Shown piece by piece: positions 1 through 55,895 of a stretch of DNA of 55,895 bases. The stretch spans positions 1 to 55,895 of the forward strand of contig JAAZXR010000029.1 of NCBI GenBank assembly GCA_014240065.1. Reading direction: 5' to 3'. The notes beneath the pieces are model-generated. The model saw only the letters and a list, made by a program, of their open reading frames with translations. It was not told where the DNA came from and did no database searches. The DNA is from Myxococcales bacterium (GTDB taxonomy: Bacteria > Myxococcota_A > Polyangia > Nannocystales > Nannocystaceae). How positions within the stretch are numbered: the stretch's first letter is position 1; the number at the start of each line of letters is the position of its first letter. The translations under genes and the position numbers were made by a program.

Positions 1-249
<249 letters not shown>

Positions 250-261
250 TGACGGAATGTA
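250..261 (-). promoter_or_regulatory. -10-like box next to lipoprotein start
   Basis: On the minus strand TACATT is followed by six bases (CCGTCA) and then the ATG of the Gly-Asp lipoprotein. If it is a -10 box, transcription would begin at or next to the start codon, giving a leaderless mRNA. No clear -35 box is seen at 17-18 bases. Confidence 0.4.
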
Positions 262-339
262 GCACGATCTTCCAGGCCGCCGCATCACGGGGCCCACGGG
301 TCGTTGGGACCCACCTGGAGCCTGAATTCCACCCCTCGG

Positions 340-3300
340 CTAGCGACGCAGGAGCAGGCTGAGCGCCTCATCGACCGCGGAGAGTTTGCCGCGCACCCCC
401 TCGCCCTCGCCGGCGCCGAGCGCGATCCGCAAGACCACCTCGCCCTGCATTTTGAATCGCGTCGGATGAGCGAGCGCGTCCTCTCGAACCTCTCGGGAGG
501 GGCCGGCGCCTCCGGTGGGCCAGCGCAGCGTGAGCCTCGCGCCGCGAAGCTCAAGCGCGATCGCTCCGAGTCGCCGCGCCGAGATTCGACACTGAATCAA
601 CACGCCGTAGTAGGCGGCCTCGCTCGGAAGCTCACCGTACCTGTCGCGAAGCTCGTCCATCACCTCTCCCACCTCCTCCCTCGTCCTCGACCGCGCGAGC
701 CGCCGATAGACATCGAGCCGCTGCCCCGTGTCGACGATGTAGTCATCGGGCAAGAAGGCAGGCACGTCAACGCTCAATTCTGTGTCCTCCTCCCTAGAGA
801 TCGGTGCGCCGCGCAGCTCGGCCACGGCCTCCTCAAGCAAGCGGGCGTATGCTTCAAATCCGACAGACTGAATCGCCCCGCTTTGTCGCTTCCCGAGGAT
901 GTCACCGGCCCCTCGAATCTCGAGGTCCTGCGTCGCGACATTGAACCCAGCGCCGAGCTCTCCATGCCGGACAACGCCCTCGAGTCGCCTCTTCGCCTCG
1001 TCCGAGAGACGCTCGAGCGAATTTACCAACATGTAGCAATGAGCCCGGAGGCGACCGCGACCGATCCTCCCGCGCAATTGGTGGAGTTGCGCCATCCCAA
1101 ACATGTCGGCGCGCTCGATGAACATCGTGTTCGCCCGAGGTATGTCGAGCCCACTCTCGATAATCGTCGTGCAAATCAGGATGTCGACCTGGTGCTCTAC
1201 GAACGCGAGCATCGCGCTCTCCAGCAGCTTCGCCGGCATCTGCCCGTGCGCGACCTCGACGCGGGCGTCCGGCGCGAGCTCGCGAATCCGCCGCGCCTGC
1301 TCCTCGATGCCCAACACGCGCGGCATCACCACAAAGACCTGCCCCCCCCGCCCGAGCTCTCGGCGAATCCCCTGCTGCAAAACCACGTCGGAGCTCCTCG
1401 TCAGGTACGTCCGCACCGACAATCGATCCATGGGTGGCGTGCTGATCATCGAGATCTCCCGGATGCCGAGCAGCGACAGGTGCAGCGTCCTCGGGATCGG
1501 TGTCGCGGTCAGGGTGAGTACGTCCACCGCGGTCTTCAGTTTCTTGAAGCGCTCCTTTTGTCGGACACCAAAGCGCTGCTCTTCATCGATGATCACGAGC
1601 CCGAGATCGTTGAAGCGTACGTCGGCGCTGAGCAGCCGGTGCGTCCCTACGACCACGTCGACTGCGCCGCTGCGAATCCCCTCCACGACCTGCTTTCGGT
1701 CTTCAGCCGACTGGAAGCGATTAAGGCAGCCCACGCGCAACGGGAACATGCTCATGCGATCACAGAACGTGAGAAAGTGCTGCTGTACGAGCACGGTCGT
1801 CGGCGCGAGCACGGCCACCTGTCTCCCCCCCGCCGCCACGCGAAACGCCGCTCGCAGCGCGACCTCGGTCTTGCCGAACCCGACGTCACCGCAGATGATC
1901 CGATCCATCGGCCGTTCGTCACTGAGATTTTCGGACACCGCCTCGATCGCCTGGAGTTGGTCCTCTGTCTCCTCGAACGGGAAGGTGCGATCAAACTGTG
2001 CGCAGAGGTCTCCCATCTCGGGGTGTCCGAATCCGCGTTGCGCCTCCCGCTCCGCGTAGATCTGAAGCAGCTCATCCGCCATCTGGCGGACGTCGGCCTT
2101 CACCTTTCGTGCGCGCGCCTCAAACGTGTGGCCGCCGAGCCTGTCGAGCTTGGGCGTGCGATCCGCAGAGGAGGAGAACCGCTCGATCTCGCCGACCCTG
2201 TGCACCGGCAAGAAGAGCTTGTCGCTCGCCGCGTAGTCCACCTGAACGAAGTCTCCACTCACGCCGTTGATCTGCATCCGGACGATGCCGTTATAAAGAC
2301 CGATCCCGTGCATGAAATGCACGACGAAGTCTCCAACATTCAGCTGCGCGAGACTCCCGGGCCGCCGCGTCCGCGCGCCCTTTCGATGTTTCCTCGTGCG
2401 GACCCCGAACAACTCCGAATCGGCGAGCACCAACACCCGGTCTTCTTCGCTCGTGAACCCGCGGGTCAGCTGCCCCACGAGGACCCGCACCCGCGATTGA
2501 TCGCCGGGTTCCGGTCGCGCCGAGAGCTCGAAGAATGCAGACCCCTGCTCCTGCGCTGCCGGCGGAGCTACGTCGATGTCTCGGGCTTCGAGCATCGCGA
2601 CGAGCCGCGACTGTTGGGTCGCGTTCGCCGCCACCAACACCACATCCCACGGCCGCGCGACGATCCCGTCGCGCCCTCGCCCGAGCCCCTTCAGGTGCTC
2701 CGCGAGCGGCGTGATCACGTCGCCTCCTCCCGTGCTCCGCGCAGCGTCAAGTCGAGTCTTGAGCCGGAGGTTGGAATCCGCATACACGCGGAGCAGCCGA
2801 TCTCCCGCCGCGGGCTCGCCCTCATCGTCCGGCGCCTCGCTCGCGGTCGCGGTGAATTTGAGGGCGGCCCGATCGAGCTTGTCCCCCAGCACCTCCTCGG
2901 GCACGAAGAACTCGTCTGGCGCCGCCGTGAGCTGCTGCGCCGCCACCGTCGCGGCCCGTTGAGCCGCGTAGGACTCACGCATCCTCGCGTAGAGCGCCCG
3001 GAGCTCCTCGGGCTCCTCCACGATCCACCTCGCCCCGTTGGAGAGGTAGGACCACGGCGCCAACATCCCTCGATGCATCAGCGGCGTGAGCGCCTCTCGC
3101 CCAAAAAAGTCGATCCCCGCGCGCAGCGACTCAAGAACTCCACGGGTGATTCTTGAGGGCAGCTGAAGCTCGTCGCCCAACGCGAGGAGCTTGGGACGCA
3201 ACCCCTCCGCATCCGTCACCATCGTTTCTCGGGCAGGGTGAAGCCCGAGCCCCTCGTGGCGCCGGAGGCTGCGTTGAGTCGCAGGGTCAAAGGTGCGCAC

Positions 3301-3945
3301 TTGCTCGAGCTCGTCGCCGAACCACTCGAGTCTGTACGGAAACCGCCCCGAGGGGACAAACACGTCGACGACATATCCACGCACGGCGAAGGTCCCCGGA
3401 TCCTCCACGACCTCAACGCGCTCGTAGCCCCCGTCCACGAGCAGCGTGAGGAGCTCGTCCCGATCGACCGCCTGCCCCTGGGCGATGGTTCGGGTGCGCC
3501 CCTCGAAGTCCTCCTTCGCGAGCACGTTCCGGGTCAAGCTCCGCAGGCTCGCCACCATGAGACGAGGCGGCTCGCGCGCGTCTCGCAAACGATGCAGCGC
3601 CGCCATCCGCGCGGCCACGGAGCGAGGATCGGCCGCCACGTCCGCATACGGAGAAGTGTCGATCTCTGGGAGCATGACGATCTCCCGCGGGGACACCCCG
3701 CCGCGATCTTGCCGTCCCCGGAAAAACGCCACGTCCGAGATAAGCTGCCGCGCACCCCGTTCATCCCGCGCCACGTACAGCAGCGGCCCGCCGTCACCTC
3801 GCGTCATCGCGTGTGCCACGAACATGCCGCGCAGCCCCGCGGCGGCCCCGACGATCCGCGTCGGCTGGCCTCGCGACAGCGCCCGAACAGACGCCTCGAG
3901 GGTATCGAAAAAGGAAGTTCCCACGCCGCCGGGACCATAGCGCAA
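340..3945 (-). CDS. mfd: transcription-repair coupling factor Mfd
   Basis: A 1201-residue ATP-dependent DNA translocase. It displaces RNA polymerase stalled at lesions and recruits UvrA. The length fits full-size Mfd (about 1150). Order seen: N-terminal UvrB-like region; a CarD-like RNA polymerase-interacting domain around residues 530-600 (GDFVVHFMHGIGLY); a superfamily 2 helicase core with Walker A GDVGFGKTE near residue 685 and Walker B/DEEQ (IIDEEQRFG) near 787; motif VI region QLRGRIGRG; and a C-terminal TRCF domain. The ATG start lacks a Shine-Dalgarno. A GTG 21 bases downstream at 3924 (VGTSFFDTLEAS) follows a TATGGT box by nine bases and may be the true start. The gene stands alone and is divergent from the lipoprotein gene at 4052. 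Confidence 0.97.
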   Translation of the reverse strand: MRYGPGGVGTSFFDTLEASVRALSRGQPTRIVGAAAGLRGMFVAHAMTRGDGGPLLYVARDERGARQLISDVAFFRGRQDRGGVSPREIVMLPEIDTSPYADVAADPRSVAARMAALHRLRDAREPPRLMVASLRSLTRNVLAKEDFEGRTRTIAQGQAVDRDELLTLLVDGGYERVEVVEDPGTFAVRGYVVDVFVPSGRFPYRLEWFGDELEQVRTFDPATQRSLRRHEGLGLHPARETMVTDAEGLRPKLLALGDELQLPSRITRGVLESLRAGIDFFGREALTPLMHRGMLAPWSYLSNGARWIVEEPEELRALYARMRESYAAQRAATVAAQQLTAAPDEFFVPEEVLGDKLDRAALKFTATASEAPDDEGEPAAGDRLLRVYADSNLRLKTRLDAARSTGGGDVITPLAEHLKGLGRGRDGIVARPWDVVLVAANATQQSRLVAMLEARDIDVAPPAAQEQGSAFFELSARPEPGDQSRVRVLVGQLTRGFTSEEDRVLVLADSELFGVRTRKHRKGARTRRPGSLAQLNVGDFVVHFMHGIGLYNGIVRMQINGVSGDFVQVDYAASDKLFLPVHRVGEIERFSSSADRTPKLDRLGGHTFEARARKVKADVRQMADELLQIYAEREAQRGFGHPEMGDLCAQFDRTFPFEETEDQLQAIEAVSENLSDERPMDRIICGDVGFGKTEVALRAAFRVAAGGRQVAVLAPTTVLVQQHFLTFCDRMSMFPLRVGCLNRFQSAEDRKQVVEGIRSGAVDVVVGTHRLLSADVRFNDLGLVIIDEEQRFGVRQKERFKKLKTAVDVLTLTATPIPRTLHLSLLGIREISMISTPPMDRLSVRTYLTRSSDVVLQQGIRRELGRGGQVFVVMPRVLGIEEQARRIRELAPDARVEVAHGQMPAKLLESAMLAFVEHQVDILICTTIIESGLDIPRANTMFIERADMFGMAQLHQLRGRIGRGRLRAHCYMLVNSLERLSDEAKRRLEGVVRHGELGAGFNVATQDLEIRGAGDILGKRQSGAIQSVGFEAYARLLEEAVAELRGAPISREEDTELSVDVPAFLPDDYIVDTGQRLDVYRRLARSRTREEVGEVMDELRDRYGELPSEAAYYGVLIQCRISARRLGAIALELRGARLTLRWPTGGAGPSREVREDALAHPTRFKMQGEVVLRIALGAGEGEGVRGKLSAVDEALSLLLRR

Positions 3946-4015
3946 GCGTCGACGATGGGGAGCGTGCGATTCGCGGGCGCCCCCCCCGGCTCCTCTTGAT
4001 CAACGAGAGATGCGT

Positions 4016-4045
4016 CCGACAAGGGGTGGCGGTCCCTGCTACCAT
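4016..4045 (+). promoter_or_regulatory. putative leaderless promoter of the MoxR cluster
   Basis: CCGACA (-35-like), an 18-base spacer and TACCAT (-10-like), followed by six bases and the GTG at 4052. The predicted transcription start therefore coincides with the start codon. The sequence ACCATCCACG just before the GTG recurs in front of the MFS gene at 17983. Confidence 0.45.
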
Positions 4046-4051
4046 CCACGA

Positions 4052-5449
4052 GTGAATTCACGCTTAATGCTGGCGCTGGTTTCCATCACGGCGGGGTGCG
4101 CTCCCCACGGCGCACCCGCGAGCCGCTCTCCGGGCGAGGCGACGCGCGATGACGTACAACAAGACGCCACCTCCTCCTCCGAGGAGGGCGACGCGGCGGC
4201 GGGCGCCGCGACGGGCACCCGCGCGCTAGACCGGTCCCCGACCACCCGCGCGCCCGATCACGATCGCAGGCGGGAGATCGAGTCCTACGCCCGCACCATG
4301 CTCCGCGACCTGGCGGCGGCCCGCGGCATCGAGCCCAACGACGACTGGAAGGTCGATTTCATCGATCGCGCCGGGATCCGCGCTTTCGTGGATCGCGAGC
4401 TCACCAAACAGTTCACGGCCGAAGAGCTCCGGATCTTTGGCCGTGTTGAGAGCGCCTTCGGCGTGATCCCCTTCGGCGTCGATCCACGCGAGCTCCTCCT
4501 CGATCTCTACGAATCCAGCGTCCTCGGCCTCTACGATCCCGATCAAAAGACCCTATTTGTCGGCTCGTTCGTTAACCGACGACTGCTCGATTTGGTGCTC
4601 GGGCATGAGCTCGGGCACGGCGTCCAAGACATGCACGTAGATCTATCCGAGTTTCTGGGCACCATCCGAATCGGCCCCCAACGGGGCGCCTCCGATGAAG
4701 AGACCGCCCGCACCTGCCTCGTCGAGGGTGACGCCCACGCGACCTACCTGAGCTGGCTCGCCGGAGCCCCAGGCCCCGCGGGAGTCGGAGACGACGAGCT
4801 CAGGCTGATGCGCGAGCAGATCCTCTCGATCGACGAGCGCTCGACTGAATTTCCGATCCTCGCACGCATGCAACAGCTCCCGTACGCGGCGGGGACCGCG
4901 ACCGTCCTTCAACTCGCGCGCGAGCAAGGTTGGGACGCGGTCAACGCGTTGTACGCGGACCTCCCCGACACCTCCGAGCAGATGCTCCACGTGGACAAGC
5001 TCGTCTCTCGCGAGCAGCCAGCGGAGATCACCGTTGATCGCGACGCGCTGACGCGAGCGTACGAGGGCCTCACGCTCGAGTGGATCGACAGCCGCGGCGA
5101 GGCCACATGGCTCGCCACCTTCGCCGGACCTGACAGCCTCGACGACGCCACCGCCGCGACGGAGGGTTGGAACGGAGACCTCTTCGTCTCGCTCTCGCGC
5201 GGAGATCATGCGCCGCCCGTCCTCGTAGGCGTCACAGTGTGGGACACAGAATTGGACGCGAAGGAGTTTCAAGAACAGCTCACGCGGTATCCCTCGCCGC
5301 CCGCTGCGACCCGCGTGACCTTGGGCTCCAAGCGGCGCGGTCGCGAAGTTTTCTTTGTGTTCACCGATCCCGCAGATCTCGAAGGGCACCTCGCGAACGC
5401 CGATGACATCTTTCGGGTGAAGCGGCGCGGCAAGAGGCGGGCAAAATGA
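4052..5449 (+). CDS. zincin-like lipoprotein (HELGH metalloprotease)
   Basis: A 465-residue predicted lipoprotein. From the GTG start the N-terminus VNSRLMLALVSITAGC is a signal peptide with an SITAGC lipobox. The body has a zinc-protease motif HELGH at residues 185-189. About 36 residues later, Glu225 in LVEGDAHATY could be the third zinc ligand, as in gluzincin-type folds. I do not recognise a named peptidase family. It is the first gene of a cluster with DUF4175-like, MoxR, DUF58 and VWA genes and overlaps the next gene by four bases, so it probably acts at the envelope with that complex. An ATG at 4067 is the alternative start. Substrate unknown. Confidence 0.85.
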   Translation: MNSRLMLALVSITAGCAPHGAPASRSPGEATRDDVQQDATSSSEEGDAAAGAATGTRALDRSPTTRAPDHDRRREIESYARTMLRDLAAARGIEPNDDWKVDFIDRAGIRAFVDRELTKQFTAEELRIFGRVESAFGVIPFGVDPRELLLDLYESSVLGLYDPDQKTLFVGSFVNRRLLDLVLGHELGHGVQDMHVDLSEFLGTIRIGPQRGASDEETARTCLVEGDAHATYLSWLAGAPGPAGVGDDELRLMREQILSIDERSTEFPILARMQQLPYAAGTATVLQLAREQGWDAVNALYADLPDTSEQMLHVDKLVSREQPAEITVDRDALTRAYEGLTLEWIDSRGEATWLATFAGPDSLDDATAATEGWNGDLFVSLSRGDHAPPVLVGVTVWDTELDAKEFQEQLTRYPSPPAATRVTLGSKRRGREVFFVFTDPADLEGHLANADDIFRVKRRGKRRAK

Positions 5450-7416
5450 GCGACGCCCGCATCGAGACGGTCCTCGGGCCCCTCCTGCGAATCGCGCGTC
5501 GCCGCCAGCTCCTCGTCTCCGTGTGGGCGCACCACTGCGATTGGGGGGTCGCGCTGGTAGGGATGATCGCCATGGTCGGTACGCTCGCGGCGCGTGGAGA
5601 GCTCGCCCCTGCGTGGTGGTTTGTGTTGGCGGCGAGCCTCGTCCCGGTGATCGCGACGCTCCTCGCGTATCGAACGCTGCCTAGCCCCCGCGCGCTCCTG
5701 CGCGAGATCGACGGCTCCCTCGACAACCATGACCTCCTGGGGGCGGCCTACGAATTCGCCGCGGGGAGCGAAGAGGACAGCGTCGGGGCAGATGCCGACT
5801 TTGTGAGATCCGCGAAGTCATCCATTTATACGAGCGCGGCGAAGCACGCCTCGGAGGTCTGCGTCTCGGGGATCTTCTCCTTGCGCCGCTATCGACTTCG
5901 GCGAGCGGATCTCGCGGTCGTGTGCGCGCTCGTGGCGGCGGTGCTCGTCCCGGCGACTTCGCCCGATCCCGCCGTCACCGACGCGACTGAAGCTGCCATC
6001 GAACCGCCCCTACCCGCCCCTGCCGTCGAGCCCCGGACGCGAGCGCTCGTCGCCCCGCTGCGTCGTGAGCTCGCCGATCTCCGTGTGAACGATGATGAGC
6101 TCGGCGCCCTCGCGAGCGCGCTGGATCGGCTGCTCGAAGCTGTCCATCCAGACGACGCGCACCTCGAGCGAGCGCTCACCGAGCTGGACGCGCTCGAAGC
6201 GGCGCTCGAGAGACTTCAGCAGGCGTCGAGGGACGACCTCTGGATCGATCCGGAGCTGCTCGGGGCGGGGGTTCGAGAGATCGCGGAGCAGCTCCGAACC
6301 GAGGAGGGAGGCCGCCCCATCGCCCGAGCGCTCGGAGAGCTGGACGCGACCGGGGTGGAAGCCGCGCTCGCGCGCGCGCTGGACTCGGAGCGCCGCGGCG
6401 GCGACGACGGGGAGGACTCCTCCCAGAACGCCCGCCGCGAGAGGCTCCTCCGCCGCGTTTCAGAGGGGGTCGAGCGCGCGCTCAAGCGCCAAACGAAGAC
6501 CGCCGAAGAGCTCCAAACCCTTGAGCGCCGGCTCGCTCGCAATTCAAGCGACGACGACCCGCGAGCTGCACGGCGGGCACGCGAGGCGGCGCCATCCAAA
6601 GAGCGATTGGAGCGCTTGCGCAGGAGACAGCGCGCAGAGCAGCGAGCGCGCGACCGGCTCGATCGGCTCCGCCGAGAAGCCCGAAACCTCCGCCGCCGGT
6701 CCCGCGAGCCCGCGCCGTCGCATGTCGAGGGGTCGTCGGGTCCCGAGGGCGAGCGCCCCGCTCGTGCTGGAGATGAGGGCGCGCGCGCGCGCCCGGAACG
6801 GGCGCTGATCGAGGGCCTCGCCGACGCGACCGACCGCGTGTCGAGGAGTCAGCGAATGACGCGAACCCAAGCCGCCGTGAAAGCGGCGGGGCGAACGCTC
6901 CGCAGACTCGCCGATGATGGGACCCGCTCGAGATCCATGGAGGCCCACGCCGAGGCCTTCGCGCGGGCGGCCCAGGGCGAGCGCGCGGCCCCCGGCGCGC
7001 AGGGGACTCGGGCGAACGCCGGCGCCCCCCTTCAGGCGGCCGGGGATGCGGAGCCCCGCGCGCTCACCATGAGCACCGAGGGCTCGCCGGCGTCACGCAG
7101 CGGACAGGGAAACGGAGCAGGCGCCGCTTCGGCCGGCCCGTCGCCGCACCTGTTCGGCGCAGACGAGGTCGCTTTGCCCGCCGAAGACGAGGTGAATCCA
7201 ACCTCCCGATCACTGGCGGGGACGCCCGGCCCCGGCACCTCTCGCGCGGTGACGATCCACGAAGCGACGCAGCGTGGATTCGCGAACACGACCTATGAGG
7301 ACGTCTTCACGGACTACCGAGGCTTCGCCCAGTCGGCGCTCGACGATGAGACGATCCCCACCTCTCAGCGCGACGCGGCCCGACGCTACTTTCGTCTGAT
7401 TCAACCCCGAAAATGA
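5446..7416 (+). CDS. DUF4175-like coiled-coil membrane protein
   Basis: A 656-residue membrane protein. Two hydrophobic segments near residues 25-80 and a third near 150-168 anchor it. Residues about 200-450 are a charged helical region very rich in Arg and Glu, probably coiled coil. Residues 490-600 are low-complexity Ala/Gly/Ser. The C-terminal 50 residues (YEDVFTDYRGFAQSALDDET and following) resemble the conserved tail of proteins found beside MoxR/BatA genes in delta-type and planctomycete genomes. It overlaps the upstream lipoprotein gene by ATGA and lies six bases from moxR. It is probably a structural partner of the VWA membrane proteins. No enzymatic motif is seen. Confidence 0.75.
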   Translation: MSDARIETVLGPLLRIARRRQLLVSVWAHHCDWGVALVGMIAMVGTLAARGELAPAWWFVLAASLVPVIATLLAYRTLPSPRALLREIDGSLDNHDLLGAAYEFAAGSEEDSVGADADFVRSAKSSIYTSAAKHASEVCVSGIFSLRRYRLRRADLAVVCALVAAVLVPATSPDPAVTDATEAAIEPPLPAPAVEPRTRALVAPLRRELADLRVNDDELGALASALDRLLEAVHPDDAHLERALTELDALEAALERLQQASRDDLWIDPELLGAGVREIAEQLRTEEGGRPIARALGELDATGVEAALARALDSERRGGDDGEDSSQNARRERLLRRVSEGVERALKRQTKTAEELQTLERRLARNSSDDDPRAARRAREAAPSKERLERLRRRQRAEQRARDRLDRLRREARNLRRRSREPAPSHVEGSSGPEGERPARAGDEGARARPERALIEGLADATDRVSRSQRMTRTQAAVKAAGRTLRRLADDGTRSRSMEAHAEAFARAAQGERAAPGAQGTRANAGAPLQAAGDAEPRALTMSTEGSPASRSGQGNGAGAASAGPSPHLFGADEVALPAEDEVNPTSRSLAGTPGPGTSRAVTIHEATQRGFANTTYEDVFTDYRGFAQSALDDETIPTSQRDAARRYFRLIQPRK

Positions 7417-7422
7417 ACCCGT

Positions 7423-8433
7423 ATGGCAGAACCGATCACCGCCCCCTCCGACTCCAGCCTGCAAGCCATTCAGGACGCCGCCCGCGACGTTGAGGCGCTC
7501 ACACGTGAGCTACAGCAGATCGTGGTGGGTCAGCGAACGACCCTGAGCGGCATCATCACGTGCATGCTGGCCGGTGGACACGCGCTGCTCGAAGGCGTCC
7601 CTGGTCTGGGCAAAACCTTGATGATTCGGGCGCTCGCCCGCGCCGTACAGCTCAAGTTCTCGAGGGTTCAATTTACCCCCGACTTGATGCCCGCGGACAT
7701 CCTCGGGACCTCGATCCTGATCCACGACTCAGACGGGGTTCGCGGGCTACGGTTCGAGCCCGGGCCCGTGTTCGCCAACGTCTTGTTGGCCGACGAAATC
7801 AACCGTGCCACCCCCAAAACTCAATCCGCGCTCCTCGAGGCGATGGAGGAGAAACAGATCACGACCAACGGCGCGACCCGCCCCCTGCCCGACCCCTTCT
7901 TCGTCCTCGCCACCCAAAATCCGCTCGAACAAGAAGGCACATACCCGCTCCCTGAAGCGCAGCTTGACCGGTTCTTTTTCAAGCTCCAGGTCGAGTTCCC
8001 ATCGGAGGCGGAGCTCGTGGAAATCCTCAATCGGACCACGGGGACGCAGGCAGAACCGAGCCTCGCCCGCCTCGACGGCGCGCGGCTCCGCGAAATCCAG
8101 GGCTTGTGTCGGTCGCTCCCCGCCCCTCCCTCGCTCCACCGCTACGTCGCGCGCCTCGTCCGCGCGACGCATCCTGGTACCCCAGACGCCCCCCCGATGG
8201 TCAAGAAGTTCATCCGGTATGGGGCGAGTCCTCGAGGCGCGCAGGCGCTGGTGATGGCGGCCAAGATCCAAGCGGCGCTCAACGAGCGCTTGTTTCCGTC
8301 GGTGGAAGACGTCCGCGAGGTCCTGTTCGCCGCGTTGACACACCGCGTCGCCCGCAACTTCGAGGGCGAGGCGGAGGGCGTCACCCCGGAGGCGATCCTC
8401 GAAGAAGTATCTGCACACATTCGCCCGGACTGA
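7423..8433 (+). CDS. MoxR-family AAA+ ATPase
   Basis: A 336-residue AAA+ ATPase of the MoxR group, chaperone-like proteins that act with VWA-domain partners. Walker A GVPGLGKT carries Lys64. Walker B LLADEINR carries Asp124-Glu125, followed by the typical TPKTQSALLEAMEE. Sensor 1 is seen as VLATQNPLEQEGTYPLPEAQ. The length is standard. It sits directly between the DUF4175-like and DUF58 genes with gaps of six and five bases, the usual MoxR-DUF58-VWA order. Confidence 0.96.
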   Translation: MAEPITAPSDSSLQAIQDAARDVEALTRELQQIVVGQRTTLSGIITCMLAGGHALLEGVPGLGKTLMIRALARAVQLKFSRVQFTPDLMPADILGTSILIHDSDGVRGLRFEPGPVFANVLLADEINRATPKTQSALLEAMEEKQITTNGATRPLPDPFFVLATQNPLEQEGTYPLPEAQLDRFFFKLQVEFPSEAELVEILNRTTGTQAEPSLARLDGARLREIQGLCRSLPAPPSLHRYVARLVRATHPGTPDAPPMVKKFIRYGASPRGAQALVMAAKIQAALNERLFPSVEDVREVLFAALTHRVARNFEGEAEGVTPEAILEEVSAHIRPD

Positions 8434-8438
8434 CAGTC

Positions 8439-9362
8439 GTGGAACAGCCTGCCTCCCCTCTTCGCGAGATTCCAGCGGACGCCCTCTTCGACGAGTCGTT
8501 CTTGGGGCACCTCGGCGCCCTCACGCTCGTCGCGCAGAGGATCGTCAGCGGAAGACAGCGTGGGGAGCGAAAGACCACGAAGACCGGGACGGGGATCGAG
8601 TTCGCGGATCATCGCCCTTACACCGACGGCGATGACATCCGCAACGTTGACTGGGGCGCGCTCGCCCGCCTCAACCAGGTGCTCGTGCGCCAATACGAGG
8701 AAGACGAGGACCTCCCGATCCATCTGGTCTGTGATGGGTCCGCCTCCATGAGCACCGGGGACGGATCAAAGTATGTTCACGCGCGACGGATCGTCGCCGC
8801 GCTCGCGTATATCGGACTGGCGAATCTCGATCGCGTCGGCGTCGCGACCGCGTCTGCGAGCCACTACACGGCGCTGCCTCCCACCCGCGGGAGAGCGCAG
8901 ATTTTCCGCGTCCTGGACTTCCTGCGCGATGCTCCCCACGGCGGCGGCACCGACATCACCGCGGTCGCCCGGCGGCTGATCGCCGAGGCGCGCAAGCCGG
9001 GCGTCTCCGTCATCGTGAGCGACTTTTACGACCTCGCCGGCGCCGCCAGGGCGCTCGGGATGCTCCGTCACCGCAAGCACCAGGTGGTGTGTATTCAGGT
9101 GCTCGATCGCCGTGAATTCGAGCCCTCTCAGCTCCCGCTGCGCGGAGATGTCGCCCTCGTGGACGCCGAGTCGGGCGCTCGCAACGACCTCACGATCTCG
9201 GAGGGGGCCTTGCGGCGCTTTCGCGATGCGCACGAGCAATTTTGCCGGGAGCTCTCTACCCGATGCCGCGCCCAGGGGATCCCCTACTTCCGGGTGGATG
9301 TCAGGGACGACTTGCCCGATGTGATCCTTCGCATCCTTCGCGGCGGCGGAGTGCTGCGATGA
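8439..9362 (+). CDS. DUF58 domain protein
   Basis: A 307-residue cytoplasmic DUF58 protein. The family signature, of the form FADHRPYTDGDDIRNVDW, lies around residues 53-72. A VWA-like segment follows (VCDGSASMSTGDGSKY, around residue 97) with a DxSxS metal-site motif. The GTG start (VEQPASPLRE) lies five bases after the moxR stop. Longer upstream extensions of this frame run inside moxR and are rejected. The stop overlaps the ATG of the next gene. DUF58 proteins are routine partners of MoxR ATPases. The biochemical role is not established. Confidence 0.93.
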   Translation: MEQPASPLREIPADALFDESFLGHLGALTLVAQRIVSGRQRGERKTTKTGTGIEFADHRPYTDGDDIRNVDWGALARLNQVLVRQYEEDEDLPIHLVCDGSASMSTGDGSKYVHARRIVAALAYIGLANLDRVGVATASASHYTALPPTRGRAQIFRVLDFLRDAPHGGGTDITAVARRLIAEARKPGVSVIVSDFYDLAGAARALGMLRHRKHQVVCIQVLDRREFEPSQLPLRGDVALVDAESGARNDLTISEGALRRFRDAHEQFCRELSTRCRAQGIPYFRVDVRDDLPDVILRILRGGGVLR

Positions 9363-11326
9363 GCCTGCTCAGCCTCAGCTGGTCGACGGCGGCGGCCCTC
9401 TTCGGCGGCTTGGCGGTGCCCCTCGTCGCGCTGTATCTGCTGAAGGAGCGCCGCCCCGTCGCGGTCGTCCCCTTCGTCGAACTCTGGCTGAAGGTGCTCC
9501 ACGCTGAGCGCGCTCGTCAGCCGTGGCTGCGACTTCGTCGCCTGCGCTCGCTGCTTTGGCAGCTCCTCATGCTCGCGGCGCTGGTCCTCGCGCTCGCCAA
9601 CCCCAGCTTCGACCGATGGACCGCTCACCCGAGGCACTACGTCGCGGTCATCGACGCGTCCGCGAGCATGCTGGCTCCGTCTTCGGATCCCCAACGCTGG
9701 GACACGCGACTCGACGAGGCCCTCGCCGCGACCCGAGAGGAGGTCACGCGGCTCGGCGCCCGGGACCGCGCCGCGCTCATCATCGCGGGCTCGACGGTCT
9801 CGGTGGAGACAAATTTTGGCCCCATCAACGAGCTCGTTGAGGCGACCTACAGACCCGTCGCTGCCACAGGCAGCGGCTCTTTGGCAGACGCGGTCGCGCT
9901 CGCGCGAGCCATGACAGCGAACGCCCCAAACAGATCGTGGCTGCGCGTCTTTAGCGATGACGCCCCGCACGACTCGCTCGCCGCCGCCGCCTGGAGCGGA
10001 TGCGACGTCCCCAGCACGAGATGCTCTTGGTCCCGTGTCGGTGGCGACTCGGAGAACGTCGCGATCACCGCGTTCGCAGCGCGCCGCTCGCACGCAGATC
10101 CGGCGCTGATCGATCTCAGCGCCGAAGTTCACAACTTCAGTGGCGCCCCGGTGACCGCCTCTCTTCGCGTGGCGTCGGGCCGGATGCCGCTGCGCACCGT
10201 GCCGCTCGACCTCCCCGCGGAGGGCAGCGAGCGCGTCAGCCTGCGCGGGCTCGCCGCGCAGCAGGAACGATTCACAGCCACGCTCCATGGCGCGGAGGGG
10301 TCACCGATCCCGGGTGTGGCGTACGACGACGTCGCCTTCGCCGTTGTTGGGCCGCGCGCGCGAATTCGCATCGCCAAGATCGCGGACCGACAAAATCTGT
10401 TTCTCGACGCCGTGCTCCTCGCACTCGACGCGGAGATCGACCTCGTCTCGATGTCGCCGGAGGAGGCGCGGCGCGCTCCTCAGCTGCTGGCTGGCTTCGA
10501 CCTCGTGGTGCTGGACGCCTCCGACGACGCCGCCCCGCTCCCGCTCCCGAAGACCACGGCGATCTTCTTCCATCCCTACGCGGTCGAAGACAGGGCGTTC
10601 CCGGTCCCGATGAGGCGGTTGATCCGGCGACCCAGAATCTCCGCGCGCCCCATCGACGACCCGCTGGTCAAGGGTGTCGTCTTCAAGGATGTGAACATCA
10701 GCGAGGCGACCTCGTTCGCGCTCGACGCGACCGACCGACCGCTGCTGAAGCATTTCGACGACGCGATCGCCATCGCCCGAGCCCATGAGGACGGCGAGTG
10801 GATCATCATCGGGTTCGATCCGATCCGCTCCGACCTCCCCTTACGCGCTGCGTTCCCCATGATCGTCTCTCGCGTCGTCGAGCGCCTGCGCCCTCCGAGA
10901 GAGAACGTCGCGCCGCGGCTTCAGGCGGGGCGGCGGGCGACAGTACACTTGCGTGATCTCGACCTCGACCTCGACGACGGCGTCGCGGTTGAGATCGTGG
11001 ATGACGAGGAGACGCTGATCACCCGCGCGGCCTCCCGCGAGCAACAGATCGACGTCACGCTGCCTGCGCCGGGCATCTACAAGCTCGTCGTCGATGGCCA
11101 GGCGCGGTCTCATCTCGCCGTCATGGGCCACGGTCGCGAGGAGTCCGACCTCCGCGCACGCGAGGACCGCACCACCCGCCTCGAGGACCGCGCGCGTGGC
11201 AGCGACCGCGCGGCGCTCCCCCCATGGTCCGCGACCACCGCTCCCCCCTCCGTCGCCCTCCTCGTCCTGGTCTTGCTGTCTCTCCTCGTCGAGTGGCGAT
11301 GGTTCCACCAAAGGCGGACGGTGTGA
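9359..11326 (+). CDS. BatA-type VWA membrane protein
   Basis: A 655-residue membrane protein. The N-terminus (SAAALFGGLAVPLVALYLL-like segment, then KERRPVAVVPFVELW) is the BatA N-terminal signature. A second membrane segment is near residues 64-80. A von Willebrand A domain follows with the MIDAS motif DASASML near residue 99. A last hydrophobic segment near 632-650 (VALLVLVLLSLLVEW) gives an anchor at the C-terminus. VWA domains of this group bind partner proteins through a divalent metal and are thought to be remodelled by the cognate MoxR. The ATG overlaps the DUF58 stop, and the stop overlaps the next start. Confidence 0.9.
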   Translation: MSLLSLSWSTAAALFGGLAVPLVALYLLKERRPVAVVPFVELWLKVLHAERARQPWLRLRRLRSLLWQLLMLAALVLALANPSFDRWTAHPRHYVAVIDASASMLAPSSDPQRWDTRLDEALAATREEVTRLGARDRAALIIAGSTVSVETNFGPINELVEATYRPVAATGSGSLADAVALARAMTANAPNRSWLRVFSDDAPHDSLAAAAWSGCDVPSTRCSWSRVGGDSENVAITAFAARRSHADPALIDLSAEVHNFSGAPVTASLRVASGRMPLRTVPLDLPAEGSERVSLRGLAAQQERFTATLHGAEGSPIPGVAYDDVAFAVVGPRARIRIAKIADRQNLFLDAVLLALDAEIDLVSMSPEEARRAPQLLAGFDLVVLDASDDAAPLPLPKTTAIFFHPYAVEDRAFPVPMRRLIRRPRISARPIDDPLVKGVVFKDVNISEATSFALDATDRPLLKHFDDAIAIARAHEDGEWIIIGFDPIRSDLPLRAAFPMIVSRVVERLRPPRENVAPRLQAGRRATVHLRDLDLDLDDGVAVEIVDDEETLITRAASREQQIDVTLPAPGIYKLVVDGQARSHLAVMGHGREESDLRAREDRTTRLEDRARGSDRAALPPWSATTAPPSVALLVLVLLSLLVEWRWFHQRRTV

Positions 11327-14160
11327 TCCGAGGTCTCACGCCGGACCGCCGCGGGCGAGTCCTCACCGCCTCGTCGCTCGCGGCCGCGGTGCTCGCCGCG
11401 CTGACTCCATGGGGACCATGGGAGATCTCGCTCCCCGTTGATCCTGCCCTCACCCGCGGCGTGACCGCGATCGCCTTCGACACGCCCGCGTGGATCCTCG
11501 TCACGCTCTTCGTCGCGGCGCCGTACCTGCTGCGACAAGCCCACGCGAGCCTCGTGGTGAGGTCGCGCGCCTGCCGAACACTCCAACTCTCGACTCGGCT
11601 CGCCCTCGTCGTCGCCCTCGCGGCGACGTTGGCCGATCCACGGATCCGTTCCGGCGACGTGACCATCGACGACATCGTCGTCATGGACGTCTCGGATTCG
11701 ATGAGTCCGTCACAGCGGGCCCGCGCCCGGGAGCAGATCGCGGGGCTGCTGGACGCGCGTGAGCGTGAGCGCGGTCGCGATCCCGGTCTCGTCGGCGCAG
11801 ATTTTGGCCCGCCTTCGCGCACGTTCTCCAGCGTCCGCTTCGGCGCGAGCGTCACCATCGATCGCCGCCAAGACCCTCAGCAGATCACCACGACGCCCGA
11901 TGAAGAGGGAGGTGATCACTCTCAGCTCGCGCTCGCGCTCAGGACCGCGAGGCACCTAGGCCACCCCGAGGGACGCTCGAGAATCACCGTCTTCTCCGAC
12001 GGACAATTGACGGGCGCCGAGTCCGAGCGCGCCCTCTTCGAGCTCCGCGCGCTCACGGAAGCGGGCGCTGAGGTCCGCGTGGTCCCGCTCGAGGATCTCC
12101 CCGCGAGAAATGTAGGCATCACCGACGTCGTGTTCCCCGAGGGGCTGCGCGTGGGTCAGCGCTTCGAGGCGAGGGTCAAGCTGCGAGCGACCCACGCCGG
12201 CAGCGCCACCCTGTCAATTGAGGGCGCTGGTCGCGGCCAGAAATCTCGCCAGTCCCTCCCGATCCAGCTTCGGGCGGGGGACAATGAGGTGGCGATCACG
12301 GCGCTCGCGGGCGTCGGAGGCCCCGTCGCCTACTCCCTTCAGATCCGCGACATCGAGCTCTCGGCGGGACCCGACAACATCCCCGACGACGACACCTGGA
12401 CCGAGGTTGCGAACGTCTCTCGCCGACTTCAGGTGCTCTTGATCTCCAACGTCGGCCGCCCCCCGATCAAGAGTGTGCTCGACAACAGCGATCTCGACGT
12501 CACGATACTTGAGCCCAGCGCGGTGCCGAGCGAGCGCGAAGCGCTGGCTCGCTACGACCTCTTTATCCTCCACGATGTCCCCGCGGCGCGGCTCGACCGC
12601 GGTGTCCAACAGACGATGACAGGCTTGATCGACGCGGAGGGCACCGGGCTCTTAATGATCGGTGGTCCGCGCAGCTACGGCCCTGGCGGCTGGCAAGGCA
12701 CCCCCATCTACGACGCGCTCCCTGTTCGAGTGGAGGGAGAGAAGCGCAAGCAGACCCCCGACCTCGCGTTGATGCTGGTGCTCGACAAGAGCGGCTCCAT
12801 GTCAAGTGAGGACAAACTGGACCTCGCCAAGCGCGCCGCGAGAGGCTCGGCGCGAGCGCTGGAACCCACGGACCAGATCGGGGTGATCGCCTTCGATTCT
12901 CGCCCCACGGTGTTGGTGCGGCTGCAACCAGCCTCGGCGAGGCTGCGGATCCGCGCCGACATCCAGCGCGTCAGGGCCGGAGGTGGAACCAATGTTTTAC
13001 CGGCGCTCCGCGAGAGTTTCTTGCAGCTGGCTGGTTCCGACGCGAAGATCAAGCACGTGATCGTGCTCAGCGACGGGCAGTCTCCCGTGGCTGGCGTCGC
13101 GGCGCTCGTGCAACAGATGCGCGACGCGAACATCACCGTCTCGGGGGTCGGGGTCGGCAGCGGCGCCGGCAAAGCCCTCCTTCGAAGAATCGCGTCCGTC
13201 GGCGCGGGCAGGTACTACTTCTCCCTCGACGGCAGCGACGTACCGAGCATCTTCCAACGCGAGACTCGCGAGGTGAGCAAGAACATGATCCGTGAGTCGA
13301 AGCGCTTCGCCCGGGTACGAAAGTACGCGCAGGTCCTTCGAGGGCTCCGGTTCGACGCCTCCCCTCCGCTCCGCGGGATCACGCCGCTGTCGCCGCGGCG
13401 AAGCGCCGAGGTCTTGCTCGACACGACCCTCGGGGAGCCGCTGCTGATCCGAGGGAGGTTCGGGCTTGGCCGCACCTACGCCTTCGCGTCAGACGCCGAT
13501 CCTCGGTGGGCTCGCGCGTGGATCCGCTGGTACGGATTTGCGAGGTTCTGGTCGCAGGTCGCGCGGGACGCCGCGCGACCGGGACGAGACACCTACGGGG
13601 ACGCGCGGCTCGCCGTCCTCCCGAGCGAGTCATCGGGCTCATGGCGCGTCATCCTCGACGTTCAAGATGGTGACCGGTATCGAGACGAGCTCACCTGCGC
13701 CGCCGCGCTCATCCACCCTTCGGTGTCCGAGGAGCCCGAGCGATCCATCCCCCTGATGCTCGTCGCGCCCGGCCGCTACGCCGCGACAATTCGAGACGTC
13801 GCGCAGGTGCCGACCCTGATCCGGGCGACGGCGCGGGACGGCGACGATGCCACAGGCGCCGTGGTCGCCAGCGCGACGACCTCTGTGCCGTCGCTGCTCT
13901 CACGAGAGCGCCGCGGGCCGATACCAGGTCAACGAGACGCGTGGTCGCGCGCCGTCCAGCGCGCCGGCGCCGAGATCGTAGAGGACCCGACCCGGTCGTG
14001 GCCAACGCGCACGCAGGTGTCGGAGGCGACACGCTCCATTCCCTGCTGGAGGACGGTGCTGTGGACGCTCGTGATCCCCTTATTCCTCCTCGACCTCGCC
14101 ATCCGGCGAGCTTGCGCCGCGCGCTCAGGTCGCCCCAAAAAGCCGACGGCGCGAGCGTGA
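11323..14160 (+). CDS. double-VWA, glutamine-amidotransferase-like membrane protein
   Basis: A 945-residue membrane protein with two N-terminal hydrophobic segments. An incomplete VWA domain comes first (DVSDSMS, residues about 122-128). A class I amidotransferase-like segment follows (LLMIGGPRSYGPGGW, from about residue 445, ending DALPV), without the catalytic Cys environment of true amidotransferases. A second canonical VWA has MIDAS LDKSGSMSS near 487. A C-terminal membrane segment ends the protein. This layout is typical of the large VWA protein in MoxR clusters. The start is taken as the GTG overlapping the upstream stop as GTGA, with an AAGG sequence nine bases before it. An in-frame ATG at 11299 is the alternative. 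Confidence 0.9.
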   Translation: MIRGLTPDRRGRVLTASSLAAAVLAALTPWGPWEISLPVDPALTRGVTAIAFDTPAWILVTLFVAAPYLLRQAHASLVVRSRACRTLQLSTRLALVVALAATLADPRIRSGDVTIDDIVVMDVSDSMSPSQRARAREQIAGLLDARERERGRDPGLVGADFGPPSRTFSSVRFGASVTIDRRQDPQQITTTPDEEGGDHSQLALALRTARHLGHPEGRSRITVFSDGQLTGAESERALFELRALTEAGAEVRVVPLEDLPARNVGITDVVFPEGLRVGQRFEARVKLRATHAGSATLSIEGAGRGQKSRQSLPIQLRAGDNEVAITALAGVGGPVAYSLQIRDIELSAGPDNIPDDDTWTEVANVSRRLQVLLISNVGRPPIKSVLDNSDLDVTILEPSAVPSEREALARYDLFILHDVPAARLDRGVQQTMTGLIDAEGTGLLMIGGPRSYGPGGWQGTPIYDALPVRVEGEKRKQTPDLALMLVLDKSGSMSSEDKLDLAKRAARGSARALEPTDQIGVIAFDSRPTVLVRLQPASARLRIRADIQRVRAGGGTNVLPALRESFLQLAGSDAKIKHVIVLSDGQSPVAGVAALVQQMRDANITVSGVGVGSGAGKALLRRIASVGAGRYYFSLDGSDVPSIFQRETREVSKNMIRESKRFARVRKYAQVLRGLRFDASPPLRGITPLSPRRSAEVLLDTTLGEPLLIRGRFGLGRTYAFASDADPRWARAWIRWYGFARFWSQVARDAARPGRDTYGDARLAVLPSESSGSWRVILDVQDGDRYRDELTCAAALIHPSVSEEPERSIPLMLVAPGRYAATIRDVAQVPTLIRATARDGDDATGAVVASATTSVPSLLSRERRGPIPGQRDAWSRAVQRAGAEIVEDPTRSWPTRTQVSEATRSIPCWRTVLWTLVIPLFLLDLAIRRACAARSGRPKKPTARA

Positions 14161-14171
14161 TAGCCTGCGCC

Positions 14172-15035
14172 ATGGCGCGCGCTACTGCCACCAACCTCTT
14201 GTGCCTCGCCCTCGCTGCGTCGCTCCCGATGCTCGGCGCCTGCGAGACCACCTCCCCGGCGGTCCCCGCCCCTCCAACACCGGCGCCCGCGAAGCAGGCC
14301 CCGCCTCCGCCCTCGCCGCCCCCCGCGCCCCGACCGGCGCCAGCCTTGTCGCAGATCGGCGGACTTGAGTACCTCGAGTTTACGACGGCAGGCGCGGCCA
14401 CCGACGCCCCCTTGCCGATGCTCGTCGCCATCCACGGGCTCGGCGACGAACCAGTGAATTTCGCCAATCTCGTGCGCGACCTCCCCGTCCCCGCGCGGGT
14501 GATCGTCCCGCGCGCGATCGACAGCTACGAGCCCGGTTGGTCCTGGTTCCCGCTGCGCGCCCGCGACCCCGACGTTGAAGGCCTCGCGAAGGGGATGATG
14601 CTGGCCGCCAACGTGATCGCGGCGAGCGTCGCCGCCCTCGCCGCCCAGCGCCCGACCACGGGGAAGCCTGTCGTCACCGGGTTCTCCCAAGGCGGGATGT
14701 TGAGCTTCGCGCTCGCGGCCAAACACAGCCAGCTCTTCAGCGCGGCGGTCCCGGTGAGCGGATGGCTGCCTCCACCGCTGTGGCCCGGCGAGGGGGCCAG
14801 CGCCGCCACGATGCCCCCGGTGATCGCCCTCCATGGAACCGAAGATCCCGCGCTGAAATATCCGAAGACGGTGGAGTGCGTCGACGCCCTCGCGAGAAAG
14901 GGGGCGGACGCCTCGCTCATCACCTACCCCGGCGTCCCCCACGTGATCAGCCCGCAGATGCGAGCGGAGCTTCATCGCCAGCTCACGGCCGCGCTCACAA
15001 AACAAGCCGCGGCGAGCCCCTCGCCCGCCCGCTGA
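14172..15035 (+). CDS. alpha/beta-hydrolase lipoprotein (esterase)
   Basis: A 287-residue predicted lipoprotein serine hydrolase of the carboxylesterase/phospholipase type. The signal peptide MARATATNLLCLALAASLPM continues to the lipobox LGAC. A Pro-rich linker (residues about 35-60) follows. The nucleophile elbow GFSQGG places Ser172. Asp225 (HGTEDPALK) and His257 (GVPHVIS) complete the triad. It is the last gene of the MoxR cluster; a GTG at 14157 that overlaps the previous stop is an alternative start. The substrate is unknown, but lipoprotein targeting suggests an envelope or extracellular ester. Confidence 0.88.
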   Translation: MARATATNLLCLALAASLPMLGACETTSPAVPAPPTPAPAKQAPPPPSPPPAPRPAPALSQIGGLEYLEFTTAGAATDAPLPMLVAIHGLGDEPVNFANLVRDLPVPARVIVPRAIDSYEPGWSWFPLRARDPDVEGLAKGMMLAANVIAASVAALAAQRPTTGKPVVTGFSQGGMLSFALAAKHSQLFSAAVPVSGWLPPPLWPGEGASAATMPPVIALHGTEDPALKYPKTVECVDALARKGADASLITYPGVPHVISPQMRAELHRQLTAALTKQAAASPSPAR

Positions 15036-15042
15036 GCCGAGC

Positions 15043-16680
15043 TCAAGACATCGCTTGAGAAAACAGCCGACGGGTGCGAAGCGGCTCCGCGCTGGCCGCC
15101 GCCAATACGCCGCCCATCATGGCGCCGATGACCCCGACCGTCGCGACCTCCGAACCCGCGAAGAACAGCCCTGATACCGGTGAGCGCGGGCGGAGCCAAC
15201 GATTCTGGAAACGCTCAGGTGTAGGCTCGAGTCCGTAGATGGATCCTCCGACGGGTCGAACGAAGTGGTCCGTCGACAGCGGTGTAGAGAGCTCGACGTA
15301 GTCCACCATGGATCGCAGCCCCGGCATCTTCTCCAAGAACTGCTCGAGGAGCTGCGCCTGCAAGACCTCCTTGAAGGCCTCGTACTCCTCTCCACGCCGC
15401 TTCCACCGGGTGGACTTCCACGCCTCAAAGCTCTCCCACGGCACGAACGTGACCACCTCTCCCGTGTGACGCTGCGCCTCCCCGGGATCATAGTTCGGAT
15501 CCTTGAGCGAGGGGAAGCTGCAATACAGCACGTCACAGTGGGGTGGACGCGCTCCGGTCGCGACCCGCCAGCTGTCCGCTTCGGTGTCCCACGTGTCGTA
15601 GAACCACTTGTTGGCGGGGCTCGCCCCCGCCGACCGAATATCGCCTTTGAACCCAATGTACAGGCACACGTGCGCTGGCGCGGGTGGCAGCGACGCGACA
15701 GACTGCGCCCACGTGGTCTCGCGATAGCCCGCGGGCATCATCCGCTGCACCGTCGAGGAGACCCCGGCCGCGCTGACCACCCTCCGCGCACGAATCTCCT
15801 CTCCGCTCTTGAGCCGCACACCTTCAACGACGCCGTTCGAGATGCAGATCTCTTCGACGTCCGCGCGAATGGTCGTCCACCCGCCCCCGTCGGCGACCGC
15901 GCCGAGGAGGTGGTCTGCGATGGCGCCCGAGCCCCCCACGGGATAGTACCCGCCGTGCATAAAATGCTTCACGACCAACGCCTGCATCGCGAACGACGAG
16001 CGACTCGGCGGCGAACCGTAATAACCCCACTGCGCCGCGAAGACGGAGCGCAGGCGGGGGTCACCCGTCATGGACTCCAACACGTCCTTGGTACGCTCTT
16101 GCAACAGGCGGTTCGCCTCTCGGGGTACGAGCTTGTCGGTCAGCGGCGCCAACCGGGGTGGCAAGGCGCGCGCGAGGTAGTACTGCTTCATCGCCCCCGA
16201 CACGTGTCGCACCCGTCGGAGGTAATCGTCGATCGCCTTGCTCTCGTTCGGGAACGCCTCGCAGAGGTTCTCTCTGAACGCCTGGGGGGAATCGGGGAAA
16301 TCGATGCGAAACCCCTCGGGATAGTGGAATTCATCGTAGACCGGTCCGAGCGAAGCCCATTCGAGGCGACCATGGGTGAGGTGGTGGAGGAGCCGCCCCG
16401 TCATGCTGTGGCGGGTCACCTCGCCGACCGCGTGGACGCCGACGTCCCACTCGTAGTTCGGGCGCTTAAACGTGTGCGTGAAGCCGCCTGGAACGTAGTG
16501 CTGCTCGAGCACGAGGACCCTGCGGCCCATCCGCGAGAGCATCGCCGCGCAGACCATCCCGCCCATGCCAGATCCGATGACGATATAGTCCCAGGGACCG
16601 TCGGGGATCTTCGTATTCCAATGGCGGACGCGGCGTCGTTTTTTCGAGGTGGATGGAGGATCTGAGGATGGTTGGTTCAT
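15043..16680 (-). CDS. FAD-dependent oxidoreductase, phytoene-desaturase/CRTISO-like
   Basis: A 545-residue flavoprotein of the NAD(P)/FAD-dependent family that includes carotenoid isomerase and retinol saturase. The N-terminal dinucleotide-binding fold is clear: GSGMGG at residues 36-41, then the acidic end of beta-2 in VLVLEQHYVPGG. The C-terminus has the usual second FAD contact region (GLFFAGSEVATVGVIGAMMG). It is the last gene of the tetR - DUF962 - FAD operon, 27 bases after the DUF962 stop. Carotenoid, polyisoprenoid or unsaturated-lipid substrates are all possible. The company of an Mpo1-like lipid enzyme makes a lipid substrate more likely. It is convergent with the esterase gene at a seven-base gap. 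Confidence 0.9.
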   Translation of the reverse strand: MNQPSSDPPSTSKKRRRVRHWNTKIPDGPWDYIVIGSGMGGMVCAAMLSRMGRRVLVLEQHYVPGGFTHTFKRPNYEWDVGVHAVGEVTRHSMTGRLLHHLTHGRLEWASLGPVYDEFHYPEGFRIDFPDSPQAFRENLCEAFPNESKAIDDYLRRVRHVSGAMKQYYLARALPPRLAPLTDKLVPREANRLLQERTKDVLESMTGDPRLRSVFAAQWGYYGSPPSRSSFAMQALVVKHFMHGGYYPVGGSGAIADHLLGAVADGGGWTTIRADVEEICISNGVVEGVRLKSGEEIRARRVVSAAGVSSTVQRMMPAGYRETTWAQSVASLPPAPAHVCLYIGFKGDIRSAGASPANKWFYDTWDTEADSWRVATGARPPHCDVLYCSFPSLKDPNYDPGEAQRHTGEVVTFVPWESFEAWKSTRWKRRGEEYEAFKEVLQAQLLEQFLEKMPGLRSMVDYVELSTPLSTDHFVRPVGGSIYGLEPTPERFQNRWLRPRSPVSGLFFAGSEVATVGVIGAMMGGVLAAASAEPLRTRRLFSQAMS

Positions 16681-16707
16681 CGTAGCGGTCCACGTCGTCG
16701 CGACGCG

Positions 16708-17175
16708 TCAGTAGCGAATATTCAATTTGCGGTAAATATGACCGAGCAGCCACAGCGGCCCGATCATGAGGAACTGAAGGTCTTCAAAGAAAGATGGTTT
16801 CTTGCCCTCGATCTTGTGACCGACAAATTGTCCGACCCACGCGAGCACAAAAATCGCCAACGAGGAGCCCCACAAGGGCACCCCGAAGGAGGACTCCAGC
16901 GCCTGGAGTCCGAGGACCCCACCGATCAGCCCACCCGTGATCACGAGCATCCCGAGGGCGAGCTGTACGGAGAGCGTCAGGTAGTAGAGCACGCTCCCCA
17001 CCACCAACGCGACGCCGAGATTGGCCCATGGCGAGACCTCGAGGGCCACTCCCCAGAGCAAGCCGATGAGGCTCATGACGATGAGCGGGATGCACACCCA
17101 GTGGATGTTCTTATTGGTCGGGTTTTTGTGGCTCGCGCCGTAGGCCTCAAACCAGTCGTCTGCTGTTTTCTTCAT
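16708..17175 (-). CDS. DUF962 / Mpo1-like membrane protein
   Basis: A 155-residue membrane protein of the DUF962 (YGL010w/Mpo1-like) family. The family N-terminus is present: a Tyr followed by SHKNPTNKNIHWVCIPL, giving His16 and His25, and a later His in VGHKIEGKKPSFF. Four hydrophobic segments lie between. In yeast, Mpo1 is an iron-dependent dioxygenase that removes one carbon from 2-hydroxy fatty acids; the bacterial function is inferred from that. It overlaps the tetR stop by four bases. Confidence 0.9.
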   Translation of the reverse strand: MKKTADDWFEAYGASHKNPTNKNIHWVCIPLIVMSLIGLLWGVALEVSPWANLGVALVVGSVLYYLTLSVQLALGMLVITGGLIGGVLGLQALESSFGVPLWGSSLAIFVLAWVGQFVGHKIEGKKPSFFEDLQFLMIGPLWLLGHIYRKLNIRY

Positions 17176-17852
17176 GTCGTGTGTGCTCCTGTCTCTCGAT
17201 CCATCCCGTCAACGGGGGATAGATAGTTCGTCAACATGTCTGTCAGGTCAGCCCCGATCTGCGCCTCGTCCGTGTCTCGCAGCGTCGGCCAGAGCTCGCC
17301 GAAGATCAGCGACTCGCGAAGGAACGCCGCCGCCATGACCGCGGCGGTCTCCAGCGAACGTGATCCGACGGAGAGCTTCGACCGCTCCAGGTGTCGGCGC
17401 CACGCCTCCGCGACGACGCGAACGAGCCGTTCATTGAACGCCCGGGTCGCCGCTCCAAAGGCCTCCCGTCGCCGCGCGTGAACGATCATCGCGCGCAACA
17501 CCCCGCGCCGCTCGACGTGCAGGATCGTCAAGGCCCGGACCTGGCGCTCGAGCACCTCTCGAAATCCGAGGGCGCCGTATTGTGTCGGCTCGACCACCGC
17601 CGCGACGACCTTCGCAAGCTCGTCGTAGGAGCGATCACAAAGATGCCCCAGCAGATCGTCTTTTGACGCCACTCGCCCATAGAAACTCCCGACGGAGCAG
17701 CCCGCCACCCGACAAATTTCCGCGACGGTCACCTCCTCGAAGGTTTTGGTGTGGAGCAAGGTCGCGAACGCGTCGATGATGCGTCGCAGCGTCCGCTGGC
17801 TGCGCTGTTGGGTGACTGGCTTGATCGCCGGTGTCTGCGTCGTTCGCTCCAT
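17172..17852 (-). CDS. TetR-family transcriptional regulator
   Basis: A 226-residue regulator with an N-terminal TetR helix-turn-helix around residues 30-62 (TVAEICRVAGCSVGSFYGRV) and an all-helical ligand domain. It is the first gene of the operon with the DUF962 and FAD genes, which it overlaps or abuts. The promoter TTGACG-17-TAGTCT and a perfect palindrome at the predicted transcription start lie just upstream, so autorepression together with the two downstream enzymes is likely. The inducer is unknown; a fatty-acid or acyl-CoA type ligand would fit the neighbours. Confidence 0.94.
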   Translation of the reverse strand: MERTTQTPAIKPVTQQRSQRTLRRIIDAFATLLHTKTFEEVTVAEICRVAGCSVGSFYGRVASKDDLLGHLCDRSYDELAKVVAAVVEPTQYGALGFREVLERQVRALTILHVERRGVLRAMIVHARRREAFGAATRAFNERLVRVVAEAWRRHLERSKLSVGSRSLETAAVMAAAFLRESLIFGELWPTLRDTDEAQIGADLTDMLTNYLSPVDGMDRETGAHTT

Positions 17853-17856
17853 GAAA

Positions 17857-17872
17857 CCGAATCCAGATTCGG
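17857..17872. promoter_or_regulatory. palindromic operator for the TetR regulator
   Basis: CCGAATCCAGATTCGG is a perfect 7+2+7 inverted repeat. It lies four bases upstream of the tetR ATG and covers the predicted transcription start (around 17870). Its size and position fit a TetR dimer site that would block initiation of the operon. Confidence 0.75.
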
Positions 17873-17876
17873 ATTT

Positions 17877-17905
17877 AGACTAGCGATCCCCGCCGGACGC
17901 GTCAA
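17877..17905 (-). promoter_or_regulatory. promoter of the tetR-DUF962-FAD operon
   Basis: On the minus strand TTGACG, a 17-base spacer and TAGTCT. The -35 box matches the sigma-70 consensus at five of six positions. The predicted start falls inside the palindrome. Confidence 0.65.
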
Positions 17906-17947
17906 GAGCGGTCCTCACCCCTCGCTCACGGCCATATACCGCCGTAC

Positions 17948-17976
17948 TTGACCTTGGCGGTCGCGCAGCACACCAT
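17948..17976 (+). promoter_or_regulatory. leaderless promoter of the MFS gene
   Basis: TTGACC, a 17-base spacer and CACCAT, then six bases and the GTG start at 17983. The predicted +1 coincides with the start codon. The promoter is divergent from the tetR promoter, with the two -35 boxes 42 bases apart. Confidence 0.55.
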
Positions 17977-17982
17977 CCACGC

Positions 17983-19182
17983 GTGAATCGCGCAAGCGTG
18001 CGGCACGGGGCAGCGTTCCTCGGCATCTTCGGCTTCGTTGGGGTCAGCCTGCCATTTTGGCCGACCCTCCTCGCATCCCGCGGGCTGTCGGCGTCGACCA
18101 TCGGCATCCTCTTGGCGGTCGGCCCGTGGCTGCGCTTCGCTGTCAACCCGCGAATCGGTGTACTCGCCGATACGAGATGGGGAGGACGCAACGTCTTCGT
18201 CGCCTTCGCCTCGTTGTTGTTTGCTGGCAGCCTGTTGTTGCTCGGCTCGAGCGCGACGGTCTGGCTGCTCATCGCTTCGGCGGTGGTCATGGCCGTGGGC
18301 TTCTCGCCGCTCGCCTCGCTCGCTGACGCGAGCGCCCTCGTCCACGCGCGCGACGGCTACGCCCGGACCCGGCTTTGGGGCTCCGTCGCGTTCATCGCCT
18401 GCTCCCTCGGGCTCGGGCGATGGCTCGAGACCCACGGGGTCGAGAGCGTCTCCACGTCCATCGCGATCGCGGCGGGCGTCGTCGTGCTCACGGGCGCCCT
18501 CCTCCCCAACGCTCGCGCGGCGCGGTCGGTCCCCTCTCATTCCTCTCCGGCGGCCTCCGCCCTCGTCAACCACAGCGCGCCGGTTGTCCCGGCGCCGCTC
18601 CCCCCCTTGCTCGGGGTCTGCCTGCTCGCCGGGTTGCTGAACTCAAGCCACGCGATCCTCTATGGTTTCGGCACGCTGCACTGGCGAAGCCTCGGCGTCT
18701 CCAACGGCCACGTCGGCGTGCTGTGGACCATCGGCGTGCTCGCGGAAATCGCCGTCTTCACGCTCGCAGATCGTCTCAACGACCGATCCGCGGCGCGGTG
18801 GTTGTTGTGGACAGCCTGCCTCGGGGGGCTCGTGCGATGGTGCCTGCTCGCGTTCACCACTGTGTTCGCGTGGCAGGTGGTGGCGCAGCTCCTCCACGGA
18901 GCGACCTTCGCATGCGCGCATCTCGGCATCCTCCGACGCCTCTCTCAAATTGTACCGAGCGAGAAGATGGCGAGCGCCGTCACCAAGGTCTCGGGGCTCG
19001 GTGGCGGGCTCGCCATGGGAGTCGGGAGCCTCGTCGCGGGCGTCGCGTTCGAGCGCTACGGGGGCTTGAGCTACGTGATCGCCGCGGGCGCCTCCCTCGC
19101 CGCATGCGTCGTCCTGTGGTTTTTCACCCGCCCCACACGCGATCACGGGGACGTGTCGGGCAGCAACCAACTGCTCACGTGA
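17983..19182 (+). CDS. MFS transporter, HcaT/PPP-like
   Basis: A 399-residue major facilitator protein with about twelve hydrophobic segments. It begins RHGAAFLGIFGFVGVSLPFW and then LLASRGLSASTIGILLAVGP, the pattern of the MFS_1-like (3-phenylpropionate or nucleoside transporter-type) group. The motif-A-like loop is GVLADTRWGGRN. The substrate cannot be told. It is divergently transcribed from the TetR operon, so it may be co-controlled by the same regulator. Its last 40 bases overlap the 3' end of the convergent small membrane-protein gene. The GTG start has no Shine-Dalgarno but fits the leaderless geometry. Confidence 0.88.
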   Translation: MNRASVRHGAAFLGIFGFVGVSLPFWPTLLASRGLSASTIGILLAVGPWLRFAVNPRIGVLADTRWGGRNVFVAFASLLFAGSLLLLGSSATVWLLIASAVVMAVGFSPLASLADASALVHARDGYARTRLWGSVAFIACSLGLGRWLETHGVESVSTSIAIAAGVVVLTGALLPNARAARSVPSHSSPAASALVNHSAPVVPAPLPPLLGVCLLAGLLNSSHAILYGFGTLHWRSLGVSNGHVGVLWTIGVLAEIAVFTLADRLNDRSAARWLLWTACLGGLVRWCLLAFTTVFAWQVVAQLLHGATFACAHLGILRRLSQIVPSEKMASAVTKVSGLGGGLAMGVGSLVAGVAFERYGGLSYVIAAGASLAACVVLWFFTRPTRDHGDVSGSNQLLT

Positions 19183-19529
19183 AAATAGCCGCCACCGTCA
19201 CGGAGGTACTGGGGGTGCCACGGGACCCAACCACGGCTCCCGTCCTTGAGCACGAGCTCGTAACAGGTCGCGGCTGCGCCCGAGGGGCGCGTGCCCAGCA
19301 GCTTCCCGGTGGTACCCGGCTGCATGATGGTCACGATGGCCGACTCCGCGGGGCGCGTGTTGAGCTCGCAGTCTGCGAAGTCTCGGACCAAGGGCACGGG
19401 TGAGAGCGCCTGAATCCGCAGTCCATAGTCCACGAAGACGAGCGAGAGACCCCACAGCACCAAGAGCCCAACCGCCACCCTCTGCGGGATCCGTGGGAGC
19501 GTAAATTTGGCTCTCAACCGATGCAGCAC
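19143..19529 (-). CDS. small membrane protein with SH3-like tail
   Basis: A 128-residue protein of unknown function. One hydrophobic segment (residues about 19-38, VAVGLLVLWGLSLVFVDYGL) is preceded by a basic N-terminus. The rest looks like a small beta-rich domain ending GSRGWVPWHPQYLRDGG, which recalls bacterial SH3-like modules. It fills what would otherwise be a 460-base gap downstream of the RND operon, on the same strand, 114 bases after the second permease. The GTG start has no good ribosome site. Its 3' end overlaps the MFS gene tail. It is plausible but weaker than its neighbours. Confidence 0.55.
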   Translation of the reverse strand: MLHRLRAKFTLPRIPQRVAVGLLVLWGLSLVFVDYGLRIQALSPVPLVRDFADCELNTRPAESAIVTIMQPGTTGKLLGTRPSGAAATCYELVLKDGSRGWVPWHPQYLRDGGGYFHVSSWLLPDTSP

Positions 19530-19582
19530 ATCTTGTTCGTGCCGCTCCGACGAAAAAATCGCAAGTAATTGGCCCGACAGGG

Positions 19583-19680
19583 CCGGAGCAGGCCTCGAGA
19601 CCCGGGGACGTCGTTTGGTCCGACACCGGGCAGGAGCAGGCCCTCAGGGCGCGGGAGCTTCGTTTGGGCCGTCTTCCGGG
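19583..19680. repeat. imperfect tandem duplication over the RND permease stop
   Basis: Two adjacent copies of about 48 and 50 bases (19583-19630 and 19631-19680). They share GGAGCAGGCC near one end, CGTTTGG in the middle and CCGGG at the other end. The second copy contains the last codons and the stop of the downstream RND permease. The first copy lies beyond the stop. Confidence 0.6.
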
Positions 19681-22600
19681 GGCCCGTCGCGCGCGTCCCC
19701 GCCGCCCCACGTGGGACGGCGCAAGATGACGCCGGTCCAGCGCATCACGAACTGTCGAAAGTCGTCGAAGATTGTGTAACTCACCGGGACGATCACCAAG
19801 GTGAGGATGGTCGCCGTCGTCATCCCTCCCACGAGCGTCTTGCCGAACGCGTTGTAGGGGATCCCCTCGGCCGGCGCCTGGGCAAACGCGAGCGGCAACA
19901 TCCCTCCCACTGTGGTGAGCGCGGTCATAAAGATCGGCCGAAAGCGCTGCGCCCCCGCCTGCACGACCGCGTCGGAGCGGCTGAGTCCGCGCTCCCTCGC
20001 GATGTTGATGAAATCGATGAGCACGATGGCGTTGTTGACCACCACCCCGAGGAGCAAGAGCACCCCCACGACCGCGAGCGGGTCGAGGTTCTCGCCCGTC
20101 AGCCACAAAAACCACCACACACCAACCATGGCCAACGGGATCGAGGGCATCACGCTCAACGGCAACAGCAGCGACTCAAACAAAAATCCCATCAAGAAGA
20201 AAATGAACAGGCTGCCTAGAAGCGCTGCGAGCAAGAACTCCTCCTGCTGCCCCCGGACCTGCCGGACCTCCTCATCAGCATCAAACGACACCCCTTCGGG
20301 CAGCCGATAGTTGTCGAAGAACTCCTTGATGCGTCGCAAAGAAGCGGCGCGATCCTCTGGATCGAGCTCCACGTTCAGCCGCTCCGCTGTCCGCTTGTTG
20401 TAGCGCGTGAGCATCTTCTCGCCCTTGCGAACGCTTCGATCTACGAAGCTCTTGATCGGGAGCGCGACCCCGTCACCGTTGGGGACCTTGAACTCGAGCA
20501 CGCTCTTGAGCTCTTCTCGGTCCTGTTTTCGATAGATGATGCTGACGTCGACGTCACGCTCCTCTGCGTAGTAGCGCGGCAACGGGGAGCCTCGCAACGC
20601 GTAGCTGACCGTGTTCGCGATGACGCTCGAAGCGACGCCGTAGCGCTCGGAGAGATCCGGATCGACGTCGAGGTAGAGCTCGTCCGACTGCCCCTGCCCT
20701 TCCCCCTCGTCCCCAACCGACACCACCCCCTTCACCCGGAGCACGTCACGCTCGAGGCGCTCTTTCACCGTCCGCAGCGTCTCATGGTCGTCGCCGTAGA
20801 TCGCGAAGGAGAGCGCGGAGTTCCGCCCTCCGTCGCTGGCCGAGAAACGAGAGCGCTTCTCCCACCCGGGCGGGACCGGGAGCAGCTCGTAGATCGCCTT
20901 CGCTTGCTCGATATATGGGATGTCACCGGGCTTGGGAGGCTCAAAGAACATCTGCACCCGCGCCGAGCCCGGGTCGATCTGGATGAACTCTCCCGTGGCG
21001 TTGTACTCGCCGCGATGCTCCGCGAACCACGTCTCAAGCTCGCGAAAGAACACGTCGGCTTGCTCCACATCGACGTGACTTGGGATCGAGTAGCGAACCG
21101 TGACCTGCCGGCCTCCACCGCCTTGCTGCGTGATGGTGTCGACGTTTTGAACCGGGAAATACAGGCTCGCGAGGACGAGCGTCGACACCATCACGACGTC
21201 GGTGCGACGCCGCAAACTCGCCGTCAAGAGCCGCAGGTACACCCGTTGAAGGCGACCGAACGACGCCTCGTACATCCGCTCCACGACGATCTTCCAGCCG
21301 GAGAAGCGATCCGCGGACGCGCCGCCTCCCCCCTCGTCATCATCCTCGAGCAGGTACGCCGACGCGAGCGGGATCAGCACGAGCGCGACGAACAAGGACC
21401 CCACGAGGCTGACACAGACCGGCGTGACCATGCGAATCATGAAGAAGCGAATCGGCCCGCTGCTCATGAGCGCCATCGGCAAAAACACCACCATCGTGGT
21501 CGCGGTCGCGAGCGTGACCGGCAAGGCCACCTCCGACGCACCGTGCAGCGCGGCCGTGAGCTTGGACACCCCCGCCCGTCGATACCGATGGACGTTGTCC
21601 GCGACGACCACAGAATTGTCCACGACCAACCCGATGCAGATCATCAGCCCGATCAACGAGACGATGTTGATGGACTGCCCGCTGAAGTACATGAACGGGA
21701 GCGAGAGGAACATGGAGAGCGGGATCGACAAGGCGATGATCATGGTCATCCGCACCTTGCGGAGAAAAAACAGCAGCACGACCACGGCGATCAGCCCCCC
21801 CTGCAAGCCTGAGGTCATGACTTGCTCGAGGCTCGCGCGGATCGTGTCTCCCTGGACGAAGATCGACTCGACGTAAAAGGCCGCCAGCGCCGGATCTTTC
21901 GCGGCCTCCTCGACCGCCAGCTTTAACCGATCACACACCTCCACTGTGTTGGCCTGCGACTCCTTGATCGCGAACAGGGCCATGGTCGGCGCTCCATTCC
22001 ATCGCTCCAGCCCCTCCTTCTCTGGGAAATCGTACCGAACGTCCGCGACGTCAGAGAGCTTCAGGTTGTCGGCGCCCACGACGACGTTCCGCAGCTCGTC
22101 GAGCGATCGATAACTCGCGAGGGAGCGCACCAAGATCTCGCCGCTGGTCTCGTGAAGCTCTCCGCTCGCGAGGTTAAAGTTGGAGGTCTGGAGTCGCTGC
22201 GCGATTTGGAAGATGTTGAGGTTCGCCGCCTCAGCGAGCTCACGGTTGACCTCAATTCGGATCTCCCGAGACTCTTGCCCCCACGCGTTCACCTGGCCGA
22301 TTCCGTCGACCCGCTCCATCACCTGCACGATCTTGCGCTCGATGAGGTCTGGGGCCACGTCGTTGAGAGACTCGGGCCAGCGAATCCCGAAGAAGGCGAT
22401 GGGGATGGCGTCGCTCGACTGCTTACGAATGAACACCTCGCGGACCTCCTCGGGGAGCTCGGCGCGCACGCGCTGCACCCGGTCTCGCACCTCCCGGTAG
22501 GCCAGGTCCATGTCCGTGTCGCCCTCAAAGACGAGCCCTATCCGCGCGAAGGAGGAACCTGAGGTGCCCACGATCTCTTTGAGGTTCGGGGTCGTCGACA

Positions 22601-22832
22601 GGGAGGTCTCCAGCGGGATCGTGATCTGCTCCTCCACATCCTGTGGCGTCGCGTCTGGGAAGGCCACCGAGACACTCAGCGCCGGGTTCGAAAACCCGGT
22701 CGGGATCAACTCAAGCGGAATATCTAGGGCGGCGACCGTCCCTAGCACGAGGACACTCGCGAACACCATCAACATCGTGATCGGGCGAACCAGCGCCGTC
22801 CGTACCATCACCGAGTTACGGAGGCCCTTCAC
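19644..22832 (-). CDS. RND efflux permease (HAE1-type), second subunit
   Basis: A 1062-residue inner-membrane RND transporter of the AcrB/MdtC-like HAE1 group. It shows the N-terminal segment ITMLMVFASVLVLGTVAALD, two large periplasmic halves and twelve membrane segments. TM4 carries IGLVVDNSVVVADN, with one Asp where AcrB has two. The C-terminal repeat carries GVVVNNAIVLIDFINIARERG. The length is standard. Its start overlaps the stop of the first permease as ATGA. The C-terminus is a short Pro/Asp/Glu tail. It would work with the upstream permease and adaptor to export small molecules using the proton gradient. Confidence 0.95.
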   Translation of the reverse strand: MKGLRNSVMVRTALVRPITMLMVFASVLVLGTVAALDIPLELIPTGFSNPALSVSVAFPDATPQDVEEQITIPLETSLSTTPNLKEIVGTSGSSFARIGLVFEGDTDMDLAYREVRDRVQRVRAELPEEVREVFIRKQSSDAIPIAFFGIRWPESLNDVAPDLIERKIVQVMERVDGIGQVNAWGQESREIRIEVNRELAEAANLNIFQIAQRLQTSNFNLASGELHETSGEILVRSLASYRSLDELRNVVVGADNLKLSDVADVRYDFPEKEGLERWNGAPTMALFAIKESQANTVEVCDRLKLAVEEAAKDPALAAFYVESIFVQGDTIRASLEQVMTSGLQGGLIAVVVLLFFLRKVRMTMIIALSIPLSMFLSLPFMYFSGQSINIVSLIGLMICIGLVVDNSVVVADNVHRYRRAGVSKLTAALHGASEVALPVTLATATTMVVFLPMALMSSGPIRFFMIRMVTPVCVSLVGSLFVALVLIPLASAYLLEDDDEGGGGASADRFSGWKIVVERMYEASFGRLQRVYLRLLTASLRRRTDVVMVSTLVLASLYFPVQNVDTITQQGGGGRQVTVRYSIPSHVDVEQADVFFRELETWFAEHRGEYNATGEFIQIDPGSARVQMFFEPPKPGDIPYIEQAKAIYELLPVPPGWEKRSRFSASDGGRNSALSFAIYGDDHETLRTVKERLERDVLRVKGVVSVGDEGEGQGQSDELYLDVDPDLSERYGVASSVIANTVSYALRGSPLPRYYAEERDVDVSIIYRKQDREELKSVLEFKVPNGDGVALPIKSFVDRSVRKGEKMLTRYNKRTAERLNVELDPEDRAASLRRIKEFFDNYRLPEGVSFDADEEVRQVRGQQEEFLLAALLGSLFIFFLMGFLFESLLLPLSVMPSIPLAMVGVWWFLWLTGENLDPLAVVGVLLLLGVVVNNAIVLIDFINIARERGLSRSDAVVQAGAQRFRPIFMTALTTVGGMLPLAFAQAPAEGIPYNAFGKTLVGGMTTATILTLVIVPVSYTIFDDFRQFVMRWTGVILRRPTWGGGDARDGPPEDGPNEAPAP

Positions 22833-25800
22833 GACTCGTCGCGCCGCTCCTCCGCGGTCTGGGTGGTCTGCGCCACCTCGTCGAGTCCTTCGTATCCGAC
22901 GGAGTCAAGCTCGAGCTCCTGTGAGAGCTCGTCTTGGAGCCGCATCGCCGGTGATCGCCCGCTTTGTTGCCCGACGAGCCGGTCGATCAACGCGTACACC
23001 GTGGGGATCACGATCAGCGTGAGGAGGGTCGAACACGCGAGCCCCGCGATGACCGTGATCGCCATGGGCTGGCGAATTTCGGCGCCGTCCCCCGTGGCCA
23101 ACGCCATCGGCACGAGCCCGAGCACCGTGGTCAGCGTCGTCATCAGGATCGGGCGAAGACGGATGGCCCCCGCCTCCTCCAGCGCCTGCAACGTCGACAT
23201 GCCGCGCAGCTTCAGGCGGTTGACGTAATCGACAAAGACGATCGCGTTGTTCACCACGATCCCAGCCAGCATGATCACCCCGAGGAAGACCACCACCGAC
23301 AGCGGAATCCCCGCCAGCGCGAGGGTCACGACCACGCCCGCCAACGCCAACGGGATGCTCACCAAAATGATGAGCGGATAGATGAGGCTCTCAAACTGCG
23401 ACGCCATGATCACGTAGACCAAGAAGATGGAGAGCGCGAGCGCGACGTAGAGTGACTTTGAGGACGTCGACCACTCCTCACTTTGCCCCGTGATCGCGTA
23501 GCTGACGCCCTCGGGCAGCTTGAGCTCTGCCACCGCGCGTTCCACCGTCGTGGAGGCCGATCCGAGGCCGATGCCCTCCACGTTCGCGGTGACCAATCCC
23601 ACCCGTTGTTGGCCGACGCGCCGGATTTCGTTCGGCCCACGGCCCACTTTGATGTCGGCGACCGCGCTCAGCGGAACCGGCCGCTGACTGCCCGGGTTCA
23701 CCACCAATTCACGCAGCTCCTTGACCCCCGCGGTGCTCGCATCCCGCAGCCGCACGCGCACGGGGATCTTGCGGTCTCGTCGGTTGAACCGCGTGGCCTC
23801 AGTCCCTTTGATCTTGTCGCGCACCTGCTCAGCCACCGTGCGAATGTCGAGGTTGAGCCGCGAGAGGATGTCGCGATCGTAGATGATCTGCACCTCCGGG
23901 CTCCCCTCTCGGATCGACGCCTTAACGTCTTCGAGCCCCGGCACCCCGAGCAAGCGCTCCTCCACCATCGTCGTTCCTGCCGCCAGCGCCTCGAGATCGT
24001 ACCCCCGCACCTCGACCTCCACCGGCGTCTTGAACGAGAACAGCGTGGGGCGACGCACGGTGGTTTGCAGTCCCGGCACCACGGAGGTGACCTCACGAAT
24101 CTGTTCGAGGGCCAACCGCTCGATGCAAATGGCGCTGGCATCTGAGGACCCGCACTCCGCGGTCCAGGTGTCCTCTCCCCCGAGCTCGGCGGCTCCGCCC
24201 CCATCGCGAGCCGGGGCGTCTTCGTCAGCCGGCGCCCCGGAGGACGGGTCGAGGTCGCTGAGCGCCGCGGCGCGTTGCTGCCCCGCCCCGGCATAGAGGG
24301 AGAGCGCGATGGTCGCCGTGTGCTCCCCTCGCTCGCCCTCGTCGACATCGTCGCGCTCTGTCCCCACCGTGGTCACGATGGCGCGGACCCGATTCAGCTC
24401 CTCCGCGAGGCGCGCTTCAACCCGCCGAGCGGCCGCGTCGGTCACGTCCAACGGCGTCCCCACGGGGAGCGCCATCTCCACCGAGAGCTCGCCTTGGTGA
24501 AGCTCTGGGACCAGCTCCGTGTCGAGCCGATACGCCGCCATCCACGTGACCGCGAGGACCCCTACGATCACCGCGAGGACGGCACCCGGGCGCCGCACGG
24601 AGCCGCGAACGATGCCCCGATAGGTCTGCGTGATCTGCTCGATCCCGCGGCTGAAGAGCGACACAGCGGGCCGCAGCGCCGCGGAGACGAGCCACAGAAC
24701 GCCGCCGACGATCACGGCGACGAGACGAAACGCGAGCATCGCGACGACCCACAAAATTCGCGCGGGCACCTCCAACGAAAAGTGTCCCACGAATCGCAGG
24801 ATGAAATACGGCGTGAGGAGTATCCTGCGCGCGGAGGAGCCGGTCTTGAGGTCGCTGATGAGCGAGCCAAGCGCGCTGCGAGGCGCCGCGACCGCGCGCA
24901 GATCCTCGAAAAAAGACCCGGCGGGGCCAGCCGGCCTCGCCCCCCGTTGCGCCCATCGGCGCGAGGAGATCATCGGGATGAAAAATAACGCGACGGCCAG
25001 CGACGCGAGCAAGCTGAACACCACGGTCAGGCCGAGATCGCCGAACAGCTGCCCCGCGATCCCCTCCACAAACACCATCGGAAAGAACACCGCGATGGAC
25101 GTCAACGTCGACGCCGCGACCGCGGATCCCACCTCCGACGTCCCCCGGAGCGTCGCCGTCGTCGGATCGTCTCCCTCCTCCCTGCACCGGTAGATCGATT
25201 CCAACACCACGATGGCGTTGTCTACGAGCATGCCGATCCCCAGCGCGAGTCCACCGAGCGACATGATGTTCATGGACACCCCCGCGAGGTTTAGCGGCGC
25301 GAAGGTGATGATGACGGACATGGGGATCGCCAAGCCGACGATGGCCGTGGTCATCCCCTCCCCGAGGAAGAAGAACAACACGAGCACCGCGACCAACCCG
25401 CCGAGCAACGCAGTGTTGAGCACTTCTTGGATGCTGGACTCGATGAACAAGGAGCGATCTGCGACGACCTGCAGCTTCGCGCCGTGCTCTCGCTCGATGC
25501 GCTCCACCACGCCTCGACCACCTCGTCCTCCCTTGAGTCGCGCCCGCACCCGGGACGCCATGTCGACGATGTTGGCCTCCGCCTCCTTGTAGACTTCGAT
25601 CTGGATGGCGTCGAGGCCGTCCACCCGCGTCACCACCTCTCGATCTTCATAGGCAGAGGTGACCGTGGCGAGGTCTCTCAGTCGCACCTCTCTGCCTTGC
25701 CTCGACGTGATCACGAGATCGCGCACGTCGTCGAGGCTCTCGAATTCGTTGACCGTGCGGATCGAGTAGCGCGTGTTCCCCTCACGCATCACGCCCCCCG

Positions 25801-26527
25801 CCACGTTCACGTTCTCCGCGGACAGCCGCGCCGTCACCTCGGTGATCGCCACCCCCGCCCTGCGCAACGCTCGCTCGTCAAGCTCCACCCGGATCTCCTC
25901 GAGGAGCCCACCCTTCACCTTCACCGCCGCGACCCCGTCCACAGGCTCAAGCAGCCGCTTGATCGACCGCTCCGAGATCCGCCGAAGATACTTGAGCCCG
26001 CCGACCCCCTCGAATCGCTCGCCGCTCCCGCTCAGCGACAACACCATCACGGGGTCGAGCGATGGATCGTAGCGCAGGATCAACGGCTGCTTGGTCTCAT
26101 CTGGCAGCGACGGCAACACCTGATCGATCTTCTCCAGGACGTTTTGATTCGCGTCGTCCATGTCGGTGTCCCACGTGAACTCCAACACGACATCGCAATT
26201 TCCCGAGGTGGACACCGACGACAACGTGGTGACTCCCGTCACCACCCCAAGCTGCTCTTCGAGCGGCCGAGCGACGTCATTCTCCACCTCGGCCGGCGCG
26301 GCGCCGGGATACTCCGTGCGCACGGTCAGCTTGGGATAGGAGATCTCGGGCATCAGGTTGACCGGCAGCAACCGCACTGAAAACCCGCCGAACACCATCA
26401 CCGCCAAGAACACCATCAGCACGGCGACCGGGCGCCGCACGGTGAACTCCAGGCGCCGCATCGATTCACGCAGGCTCTCTCGAGGACCTGCGCCTCCCGG
26501 TTCAGGTGCCTGAGGCGCCGATTTCAC
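22829..26527 (-). CDS. RND efflux permease (HAE1-type), enlarged
   Basis: A 1232-residue RND transporter, about 170-200 residues longer than AcrB. The N-terminus (RRPVAVLMVFLAVMVFGGFS), TM4 (GIGMLVDNAIVVLESIYR) and the C-terminal segment (GIVVNNAIVFVDYVNR) are typical. The extra length is in two places. One is a segment of about 115 residues (roughly 525-640), after the TM6 region ending SSRRW, that has two added hydrophobic stretches and a basic linker. The other is an acidic low-complexity loop in the second periplasmic half (roughly 755-785, SSGAPADEDAPARDGGG). It is overlapped by both neighbours as ATGA, so the three efflux genes are one transcription unit. Confidence 0.95.
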   Translation of the reverse strand: MKSAPQAPEPGGAGPRESLRESMRRLEFTVRRPVAVLMVFLAVMVFGGFSVRLLPVNLMPEISYPKLTVRTEYPGAAPAEVENDVARPLEEQLGVVTGVTTLSSVSTSGNCDVVLEFTWDTDMDDANQNVLEKIDQVLPSLPDETKQPLILRYDPSLDPVMVLSLSGSGERFEGVGGLKYLRRISERSIKRLLEPVDGVAAVKVKGGLLEEIRVELDERALRRAGVAITEVTARLSAENVNVAGGVMREGNTRYSIRTVNEFESLDDVRDLVITSRQGREVRLRDLATVTSAYEDREVVTRVDGLDAIQIEVYKEAEANIVDMASRVRARLKGGRGGRGVVERIEREHGAKLQVVADRSLFIESSIQEVLNTALLGGLVAVLVLFFFLGEGMTTAIVGLAIPMSVIITFAPLNLAGVSMNIMSLGGLALGIGMLVDNAIVVLESIYRCREEGDDPTTATLRGTSEVGSAVAASTLTSIAVFFPMVFVEGIAGQLFGDLGLTVVFSLLASLAVALFFIPMISSRRWAQRGARPAGPAGSFFEDLRAVAAPRSALGSLISDLKTGSSARRILLTPYFILRFVGHFSLEVPARILWVVAMLAFRLVAVIVGGVLWLVSAALRPAVSLFSRGIEQITQTYRGIVRGSVRRPGAVLAVIVGVLAVTWMAAYRLDTELVPELHQGELSVEMALPVGTPLDVTDAAARRVEARLAEELNRVRAIVTTVGTERDDVDEGERGEHTATIALSLYAGAGQQRAAALSDLDPSSGAPADEDAPARDGGGAAELGGEDTWTAECGSSDASAICIERLALEQIREVTSVVPGLQTTVRRPTLFSFKTPVEVEVRGYDLEALAAGTTMVEERLLGVPGLEDVKASIREGSPEVQIIYDRDILSRLNLDIRTVAEQVRDKIKGTEATRFNRRDRKIPVRVRLRDASTAGVKELRELVVNPGSQRPVPLSAVADIKVGRGPNEIRRVGQQRVGLVTANVEGIGLGSASTTVERAVAELKLPEGVSYAITGQSEEWSTSSKSLYVALALSIFLVYVIMASQFESLIYPLIILVSIPLALAGVVVTLALAGIPLSVVVFLGVIMLAGIVVNNAIVFVDYVNRLKLRGMSTLQALEEAGAIRLRPILMTTLTTVLGLVPMALATGDGAEIRQPMAITVIAGLACSTLLTLIVIPTVYALIDRLVGQQSGRSPAMRLQDELSQELELDSVGYEGLDEVAQTTQTAEERRDES

Positions 26528-27753
26528 GAGCCCCCGTCGCTACCATCACTTCGCGCGGCCGCCACCCCGTCCGTGACCGGTGACAGCGCGACCCCATCCG
26601 CATCGACCGGCGTCCCACGCTCGTCCACACGTTGGATGAGCGCCCCGTCTTTAAGCCCCGCTTGCCCCTCCATGATGATCTCGTCGGTGACCACGAGCCC
26701 CGCCGCGACCTCCACAAAGTCTGCGTTCTCAAGGCCTGTCGTGAGCGCGCGCTCGACGGCCCGGTCCTCTCTCACGATGAACGCGAACAGCTCCTCGTCG
26801 CGGCGGACGAGCGCCGACTTGGGCAGCAACAGCGCGTCCTGCCGACGCTCCGTGGTGAGCGTGACCTCTGCGTACATGCCCGGCAAGAACGCGCGTGTGC
26901 CTCCGTCTTTTTCGGCCGGCAGCGACACCGTCACCTTCACGGTGCCGGTGCTCGCGTCCACCACCGGGGCGATGCGAAGCACCGTCCCCTGCACCTGTCG
27001 GCCCACCGCGGCCTTGCTCGCGACCAACGCCTCTTGTCCGGTCGAGATACGGTCCAGCTCCCGCTCGGGGACGTAAATCCTGGCCACGAGGGAGTCAAAA
27101 TCAGTGAGCGTGAACAGCTGCGCCCCGGAGTTGACGAGCGCCCCCGTGTTCACGAACCGCTCCGTGACGATTCCGCCGAACGGCGCCCGCACCCGGGTGT
27201 TACGCACGTCGCGCCTGCGATCGCGCAGATCCAGCTTCGCGTTGCGGAGCGCCACCTCGAAGTTTGCGACCTCTTCGGCGCTCGTGGCCCCCTTCGCGAA
27301 CAACTCTTTGGCGCGCTTCAAGTCCCGCGTGGCTTTCTCCACCGACACCCCGGCCCGCTCGAGCATCGTGGCCTGGGTGTCACGCCGCAGCGAGGCGAGC
27401 ACCTCGTTCGCGGCGACCGCGTCCCCCTCTTCCACCTCAATTCCCGTGACTTGGCCGGTCGCCTCCGCGGACACCGTGATCTGTCGCTCCGCCTCGATCG
27501 TGCTCGCAGACGACACCATCGAAGCGATCGGGCCGACCGTGGCGCGACCCACGGACACCGGGGCCGCCACCTCTTCCTCTTCGTCCGCGCCGGTTTCGGC
27601 GCCCCATCGGCCGCCGCCGTTGCCCCATCCACCGGGCGGAGGACGACCGCACCCGACGGCGGTCACGAGGAGGACCACGCCGACGCCAGCGCGCGCGAGC
27701 CCGCGGGAGCTCCACGTCAACCCTGCGCGCCATTGTGTCCAGTCCTCGACCAC
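26524..27753 (-). CDS. RND periplasmic adaptor lipoprotein (membrane fusion protein)
   Basis: A 409-residue adaptor of the HlyD/AcrA family. The signal peptide ends in a lipobox (VTAVGC), followed by a Gly/Pro and acidic linker. A biotinyl-lipoyl half motif appears (GQVTGIEVEEGDAVAANEVL), then an alpha-hairpin (ATMLERAGVSVEKATRDLKR and on), the second lipoyl half (VRAPFGGIVTERFVNTGALV) and a beta-barrel. It links the RND permeases to an outer-membrane channel, which is not encoded nearby. The start is uncertain. The GTG chosen (VVEDWTQW) has a TATGCC box eleven bases upstream; a TTG nearer the signal peptide is possible. A much longer open frame upstream has no support. Confidence 0.88.
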   Translation of the reverse strand: MVEDWTQWRAGLTWSSRGLARAGVGVVLLVTAVGCGRPPPGGWGNGGGRWGAETGADEEEEVAAPVSVGRATVGPIASMVSSASTIEAERQITVSAEATGQVTGIEVEEGDAVAANEVLASLRRDTQATMLERAGVSVEKATRDLKRAKELFAKGATSAEEVANFEVALRNAKLDLRDRRRDVRNTRVRAPFGGIVTERFVNTGALVNSGAQLFTLTDFDSLVARIYVPERELDRISTGQEALVASKAAVGRQVQGTVLRIAPVVDASTGTVKVTVSLPAEKDGGTRAFLPGMYAEVTLTTERRQDALLLPKSALVRRDEELFAFIVREDRAVERALTTGLENADFVEVAAGLVVTDEIIMEGQAGLKDGALIQRVDERGTPVDADGVALSPVTDGVAAARSDGSDGGS

Positions 27754-27764
27754 GTTCGATTGCG

Positions 27765-27792
27765 GGCATACCACGCCCGGCCGGTGAAGCAA
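27765..27792 (-). promoter_or_regulatory. putative promoter of the RND operon
   Basis: On the minus strand TTGCTT, a 16-base spacer and TATGCC preceded by TGG. The predicted start is about five bases before the chosen GTG, so the leader would be almost absent. Confidence 0.35.
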
Positions 27793-27923
27793 CGGCTGCG
27801 ACGAGCGGTTATTCCGCTCCGCGCGCGAAAATTCCGCGTCACATGCGCTCGCTGCTCGCGACCGAGTACGGCGACCGGGGCTGAACACCCGAAGCCCGCC
27901 CGCGCAGGGCCGCTCAACGCCGC

Positions 27924-29033
27924 TCAGAGCAAGCGATCGAGGGGCGTAAAATCGAGGCCATGCGCCTCCGCTACGCCGGCCACCGTACACGCGCCCGCGT
28001 AGGTGTTGATGCCGTTCGCGAGGTTCGTGTTCTGCCGCGCGCACACCTCGACACCCTCCCTCGCCAGGTCGAGCGCATATCGCAGCGTCGCGTTGGTGAG
28101 CGCGTAGGTCGACGTTCGCGGGACCGCGCCGGGCATATTGGCCACGCAGTAATGGACCACGCCGTCGACCTCGTAGGTCGGATCATCGTGGGTCGTAGGG
28201 CGGCACGTCTCAATGCAGCCGCCTTGATCCACCGCGACGTCGGCGACCACAGAGCCGGGCTCCATCTCGCTGATGAGCTTGCGCGACACGAGCTTGGGGG
28301 CTGCGCCGCCAGGGATCAGCACGCCGCCCACCACCAGATCCGAACGACGGACCGACTCTTCAATATTCTCTGGGTTCGAGTGCAGCGTCTCGATCAGGTT
28401 GCCGAAGATGTCCTCTAGATAGGTCATGCGGTCCGCGCTGAGGTCGAGCACCGTGACGTGGGCGCCCATACCGATCGCGATGCGTGCGGCTGCGGTCCCT
28501 ACGACACCACCTCCGATGATCGTCACGCGACCGCGTCGCGTCCCTGGGACCCCGCCGAGCAAGATGCCCTTGCCACCGTGCTCTTTTTGCAAGCTCGCTG
28601 CCCCCACCTGCACAGACATGCGCCCGGCGATCTCCGACATCGGCCGCAGCAACGGGAGCCCCCCGCTCCCGTCGGTGATCGTCTCGTACGCGACGCCCTT
28701 CACCTGGCTCTCGAGCAGGGCCTTCGTCAGCTCGGGCACCGCGGCGAGGTGCAAGTAGGTGTACAAGATCAGATCCTTGCGGAAGTACGAGTACTCCGAC
28801 GCGATCGGCTCTTTGACCTTGATGACCATGTCGGCAGACCACGCATCCGCGGCGTCGCCCACGATGGTCGCGCCCGCTTGCGCGAAGTCGTCGTCACGAA
28901 ACCCGCTGCCGCCGCCGGCGCCGGTCTCGACGAGCACTTCATGGCCGGCTCGCACAAACTCTCGCACGCCCGCTGGCTGCGCACCGACTCGATACTCTTG
29001 AACCTTAATCTCCTTGGGGACTCCAATACGCAT
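27924..29033 (-). CDS. ald: alanine dehydrogenase
   Basis: A 369-residue NAD-dependent L-alanine dehydrogenase (alanine + NAD + water to pyruvate + ammonia + NADH). The full family length is present. Pyruvate-site residues are present: Arg15 (EYRVGAQPAG), Lys74 (IKVKEP) and His95 (YTYLHLAA). The NAD fold shows IIGGGVVGTAAARIA, and the catalytic Asp region shows VAVDQGG. The start is supported by AGGAAA seven bases upstream, one of the few clear Shine-Dalgarno sites in the window. A promoter lies 69 bases upstream. The gene is probably monocistronic. Confidence 0.97.
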   Translation of the reverse strand: MRIGVPKEIKVQEYRVGAQPAGVREFVRAGHEVLVETGAGGGSGFRDDDFAQAGATIVGDAADAWSADMVIKVKEPIASEYSYFRKDLILYTYLHLAAVPELTKALLESQVKGVAYETITDGSGGLPLLRPMSEIAGRMSVQVGAASLQKEHGGKGILLGGVPGTRRGRVTIIGGGVVGTAAARIAIGMGAHVTVLDLSADRMTYLEDIFGNLIETLHSNPENIEESVRRSDLVVGGVLIPGGAAPKLVSRKLISEMEPGSVVADVAVDQGGCIETCRPTTHDDPTYEVDGVVHYCVANMPGAVPRTSTYALTNATLRYALDLAREGVEVCARQNTNLANGINTYAGACTVAGVAEAHGLDFTPLDRLL

Positions 29034-29101
29034 GATCTTTCCTGCTCTCGTGATGGGATGAATTCCACAACCGTCGCGACCTGCTCGAGGTTCGCGCCGG
29101 C

Positions 29102-29130
29102 ACTATAGAGAGATGTTTGGTCCGCGTCAG
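29102..29130 (-). promoter_or_regulatory. promoter of ald
   Basis: On the minus strand CTGACG, a 17-base spacer and TATAGT, giving a leader of about 60 bases with a Shine-Dalgarno. This contrasts with the leaderless arrangement of many other genes here. Confidence 0.6.
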
Positions 29131-29149
29131 CCATCCCAAATGGGAGTTT

Positions 29150-29953
29150 TCAGTGCGTAGGGGTCTGCACACCCCTCGACTCCAGCAGGCCTCGCGCCAA
29201 CTCGAGGAAACCGTCCAATTCCCTGCCCGAGGTCACGGTTTGCGGGAGATGCGGGAAGTCATCCGCCTGCGCCAGGACATCGGCGGTCCCCACCGTCAGG
29301 CCGAATCGATTCGGTGTGAACAGGCCCGCGTCGTTCGGGGCATCACCGATCGTCGCCACCGCCGCCGGCGAGACCCCCCACCGCTCGAGCATGCGCAAGA
29401 GCCCCTCGCCCTTGTCGGGGACCCGCTCGGCGAGGTGCACGTGCACGCTCGACCACACAAAGAAAGCCCCCAACGCCTCGGCCGCCGCCCGCAGGCGCAT
29501 CAGCTCAGCGACGTCGCGGCCATCGCGCTCATAGGCGACGTCGCCGACGCGACAAAATACGTCGCCCGTGAGCTGCAAGCCCGCGGCGTGCTCCGCGTTC
29601 AACGCGTCGCCGATGGTTCGAAGTCGACTCGTATCTGTGGGCGCCCCGATGAAGCGCACGGGAGCGTCGGGGACCACAAAGACCAGCCCATTCTCCGCGA
29701 TCCCCTTGCGGACGCCGGGGAGGTAGCGGCAAAGGCCGAGGAGCTCTCCTGCGGGACGGCCGCTCACGGGGACCACCTCGACGCCGGCGTCGGTCAAGGC
29801 CTCGATGGCGGCGAGCGTGTCGGGCGTCAACGCTCCGTCACGCGTCAGCGTCCCGTCCACGTCCGTCGCTAACAGCGTGATCCCAGCGGCGACCGCGGCA
29901 CGCTCTGAAAAGAAAATCGACAGTGGGAGCGGCGCTATTTTCGAATCCGTCAT
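29150..29953 (-). CDS. HAD-superfamily phosphatase (Cof-like)
   Basis: A 267-residue haloacid-dehalogenase phosphatase. Motif I LLATDVDGTLT gives nucleophile Asp31 and acid Asp33. Motif II is VVPVSGRPAG. The late acidic motif is ATIGDAPNDAGLF. The size and cap arrangement fit the Cof / sucrose-phosphatase-like group acting on sugar phosphates. The substrate cannot be told. The ATG is chosen over a GTG 30 bases upstream that would run into the divergent kinase start. Starts of the two divergent genes are only about 30 bases apart. Confidence 0.88.
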   Translation of the reverse strand: MTDSKIAPLPLSIFFSERAAVAAGITLLATDVDGTLTRDGALTPDTLAAIEALTDAGVEVVPVSGRPAGELLGLCRYLPGVRKGIAENGLVFVVPDAPVRFIGAPTDTSRLRTIGDALNAEHAAGLQLTGDVFCRVGDVAYERDGRDVAELMRLRAAAEALGAFFVWSSVHVHLAERVPDKGEGLLRMLERWGVSPAAVATIGDAPNDAGLFTPNRFGLTVGTADVLAQADDFPHLPQTVTSGRELDGFLELARGLLESRGVQTPTH

Positions 29954-29984
29954 AGGTGACCGTGGTAGCCTCAGTCCTACCACG

Positions 29985-31184
29985 ATGGCACTTCAACTCA
30001 AGCCGGGAGACATCTACGCGGAGCAAATTCGCGTCATCTCGTGCATCGGCGCCGGCGCCTTCGCGTGCGTCTACAAGGTTGAGGTCCCTGGGCACGACAA
30101 GCCCATCGCCCTCAAGCTCAGCAAGGAGCCGGTCACGAGCCCCGACCAAGCGCAACGGGCTCTCCGAGAGATCACCATCGTCCGGGGCCTCTCCAACCCC
30201 CACATCGTACGCACCTACGACTCGGGGCTGCGCCAAGACGGGCACATCTACATGCTCATGGATCTGCTCGTCGGCAAACCCCTGGACGCGTGGCACGACT
30301 TTAAGGCGCCGCTGCCGGCTCCCCAAGCGTTGTCCATCGTGCACCAGATGTGTCTCGGGCTGACCGAGGCGCACGCCAAGGGGATCGTCCATCGAGACAT
30401 CAAGCCAGAGAACGCGTTCGTCACGGAGGACGGGGAGATCAAACTCCTCGATTTTGGCCTCGCGCGATCTTGGGACGACTCGAGCCCGGCGGGACTCAAC
30501 GCCACCCGCACGCACATGGTGATCGGCACGCCCCACTACAGCCAACCGGAGCAGCTGAAGACGCAGGTGCTGACGCCGGCCAGTGACGTGTACAGCCTGG
30601 GGCTCCTCTTGTACGAGCTGCTCAGCGCCTACACCCCGTTCTCCTCCACCAAGTCGATGGTCGCGCTCCGCGAAGAGTATCTCGAGTCGCCCCTGTCGTG
30701 GCTGAACTGCCACGCGAACACCCGCGCGATCCCCCTCTCCAAACAAAAACGCTGCGCGGACATTCCCGCCTCGGTCGTCGAATTGCTCGCGGAGTGTCTC
30801 CACAAAAACCCGGAGCGGCGGCCGGTCGACGCGGGGGCGCTCGCCAAGCGAATCGGCGTGATCCTGCACGACGACCTCGGCGTCCCCGTCGGCGGGACGC
30901 TCCACATCGCGATGCCGGACGGCAGCCAATCCGAGTCGCTGTTCTTGCCGGGGAGCTACCGCGTCGGCACCAGCGAGGCCTGCGAGCTCAGAATCGAGAG
31001 CGAAGGGGTGCACAATATCCACGCGGTGCTCGAATGGAGCGGCAGCCCCAACGTCCCGAGGATCCGGCCCCTTAAGCGCGACGCGCCGATCTTTGTTGAT
31101 CAACAGCCCCTGCACACCGCCAAGGAGCTGGGATCGGGGCAATGGGTGACGCTGGGCGACACCCACCTGGCGGTCACCTATTAG
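29985..31184 (+). CDS. Ser/Thr protein kinase with C-terminal FHA-like domain
   Basis: A 399-residue Hanks-type kinase. The Gly-rich loop is IGAGAFACVYKV, the ATP lysine is Lys44 (IALKLSKE), the catalytic loop is HRDIKPEN (Asp138, Lys140, Asn143) and the DFG motif is at Asp156. All key residues are present, so it should be active. The region after about residue 300 resembles an FHA phosphopeptide-binding fold (SYRVGTSEACELRI), but the usual GRS and SxxH are altered. No membrane segment is seen, so it is probably cytosolic. The ATG has no Shine-Dalgarno. A TAGCCT box 13 bases upstream would leave a very short leader. Targets are unknown. Confidence 0.93.
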   Translation: MALQLKPGDIYAEQIRVISCIGAGAFACVYKVEVPGHDKPIALKLSKEPVTSPDQAQRALREITIVRGLSNPHIVRTYDSGLRQDGHIYMLMDLLVGKPLDAWHDFKAPLPAPQALSIVHQMCLGLTEAHAKGIVHRDIKPENAFVTEDGEIKLLDFGLARSWDDSSPAGLNATRTHMVIGTPHYSQPEQLKTQVLTPASDVYSLGLLLYELLSAYTPFSSTKSMVALREEYLESPLSWLNCHANTRAIPLSKQKRCADIPASVVELLAECLHKNPERRPVDAGALAKRIGVILHDDLGVPVGGTLHIAMPDGSQSESLFLPGSYRVGTSEACELRIESEGVHNIHAVLEWSGSPNVPRIRPLKRDAPIFVDQQPLHTAKELGSGQWVTLGDTHLAVTY

Positions 31185-31367
31185 CCGGAGGCCGCCGCGG
31201 GCTCTCTGGGCGAGTCGGCGCGACGCCCAGCTCGCGCCGGTCCGCGGACGTCCGGGATTTCACCGCGCGGGCCCGCCCGGCGCGAGCCCGCGGCCCCGCG
31301 GCGTGGGTCGCTTGATGACCGCGAAACCCCGCCGGGAGAATGCACGGACGGGCGCAGCGATTGTGTT

Positions 31368-31396
31368 TTGACAAACGGCGGTCCCCTCTGATAGCT
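31368..31396 (+). promoter_or_regulatory. promoter of tRNA-Pro
   Basis: A perfect TTGACA -35 box followed after 16-17 bases by GATAGC/ATAGCT. Transcription would start a few bases before the tRNA acceptor stem. The 180 bases between the kinase stop and this box hold GC-rich inverted repeats but no recognisable gene. Confidence 0.7.
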
Positions 31397-31408
31397 AGCG
31401 AATTCCGG

Positions 31409-31482
31409 CGGGGCGTAGCGCAGCTTGGTAGCGCGTTCGGTTCGGGACCGAAAGGTCGGAGGTTCGAATCCTCTCGCCCCGA
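31409..31482 (+). tRNA. tRNA-Pro (anticodon CGG)
   Basis: A complete cloverleaf of 74 bases. Acceptor CGGGGCG pairs with CGCCCCG, the D stem is GCGC/GCGC, and the anticodon stem TTCGG/CCGAA has loop TTCGGGA, placing CGG as the anticodon (Pro, codon CCG). The T arm is GGAGG-TTCGAAT-CCTCT with one G-U pair, and the discriminator is A. CCA is not encoded. It is followed at once by a strong hairpin terminator. Confidence 0.97.
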
Positions 31483-31484
31483 CA

Positions 31485-31521
31485 ACAGAGCCTGCGGCGC
31501 TTCGCCGCGGGCTCTGTCTTT
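31485..31521 (+). terminator. intrinsic terminator after tRNA-Pro
   Basis: A 14-15 bp stem (ACAGAGCCTGCGGC pairing with GCCGCGGGCTCTGT, one T-G pair) with a tiny loop, followed by CTTTAT. It begins three bases after the tRNA. Confidence 0.85.
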
Positions 31522-31609
31522 ATGCTCTTGGAAAGATTCCAATTGTGGTTTCAGGGGGTTGCGGCCGCCGAGGCGCGACAGCGGCCGACGAGGGGGAGGA
31601 CCAAAAAGG

Positions 31610-31639
31610 GCGACGACTGCGCGCCGAATATGCGATGCT
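31610..31639 (+). promoter_or_regulatory. putative leaderless promoter of the response regulator
   Basis: GCGACG, an 18-base spacer and GATGCT, then six bases and the GTG at 31646. The -35-like box resembles the TCGACG seen before two other genes in the window. Confidence 0.35.
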
Positions 31640-31645
31640 CCTGGG

Positions 31646-32245
31646 GTGTCGAGGCTCCGTGTTCTAGTAGTCGATGATGATGTCAACGTGTGTGACGTGG
31701 TTATGGAGCTGCTGAGCCCCGTGGGATGCGACGTTGTGCCGATCAACTCGCCGACCGAGGCGATCCAGAAACTCCGCGCCAAGGAGACCTTTCATGTACT
31801 GATCTTGGATCTGCGGATGCCGGAGATGGACGGGCTCGATTTCCTGAGAATGGTCCGCAAGTTCGACCAAGACATCGCGGTGATCATCCTCACCGGATTC
31901 CCGACCCTGCAGACCGCTACGGACGCCATCGAGTACGACGTCTCGGCGTATATGCAAAAGCCCTTCGGTGGCGAGGATCTCAAGAACACCGTGGACCGGG
32001 TCGCCCGGAAGAAGGGCATCATCGTCCGTCCCGAGGACGAGCTTCACGTCACGATCGGACAACGAATCCGAATGTCGCGAAAGACCCGTAACCTGACGCT
32101 CAAACAGATGGGGCGACGGACAGGGCTCTCTGTCAGCCTCCTCAGCCAGATTGAACGGGCCGAGAGCTCCGCTTCCATCTCCTCGTTGTACAAGATCTCG
32201 ACCGCGCTCGAGGTTCCCCTCGCCGAGCTGTTTGGAGACTTCTAA
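31646..32245 (+). CDS. response regulator with C-terminal XRE helix-turn-helix
   Basis: A 199-residue two-domain protein. Residues 4-120 are a receiver domain with acidic pocket Asp10-Asp12, phosphoacceptor Asp55 (LILDLRMPEMDG), Thr83 and Lys105 (MQKPF). Residues about 135-195 are an XRE/Cro-type HTH (IGQRIRMSRKTRNL, then LSVSLLSQIERAESS). This output domain is unusual for response regulators, which mostly carry OmpR, NarL or NtrC outputs. It is an orphan: no histidine kinase lies nearby. The open frame continues upstream through the tRNA, so the GTG just after GATGCT is chosen. Confidence 0.92.
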   Translation: MSRLRVLVVDDDVNVCDVVMELLSPVGCDVVPINSPTEAIQKLRAKETFHVLILDLRMPEMDGLDFLRMVRKFDQDIAVIILTGFPTLQTATDAIEYDVSAYMQKPFGGEDLKNTVDRVARKKGIIVRPEDELHVTIGQRIRMSRKTRNLTLKQMGRRTGLSVSLLSQIERAESSASISSLYKISTALEVPLAELFGDF

Positions 32246-32310
32246 ACGCGATGCCCTGATGCCCCGACGCCCTGACGCGAGGGCGACCGCCTGGGTCGCC
32301 AGCGCGGAGC

Positions 32311-32856
32311 TCAGGTGACCGACCCGGCGCGAGCGAGGGCCTCGTGGAGCGCCTCGAGGTGCGCTTCGTGGACCCCCTCCTGATCGAGGGCGGAGCGGAG
32401 CCGGAGGAAATAATCGAGGTTCGTCCCGCTCGGACCACCCGCCACCGCGATGGTGTGGGCGATCACCTCCGGCGCGGCGCCCCCGAGGTAGTGAGGGTTG
32501 GACGGCGTGGCGACATAGGTGGTCGCGCGCACCGGCGCTCCCCCGCCGGACTGGGTGACGACGACCTCGACCCGGTCGTAACCATTTTTCTCGCGGTCAT
32601 CGAGGCGCCCCATGATCGCGTCCCACACCGAGGCGTGAACCCGATAGCAGGCGCCGAAGCACGTCTGGGACGGCGCGGGGACCAGGGTCACCACCCTGCC
32701 TGGCGTCCCCGGTCGCCCCCGGTGATCGGTGGACCCTTGCCAAAATCGACGCGTCCAGCCCGCGACGGTCCCCAGCACCCTCGCCTCGTACTGGAACCCT
32801 GGCCGCCAAATCAAGGAGCCGTAGCCGAATATCCACCGTGAAGCCGGCGAGTTCAC
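32311..32856 (-). CDS. ChaC-like gamma-glutamylcyclotransferase
   Basis: A 181-residue protein of the GGCT/ChaC fold. The substrate-binding N-terminus FGYGSLIWRPGF is present, and the catalytic Glu is Glu89 in DDREKNGYDR, the ChaC-type pattern. The family cleaves glutathione to 5-oxoproline and Cys-Gly, and this is the likely reaction. The GTG start (VNSPASRW) fits the leaderless box TACACT. Starts further upstream would run into the divergent lipoprotein gene. It is convergent with the response regulator gene across 65 bases that contain a small GGCGACC/GGTCGCC hairpin. Confidence 0.93.
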   Translation of the reverse strand: MNSPASRWIFGYGSLIWRPGFQYEARVLGTVAGWTRRFWQGSTDHRGRPGTPGRVVTLVPAPSQTCFGACYRVHASVWDAIMGRLDDREKNGYDRVEVVVTQSGGGAPVRATTYVATPSNPHYLGGAAPEVIAHTIAVAGGPSGTNLDYFLRLRSALDQEGVHEAHLEALHEALARAGSVT

Positions 32857-32862
32857 TCCGGG

Positions 32863-32868
32863 AGTGTA
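32863..32868 (-). promoter_or_regulatory. -10-like box of the ChaC-like gene
   Basis: TACACT on the minus strand, six bases before the GTG at 32856. It occupies the place where the -35 element of the divergent lipoprotein promoter would be. Confidence 0.45.
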
Positions 32869-32887
32869 GAACAACTCCACCGGTTGG

Positions 32888-32893
32888 TAGAGT
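32888..32893 (+). promoter_or_regulatory. -10-like box of the Cys-rich lipoprotein gene
   Basis: TAGAGT, six bases before the GTG at 32900. It overlaps the place expected for the -35 element of the divergent ChaC-like promoter. Confidence 0.45.
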
Positions 32894-32899
32894 CCAAAG

Positions 32900-33724
32900 G
32901 TGCGCCGCTTCGCCATCGCCCTCCTCGCCGCCGCGCTCGCCGGAGTCACGTGGAGCTGTGTGACCGCGAGTCCCGTGGCCGAAGGTCGCGACGCCTCCTC
33001 ACCGAACGACCGAGAGTCCGCCAGCGTGCTCGATCCCAACCGCAGGAGGCGGACCTGCGACACGATCTGCGCGACGGCCGACAGGTGCGCACAGCAAGAC
33101 GCCCCCGCGCCCCGGCGAATCTTGGACGCGTGCGAGGCGGGATGCGCCGAGCTCCGCGGGCGCCCGACACCGCTGGAGGCGAGGGTGTTCGACTGCGCGT
33201 CGCTCGACGACTGCACCGGGTTTCAAGCCTGCGCGCTCGCGGTGTTTCAACCCGAGGCGGGTCGATCGTGCGCGGCCAGCTGCCGCGCTCTCGCGGACTG
33301 CCGCGGACAAGCCTCCGCCTCATGCCTCCGCGACTGCGAGACACACCGCGCGGACAGAGGAGCCGCCACGTTGCCGCCGGCGCGCCCTTGCTCTGCGCAG
33401 AGCACGTGCGACGCGCTGGAGCGCTGCATGGTCACGTGGACCCACGGAGCCGAGGCGCGCACAGTGATGGCCGCGCCGTCGGTCGCGAGCCCTCCCCCCT
33501 CCGCGTGCCGCGAACTCTGCACACGGAGCGTGCGATGTGCCGGGGAGGCTGCGGAGCTCGCCGCGACGGAGACCGCGCGTGTGATCGCGCTGATGGACCA
33601 AGGGCTGGTGAGCTGCGTCCTCGACTGCGAAGCCAACGCAGGCGGCGAGAAAACGGCGGAGTTGCGCGCGTGCGCGCGCTCCCCAAGCTGCGAGAAATTT
33701 GGCGAATGCGTGCATCAATTTTAG
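32900..33724 (+). CDS. Cys-rich lipoprotein of unknown function
   Basis: A 274-residue secreted protein. The signal peptide MRRFAIALLAAALAGVTWSC gives lipidation at Cys20. The mature part has about twenty cysteines in repeated small modules of the kind CDTICATADRC, CAASCRALADC, CRELCTRSVRC and CVLDCEANAGG, each about 40-60 residues apart. This suggests three or four disulfide-rich repeats. I do not recognise the family. Its 3' end overlaps the glycerate kinase start by 19 bases, so the two may be cotranscribed. It is divergent from the ChaC-like gene, whose start is only 43 bases away. Confidence 0.8.
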   Translation: MRRFAIALLAAALAGVTWSCVTASPVAEGRDASSPNDRESASVLDPNRRRRTCDTICATADRCAQQDAPAPRRILDACEAGCAELRGRPTPLEARVFDCASLDDCTGFQACALAVFQPEAGRSCAASCRALADCRGQASASCLRDCETHRADRGAATLPPARPCSAQSTCDALERCMVTWTHGAEARTVMAAPSVASPPPSACRELCTRSVRCAGEAAELAATETARVIALMDQGLVSCVLDCEANAGGEKTAELRACARSPSCEKFGECVHQF

Positions 33725-35019
33725 CGGCGCTCGAGCGGACCAGGCTCCCCGTCACGTGGACACGCTCGATCACCGCGGCGGTCGAGCGCGGGCTCTTTGA
33801 GGTCTCCCCTGACCGATGTGTCGCGCGGGGCATGAGAGATCCGCGGGCTCAGCATCTGCTCCGCGACCTCCGTGAAGCCGGCCCGAACCGACTCGTCGCG
33901 CTGAGCCTGGGCAAGGCCGCCCACGGGATGCACGAGGCGCTCCTTCGCGAGCTCCCACGCCCCCCCGACGCCCACAGATTCACCACGCTCCACGCGACGT
34001 TGGCGTCGCGAAGAAGCGAGGCGATCCTCACCGAACATCCCGACCCCGGGCTCGGATCGCTCGAGGCAGGGGCGTGGGCGCGGGCGCGATGCGGGGGGGC
34101 GCGCGCGGGCGATCTCCTCGTCGCCTGCGTCTCCGGGGGCGCCTCCTCGATGATGTGCGGTTGGGAATCCAGCCGCCACGATGAGCTCCGCTCGCTCATC
34201 ACCCGGCTCCGCGCGCGCGGCGCCACCATCGAAGAGATCAACGCTGTGCGGTGCGCGTTCGATCCCCTCAAGCGCGGGGGCCTGCGGCGTCATTTCCAAC
34301 CGGGGAACACCCTCACATTCGTCTTGTCCGACACCCCCTTCGCGCCACCGAGCGTCGTCGGCTCAGGACCGACGATCCCCTCCAACCCGGCGCCTATCCG
34401 CGAGCTCCTCGCGCGCTATGAACTCTCGCCACCACGCCACCATCGTGACCGGATCGAGGGCGCGCACGCGCCCATTAATGCTCCGCTGGATCCGGCGCAT
34501 GTCGTGATCGAAGTGGGTGACAACGACGCCGCCGTGGCCGCCATCCACCGGGCGCTCCACGATGACGCCCACGCCGTCGCGCGGGGACCGTCGCTGCGCG
34601 GCGACGCCTTCGAAGCCGGCCGCGACTTCGCCCGCGGCCTCGGTGACGGACCGCCCGGACTCCTCGTGTCTGGCGGCGAGTGCACCACAACGATCCGAGG
34701 TGAGGGACGCGGAGGGCGAACCATGGAGTTCGCGCTCGGCGCCGCCGAGCAGCTCCGCGGGCGCCTGGACGCCGGGGTCGTGGCGCTCGCGACGGACGGT
34801 GTCGACGGCACCAGCGGCGCGGGAGGGGCGGTGGGGCACGGCCTCACGGTCGAACAGCTCGGCCACCGCGGCCTCACGATCCACGAGCTCCTCGCGCGCA
34901 GCGACAGCGCCGCCGGCCTCCGAGCTGTCGGCGGACTGATCGAGTCGGAGCCCACGGGCACCAACGTCGCGGACGTCGCCATCGGGTGGCGCCTCCCCCC
35001 TCGCCTCCCGTCGCCCTGA
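33706..35019 (+). CDS. glycerate 2-kinase (GckA/MOFRL family)
   Basis: A 437-residue kinase of the DUF4147-MOFRL family, which phosphorylates D-glycerate to 2-phosphoglycerate. N-terminal domain: LVALSLGKAAHGMHEALL, then VACVSGGASSMM. C-terminal MOFRL domain: LLVSGGECTTTIRGEGRGG and LATDGVDGTSGAGGAVG, the family hallmark. The length is normal. The ATG lies inside the end of the lipoprotein gene, with a GAGAAA sequence eight bases upstream. It ends one base from the convergent MFS/spermidine-synthase fusion gene. A glyoxylate/hydroxypyruvate reductase that could supply glycerate is encoded 3 kb further on. Confidence 0.93.
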   Translation: MRASILAALERTRLPVTWTRSITAAVERGLFEVSPDRCVARGMRDPRAQHLLRDLREAGPNRLVALSLGKAAHGMHEALLRELPRPPDAHRFTTLHATLASRRSEAILTEHPDPGLGSLEAGAWARARCGGARAGDLLVACVSGGASSMMCGWESSRHDELRSLITRLRARGATIEEINAVRCAFDPLKRGGLRRHFQPGNTLTFVLSDTPFAPPSVVGSGPTIPSNPAPIRELLARYELSPPRHHRDRIEGAHAPINAPLDPAHVVIEVGDNDAAVAAIHRALHDDAHAVARGPSLRGDAFEAGRDFARGLGDGPPGLLVSGGECTTTIRGEGRGGRTMEFALGAAEQLRGRLDAGVVALATDGVDGTSGAGGAVGHGLTVEQLGHRGLTIHELLARSDSAAGLRAVGGLIESEPTGTNVADVAIGWRLPPRLPSP

Positions 35020-35020
35020 C

Positions 35021-38000
35021 TCATCGGCTCGCCCACGCGCGAAACGCCTGGAACGCGAAGGCGGCCCCCGTGTCTCCGGGCGCCGGCAGGTCCATTCGCA
35101 CCCGCGCGTAGTCCTGGAGGTCCTGTCGCGATGCGCCGGTCATCCGCAAGGCCGCCAGCCCTGTCACCGCCACAAAGTGCGCGGGGAGCCACGCCTCGGG
35201 ATCGTCGACCTCTCGTCGCGCGAGCTTCGTGAGGCGGGGGCCATCCTCTTCCACGAGCGCGTCGAGGAGCTCGATGGCGCGGACTCCCGCCGCTGGCGCG
35301 GATGACTCCCGTCGTCGCACGCGCTCACGGACCTTCGCCCACCACGCGCTCGATCCAAGCTCCACATAGGGGGCGACCAGCTGGAACACGCCGTAGGTCG
35401 CGCGCACCCACTCGGCCCATGACACGACCCCGCGGGTGAGGTTCAGATCTGCGGTGCGCCACACCTTCATGACCGAGAGGTCGATCTCGGGCGGCGCGGG
35501 AGCGGCCGGGTCGTTGAAGTGATCGAGGAGCCTCGCCGCGCGCTCGGGCGCCAAGAAGACCGTGGGGCTGCGCAGGTCACTCGGTCCATGGGACCGATAC
35601 GGCGCGCGCTCGATCCCGCCGATCCAGCGATGCATCGCGAGAGGAGACTCCCTCAGCTGCTCGAGGAACGACGCGTAGAGCTTCATAAATCGCGCTCGCT
35701 CGGCGCCGGTGTCGAGGATCGGGCGCGCGTCGGTGTTCGGCGTCACGTCCTTCACGAGCGGGTGCAGCATGTCGCGATTCGCCGTGATCAAGGCGTCGAT
35801 GTCTCCAACGTCGCGGACACCGATCAACTCCAGCGTCCGCTGCATGCCCTCCCACCGCAAGGGCGCGCCCTCGAGCGTCAGCGGGGAGCCGTCGTGGGAG
35901 GCCATGATGAGCCAGTCGAGCGCCCCTACTTGCACGATCAGGTACTGCTCGAACTCATCGTCGATCGCCGCGAGCACCGACAGCATGAGCTCATCCCCCA
36001 GCTCGTAGCCTTGGATCCACTGGCACAGCACCCCATCCTCGCGGAGGTAGCGCTTGACCTCCCGATAAAAGTCCACTGTGAAGAGGCTCGACACCCCGCT
36101 CACCCACGGGTTGGTGGGTTCCGAGATGATCACGTCGTAGCGGGACTGACCCGCCGAGAAGTAAGCCTTCGCGTCATCGAAGACTACGTTGCTCCTCGGA
36201 TCCGCGTGCGCTCGCGCGTTCTCCGGGAGGAACATACGCGACGCCTCCACCATCTTCGCCTCGATCTCCACAGTGTCGAGACGTTCAAGCGTTGGGCTGC
36301 CCAAGAGCACGTGAGCCGTCACGCCGGATCCGAAGCCGATGAGCGCCACGTTTGTGGCCTCGGGACGGGCCATCAGCGGTACTATTCCCACCAGGAACTG
36401 GTTCGGCTCGTCGCCCCCTATCTTGGGACCACGCGCCGGCGCCCTCCCCTCGGGGAAGCGGTCGAGGACGACCGTGGCGTCGGGCTTCCCGTTCGTATAG
36501 ACCACCCGGCGGCGTCCGTCCGCCGCGTCTTCCGTCAAGATCACCGTCGCTGTGCGGCCGTCCTCATAATACAAGACCTCCGAGTCGGCGGGCAGGTGGC
36601 GGCGACCGTTACGAAACACCGCCGCGGCCAGGACCGCGGGGTCGACCGCATAGACGAAGGTGCCGAAGACGACGGTGGTCACCGCCGTCACCTGGGCCAA
36701 GCGCACGGCCCGCGCGCGCGTCCGCTCTTCGACCACGCCGCGGAGCCTCGCGAGGATCCAAACTCCGAGGATCATGTCGACGCTCGCGCCGAGGACCAAG
36801 GTCATTCGCAAGCCGATCGCAGGGAGCAGCACAGTGCCAGCGAGGACGGCGCCGAGGATCGCGCCGAGCGTGTTCACGGCGTAGACACGACCGACGATGG
36901 ACTCTCGCGCGCCGCGGCGGAGCGCGAGGTGGGTCACCAGCGGCAAGGTCATCCCCGCGCAGAAGGTCGCCGGCAACATGATCAACAGGCAGATCAGGTA
37001 GCGCAGGGCGTTGAACGCGATCCATCCCCCCTCCGTCCGCAGCCCCCACTCAGATTCGAGGAGCGCCCCGAGCAGCTGCACCGCCAGCTGATAGGCCGGG
37101 ATCGTCACCACGGCAGAGAACCCCATCACCACCTGCACCATCGCGAGCACGAAGGCGGGGCGCTTGAATCGATCGATGCGACGCCGAACGTAGCCGCTCC
37201 CGAGGGCGAGCCCCAGCACGAAGGCCGACAACATCACCTCGAAAGAGTGCGTGGCGCTCCCGATCACCATGGAGAGCAGGCGGATCCAGGCGATCTCGTA
37301 GATGAATGAAGACAGCCCAGTCCCGAACGCGACGCAGAGCAACAGCGCGACCCACGGCTGAAGATCGGACGGCGGAGAGGTTGGCGTCGAGCGGGAATCA
37401 GGGGCGGTCGCCTCCGCGACTCGGGGGATCAGCGCCGTGGTCGGCGCCCGCTCAAGCAGGGCGAGCCCCATGATCACGAGGTTCAACACCCCGGCCACCA
37501 CCAGCGCCCCCGGCAAGCCGACCCAGGGCACCAACACGAAGCCCGAGAGCATCGCCCCCAACGAGGCGCCGAGGCTGTTGGAGAAATACAGGACGCCCAA
37601 CACGTGGCCGCTGTCTTTTGGCCGGCGGCGGAGCACCCCTACGCTCATCAGCGGGAACGTCATCCCGAGCGCGACGCACGGGGGGAGGATCAACGCCGCC
37701 GCCAACAGCCACTTCACCAGCGTGACGCTCGCGCCTCCGCCCACCGCGGGGAACACCACGTCGTACGCGAGCCGCATGCACAGCGCGTAGAGGGTCGGGA
37801 ACGCGAGCGCGTAGAGGCCGACCGCCCCCTCGAGCATCCCGTACACCACCACGGGGCGCCGCAGCTTCGCGACCCACCGACCCGCGAGCCACGCGCCCAC
37901 CGACATCCCGCCCATGAACAACGCGAGCACCAGCACCTGCGCCGTCGCGGCGCTCCCCACGAACAGGCGAATGTAGCGGGACCAGATCGACTCGTAGACC

Positions 38001-38077
38001 AGGCCGCAGATCCCCGAGAAAAAGAAAATGGTGTAGAGCCATCGCGGCGCGAGGCGGTTGGGGCGGTCAGCGGCCAT
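35021..38077 (-). CDS. MFS-like / spermidine-synthase-like fusion protein
   Basis: A 1018-residue fusion. The first 550 residues are polytopic (IFFFSGICGLVYESIWSRYI at the N-terminus, then many hydrophobic segments in two repeat halves, the second starting FGTGLSSFIYEIAWIRLLSM). Residues about 560-850 are a polyamine-aminopropyltransferase-like methyltransferase fold: nucleotide loop LIGFGSGVTAHVLLG, acidic strand TVEIEAKMVEASRM, then DDAKAY and SEPTNPWVSG. True spermidine synthases have an Asp where SEP is seen here, so polyamine transfer is not certain. A C-terminal helical region of about 170 residues follows. Such membrane fusions are common in Myxococcota, and their substrates are unknown. 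The ATG at 38077 is chosen at the start of the membrane domain. Confidence 0.88.
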   Translation of the reverse strand: MAADRPNRLAPRWLYTIFFFSGICGLVYESIWSRYIRLFVGSAATAQVLVLALFMGGMSVGAWLAGRWVAKLRRPVVVYGMLEGAVGLYALAFPTLYALCMRLAYDVVFPAVGGGASVTLVKWLLAAALILPPCVALGMTFPLMSVGVLRRRPKDSGHVLGVLYFSNSLGASLGAMLSGFVLVPWVGLPGALVVAGVLNLVIMGLALLERAPTTALIPRVAEATAPDSRSTPTSPPSDLQPWVALLLCVAFGTGLSSFIYEIAWIRLLSMVIGSATHSFEVMLSAFVLGLALGSGYVRRRIDRFKRPAFVLAMVQVVMGFSAVVTIPAYQLAVQLLGALLESEWGLRTEGGWIAFNALRYLICLLIMLPATFCAGMTLPLVTHLALRRGARESIVGRVYAVNTLGAILGAVLAGTVLLPAIGLRMTLVLGASVDMILGVWILARLRGVVEERTRARAVRLAQVTAVTTVVFGTFVYAVDPAVLAAAVFRNGRRHLPADSEVLYYEDGRTATVILTEDAADGRRRVVYTNGKPDATVVLDRFPEGRAPARGPKIGGDEPNQFLVGIVPLMARPEATNVALIGFGSGVTAHVLLGSPTLERLDTVEIEAKMVEASRMFLPENARAHADPRSNVVFDDAKAYFSAGQSRYDVIISEPTNPWVSGVSSLFTVDFYREVKRYLREDGVLCQWIQGYELGDELMLSVLAAIDDEFEQYLIVQVGALDWLIMASHDGSPLTLEGAPLRWEGMQRTLELIGVRDVGDIDALITANRDMLHPLVKDVTPNTDARPILDTGAERARFMKLYASFLEQLRESPLAMHRWIGGIERAPYRSHGPSDLRSPTVFLAPERAARLLDHFNDPAAPAPPEIDLSVMKVWRTADLNLTRGVVSWAEWVRATYGVFQLVAPYVELGSSAWWAKVRERVRRRESSAPAAGVRAIELLDALVEEDGPRLTKLARREVDDPEAWLPAHFVAVTGLAALRMTGASRQDLQDYARVRMDLPAPGDTGAAFAFQAFRAWASR

Positions 38078-38206
38078 GTGCGGCCACGCTACCCCAGACT
38101 CGCCCACCTCCACCAAGAACCGGCGCGAGCGCGCCGCCGCGTGACCGCGCCGCGCTGCCCGAGGCACGCCGAAGCCCCACGGCCAACACGCGGTCGAAAA
38201 ACGCGA

Positions 38207-38212
38207 TAAATT
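38207..38212 (+). promoter_or_regulatory. -10-like box of the hydroxyacid dehydrogenase gene
   Basis: TAAATT (within GATAAATT), six bases before the ATG at 38219. No good -35 box is seen. The 141-base gap to the divergent fusion gene holds nothing else recognisable. Confidence 0.4.
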
Positions 38213-38218
38213 GAGCGC

Positions 38219-39172
38219 ATGTCGGCCCCCTCGCTCCCTCTGGTCGCCGTCGCTCCCGAGATCCCGGACGACTGGACGAGTCGACTCGCCCCTCACGCGC
38301 GGGTGGTCGCGCTGTCGAGCGAGGCGGCGGCCAGTGACGCCGACATCGAGGGGGTGCTCACGACCCTCACGACCCGGGTCGACGACGCGATGTTGTCTCG
38401 CTTCCCCAACCTGCGCGTCGTGAGCAATATGGCGGTCGGCGTGGACAATATCGACGTCTCCGCGTGCGCGCGCCGAGAGGTGCGCGTAGGCAACACCCCC
38501 GGCGTCCTCACAGACGCCACGGCCGACATCGCCATGACGCTCATCTTGTGTGTGACGCGGCGAGCGTTCGTCGCCACTCGCGACGCTCGTGAGGGTCGAT
38601 GGGGTCCGTGGAGTCCCACCGGCTGGCTCGGTTCTTCCCTTCGCAAAAAGCGCCTCGGTGTGGTGGGGCTCGGGGCGATCGGGGCCGCGACAGCCTCACG
38701 CGCCAAATCGTTCGGGATGGAGATCTGTTACAGCGGCCCCTCGCGCAAAGCGCGGGCAGAGGAGGAGCTCAGGGCCACGCGGCTGCCACTCGAAGAGCTG
38801 CTCACGAGCGCCGACGTCATCTCGCTGCACTGCCCCCTCGTCGATCAGACCCGACACCTCATCGATTCCATCGCGCTCCGTGCGATGAAGCCGACCGCCG
38901 CGTTGATCAACACGGCGCGCGGGGACGTGGTGGACCAAATCGCGCTGGAGAGGGCGCTCGACGAGGGATGGATCGCCGGCGCCGGGCTCGACGTCACGAC
39001 CCCCGAGCCGCTCCCTCCGACACACCCCCTCTACCGGCGCGACAATTGCCTCATCACGCCACACATCGGGAGCGCGACCATCGAGACTCGGCGGGCCATG
39101 GCTTCGCTCGCCTGTGACAACCTCATCGCGGCGCTCGACGGCGCCCCCCTCCCGCACGAGGTGGGGAGCTAG
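38219..39172 (+). CDS. D-2-hydroxyacid dehydrogenase, glyoxylate/hydroxypyruvate reductase type
   Basis: A 317-residue NAD(P)-dependent reductase. The GRHPR-like signature (MAVGVDNIDVSAC, NTPGVLTDATADIAMTLIL) is clear. The Rossmann motif is GLGAIG at 150-155. The catalytic triad is Arg234 (NTARGD), Glu263 (TPEP) and His282 (PHIGSAT). It would reduce glyoxylate to glycolate or hydroxypyruvate to D-glycerate. With the glycerate 2-kinase at 33706 it could feed glycerate into glycolysis. It is probably monocistronic and convergent with parE at 33 bases. Confidence 0.94.
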   Translation: MSAPSLPLVAVAPEIPDDWTSRLAPHARVVALSSEAAASDADIEGVLTTLTTRVDDAMLSRFPNLRVVSNMAVGVDNIDVSACARREVRVGNTPGVLTDATADIAMTLILCVTRRAFVATRDAREGRWGPWSPTGWLGSSLRKKRLGVVGLGAIGAATASRAKSFGMEICYSGPSRKARAEEELRATRLPLEELLTSADVISLHCPLVDQTRHLIDSIALRAMKPTAALINTARGDVVDQIALERALDEGWIAGAGLDVTTPEPLPPTHPLYRRDNCLITPHIGSATIETRRAMASLACDNLIAALDGAPLPHEVGS

Positions 39173-39205
39173 CGCGCCCCCAAAGTCTGCGTAGAGCGCT
39201 GGCCG

Positions 39206-41143
39206 CTAGACGTCGAGCTCTTCGACGTCGCCCGCCTGCGACATGATGAACTCGTAGCGGCTGCTGGCGTCCTTGCCCATGAGCGCGCTGATCGTCCGAT
39301 CGGTGGCGAGCTCGTCGCCGATCTCCACCTGAATGAGCTGCCGCTTCTTGGGGTCGAGCGTGGTGTCTTTCAGGGTCTTTGGCATCATCTCGCCGAGCCC
39401 CTTGAAACGCTGAATCTCGTATTTTTGGGTCTTCAGCTGCTTCACCTGCCGCTGCAGCTGCGCGTCGTCTGAAATCCACGTGGTCTCCTTGCCCACGTCG
39501 AGTCGATACAGCGGCGGCTGGGCCAGGTACACGTGCCCGCGCCGGATGAGCTCGGGGATGTAGCGGTAGAAGAAGGTCAGCAGCAAGGTCGCGATGTGAT
39601 GGCCATCCGAGTCGGCGTCCATCAACAAGATGATCTTGTGATAGCGCAGACGATTAATCGAGAAGTCTTTCCCGATCCCGCACCCGATGGCCTTGATGAC
39701 GTTCCCCAGCTCCTCGTTCCCGAGCACCTTGGTCAACGACGCCTGCTCCGCGTTCAACACCTTCCCGCGGAGCGGCAATATCGCCTGCGTGTTCCGGTCG
39801 CGGCCCATCTTCGCCGAGCCGCCCGCCGAATCCCCCTCGACGATGAACAGCTCACACTTTTTTGGATCTCGATTCCCGCAATCCGCGAGCTTGCCCGGCA
39901 AGCCGAGGCGGGCCGTCCCCGCAGATTTTCGAGACACAGAGGCGCTCGCCGCCCGCGAGGCGGCCCGGGCTCGCGCCGCCGAGATCACCCGCGCGGCGAC
40001 GGACTCCGCCGTGCTCCGGTTCTCGTTGAGCCACTGCTCAAGCGCTGGTCGGATGCTCCCTTCCACCGCGGACACGACCTCCGGGTTGTTGAGCCGGTTC
40101 TTGGTTTGGGACTGGAATTGCGGCTCGAGCACGTACACGCTCAGCAGCGCCACCATCCCCTCTCGAATGTCATCGAGGGTGACCGTGACCCCCTTTGGCT
40201 CGAGCTTGTGCGCCTGCATATACCCACGCACCGCCTTGCCGAGCGCGTTACGCAGCCCCTGCTCGTGGGTGCCTCCGTCCGGTGTCGGGACGCCATTCAC
40301 GAACGAGAAACAGCCGTTTTCGGTGGACTCCGTCCACGCGAACGCGATCTCTAGCCGCGTCGAGTCCGTGCGCTCGAGGTAGAAATTGTTGGCGTGGATC
40401 GCCGCCTTGCCCCGCACCTGGATGAGCTTGCCGAGGTACTCCGAGATGCCCTCCTTGTGGAAGAATGTCTCTGTCTTGCGAGTCGCTTCGTCGTGAAACT
40501 CGATCTTGAGCCCCTTGTGCAGGTAGCTCTTGGACTCCAGCCGCTCCCGCAGCACGATGGGGTCGAGGTGCATCTTGCCACCGAACATCTCCGGGTCCGG
40601 GCGAAGGTAGACCTCTGTGCCCGTGCTCCGCTTCGCGCCGATCTTCTTGAGCTTCGCGACGACGACCCCGCGCTCGAAGACGACCTCGTGGAGCGCGCCT
40701 CCCCGCGACACCCTCACCTCGAGGCGCTCGGCGAGGGCGTTCGCGACCGCGGCGCCGACCCCGTGCAGACCGCCGGAGTGCTTGTAGCTTGATCCGTCAA
40801 ATTTCCCCCCGGCGCCGAGTTTTGTGAACACCGCGACGACCGCGGGGATCTTCAATTGTGGGTGCTTGTCGATGGGGATGCCGCGCCCGTTGTCTTCGAT
40901 GGTGATCCCGCGACGATCTGCGTCGATGGTGACCTTGATCTGGGAGGCGTGGCCGTTGATGACCTCGTCCACTGAGTTGTCGAGGACCTCCCACACCAGA
41001 TGATGAAGGCCGTCCTTATTGAGCCCGCCGATATACATCCCAGGCCGCTTGCGGACGTGGTCGACGCCCTCGACGATCTGAATCGAATCGGCGTCGTACC
41101 CGTTCGACGCTGCGCCCTTTTTCTTCGCCTGTTTCTTCGCCAT
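39206..41143 (-). CDS. parE: DNA topoisomerase IV subunit B (ParE/GyrB family)
   Basis: A 645-residue type IIA topoisomerase ATPase subunit. GHKL ATPase: VWEVLDNSVDEVINGHA, DNGRGIP, GLHGVGAAVANAL. TOPRIM: FIVEGDSAGGSAKMGR and LLMDADSDGHH. The C-terminus has the family QRFKGLGEMMP. It is about the length of ParE and lacks the extra insert of long proteobacterial GyrB. It starts six bases after the parC stop. Assignment to topo IV rather than gyrase rests on the size and on pairing with parC, and is not certain. Confidence 0.93.
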   Translation of the reverse strand: MAKKQAKKKGAASNGYDADSIQIVEGVDHVRKRPGMYIGGLNKDGLHHLVWEVLDNSVDEVINGHASQIKVTIDADRRGITIEDNGRGIPIDKHPQLKIPAVVAVFTKLGAGGKFDGSSYKHSGGLHGVGAAVANALAERLEVRVSRGGALHEVVFERGVVVAKLKKIGAKRSTGTEVYLRPDPEMFGGKMHLDPIVLRERLESKSYLHKGLKIEFHDEATRKTETFFHKEGISEYLGKLIQVRGKAAIHANNFYLERTDSTRLEIAFAWTESTENGCFSFVNGVPTPDGGTHEQGLRNALGKAVRGYMQAHKLEPKGVTVTLDDIREGMVALLSVYVLEPQFQSQTKNRLNNPEVVSAVEGSIRPALEQWLNENRSTAESVAARVISAARARAASRAASASVSRKSAGTARLGLPGKLADCGNRDPKKCELFIVEGDSAGGSAKMGRDRNTQAILPLRGKVLNAEQASLTKVLGNEELGNVIKAIGCGIGKDFSINRLRYHKIILLMDADSDGHHIATLLLTFFYRYIPELIRRGHVYLAQPPLYRLDVGKETTWISDDAQLQRQVKQLKTQKYEIQRFKGLGEMMPKTLKDTTLDPKKRQLIQVEIGDELATDRTISALMGKDASSRYEFIMSQAGDVEELDV

Positions 41144-41149
41144 CGCTGC

Positions 41150-43600
41150 TTATCTCTTCTTTCGACCGCTCTTCGGCTTGGTCGAAGGCTCCTCTTCAAA
41201 CGCCGGGGGCGTCGGCGCTGGATAGGTCAAGGCCTTCACCTTCCCCCGACTCATGAGCGGCCGGCCCTTCCCGCCGCGCCCGGTCGCCTGTCTCGATCCC
41301 GACTTCAGCTTCTGCACCCCGCCCGTGGTCTTGGTGAAGCTCACGTTCATATGCCCGGGGAAGGCGCCCACGAGCTCGTCATCTTTATCGAGCTTGATCA
41401 AGGTGACCCCCTTGCCGGCGCCCGCGAGCAGGTTCACCTCCATCACATTCGCGATGAGGAATCGACTCGACTTGGAGAGCGCGCACACCTCGTCCTCTGC
41501 GTAGACCTGGAACACCGAGAGGAACTCATCGCCGCTCTTGAGTCGACCGAACAGCCGCCCCCGTGAGGTGCTCGGCTCCTTGTGGGGCCAGAGCGTGAAA
41601 CGCAGGGCCATGCCTCCTCGGGAGACCGCGATGAAGTGTGGATACGGCTCCTCATACTCCGCTCCTAGCTCGGGTTTTTCGTGGGCGAACTCCTCCATGA
41701 AGCGAGGATCGGTGGTCGTCGCCCCCACCACTCGCTCCCCGTCTTTAAACTTAAACAGCTGCTGCACTGGCACGCCGTGGCCCGCCGTCGCCGGGATCTC
41801 GTTGATCCGGCACACGTACGCGCTCCCGAGGCTCGAGAAGAACACCACGCACTCCCGCGTGCTCCCCGCGAGCAACGAGGAGACGGCGTCCCCCTCACGA
41901 ATTCGAGTGGTGTCCGGATTGATCGAGCGCTGCCGCTTCACCCACCCGTCCCGCGTGACGAGGACGACCGCGTCTTCGTCAGGGATGAAGCTCTCCGCCG
42001 AGAAATCCTCGGTGATGTCCTCATCGCTGATCCGCGTGCGCCGCTTGTCGCCGAATTCTGCCTCGACCGCCTGAAGCTCCGACTTCACGGCCGCCCACTG
42101 CTTCGCCTCGCTCTTCAAGATCGCCCGAATCTTCTTGGCTTGCTTGCGCTTGTCCGCGAGCTCTTCACGGATCTTGAGGATCTCGAGCTTCGCGATCCTG
42201 TACAGCCGGGTGTCCAAGATCGCGTCCGCTTGGACCTCGGACAGCCCGAAGGTCTTTTGGAGTTTCTTCCCGGCGTCGGCCCGGCCCTCGGACCGCCGGA
42301 TGATCCGGATCGCGCGATCGAGGTCATCGAAGATGATCTCGAACCCTTCCAGGATATGGATCCGCGCCTCAAGCTTGCGCAGATCGTGCTCGTAGCGGCG
42401 GCGCACCGTGAGGAGGCGAAAGTCCAAGAAGTGGCGCAGGATCGCCTTCAGGCCGAGCCTCGCGGGCGCGCCCACCTCGGGGTTATCCGTGGGAACGAGA
42501 CAGGTGAAATCGATCTTCACCGTGGTCTGGAGCTTGGTGTGCTTAAACAGGTACGCCATCACCAGCTCGGGATCGATCTCTCCCTTGCCGGCGAGCTCGC
42601 ACTCGACGCGGATATCGGTGGTGCTGAGGTCTTGGACCCCCACCAACACCGGCAGTTTCTTCTTGAGGATGATGTTCCCGATCTCCTCGACCAGGCTGCT
42701 CTTCTCGACCGCGTAGGGGACCTCGGTGATGACCAGCTTCTGGGTTCCCTTCTTGTCGACCTCGACCTTCCAGCTCCCTCGCAGCTTGAAAGAGCCCTTG
42801 CCGTCCTCGTAGGCCTTCCGGATCTCTGTCTTCGACGCCACCAGCTGACCGCCCGTGGGGAAGTCAGGCCCGCGTACGCTCCCCATGAGCTTGGCGACGG
42901 TCAGCTTCGGGTCGTCGATGAGTCGGATGCAAGCCTTCACCACCTCGGAGAGGTTGTGCGGGGGGATGCTCGTCGCCATGCCCACGGCGATCCCGGTCCC
43001 GCCATTCACGAGAATCTGGGGGAAGCGCGCCGGGAGCACGATGGGCTCTTTGCCCTGTCCGTCGTAGGTCGGGCGAAAATCGACGGTGTCGGAGCGGATC
43101 TCGGAGATCAGCTCGCTCGCGATCTTGGTGAGGCGAGCCTCCGTATATCGATACGCCGCGGCGGAATCACCGTCGATGGAGCCGAAGTTCCCTTGGCCGT
43201 CGACGAGCGGCGCTCGCATGGCGAAGTCTTGGGCCAGCCGCACCATCGCGTCATAGACCGCGGTGTCTCCGTGGGGATGATATTTTCCGATGACGTCGCC
43301 GACCACCTTCGCGCTCTTGCGATGGCGGGAATCGTAGGTCAGCCGCAGCTCCTCGAACATGGTGTAGATGATGCGTCGATGGACCGGCTTGAGGCCGTCT
43401 CGCACGTCGGGAATCGCCCGCGAGGTGATGACGCTCAGCGCATAGTTGAGGTACTTGCGCCGCGCGTGGTCGGCGAGGTCGCCGCGAACGATGCCGCCAG
43501 AGCCTCCCGCGCCACCTTCCGGCGTCGTGCTGCGGCGCGCGGACGCGACGTCCGTCGGCGTCGCGCCGACTGGTTCGATCAAGGAGAGCTTGAGTTGCAT
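41150..43600 (-). CDS. parC: DNA topoisomerase IV subunit A (ParC/GyrA family)
   Basis: An 816-residue DNA-cleaving subunit. The WHD has the quinolone region [20 protein letters not shown], with Thr113 at the GyrA Ser83 position and Asp117 at the Asp87 position. The active-site tyrosine is Tyr152 (AYRYTEARL). A coiled-coil tower and a six-bladed-type C-terminal domain follow ([34 protein letters not shown]). There is no canonical GyrA box between blades, but [11 protein letters not shown] near the end is reminiscent. A Lys/Arg-rich tail ends the protein. The ATG ([11 protein letters not shown]) is preferred over upstream starts because the promoter lies between. It forms an operon with parE. 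Confidence 0.93.
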
Positions 43601-43661
43601 GGCTTTCGTCCACCCAGAGCGGGATGAGGCGTAGTCCGCGCGACCCCTGGGCTCGTGGCTC

Positions 43662-43690
43662 ACGCTACCCCTCAACGGCTATTTCCTCAA
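43662..43690 (-). promoter_or_regulatory. promoter of parC-parE
   Basis: On the minus strand TTGAGG, a 17-base spacer and TAGCGT. Transcription would start near 43655 and give a leader of about 55 bases. The rest of the 191-base gap between parC and the mscS stop shows no gene. Confidence 0.55.
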
Positions 43691-43791
43691 AAACTCGGAC
43701 CGGGGCGCCCCCCCAGGTGTCGCTCTCACCCCGCGACGACCCGCCAGCCACGGCCACGGGCCTGTCCGCAAAATTCGGCGTTCCAGACGCC

Positions 43792-44562
43792 TCAGGGGCC
43801 TGCAGCAGGATTTTCGGAGCCGTCAGATCCCTCGGCGAGCGCCCGACGGAGCGCCTGCTCGACCTCAATTTCCCGGGCCGGGTCGATCAGTTGAACGGTC
43901 ACCGAGAGGCGCTGCGGACCACTCAAGGTGATCCCCGGCCGGTGTCGAATGGAGGCCCAGTGGTTGAGGAAGACGGTCCGCTGCACCAGCGCCATCGCCT
44001 GCCGCGGCGTGAGCCCCGGAGGGATCTCGGCCTGCAAGATCACCGCGCGGCCCCCCTCTTCGCTCCGGCTGCGATGCACCGACGCTCGCATAAGGCGGCT
44101 GTAGGGGACGACCACCTCCTCCGCCGACGCCGAGTGGATCGAGAATGAGCGCAGCCCCACGCCCGACACCACGCCCGCGGTGCTCTCCACCGCGAGATGA
44201 TCTCCGAGCCTCACGAGCCCGCCCGCGCGACAGATAATCCCCGCGGAGACGTCGCGCACCGCCTGCCAGGAGAGCGCGAAGCCCAGCGCCACCACGCAAA
44301 GCAGCAGCAACGACAGGTACGAGCTCTGGGTGGTGAACACCATGTAGAGGGTGAAGATTGTGAAGGATCCCGCGAACACCACCCCCACGGAAGACAAGCC
44401 TCGGCTCATGCGCGTGGTGCGAAGGATCCTCCCCATGATCACAAACAGCACGTAGAGCCCGAGCCCTACCGCGACCAAGCCCAGCAGCGAGTCTGCGCCG
44501 GCCGCCAGCTCTTCGAGCCACGTGGAGAACTGCTCGCCGGTGGAGGGGACGCCGCTCAGCAC
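43792..44562 (-). CDS. MscS-family mechanosensitive channel
   Basis: A 256-residue small mechanosensitive channel. Three or so hydrophobic segments (LLGLVAVGLGLYVLFVIMG, FAGSFTIFTLYMVF, YLSLLLLCVVALGFALSW) are followed by the MscS pore-lining/beta-domain signature (VRDVSAGIICRAGGLVRLGD, VVSGVGLRSFSIH, VVVPYSRLM). A short cytoplasmic alpha/beta domain ends in a low-complexity tail. It releases solutes when membrane tension rises. The GTG start overlaps the stop of the giant SLC12-ATPase gene by seven bases, so the two are translationally coupled and probably act together in volume or ion control. Confidence 0.92.
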   Translation of the reverse strand: MLSGVPSTGEQFSTWLEELAAGADSLLGLVAVGLGLYVLFVIMGRILRTTRMSRGLSSVGVVFAGSFTIFTLYMVFTTQSSYLSLLLLCVVALGFALSWQAVRDVSAGIICRAGGLVRLGDHLAVESTAGVVSGVGLRSFSIHSASAEEVVVPYSRLMRASVHRSRSEEGGRAVILQAEIPPGLTPRQAMALVQRTVFLNHWASIRHRPGITLSGPQRLSVTVQLIDPAREIEVEQALRRALAEGSDGSENPAAGP

Positions 44563-47500
44563 ACCAACCCCCTCGCGTGCAAGTAGCGCCAGATCGTCAT
44601 GTAGGCGAACTTCGAGACCTCGAAGACCTCGGGGGAGGTCTCCTCCACCAAGCCGGAGCGCACCAACCCGCCGAGCACCTCTTCGACGGCGCGTGGATCC
44701 GCGTCAATGAGGCTCCCGATGCGCGCCTTCGTGAGCGCGCGATGCACCTCGAACGAGACCAGCATCGCCTCCTCCTCGGCCGAGAGCTTGCCGACCAAGG
44801 AGTGAGGGTTGCGCGCCGGAACGGTCAAGGAGAGGGCCTCGCCATCCACTCGGCTGATCGCCGCCACCCACGCGCGCAGCGCCTGCCCGATGTTGCCTCC
44901 GCTCCGCTCCTGAATGAGCGCGAACATCCGCGCCTTCGGCAAGGCTGAGAGCTCGGGGAGCGGCGTGCCGTCCACGTCGAGGGTCAGCCCCGCCGAGAGA
45001 TGCCGCGCCAGGATGATCTCGCTGATCTCGTGCATGCCCACAGGCCTGCAGTCCATGACCGCGAGGGCCCGCGCGCGCAGACCGTACAGATGATCCATCA
45101 GCTCGAGCGCCGAGCGCCCTACCTCGACCACAAACACGAGCCGCCCCGCGTGGGCGTCGAAGGCGTCGAGGAGCCTGTGGATGGCCCCGTCATCACCACC
45201 GAGCCGCGTCCACCACAGCTCAAAGTCCTTGAGCACGAGCGCCGACTGCTCCGGGAGCGCGCGGAGCTGGTCCTCGAGGGTCCCGACGATCCCAGTCTCC
45301 GACTCGAAGACCCGGTCAAGGACCGCCGGATCCGAGCTGCCAGACCGCCGCGGGAAGATGCGGTAGATCTTCCGATTATTGAGCGGCCCCGACGTCATCC
45401 ATTGGACGAACGCCGACTTCCCAGATCCGCGCGTCCCGGTGACCAACAACACCCCAGGAATCCCACGCTTGTGATTCGCGAGCCCTCGCCGCGCCTGGGT
45501 CTGCAGCTCGGGCCTCGCGATCCAGAACGCCTCGTCCGTCGAGCTTTGCCCGATGAACAGCTGCCGGTAGTAGTACGGCAGGGATTTGAGGACCTCCGGG
45601 CGCGGCTGCAACGCCTGGATCCGCGAGAGCACCTCCTCCCGAGACAGCGGCTCCAACGAGGCCGTCCCCCCCACGCTGCGCGCGAAGGACAGCACCGACT
45701 GTCCCCCATAGATCGCCGTGATCGCGCGCTCAGAGACGGTGTTGACGAGCACGTCGATCCGCGCCCTGAGCCCCGTGTACGCCTGCAGACCCTGCGAGCG
45801 GCGCCGGTCTTGAAGCAGCCGACCCGCCTCCCGAATCAGCTCACGCAGCTGGGTCCGCTCCATCGCGCGATCGAGCTCGCCGTCCACTGACGCTCCGAGG
45901 CTCGACGCGAAGTGCTCAAGTTTCTCCACCTCTTCGCCCACCCGGCGCTGGGCTGTTTGGACCACCGGCTCCATGTGCGCGACGAAGGACCCCGCGTCAT
46001 CCCCCTCCTCCGACAAGGTGTCCCACTCCTTGCGATGAAACCGAACCATCCGCACGACGTCGAGGCCGACCGTCCGCCCGCGCTGCTCTTCGGCCAACAT
46101 GGCGCCGCCGAGGAGCCCCTGGAGGCTCGACATGAGCTCGTTTTCGATCAGGTAGCTCACGAGGCGCCGGAGCGGAAGCTCGATGGAATTCACGGACTCT
46201 TCGTTCCCCTCGAGCAGCTTCGAGTAGCTCGCCTCGTCGAGCACGCGCACCGTCTCGGGGAGGTCCTCGAGCACCGAGGGGAGCTCTCGCTGCAGGCTCT
46301 CTACAGACTCGCGCCGCGGGGCTCGGTCGCGATTGCGGAAGTCGAAGCGCCCCTTGAGCTCTGGCTGCTCCTCGTCTCCTAGCGCCTCCGCGAAGGTGTC
46401 GAGGCTCGCTTGAAGTTGGACGAGGTCATCGAGGCGTCCGTTGCGAAGCTCGATATATTTGGACTCCCGAATCCGAAGCACCATCCCGGCGATGCGATGC
46501 TGGACGTCGGCGATGGACAGCCCAAGCTGCGCCTGCTCCACGATCTGTCCGCGGTGCATCACGGACACGACCAGCGCCTCAAGCTCGTCGGCGCCGAGCT
46601 TCTCGAGCACCACCTTGGGGCGACGGTCGCGCCGGGTGAGCCGCGTGACGTCGATCCGCGACAGGTCGTCGGCGAAGGCCTGGGCCACCGTCCGCGCGCC
46701 GGACCAGAGCAGCTCCCTCGTTCGTTGATGGTGTTCGCGATGCCGATGCAGGCACTCCTTGGCCGTGTCGAGCGCCCGCTGCTTCGCCTCGGACACATAC
46801 TCCTCCACGCTCGCGGTCCCCGACAAACCACGCACGAGCGCCATGGAGGTCTGGGCGCTCTGGAGCAGCTGACCGAGCTCGCTGACGATGCTGTGCCCGT
46901 CCGCGCGGATGGTCTGCAGCACCCGCGCGACCACCTCGGTCACGAACCGCTCCCGATGCCAGGCCTGAAGCCGCGCCAGGTCCACCGCGTAGGAGGGCGC
47001 GCCCCGCTGAATCGACCCCAGCAAGCGGCGGCGGCGCTTGAAGCGTCGCGTCCAACGATCGTCCTCGGGATCCGCGGCGAATTCGTCCAACGAGCGCGTC
47101 ACCACCAGCGGCACCCCGAGCTGCACGAGCGCGGGCACCTCCAAGATCTCGCGCAGCCGATTGTCGAGGGTGCTCTCTTGGCGCGGGACCTCATCCTCCC
47201 AAAAGTCGATGAGGAGCTGCTTGGCGGCCTTGAGCAGCGAGCTGTTGGCGCGATTCGTCGCGCGCCTCAGTCGCCGCGCGTGGCTCCCGGTCACGCCTTT
47301 TTCGAGCAGGTTAAAATGCCGCTCCAGGGTCTCGTGTACCCGCTCGATGAGCTCGACCTCTGACTCGTACACCCGCTGAATCGCGCGCTTGTCGAAGGTC
47401 GACACCATCCCCGCCAAGCGCCGGCCGAAGTGGCTCGACGGCGGGTAGATGTCGGGGTGCCGATCGATGTCCAGGTCAAATTCGATCTCCGGCGTGTCTT

Positions 47501-49715
47501 CGGTCGCCGGCATCGCGGTCGCGGTCGTCCCCACGCGACGAACGGTGAGCACCGGCTCGAACGACGAGGCCGCGCGGTAGACGAGGGCGGTCCCCAGCGG
47601 AGCCAAGTCCCTCTCAAGCCGCGCGGAGGCGCCCTCACGAGCCAACCCAGCCCCCATCACCACGAGGTCCGCCCCCTTCGACTGGGCCTCGAGCAGCGCC
47701 GAAAACGACGCCTCCTCGGGTGTCACATTCACCGCCCGGATCGTCGATTCGATCCGCATCTCCGTCACGAGACGACTCGCCCGCGCGAGCAGATGCTCGT
47801 TGTCCGCCACATCCTCCGAGAAAATGAGCACCCGAATCTCCACGCCGGGCCACTCGTTGGAGGAGGTGATGAAACGCAGCAGCGAGAGCGCGAAGGGGAG
47901 GTTGCCGCCCTCGCTCGTCCACCACACGTCGATCCGGCGCCGCGCTCCAAAGCCACGCACCGGGTCGTATCGAAACAACATCAAGCTCAGGTCCTGCTCA
48001 ACGATCGAGCGGAACATCTCTGAGAAGGCCGCGGTCTCGTCGGACGTCGGGCCACCGGCGAGCGGGCGAAAGTCCGACCAGTCGAGCAGCACCGCGTTGG
48101 GTCGCAGCCCTATCACCCCGTGATAGCGGCACATGTTCCGTACGGTCGCCGCGTCTTCGTCACTCGGGAGCACGTGATGGAACATGCCCACCGGCAGCGC
48201 CTCGGTGTCACCGACGGGGGCGCTTCGTTCCTCGTGCTCTTTGAGCTTCGGTGGGACCAGCACGATGTCGGTGAACAGGCCTCGCCCTCGCACCATCGTC
48301 TGCCCAAACTTGAGCAGGTATGGCCGGGTCCCCGTCGTCCGGGCCATGCGACTGAAGGCGAGGATATTGGGCCGCCAGTTCCGCGCTTGAGGCGCCCCTT
48401 GGCTGAGCCGATAGAGCCCCGATCGCACCACCGTCGCCCACACCCCCTCCCACGTGTCACCCGCCTCAAGCCGCAGCTCGCGGCGCTGCAACAGGACGTA
48501 GATGCCGATCAAGATCGCGCCGGACAGCAACATCGCGATGATGTCCAGCTGCACCATCACGACGAAGCTGGTGAGCGCGCCGATCAGGGGAAACGCCCGC
48601 GGGATCTTGAACGTGGGCCGAAAATCTGGGCTCGCCCAGGTCTCGATGGCCGCGATGAGGTTCAAGAACCCGTAGAGCGCCAAGAACACCATCGACACGA
48701 TGCGAGCGATGACGTCCAATTCCGCGATGAGGATCCCGGCCTCACCGATCAAGAAGGCCAACACGAGGGCGTTACGCGGCTCGTTGGTCTTGCCCGTGCC
48801 CTTGGCGAACCACGCGGGCGTGATGCGATCCGCCGACACCGCCTGCAAGATCCTCGGTGCCCCGAGGATCGAGCCAAGCGCTGAGGACAAGGTCGCCCCC
48901 CACACGCCCGCGACCACCAAAATCGGCACGGCCGCGATGGCCACGAGGATGTTGGGGTCTTCGCGGAGGAGCCTGGCGTCGACGCGAACGGCCAAGAACG
49001 CCGCGAGCGCCATATAGACCAGGAATCCAACGATGATCGCCGCCATCGATCCCACAGGAATCGACTTGCGAGCGTCGCGCAAGTCGCCCGACATGTTGAC
49101 GCCGGCCGTGAAGCCCGTCACCGCAGGAAAGAAGATCCCGAACAGGAGAGATGGCTCGATCCCTTCGGCGGGACGCGACCAATGCAGCTGCGCGGGCGCC
49201 TCAGGGCTCCCCGCGAAGATCGAGATGATGCTCAGCCCGATCAGCGCCAAGATCACATACTGGAGTTTGATCGCGAGGGCGGTGCTGATGAAGGTGAGCA
49301 CGGTCAACGCCACCAACGTCGCCGTGCCGCAGATCCGAATGGTCCGGGCGTCCGCGGAGATCTCCAGGTACGACAGCAGGCTCTCCGAAAAGCCGATGAT
49401 GTACAGCGAGATGCTGAACGAGAGCCCCAAGAACAGCGCGATGCCGATGGTCCCACCGAGGGGGAGACCGAGGCTGCGCGAGATGATGTAGTAGGGGCCT
49501 CCCGCCCCCACCGCCTTGTCCGTGGCGATGGAGGAGATGCTCAACCCCGTGCTCACCGAGATCACGTGGGCCACCATGATGATGATCGCCGTGGTCTGCA
49601 GCCCTCCGTTGCCCACCACCCACGGCAAGCGCAGGTACATGATCACCCCGAGGATCGTGAGGATGGACGGCGTGAAGACGCCGCCGAAAGTTCCAAACTT
49701 GCCGTCCTTGGCCAT
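44556..49715 (-). CDS. SLC12-like transporter fused to P-loop ATPase and winged helix
   Basis: A 1719-residue multidomain membrane protein. Residues 1-430 are a twelve-segment transporter of the cation-chloride cotransporter (SLC12/APC) type (TPSILTILGVIMYLRLPWVV, TDKAVGAGGPYYIISRSLG, FFPAVTGFTAGVNMSGDL). Residues 430-740 resemble the cytosolic C-terminal domain of that family with USP-like folds. Residues about 790-1390 are long, charged and helical. Then come a P-loop GTRGSGKS (1427-1434), a Walker B-like SALVLKDFELWW and a STAND/AAA-like lid region. The last 80 residues look like a winged helix (LTKARIGSLIDADPRAVEEV). It may be an ATP-sensing or regulated K/Cl symporter. The ATG at 49715 is chosen; a GTG at 49748 next to TATAGT is the alternative. 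Confidence 0.9.
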   Translation of the reverse strand: MAKDGKFGTFGGVFTPSILTILGVIMYLRLPWVVGNGGLQTTAIIIMVAHVISVSTGLSISSIATDKAVGAGGPYYIISRSLGLPLGGTIGIALFLGLSFSISLYIIGFSESLLSYLEISADARTIRICGTATLVALTVLTFISTALAIKLQYVILALIGLSIISIFAGSPEAPAQLHWSRPAEGIEPSLLFGIFFPAVTGFTAGVNMSGDLRDARKSIPVGSMAAIIVGFLVYMALAAFLAVRVDARLLREDPNILVAIAAVPILVVAGVWGATLSSALGSILGAPRILQAVSADRITPAWFAKGTGKTNEPRNALVLAFLIGEAGILIAELDVIARIVSMVFLALYGFLNLIAAIETWASPDFRPTFKIPRAFPLIGALTSFVVMVQLDIIAMLLSGAILIGIYVLLQRRELRLEAGDTWEGVWATVVRSGLYRLSQGAPQARNWRPNILAFSRMARTTGTRPYLLKFGQTMVRGRGLFTDIVLVPPKLKEHEERSAPVGDTEALPVGMFHHVLPSDEDAATVRNMCRYHGVIGLRPNAVLLDWSDFRPLAGGPTSDETAAFSEMFRSIVEQDLSLMLFRYDPVRGFGARRRIDVWWTSEGGNLPFALSLLRFITSSNEWPGVEIRVLIFSEDVADNEHLLARASRLVTEMRIESTIRAVNVTPEEASFSALLEAQSKGADLVVMGAGLAREGASARLERDLAPLGTALVYRAASSFEPVLTVRRVGTTATAMPATEDTPEIEFDLDIDRHPDIYPPSSHFGRRLAGMVSTFDKRAIQRVYESEVELIERVHETLERHFNLLEKGVTGSHARRLRRATNRANSSLLKAAKQLLIDFWEDEVPRQESTLDNRLREILEVPALVQLGVPLVVTRSLDEFAADPEDDRWTRRFKRRRRLLGSIQRGAPSYAVDLARLQAWHRERFVTEVVARVLQTIRADGHSIVSELGQLLQSAQTSMALVRGLSGTASVEEYVSEAKQRALDTAKECLHRHREHHQRTRELLWSGARTVAQAFADDLSRIDVTRLTRRDRRPKVVLEKLGADELEALVVSVMHRGQIVEQAQLGLSIADVQHRIAGMVLRIRESKYIELRNGRLDDLVQLQASLDTFAEALGDEEQPELKGRFDFRNRDRAPRRESVESLQRELPSVLEDLPETVRVLDEASYSKLLEGNEESVNSIELPLRRLVSYLIENELMSSLQGLLGGAMLAEEQRGRTVGLDVVRMVRFHRKEWDTLSEEGDDAGSFVAHMEPVVQTAQRRVGEEVEKLEHFASSLGASVDGELDRAMERTQLRELIREAGRLLQDRRRSQGLQAYTGLRARIDVLVNTVSERAITAIYGGQSVLSFARSVGGTASLEPLSREEVLSRIQALQPRPEVLKSLPYYYRQLFIGQSSTDEAFWIARPELQTQARRGLANHKRGIPGVLLVTGTRGSGKSAFVQWMTSGPLNNRKIYRIFPRRSGSSDPAVLDRVFESETGIVGTLEDQLRALPEQSALVLKDFELWWTRLGGDDGAIHRLLDAFDAHAGRLVFVVEVGRSALELMDHLYGLRARALAVMDCRPVGMHEISEIILARHLSAGLTLDVDGTPLPELSALPKARMFALIQERSGGNIGQALRAWVAAISRVDGEALSLTVPARNPHSLVGKLSAEEEAMLVSFEVHRALTKARIGSLIDADPRAVEEVLGGLVRSGLVEETSPEVFEVSKFAYMTIWRYLHARGLVC

Positions 49716-49752
49716 ACGAGGGGCCGCCGCGCGGAGCCGCGCTAGCACCCGT

Positions 49753-49782
49753 ACTATAGGCAGCAATCGCTCACGCCGTCGA
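49753..49782 (-). promoter_or_regulatory. promoter of the SLC12-ATPase/mscS operon
   Basis: On the minus strand TCGACG, an 18-base spacer and TATAGT. The predicted start is near 49746, which is almost on the in-frame GTG at 49748. The remaining divergent region of 180 bases up to the next gene is less GC-rich around 49825-49845 and shows no gene. Confidence 0.5.
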
Positions 49783-49961
49783 AAAACGACGCGGACACAG
49801 TGAACCGCCACGACACAAGTTAGAGAAATAATGAAGGAAAACGGTGATCGCGCGCCGTCTGGCGCTCGTCTTTGAGCGCCTGCCGCCTGAACGGGCTCAC
49901 GCGGATTCCCCGCTCATCCAATGCGGCGACCCCGCAAGGAACTTGATATGCTCCCGGCTGC

Positions 49962-50504
49962 ATGAGCGACGTCGCGATCACGATGTGGAGCCGCGTTCGC
50001 GGCGCCGGCCTACTCCTTTGGATCGTCGCTTGCGACCTCGTTACCAAATGCACGGCGCGCCTCGGCGGCTGCCCCGACGATCCCGCGATCAACGCCGACT
50101 TTTTGGGTGGCATGCTGGCGCCGCCCGCCGGGTGCGAGGGGACCGAGCTCGCGGGCCCCGCCCTGCGACTCGTCCCGGGGCTCCATGACGGCGCCCTGTT
50201 CGGGCTTGGCGCCGGTCAATTTGGCGGCTTCACGGGCCAAGTATACGCGCTCGGCCTGCTGTTTTTCGCCGTCGCGCTCACGATCCTCATTCGTCGATGG
50301 AAGCATCAAGCCGGCGCCGACTCCAGGGTGCTGGGCTTGGTGTGGGCGGGCGCCCTGCTCTCGGCGATCCCCCGACTCGCCGGCGCGGGGCTCGGCTGGT
50401 ACGAGGTCGACGCCTTCGGTCTGCTCACCGGCATCGGCGAATTGTCCCTCGTCCTCGGAGTCACCTGGGCGCTGTGGCGATTCGTGGCCGAGCTCATCGG
50501 CTGA
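49962..50504 (+). CDS. LspA-like membrane protein lacking catalytic aspartates
   Basis: A 180-residue protein with four hydrophobic segments that follows the signal peptidase II layout. The DxxTK motif is present (Asp25-Lys29, ACDLVTKCTARL), and HDGALFGLG (75-83) matches the NxGAAFG region. In true LspA the motif GGALGNLIDR supplies one catalytic Asp; here it reads AGALLSAIPR, with Pro137 at that place. The second (FNxADxxI) reads GIGELSL, with Glu160. So it looks like a homologue that has lost prolipoprotein cleavage. A periplasmic loop with two Cys (37 and 58) is extra. The ATG is preceded by a TATGCT box nine bases upstream. Confidence 0.7.
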   Translation: MSDVAITMWSRVRGAGLLLWIVACDLVTKCTARLGGCPDDPAINADFLGGMLAPPAGCEGTELAGPALRLVPGLHDGALFGLGAGQFGGFTGQVYALGLLFFAVALTILIRRWKHQAGADSRVLGLVWAGALLSAIPRLAGAGLGWYEVDAFGLLTGIGELSLVLGVTWALWRFVAELIG

Positions 50505-50511
50505 CGCGGCA

Positions 50512-50540
50512 TCGACGTCAGCGCCGGCGCTTGCTATGTT
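50512..50540 (+). promoter_or_regulatory. leaderless promoter of the DUF362 gene
   Basis: TCGACG, a 17-base spacer and TATGTT, then six bases and the GTG at 50547. The predicted +1 is the start codon. Confidence 0.55.
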
Positions 50541-50546
50541 GTGCAC

Positions 50547-52058
<1,512 letters not shown>

Positions 52059-52077
52059 CTGGGTCGAGCGCGCCCGG

Positions 52078-52548
52078 CTAGTTCGGCACGCACATGCCCA
52101 TTTCGCAGACCATGTTGCCCATGCACTTGTTGTCGCACTCGCCGCAGTGCGCCTTCGTCGTCTGAAGGTCGACGCAGTCGCCGCCGCAATCGGTGAGCCC
52201 CGGGTCGCACATCACCCCCGTCGTCGAGGTCTCGGCGCCGCCCCCGGTCGTTGAGGCGTCCCCTTCACCTGTGGTGTCGGCGGTGCCGGTGGTCCCCGGA
52301 TTGCCGCTCGTCCCGGGATTCCCGGTCATGCCTCCCCCCTCATCACCCGTCGTCTCCCCGCCAGAGGTACCCGAGGTCCCGGTGCCCTCGACCCCACCGC
52401 TCTCGGCGCTCGTCCCGTCTGTGCCCCCCGAGGTGTCGGAGGCCTGCGACGAAGAGCCACCCTTGAACTCAGGGTTGTCTTCGATGCAACCGAGCGCGAG
52501 CGCGCTGCAGGAGAGTAAAACCATGGAGACGAAGATGTTCTTATGCAT
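52078..52548 (-). CDS. lipoprotein with Thr/Gly linker and Cys-rich tail
   Basis: A 156-residue predicted lipoprotein. The signal peptide MHKNIFVSMVLLSCSALALG ends in the lipobox ALGC (Cys21). Residues about 30-110 are a Gly/Thr/Ser linker. The C-terminal 45 residues have eight cysteines (CDPGLTDCGGDCVDL, HCGECDNKC, MVCEMGMCV). This pattern is widely seen in myxobacterial surface proteins. The start is supported by GGGAG nine bases upstream. It lies two bases after the PEGA gene stop and is cotranscribed with it. Confidence 0.85.
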   Translation of the reverse strand: MHKNIFVSMVLLSCSALALGCIEDNPEFKGGSSSQASDTSGGTDGTSAESGGVEGTGTSGTSGGETTGDEGGGMTGNPGTSGNPGTTGTADTTGEGDASTTGGGAETSTTGVMCDPGLTDCGGDCVDLQTTKAHCGECDNKCMGNMVCEMGMCVPN

Positions 52549-52550
52549 GT

Positions 52551-53546
52551 CTAAAATCTCCCTGTCAGTCCGAGAAATCGTGGTCCAATGACGGCGCTCA
52601 TGCGCTGCTCTTTCTTCCGGTCAAGGATCAGCAAGGTCGTCCCTGCCGCCACCAACGCCAAGCCACTCACCGTGAGTCCGACCCCCGCGCCGAGCGTGTT
52701 GTAGCGGAACTTGCATCCGCCATCCGCGTCGACGTTGGCACCTTCGCAGTCCCTCCGATACGGATTCTCATCGATCCCGAGCAGCACAAACCCCGACAGC
52801 ATCGCCGCGCTCCCCGCTCCGATCGCCGACCAGGTCACGATGCGGGAGGTCCTCGGAGTCCACCAGCCGCTGCTCTCGGTCGGCTCGAGCGCCACCGTGA
52901 CGGCCCGCGACTCCTTGGTCGTCACCTCCACAGTCTGACGGGCGGTCACGTAGCCCTCTTTGCGGACCTCGACCTCCCGCGTGCCCACCCCGATCGCCTC
53001 GTCGAGGGGCGTCAAGCCATACGACTCCCCGTCCACGAACACCTCTGCCCCTGGTGGTTCACTCTCCACCGCGAGCCACCCCTCAAAGGAGACCGGCGAC
53101 GGTTCAGAGGACGGATCGGGCAGCTCGCCGGCCCCGGCGGCCGCGGCCTGGGCGAGCTCAATCGTCGCCTGTATCACCTCGTCGAACGAGCAGATTTCGC
53201 AGTCCCTCGACTCCGTGCCCACCACGGCGCCGTCTTGTGCGCCCCTGAGGGCCACCGAAATCACGTAGTCGTTGAGATTCTCTTCCACCCGGATGGTGAT
53301 CGCGCCGGCGAGCGCCCCTGCGCGCGCCGAATCAACCACACAAGCGGCGTCGGAGCAGCCGAGGCCAATGGCGGTCACGTCCTGCCCTCCTTGCCGCAGC
53401 GCCTCGATCACCCCCGCGTCGATCTTCTGAACGAGCTCGGGCGTCGCCCCCTCCCCGCTGGGCACCGTCGGTCCTACGCCGAGCGGAGGACCTGCATTCG
53501 TGATTCCGAGCGCCAAAAAGACCGGCGTGAACGCAGACACTCCCAT
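52551..53546 (-). CDS. PEGA-domain protein
   Basis: A 331-residue envelope protein. The N-terminus (MGVSAFTPVFLALGITNAG) looks like a signal peptide. Residues about 35-150 form a domain like the caspase-independent 'variable' N-terminal region of myxobacterial PEGA proteins (GCSDAACVVDSARAGALAGA). A PEGA domain follows (LAVESEPPGAEVFVDGESYG, around residues 165-225). Two hydrophobic segments lie near the C-terminus (about 240-260 and 290-312). PEGA domains are surface or cell-wall-associated modules. The start is the second of two ATGs, because the upstream one lies inside the predicted -10 box TAGGAT. It forms an operon with the small lipoprotein. Confidence 0.85.
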   Translation of the reverse strand: MGVSAFTPVFLALGITNAGPPLGVGPTVPSGEGATPELVQKIDAGVIEALRQGGQDVTAIGLGCSDAACVVDSARAGALAGAITIRVEENLNDYVISVALRGAQDGAVVGTESRDCEICSFDEVIQATIELAQAAAAGAGELPDPSSEPSPVSFEGWLAVESEPPGAEVFVDGESYGLTPLDEAIGVGTREVEVRKEGYVTARQTVEVTTKESRAVTVALEPTESSGWWTPRTSRIVTWSAIGAGSAAMLSGFVLLGIDENPYRRDCEGANVDADGGCKFRYNTLGAGVGLTVSGLALVAAGTTLLILDRKKEQRMSAVIGPRFLGLTGRF

Positions 53547-53553
53547 GGGGAGC

Positions 53554-53559
53554 ATCCTA
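53554..53559 (-). promoter_or_regulatory. -10-like box of the PEGA operon
   Basis: TAGGAT on the minus strand, seven bases before the ATG at 53546. The same bases include AGGA, which could instead act as a Shine-Dalgarno. No clear -35 box is present. Confidence 0.35.
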
Positions 53560-53648
53560 ACAGGCGGCGGCGGCGACGTGAACTGCACCGTCGAGTTTCG
53601 ATCCGATCAAGTTGTTGGCCCCTTGCACCCCACCCGGGCCAAATTTTG

Positions 53649-53656
53649 TATAAAAT
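53649..53656 (+). promoter_or_regulatory. -10-like box of the pseudokinase gene
   Basis: TATAAAAT; read as TAAAAT it ends six bases before the GTG at 53663, again predicting a leaderless start. A TTGCAC lies 20-22 bases upstream, longer than the usual spacer. The surrounding AT-rich patch stands out in this GC-rich DNA. Confidence 0.4.
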
Positions 53657-53662
53657 GGCGCC

Positions 53663-55895
53663 GTGGCAGAGGACACACCACCGGATTCCTCCAAGACCGA
53701 CGACCCGCAGCCTGCGAGTGAGTCCGACGAGGCCGCCTCCAAGAAGCGGCCGACGTTGCCGCCCGCGCCGGTCGGAAGGTCACCGGGGAAGAAGACCACA
53801 GCGTTCTCCGATTTGATCCTCGGCAGCGGAAAACAAACCTCTAAAACGGACTCTGGGGGCACTAAGAAGCCTCCTGCCGGCAGTTCTGGCGCCACCGCCA
53901 CCGGCTCCAAAACTGAAGGGACCGCGCCCGTGTCCTCGCTCGGTGCAGGGCTTGGCCTCAAGCTCGGGAGCTCGAGCGCCATGAAACGACCGGACATTTC
54001 ACCGGACGGCGACGATTCGAGCGCGTCCATGACGGACCTCAGCTTGACCGAGATGGAGGTCGTCGAACTCGACGAAGACGACCCTACCCAAGCATCCCGA
54101 CCTGCGGCGAGCGGGCCTCCCCAGCGCCGACCACCACCGCGCTCTCAGCGCACCCCCTCGGGAGGCCCGGCGGCCGCCCCCTCGGATGAAGAGCGCCGAG
54201 ACGCTCCCCAAAGCGACCGCGACGCCGACTCGAGCGACGCGCCGACCGATGAACCATCCCCGACCACGGCGGAGGATGCCGAATCACCGCCCCCCGACGG
54301 CGAAATCGACGGCGAAATCGACGACGAAACCGACGGCGAAACCGACGGCGAAACCGACGCCGAAACCGACGCCGAAACCGACGCCGAAACCGACGAGGCG
54401 AGGCTCGCGCGAGCGGCTGGCCTCCTCCCTGAGCAGCCCTCGGATGGGGCCGACAGCGGAGATCGCCCGCAAATCGGTCCCGCCCAATATCCAACAGCGC
54501 ACTGGGCCGGCGAGGTGAATGAACAAGCCGGCGGGGCGGAGGCCACGTGCCGGGTGTTGCACGTCGCGAAGGGAGCGAGGGCGGAACGTGGCGCGCTCGG
54601 CACTTTCAAGGCGGCGACGGGCGAAGCCAACACACAGCTCAGCGACCGCCATTGCGAGCTCCTCGCAGCCTCCATTGACGACGGCGCCGTCCACATCGGC
54701 TCCCGCGGCCACGGACTCCCTTCACTTCGAGAGGCGATGCTCACCGAGCCCCTGGTGCTCGACCGCGCGTGCGGCGTCCTCCGACAAGTCGCGGCCGCAT
54801 GTGCGACGCTGGAGAAACACGGGATTGAACACGGGGCCCTCACGGCCGACGCGGTGCTCCTCGACGCCGATGATCTGATCCACCTGACCGACGTGGGCCT
54901 CGCGGGGCTCGTGGATCTTGAAGACGACGCCTTCGACAATGAGTTCGCGCCACACCTCCCGGAGACGGCTGTGGGTATGCCCGCCGAGCGCGCCGACATC
55001 TACGGCTTTGGGTGCGTGGCGTTCTTCGCCTTGACCGGTCGCCCGCTGTTTCGTGAGGGAGGCACCGCCGACCCCGGGCAACAGCGCAGACGGCACGCGA
55101 TCGAAGAACCGGACCGACTCAAACGCGACGGCCGGCGACTCCACGAGCAGCTCGACACCTTCGTCCAATGCTGCCTCGAAAAGGATCCATCGGACCGCTA
55201 CGAAGACTTCGGAAAGCTCGCCGCCGCCCTCGCACAAGCGCTGACCGCAGCGGGCGTCACCACCGAGTTCGACGAGCTCGGTGTCGAGGCAGGGGGACGG
55301 ACGGTGGACTCCCGCGACGCGCCGAAGACCGCCGGTGCCATCGTCACCCGCAAGTCGAGCTCGGGCGAGGACATGGCGCCCGCCCAGCAGACCTCCATAC
55401 GGGTCGCGGGAGCCTCCATGATCGCTCCGGTCGCAGAGGCGGTCGCGGCCACCTCCCCTGACGTCGCTGCCGGACCGGCGGCGGCGCCCTCACGTGACGA
55501 GAAGGGGCTCGATGAGTTCGAGCTCCAAAAGGCCCACATTGATTGGCCTACCAAGGCTCGCCGCCTGCGCCAGCTCGCAGCGGTCGGCGTGGTCCTCGTC
55601 GTCATCTTGCTGGCGTTGCGCGGACTCAGTGAGTACATGTCTGAGCGGGCCGCGGAGCGCGACGCCGAGGAGCGAGCCGCCCTCGCGCGCGGCGACCTCC
55701 CGGAGCGCTGGAAAGATCCCAACGCGCGCGCGTCCACCACCGGCACCCTCGAAGTGGTGTTTGCGGAGGGGACGCCCGCCCCCACACGAGGCGCCGCGAC
55801 CACGGGGGACACAGAAACGGACGCAGTCGCAGGCACCTCGACCACCGGCGCAGACGACACCACCGGCGCAGACGACACCACCGGCGCAGACGACA
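53663..55895 (+). CDS. membrane-anchored pseudokinase, partial at the right edge
   Basis: 744 codons are visible and the frame is open to the window end. Residues 1-200 are a disordered, charged and Pro-rich tail. Residues about 212-243 are an acidic repeat of (E-T/I-D-G/A)n. A kinase-like fold follows, about 255-530. The C-lobe helix F region (ERADIYGFGCVAFFALTGRP) is clear, but the HRDxKxxN loop reads HGALTADAVLL from His390 and DFG reads DVG at Asp410. No Gly-rich loop or VAIK lysine is evident. So it is probably inactive. A membrane segment (residues about 640-658, AAVGVVLVVILLAL) precedes a Thr/Gly/Asp repeat. A stop codon just upstream makes the GTG the only start. Confidence 0.85.
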   Translation, partial: MAEDTPPDSSKTDDPQPASESDEAASKKRPTLPPAPVGRSPGKKTTAFSDLILGSGKQTSKTDSGGTKKPPAGSSGATATGSKTEGTAPVSSLGAGLGLKLGSSSAMKRPDISPDGDDSSASMTDLSLTEMEVVELDEDDPTQASRPAASGPPQRRPPPRSQRTPSGGPAAAPSDEERRDAPQSDRDADSSDAPTDEPSPTTAEDAESPPPDGEIDGEIDDETDGETDGETDAETDAETDAETDEARLARAAGLLPEQPSDGADSGDRPQIGPAQYPTAHWAGEVNEQAGGAEATCRVLHVAKGARAERGALGTFKAATGEANTQLSDRHCELLAASIDDGAVHIGSRGHGLPSLREAMLTEPLVLDRACGVLRQVAAACATLEKHGIEHGALTADAVLLDADDLIHLTDVGLAGLVDLEDDAFDNEFAPHLPETAVGMPAERADIYGFGCVAFFALTGRPLFREGGTADPGQQRRRHAIEEPDRLKRDGRRLHEQLDTFVQCCLEKDPSDRYEDFGKLAAALAQALTAAGVTTEFDELGVEAGGRTVDSRDAPKTAGAIVTRKSSSGEDMAPAQQTSIRVAGASMIAPVAEAVAATSPDVAAGPAAAPSRDEKGLDEFELQKAHIDWPTKARRLRQLAAVGVVLVVILLALRGLSEYMSERAAERDAEERAALARGDLPERWKDPNARASTTGTLEVVFAEGTPAPTRGAATTGDTETDAVAGTSTTGADDTTGADDTTGADD
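54296..54392 (+). repeat. 12-base coding repeat, acidic
   Basis: Eight near-identical 12-base units (GACGGCGAAATC / GACGCCGAAACC variants) in frame within the pseudokinase. They encode Asp-Gly/Ala-Glu-Thr/Ile tetrads. There are no spacers, so it is not a CRISPR array. Confidence 0.9.
55841..55894 (+). repeat. 18-base coding repeat, Thr-Thr-Gly-Ala-Asp-Asp
   Basis: Three perfect copies of ACCACCGGCGCAGACGAC in frame at the right edge. They encode Thr-Thr-Gly-Ala-Asp-Asp in the extracytoplasmic part of the pseudokinase. The array may continue beyond the window. Confidence 0.9.

Follow-up and report, generated by a model that had tools for sequence, protein, structure and literature searches.

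The window, by which we mean the entire 55,895-nucleotide stretch of Myxococcales bacterium DNA that was analyzed, carries a gene in which an SLC12-type transporter is followed, in order, by the SLC12 C-terminal domain, a helical rod, an AAA+ ATPase, and a winged helix (Table 1). A preliminary description had already noted a single uninterrupted frame running from transporter to winged helix; that frame holds over the full 1719 codons, and the domain limits proposed earlier (residues 430, 790, and 1390) are close to those found here. The ATG at 49715 (MAK..GTFGG) is the start shared by homologs, and an earlier GTG upstream allows a possible extension to 49811. A second gene, encoding an MscS-like protein, starts at a GTG that lies within the end of the fused gene, so that the two overlap by 7 bp. 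The neighbors of the two genes in the window are topoisomerase IV genes.

Table 1. Positions of the fused gene, its domains and motifs, and the adjacent MscS-like gene
Feature	Residues or length	Positions	Strand	Basis
Fused gene	1719 aa	44556..49715	-	One open frame; full-length homologs; monophyletic clade
Transmembrane domain, APC-fold cation-chloride cotransporter	1-410	48486..49715	-	PF00324; KCC/NKCC alignments
SLC12-type cytoplasmic C-terminal domain	~446-745	47481..48380	-	phmmer alignments
Helical rod, long antiparallel helices and two small beta hairpins	~760-1377	45585..47438	-	AlphaFold2; hhalign
AAA+ ATPase, Orc1/Cdc6-STAND type	~1380-1638	44802..45578	-	Foldseek 2qby, 7jgr, 2qen, TnsC
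Walker A, GTRGSGKS	1427-1434	45414..45437	-	Conservation in SLC12 class
Walker B-like strand, ALVLKDFE, then WW (1501-1502)	1492-1499	45219..45242	-	
Winged helix	1640-1719	44559..44798	-	AlphaFold2; MarR_2/HTH_20/TrmB matches in some relatives
MscS-like protein	256 aa	43792..44562	-	PF00924; MscM/MscS profile; AlphaFold2/Foldseek; adjacency

Conservation of the fused gene and its transporter

A homolog search recovered 27 further fusions, from MAGs of about seven phyla and from two cultured myxobacteria. Enhygromyxa and Plesiocystis are among the holders of a fused gene. In a tree that also holds 20 unfused SLC12 proteins, the 27 fused rows are monophyletic with 100/100 support. Because full-length fusions encoded by a single gene recur in many independent genomes, including those of the two cultured strains, the fusion is not an assembly artefact, and the error or frameshift at the junction that the preliminary description had allowed for is ruled out. 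We set aside one candidate relative, which proved to be a kinase that also bears an AAA domain.

Residues 13-410 match the Pfam family AA_permease (PF00324) above its cut-off (E 5.7e-39), and KCC, NKCC, and NCC entries take the first ranks among the PDB matches of the transporter portion. KCC structures align with residues 2-669 at E ~1e-79, a span that takes in both the transmembrane and the C-terminal domain; the NKCC1 alignment covers residues 6-241 (E ~1e-65). In phmmer searches, the KCC4 alignment runs through residue 669, and a K+/Cl- cotransporter C-terminal domain (6vwa) aligns with residues 446-674. Both domains are homologous to those of the SLC12 cation-chloride cotransporters (KCC1-4, NKCC1/2, and NCC; TC 2.A.30; and prokaryotic members, among them the Methanosarcina acetivorans protein). 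The Pfam SLC12 model falls under its cut-off on the fused protein (15.3 versus 27). TIGR00930, the NCBI model for K-Cl cotransporters, is the best-matching model, though its score of 370.7 bits lies below the trusted cut-off of 953.4; judged by sequence, the transporter is not an equivalog of the eukaryote-type KCC.

The Tyr, Pro, and Thr of the K+ site (Y105, P197, and T200) are common to the fused protein and the known cotransporters, and the Na+ site has paired serines (S277 and S278) as in NKCC and NCC, unlike KCC. These site labels are ones we presume from homology to published structures. The residues are kept across the fused family, and from them cation- and chloride-coupled transport is predicted.

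A tail shared among transporters and free proteins

No curated family spans residues 760-1719. This 960-residue helical, AAA+, and winged-helix module, together with the MscS-like partner gene, is what the system adds to the SLC12 cotransporters compared here; neither turned up in any SLC12 protein whose description we found. In the AlphaFold2 model of the tail (pLDDT 82.7, pTM 0.51), long antiparallel helices lead into a P-loop alpha/beta domain that is followed by a winged helix; with a pTM of only 0.51, the placement of the rod relative to the ATPase is uncertain. The preliminary description had considered that this region might turn out to be a known SLC12 tail. Domain searches and structure prediction rule this out, placing an AAA+ fold behind a normal SLC12 C-terminal domain that stops near residue 745. 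In the Foldseek search for the rod among solved structures, the good matches are all AAA+ proteins, which leaves the rod unassigned to any known fold. Its halves match each other weakly in the SLC12 class (hhalign probability 68%, E 4.9e-5), and no such half-to-half match, as expected of an internal duplication, was found in the other module classes.

Foldseek matches of the ATPase include Orc1/Cdc6 (E 4.6e-6), the Walker-type ATPase 2qen, TnsC, and RuvB. All 27 members scanned match AAA_16/AAA_22 at E<=1, the window member below the cut-off; it is likewise under the cut-off for every curated Pfam AAA or STAND model, and some relatives exceed it for AAA_22, AAA_16, or nSTAND1. The Walker A and Walker B-like motifs recognized in the preliminary description are present and conserved in 24-27 of 27 proteins: G1427, G1432, and S/T1434 in all, K1433 and D1497 in 26, and E1499 in 24, with W1501 and W1502 again in 27/27. 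ATP hydrolysis or nucleotide-dependent oligomerization by the tail is putative. With Orc1/Cdc6, STAND, and TnsC proteins, its best matches among solved structures, the tail shares the P-loop AAA+ fold, winged helix, Walker A and B motifs, and conserved lid motif. In contrast to them, its ATPase is borne by a membrane transporter at the tip of a helical rod, shows no DNA-binding signature, and has invariant WW and RH motifs of its own.

The same 960-aa tail is a transferable module, found on SLC12 transporters, on CPA2 transporters of the Na+/H+-exchanger type, or as a free protein. In hhalign comparisons, the SLC12-class tail matches the CPA2-class tail over 945 columns (E 3.8e-64) and the free-class tail at E 8.5e-54, and the CPA2 and free classes match each other at E 2.4e-95. 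PF00999, present in 14 of 17 proteins tested, confirms the CPA2 fusion. In the SLC12 class both Walker motifs are near-invariant, and in the CPA2 class they are often degenerate; hydrolysis thus cannot be required in every class. The preliminary description had missed both the sharing of the tail with CPA2 and free forms and the nearly constant presence of an MscS-like partner.

KefB and KefC (CPA2 with RCK/KTN) work in a comparable way, in that each of these transporters has at its C terminus a regulatory part that binds nucleotide. Here, however, the regulator is an AAA+ module rather than an RCK (Rossmann) domain, and it also occurs on the unrelated SLC12 transporters. The statement in the preliminary description that SLC12 proteins are not known to carry an NTPase agrees with the open-access literature, in which searches on the fusion, on MscS-ATPase pairs, and on bacterial SLC12 proteins gave no report. 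It needs one qualification: the C-terminal domain of human KCC1 binds ATP and ADP (PMC8280820), which means that control of an SLC12 protein by nucleotides would not of itself be new.

The MscS-like partner gene

The partner protein has three predicted transmembrane helices followed by a beta domain and an alpha/beta domain. PF00924 detects the MscS beta domain (29.6 bits versus a cut-off of 20.2), and the MscM/MscS profile matches at E 2.6e-13. Its AlphaFold2 model (pLDDT 84.8) matches MscS in Foldseek with E 3.7e-11 and probability 1.00, at global TM-scores of only about 0.3. In domains, profile, and fold it is like MscS, MscM, MscK, and YnaI; it differs from these channels in being genetically tied to an AAA+ module.

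An MscS-like gene adjoins the module in 71 of 74 loci (65 by a 400-bp rule and six read by hand), across several bacterial phyla, and beside none of 20 unfused SLC12 genes. It is the sole widely recurrent neighbor of the module, and start/stop overlaps of the ATGA or TAATG type are common between the two genes. A cultured, distant, and annotated example, apparently free of a transporter, is found on pLA3 of Novosphingobium pentaromativorans US6-1, where an “AAA family ATPase” is followed 2 bp on by a “mechanosensitive ion channel family protein.” Three class changes, the minimum, suffice for the ATPase tree and likewise for the MscS tree, compared with about 33 after shuffling. The ATPase and MscS distances correlate at 0.77, against at most 0.14 in 1000 shuffles, a value to which shared species history contributes in part. 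The MscS-like gene is thus an obligate-looking partner that coevolves with the ATPase, and adjacency and coevolution suggest a module-MscS complex while falling short of proving it.

The Gly/Ala-patterned TM3 pore helix is absent from the window partner and the rest of the SLC12 class, and likewise from the CPA2 class; the free-module class keeps this canonical pattern. In the SLC12 class, the pore helix carries a conserved Asp. Since the pattern is lost in the fused classes, the transporter may there replace the pore as effector, and it may be that the MscS-like protein neither forms an open pore nor senses tension.

MscS proteins serve as osmotic release valves, and the two products could be coregulated but physically separate. 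The tail would then control its own cotransporter and the MscS-like protein would act as an independent valve, kept in one operon with it because the cell needs salt uptake together with emergency release. The overlapping genes permit such coupled expression. We nonetheless consider this unlikely, because the free module keeps its MscS-like gene without any transporter, the MscS partners group by module class, unfused SLC12 genes lack the neighbor, and the pore helix is changed in the fused classes.

Readings of the gene pair

We give roughly an even chance to a two-gene membrane system for osmotic and ion homeostasis, in which a cation-chloride cotransporter bearing an ATP-dependent switch acts with an MscS-like subunit to gate ion flux. 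The ATPase would serve as a nucleotide-dependent switch and not as a pump, with the helical rod relaying its ATP or ADP state to the SLC12 C-terminal domain to open or close coupled, probably Na+-dependent, K+/Cl- transport. The MscS-like subunit would be the partner in the bilayer, either supplying a membrane-tension input or forming an oligomeric base that seats the module. As a generic module, the tail would elsewhere control a CPA2 antiporter or an MscS channel only. We infer the physical complex, the direction of control, the ions moved, the tension input, and the physiological role from these patterns. The interpretation in the preliminary description is partly supported, and both of its proposals, an NTP-gated symporter and a membrane-tethered STAND-type switch, are plausible; the reading of ion flux that it ascribes to the switch is hypothetical.

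A broader reading is one we hold more tentatively: that the loci encode widespread and undescribed ion-homeostasis machines, in which a rod-borne AAA+ switch, nearly always with an MscS-like subunit, combines ATP state and tension to act on exchangeable effectors. These would be an MscS pore, an SLC12 cotransporter, a CPA2 antiporter, or a periplasmic coiled-coil membrane protein. Where a transporter is fused, the MscS-like subunit would turn from pore into sensor or scaffold.

STAND proteins are common in bacterial defense, the ATPase resembles STAND and nSTAND families, and several holders of the system are multicellular predators. The AAA+ module might sense an invader or damage and cause ion leakage through the transporter or the MscS-like protein, as a defense or cell-death switch. 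We regard this as improbable. Neither the fused protein nor its partner matches a PADLOC model, and the winged helix of one CPA2 relative gives only a weak hit; no recurrent defense genes lie near module loci, and the repeat or sensor domains typical of STAND proteins were not found. The SLC12-class tail is also absent from the phage and plasmid collections searched, and the high conservation of the transport-site residues speaks for a cotransporter that works.

Slightly less credible still is a membrane-tethered transcription regulator, in which the transporter senses ions and the winged helix binds DNA. Some relatives do match MarR/TrmB/ArsR-type models, but the recognition helix lacks a basic character: over 27 proteins its segment has a mean net charge of about 0, and the whole winged helix averages +1.3. 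No regulator-target arrangement was seen. Winged helices behind AAA+ or STAND domains often serve the ATPase cycle. Finally, an AAA+ domain that energizes the cotransporter directly, turning a secondary transporter into a primary one, is very improbable: the SLC12 class does keep both Walker motifs, but CPA2 transporters bear the same tail with often degenerate motifs, the free protein has no transporter to drive, and AAA+ domains of the Orc1/Cdc6-STAND type are, to our knowledge, switches or loaders rather than pumps.

In animals, SLC12 transporters determine cell volume and chloride, and they are targets of drugs; very little is known of their use by bacteria. The recurring tail and MscS-channel pair points to an undescribed ATP-controlled system of ion balance. 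With a bacterial SLC12 protein fused to an AAA+ ATPase and accompanied by an MscS-type protein, direct nucleotide control, and possibly tension control, becomes testable in one operon. No description of a dedicated ATPase partner for MscS-family channels was found in the open-access literature; the presence of the module on unrelated transporters, and also by itself next to an MscS channel of normal appearance, suggests such a partner for some members of the family.

Fused gene and its transporter part

The preliminary description had read an uninterrupted frame joining an SLC12-like transporter to an ATPase tail, and this reading holds. The source genome carries one copy. Its transporter part matches AA_permease (E 5.7e-39), the K-Cl cotransporter model (370.7 bits, under that model's trusted cut-off), and KCC structures, which align at E ~1e-79 and span both the transmembrane and C-terminal domains. 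By homology to published KCC and NKCC structures, we take Tyr105, Pro197 and Thr200 to be K+-binding residues, and Ser277 and Ser278 to be Na+-site serines. All five are invariant or nearly invariant among the sampled fused proteins, and Pro197, Thr200, Ser277 and Ser278 are invariant also in 20/20 unfused SLC12 proteins. Because the serine pair is closer to NKCC than to KCC, with SS in register when NKCC1 is aligned over this stretch, Na+ dependence of the fused transporter is a reasonable guess from sequence.

Features of the window and of the fused protein
Feature	Position	Strand	Description
Fused gene	44556-49715	-	Open frame from ATG at 49715 to stop at 44556; 1719 aa
SLC12-type cotransporter	N-terminal ~745 residues of fused protein		AA_permease, K-Cl cotransporter model, KCC structures
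MscS-like partner	43792-44562	-	256 aa; directly after fused gene, overlap 7 bp; PF00924 above cut-off
Topoisomerase IV/gyrase-type genes	39206-43675	-	A and B subunits; directly downstream of MscS-like gene, same strand
MFS-like/spermine-spermidine synthase ORF	35021-38296	-	1091 aa; MFS-like membrane part before spermine/spermidine synthase domain
Low-complexity region	54084-54999		Short tandem DNA repeat; ORFs RRRFRRRF.. or SVSASVSAS.. by frame

Conservation of the fusion, raised earlier as a question for homologue searches, is evident in MAGs of several phyla and in two cultured strains. Scanning one genome per species yielded 23 loci that encode relatives, the majority being full-length fusions. 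The MAG holders are labelled Myxococcota, Marinimicrobia/Fidelibacterota, Calditrichota, Bacteroidota, Latescibacterota, Gemmatimonadota and Kapaibacterota, and further relatives came from Myxococcota genomes and from additional Calditrichota and Bacteroidota. Although many holders are MAGs, the cultured Enhygromyxa salina SWB005 and Plesiocystis pacifica SIR-1 free the main claim from binning doubt. One MAG labelled Deltaproteobacteria (locus L034) has a fused gene very near that of a Calditrichaceae MAG and groups in the latter's phylum; its label is probably wrong. A relative of the MFS-like/spermine-spermidine synthase ORF sits near the fused gene at locus L032.

SLC12 proteins without the fusion, 730-910 aa long, are frequent in the phylum of the window. 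Because a tree built from the transmembrane region groups the 27 fused rows into a single clade (support 100/100), apart from 20 unfused rows, this sample is most simply explained by one old fusion event.

A tail shared with other proteins

The Walker A motif, Walker B-like strand and winged-helix tail of the preliminary description are all borne out. In an AlphaFold2 model of residues 760-1719, built from 19 relatives (pLDDT 82.7, pTM 0.51), the part as far as about residue 1377 is made of paired helices 45-75 residues long, along with two small beta hairpins; an AAA+ domain comes next, then a winged helix. The good Foldseek matches of this model are AAA+ proteins only: Orc1/Cdc6 ranks first (E 4.6e-6), and TnsC and the Walker-type ATPase 2qen are also among them. 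The AAA_16, AAA_22 and novel STAND models match relatives, with most scores under cut-off. Among 27 SLC12-class proteins, the Walker A Lys is kept in 26, the Walker B Asp in 26 and Glu in 24, and both the Trp-Trp behind Walker B and an Arg-His in 27.

Weak matches to the ATPase led to proteins 1350-1680 aa long that carry a CPA2-type Na+/H+ exchanger domain ahead of it. PF00999 scores above cut-off in 14/17 of those tested; the remaining three are rich in hydrophobic segments and match no recognised family. At L055, L144 and L145 the module is joined to many-helix membrane domains without any Pfam match, possibly divergent CPA2 or an additional transporter type. A free class (970-1080 aa) comprises helical rod, ATPase and winged helix without a transporter, and in a fourth class the ATPase is preceded by transmembrane helices and a coiled coil that looks periplasmic. 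Four loci (L113, L114, L116, L117) encode a variant in which a signal-peptide-like start, a coiled coil and several transmembrane helices precede the ATPase, a layout resembling the N-terminus of MscK/MscM, and a canonical-looking MscS gene comes next.

Profile comparisons of the tails gave E 3.8e-64 across 945 columns for SLC12 versus CPA2 classes, 8.5e-54 for SLC12 versus free, and 2.4e-95 for CPA2 versus free. Judged by these profiles, the entire tail is homologous between the three classes, helical rod included. Of 247 genomes sampled from the Bacteroidota phylum group, 51 (~20%) carry the ATPase; shorter relatives of it (749 aa) in Bacteroidota, at L152 and L158, have no MscS-like neighbour.

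An MscS-like partner

The protein encoded next to the fused gene matches the MscM/MscS profile at E 2.6e-13. Its AlphaFold2 model (pLDDT 84.8) finds MscS by Foldseek at E 3.7e-11, with global TM-scores of only ~0.3, so its domain arrangement is uncertain. An MscS-like homologue adjoins the module in 71/74 loci with DNA to inspect: 65 have the gene ≤400 bp downstream, and hand reading added six, three in which the adjacent ORF has a longer N-terminus (L060, L108, L110) and three in which it lies directly upstream (L111, L146, L147). The exceptions are L058 and the distant relatives L152 and L158. Besides the window, all 27 SLC12-class loci have this neighbour, frequently with ATGA or TAATG overlaps; it was found at 0/20 unfused SLC12 loci. 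No other gene recurs to a comparable extent in module neighbourhoods, and the topoisomerase IV/gyrase-type genes are not recurrent at other module loci. On plasmid pLA3 of Novosphingobium pentaromativorans, RefSeq annotates the same ATPase/MscS pair with 2 bp between the two genes. Five loci carry another MscS-like ORF close to the module: in the same orientation at L048:14014-14829 and L160:8462-9343, and on the opposite strand at L037:4957-5811, L049:1037-1981 and L054:4907-5812.

In quick trees of 68 ATPase/MscS-like pairs, with moderate support for some classes, each protein requires 3 changes between the four classes, which is the minimum (shuffled, ~33). Distances for the two proteins correlate at 0.77 (≤0.14 in 1000 shuffles). 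Several genomes carry more than one module class (e.g., G389 with L046, L112 and L116), and there the MscS-like protein tracks module class rather than genome. Shared species history alone would not produce this pattern.

The free-class partner retains the canonical Gly/Ala-patterned TM3 (ASAGIALGFASQD). This pattern is gone in partners of the SLC12 and CPA2 classes, and the SLC12-class partner has an invariant Asp slightly ahead of a conserved Gly. We infer that the channel would be the effector of the module in the free class. In the transporter-fused classes, the transporter would be the effector, and the MscS-like protein a sensor, scaffold or different kind of pore.

A candidate ATP-dependent switch

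The individual parts belong to known types of protein; what appears to be new is how they are combined, the modular use of the tail and the pairing with an MscS-like gene. Searches across 5.39 million open-access papers turned up no account of either the fusion or an MscS-ATPase pair, and an earlier description may exist in the subscription literature. Nucleotide control of SLC12 proteins has a precedent, since the C-terminal domain of human KCC1 binds ATP/ADP (PMC8280820). Because Walker motifs are kept in the SLC12 class and often degenerate in the CPA2 class, hydrolysis may matter in the former and less in the latter. The proposal we favour, at about an even chance, is that the tail would act as an ATP-dependent switch, with an MscS-like bilayer subunit on one side and an ion transporter on the other, and that such a system would serve osmotic and ion homeostasis.
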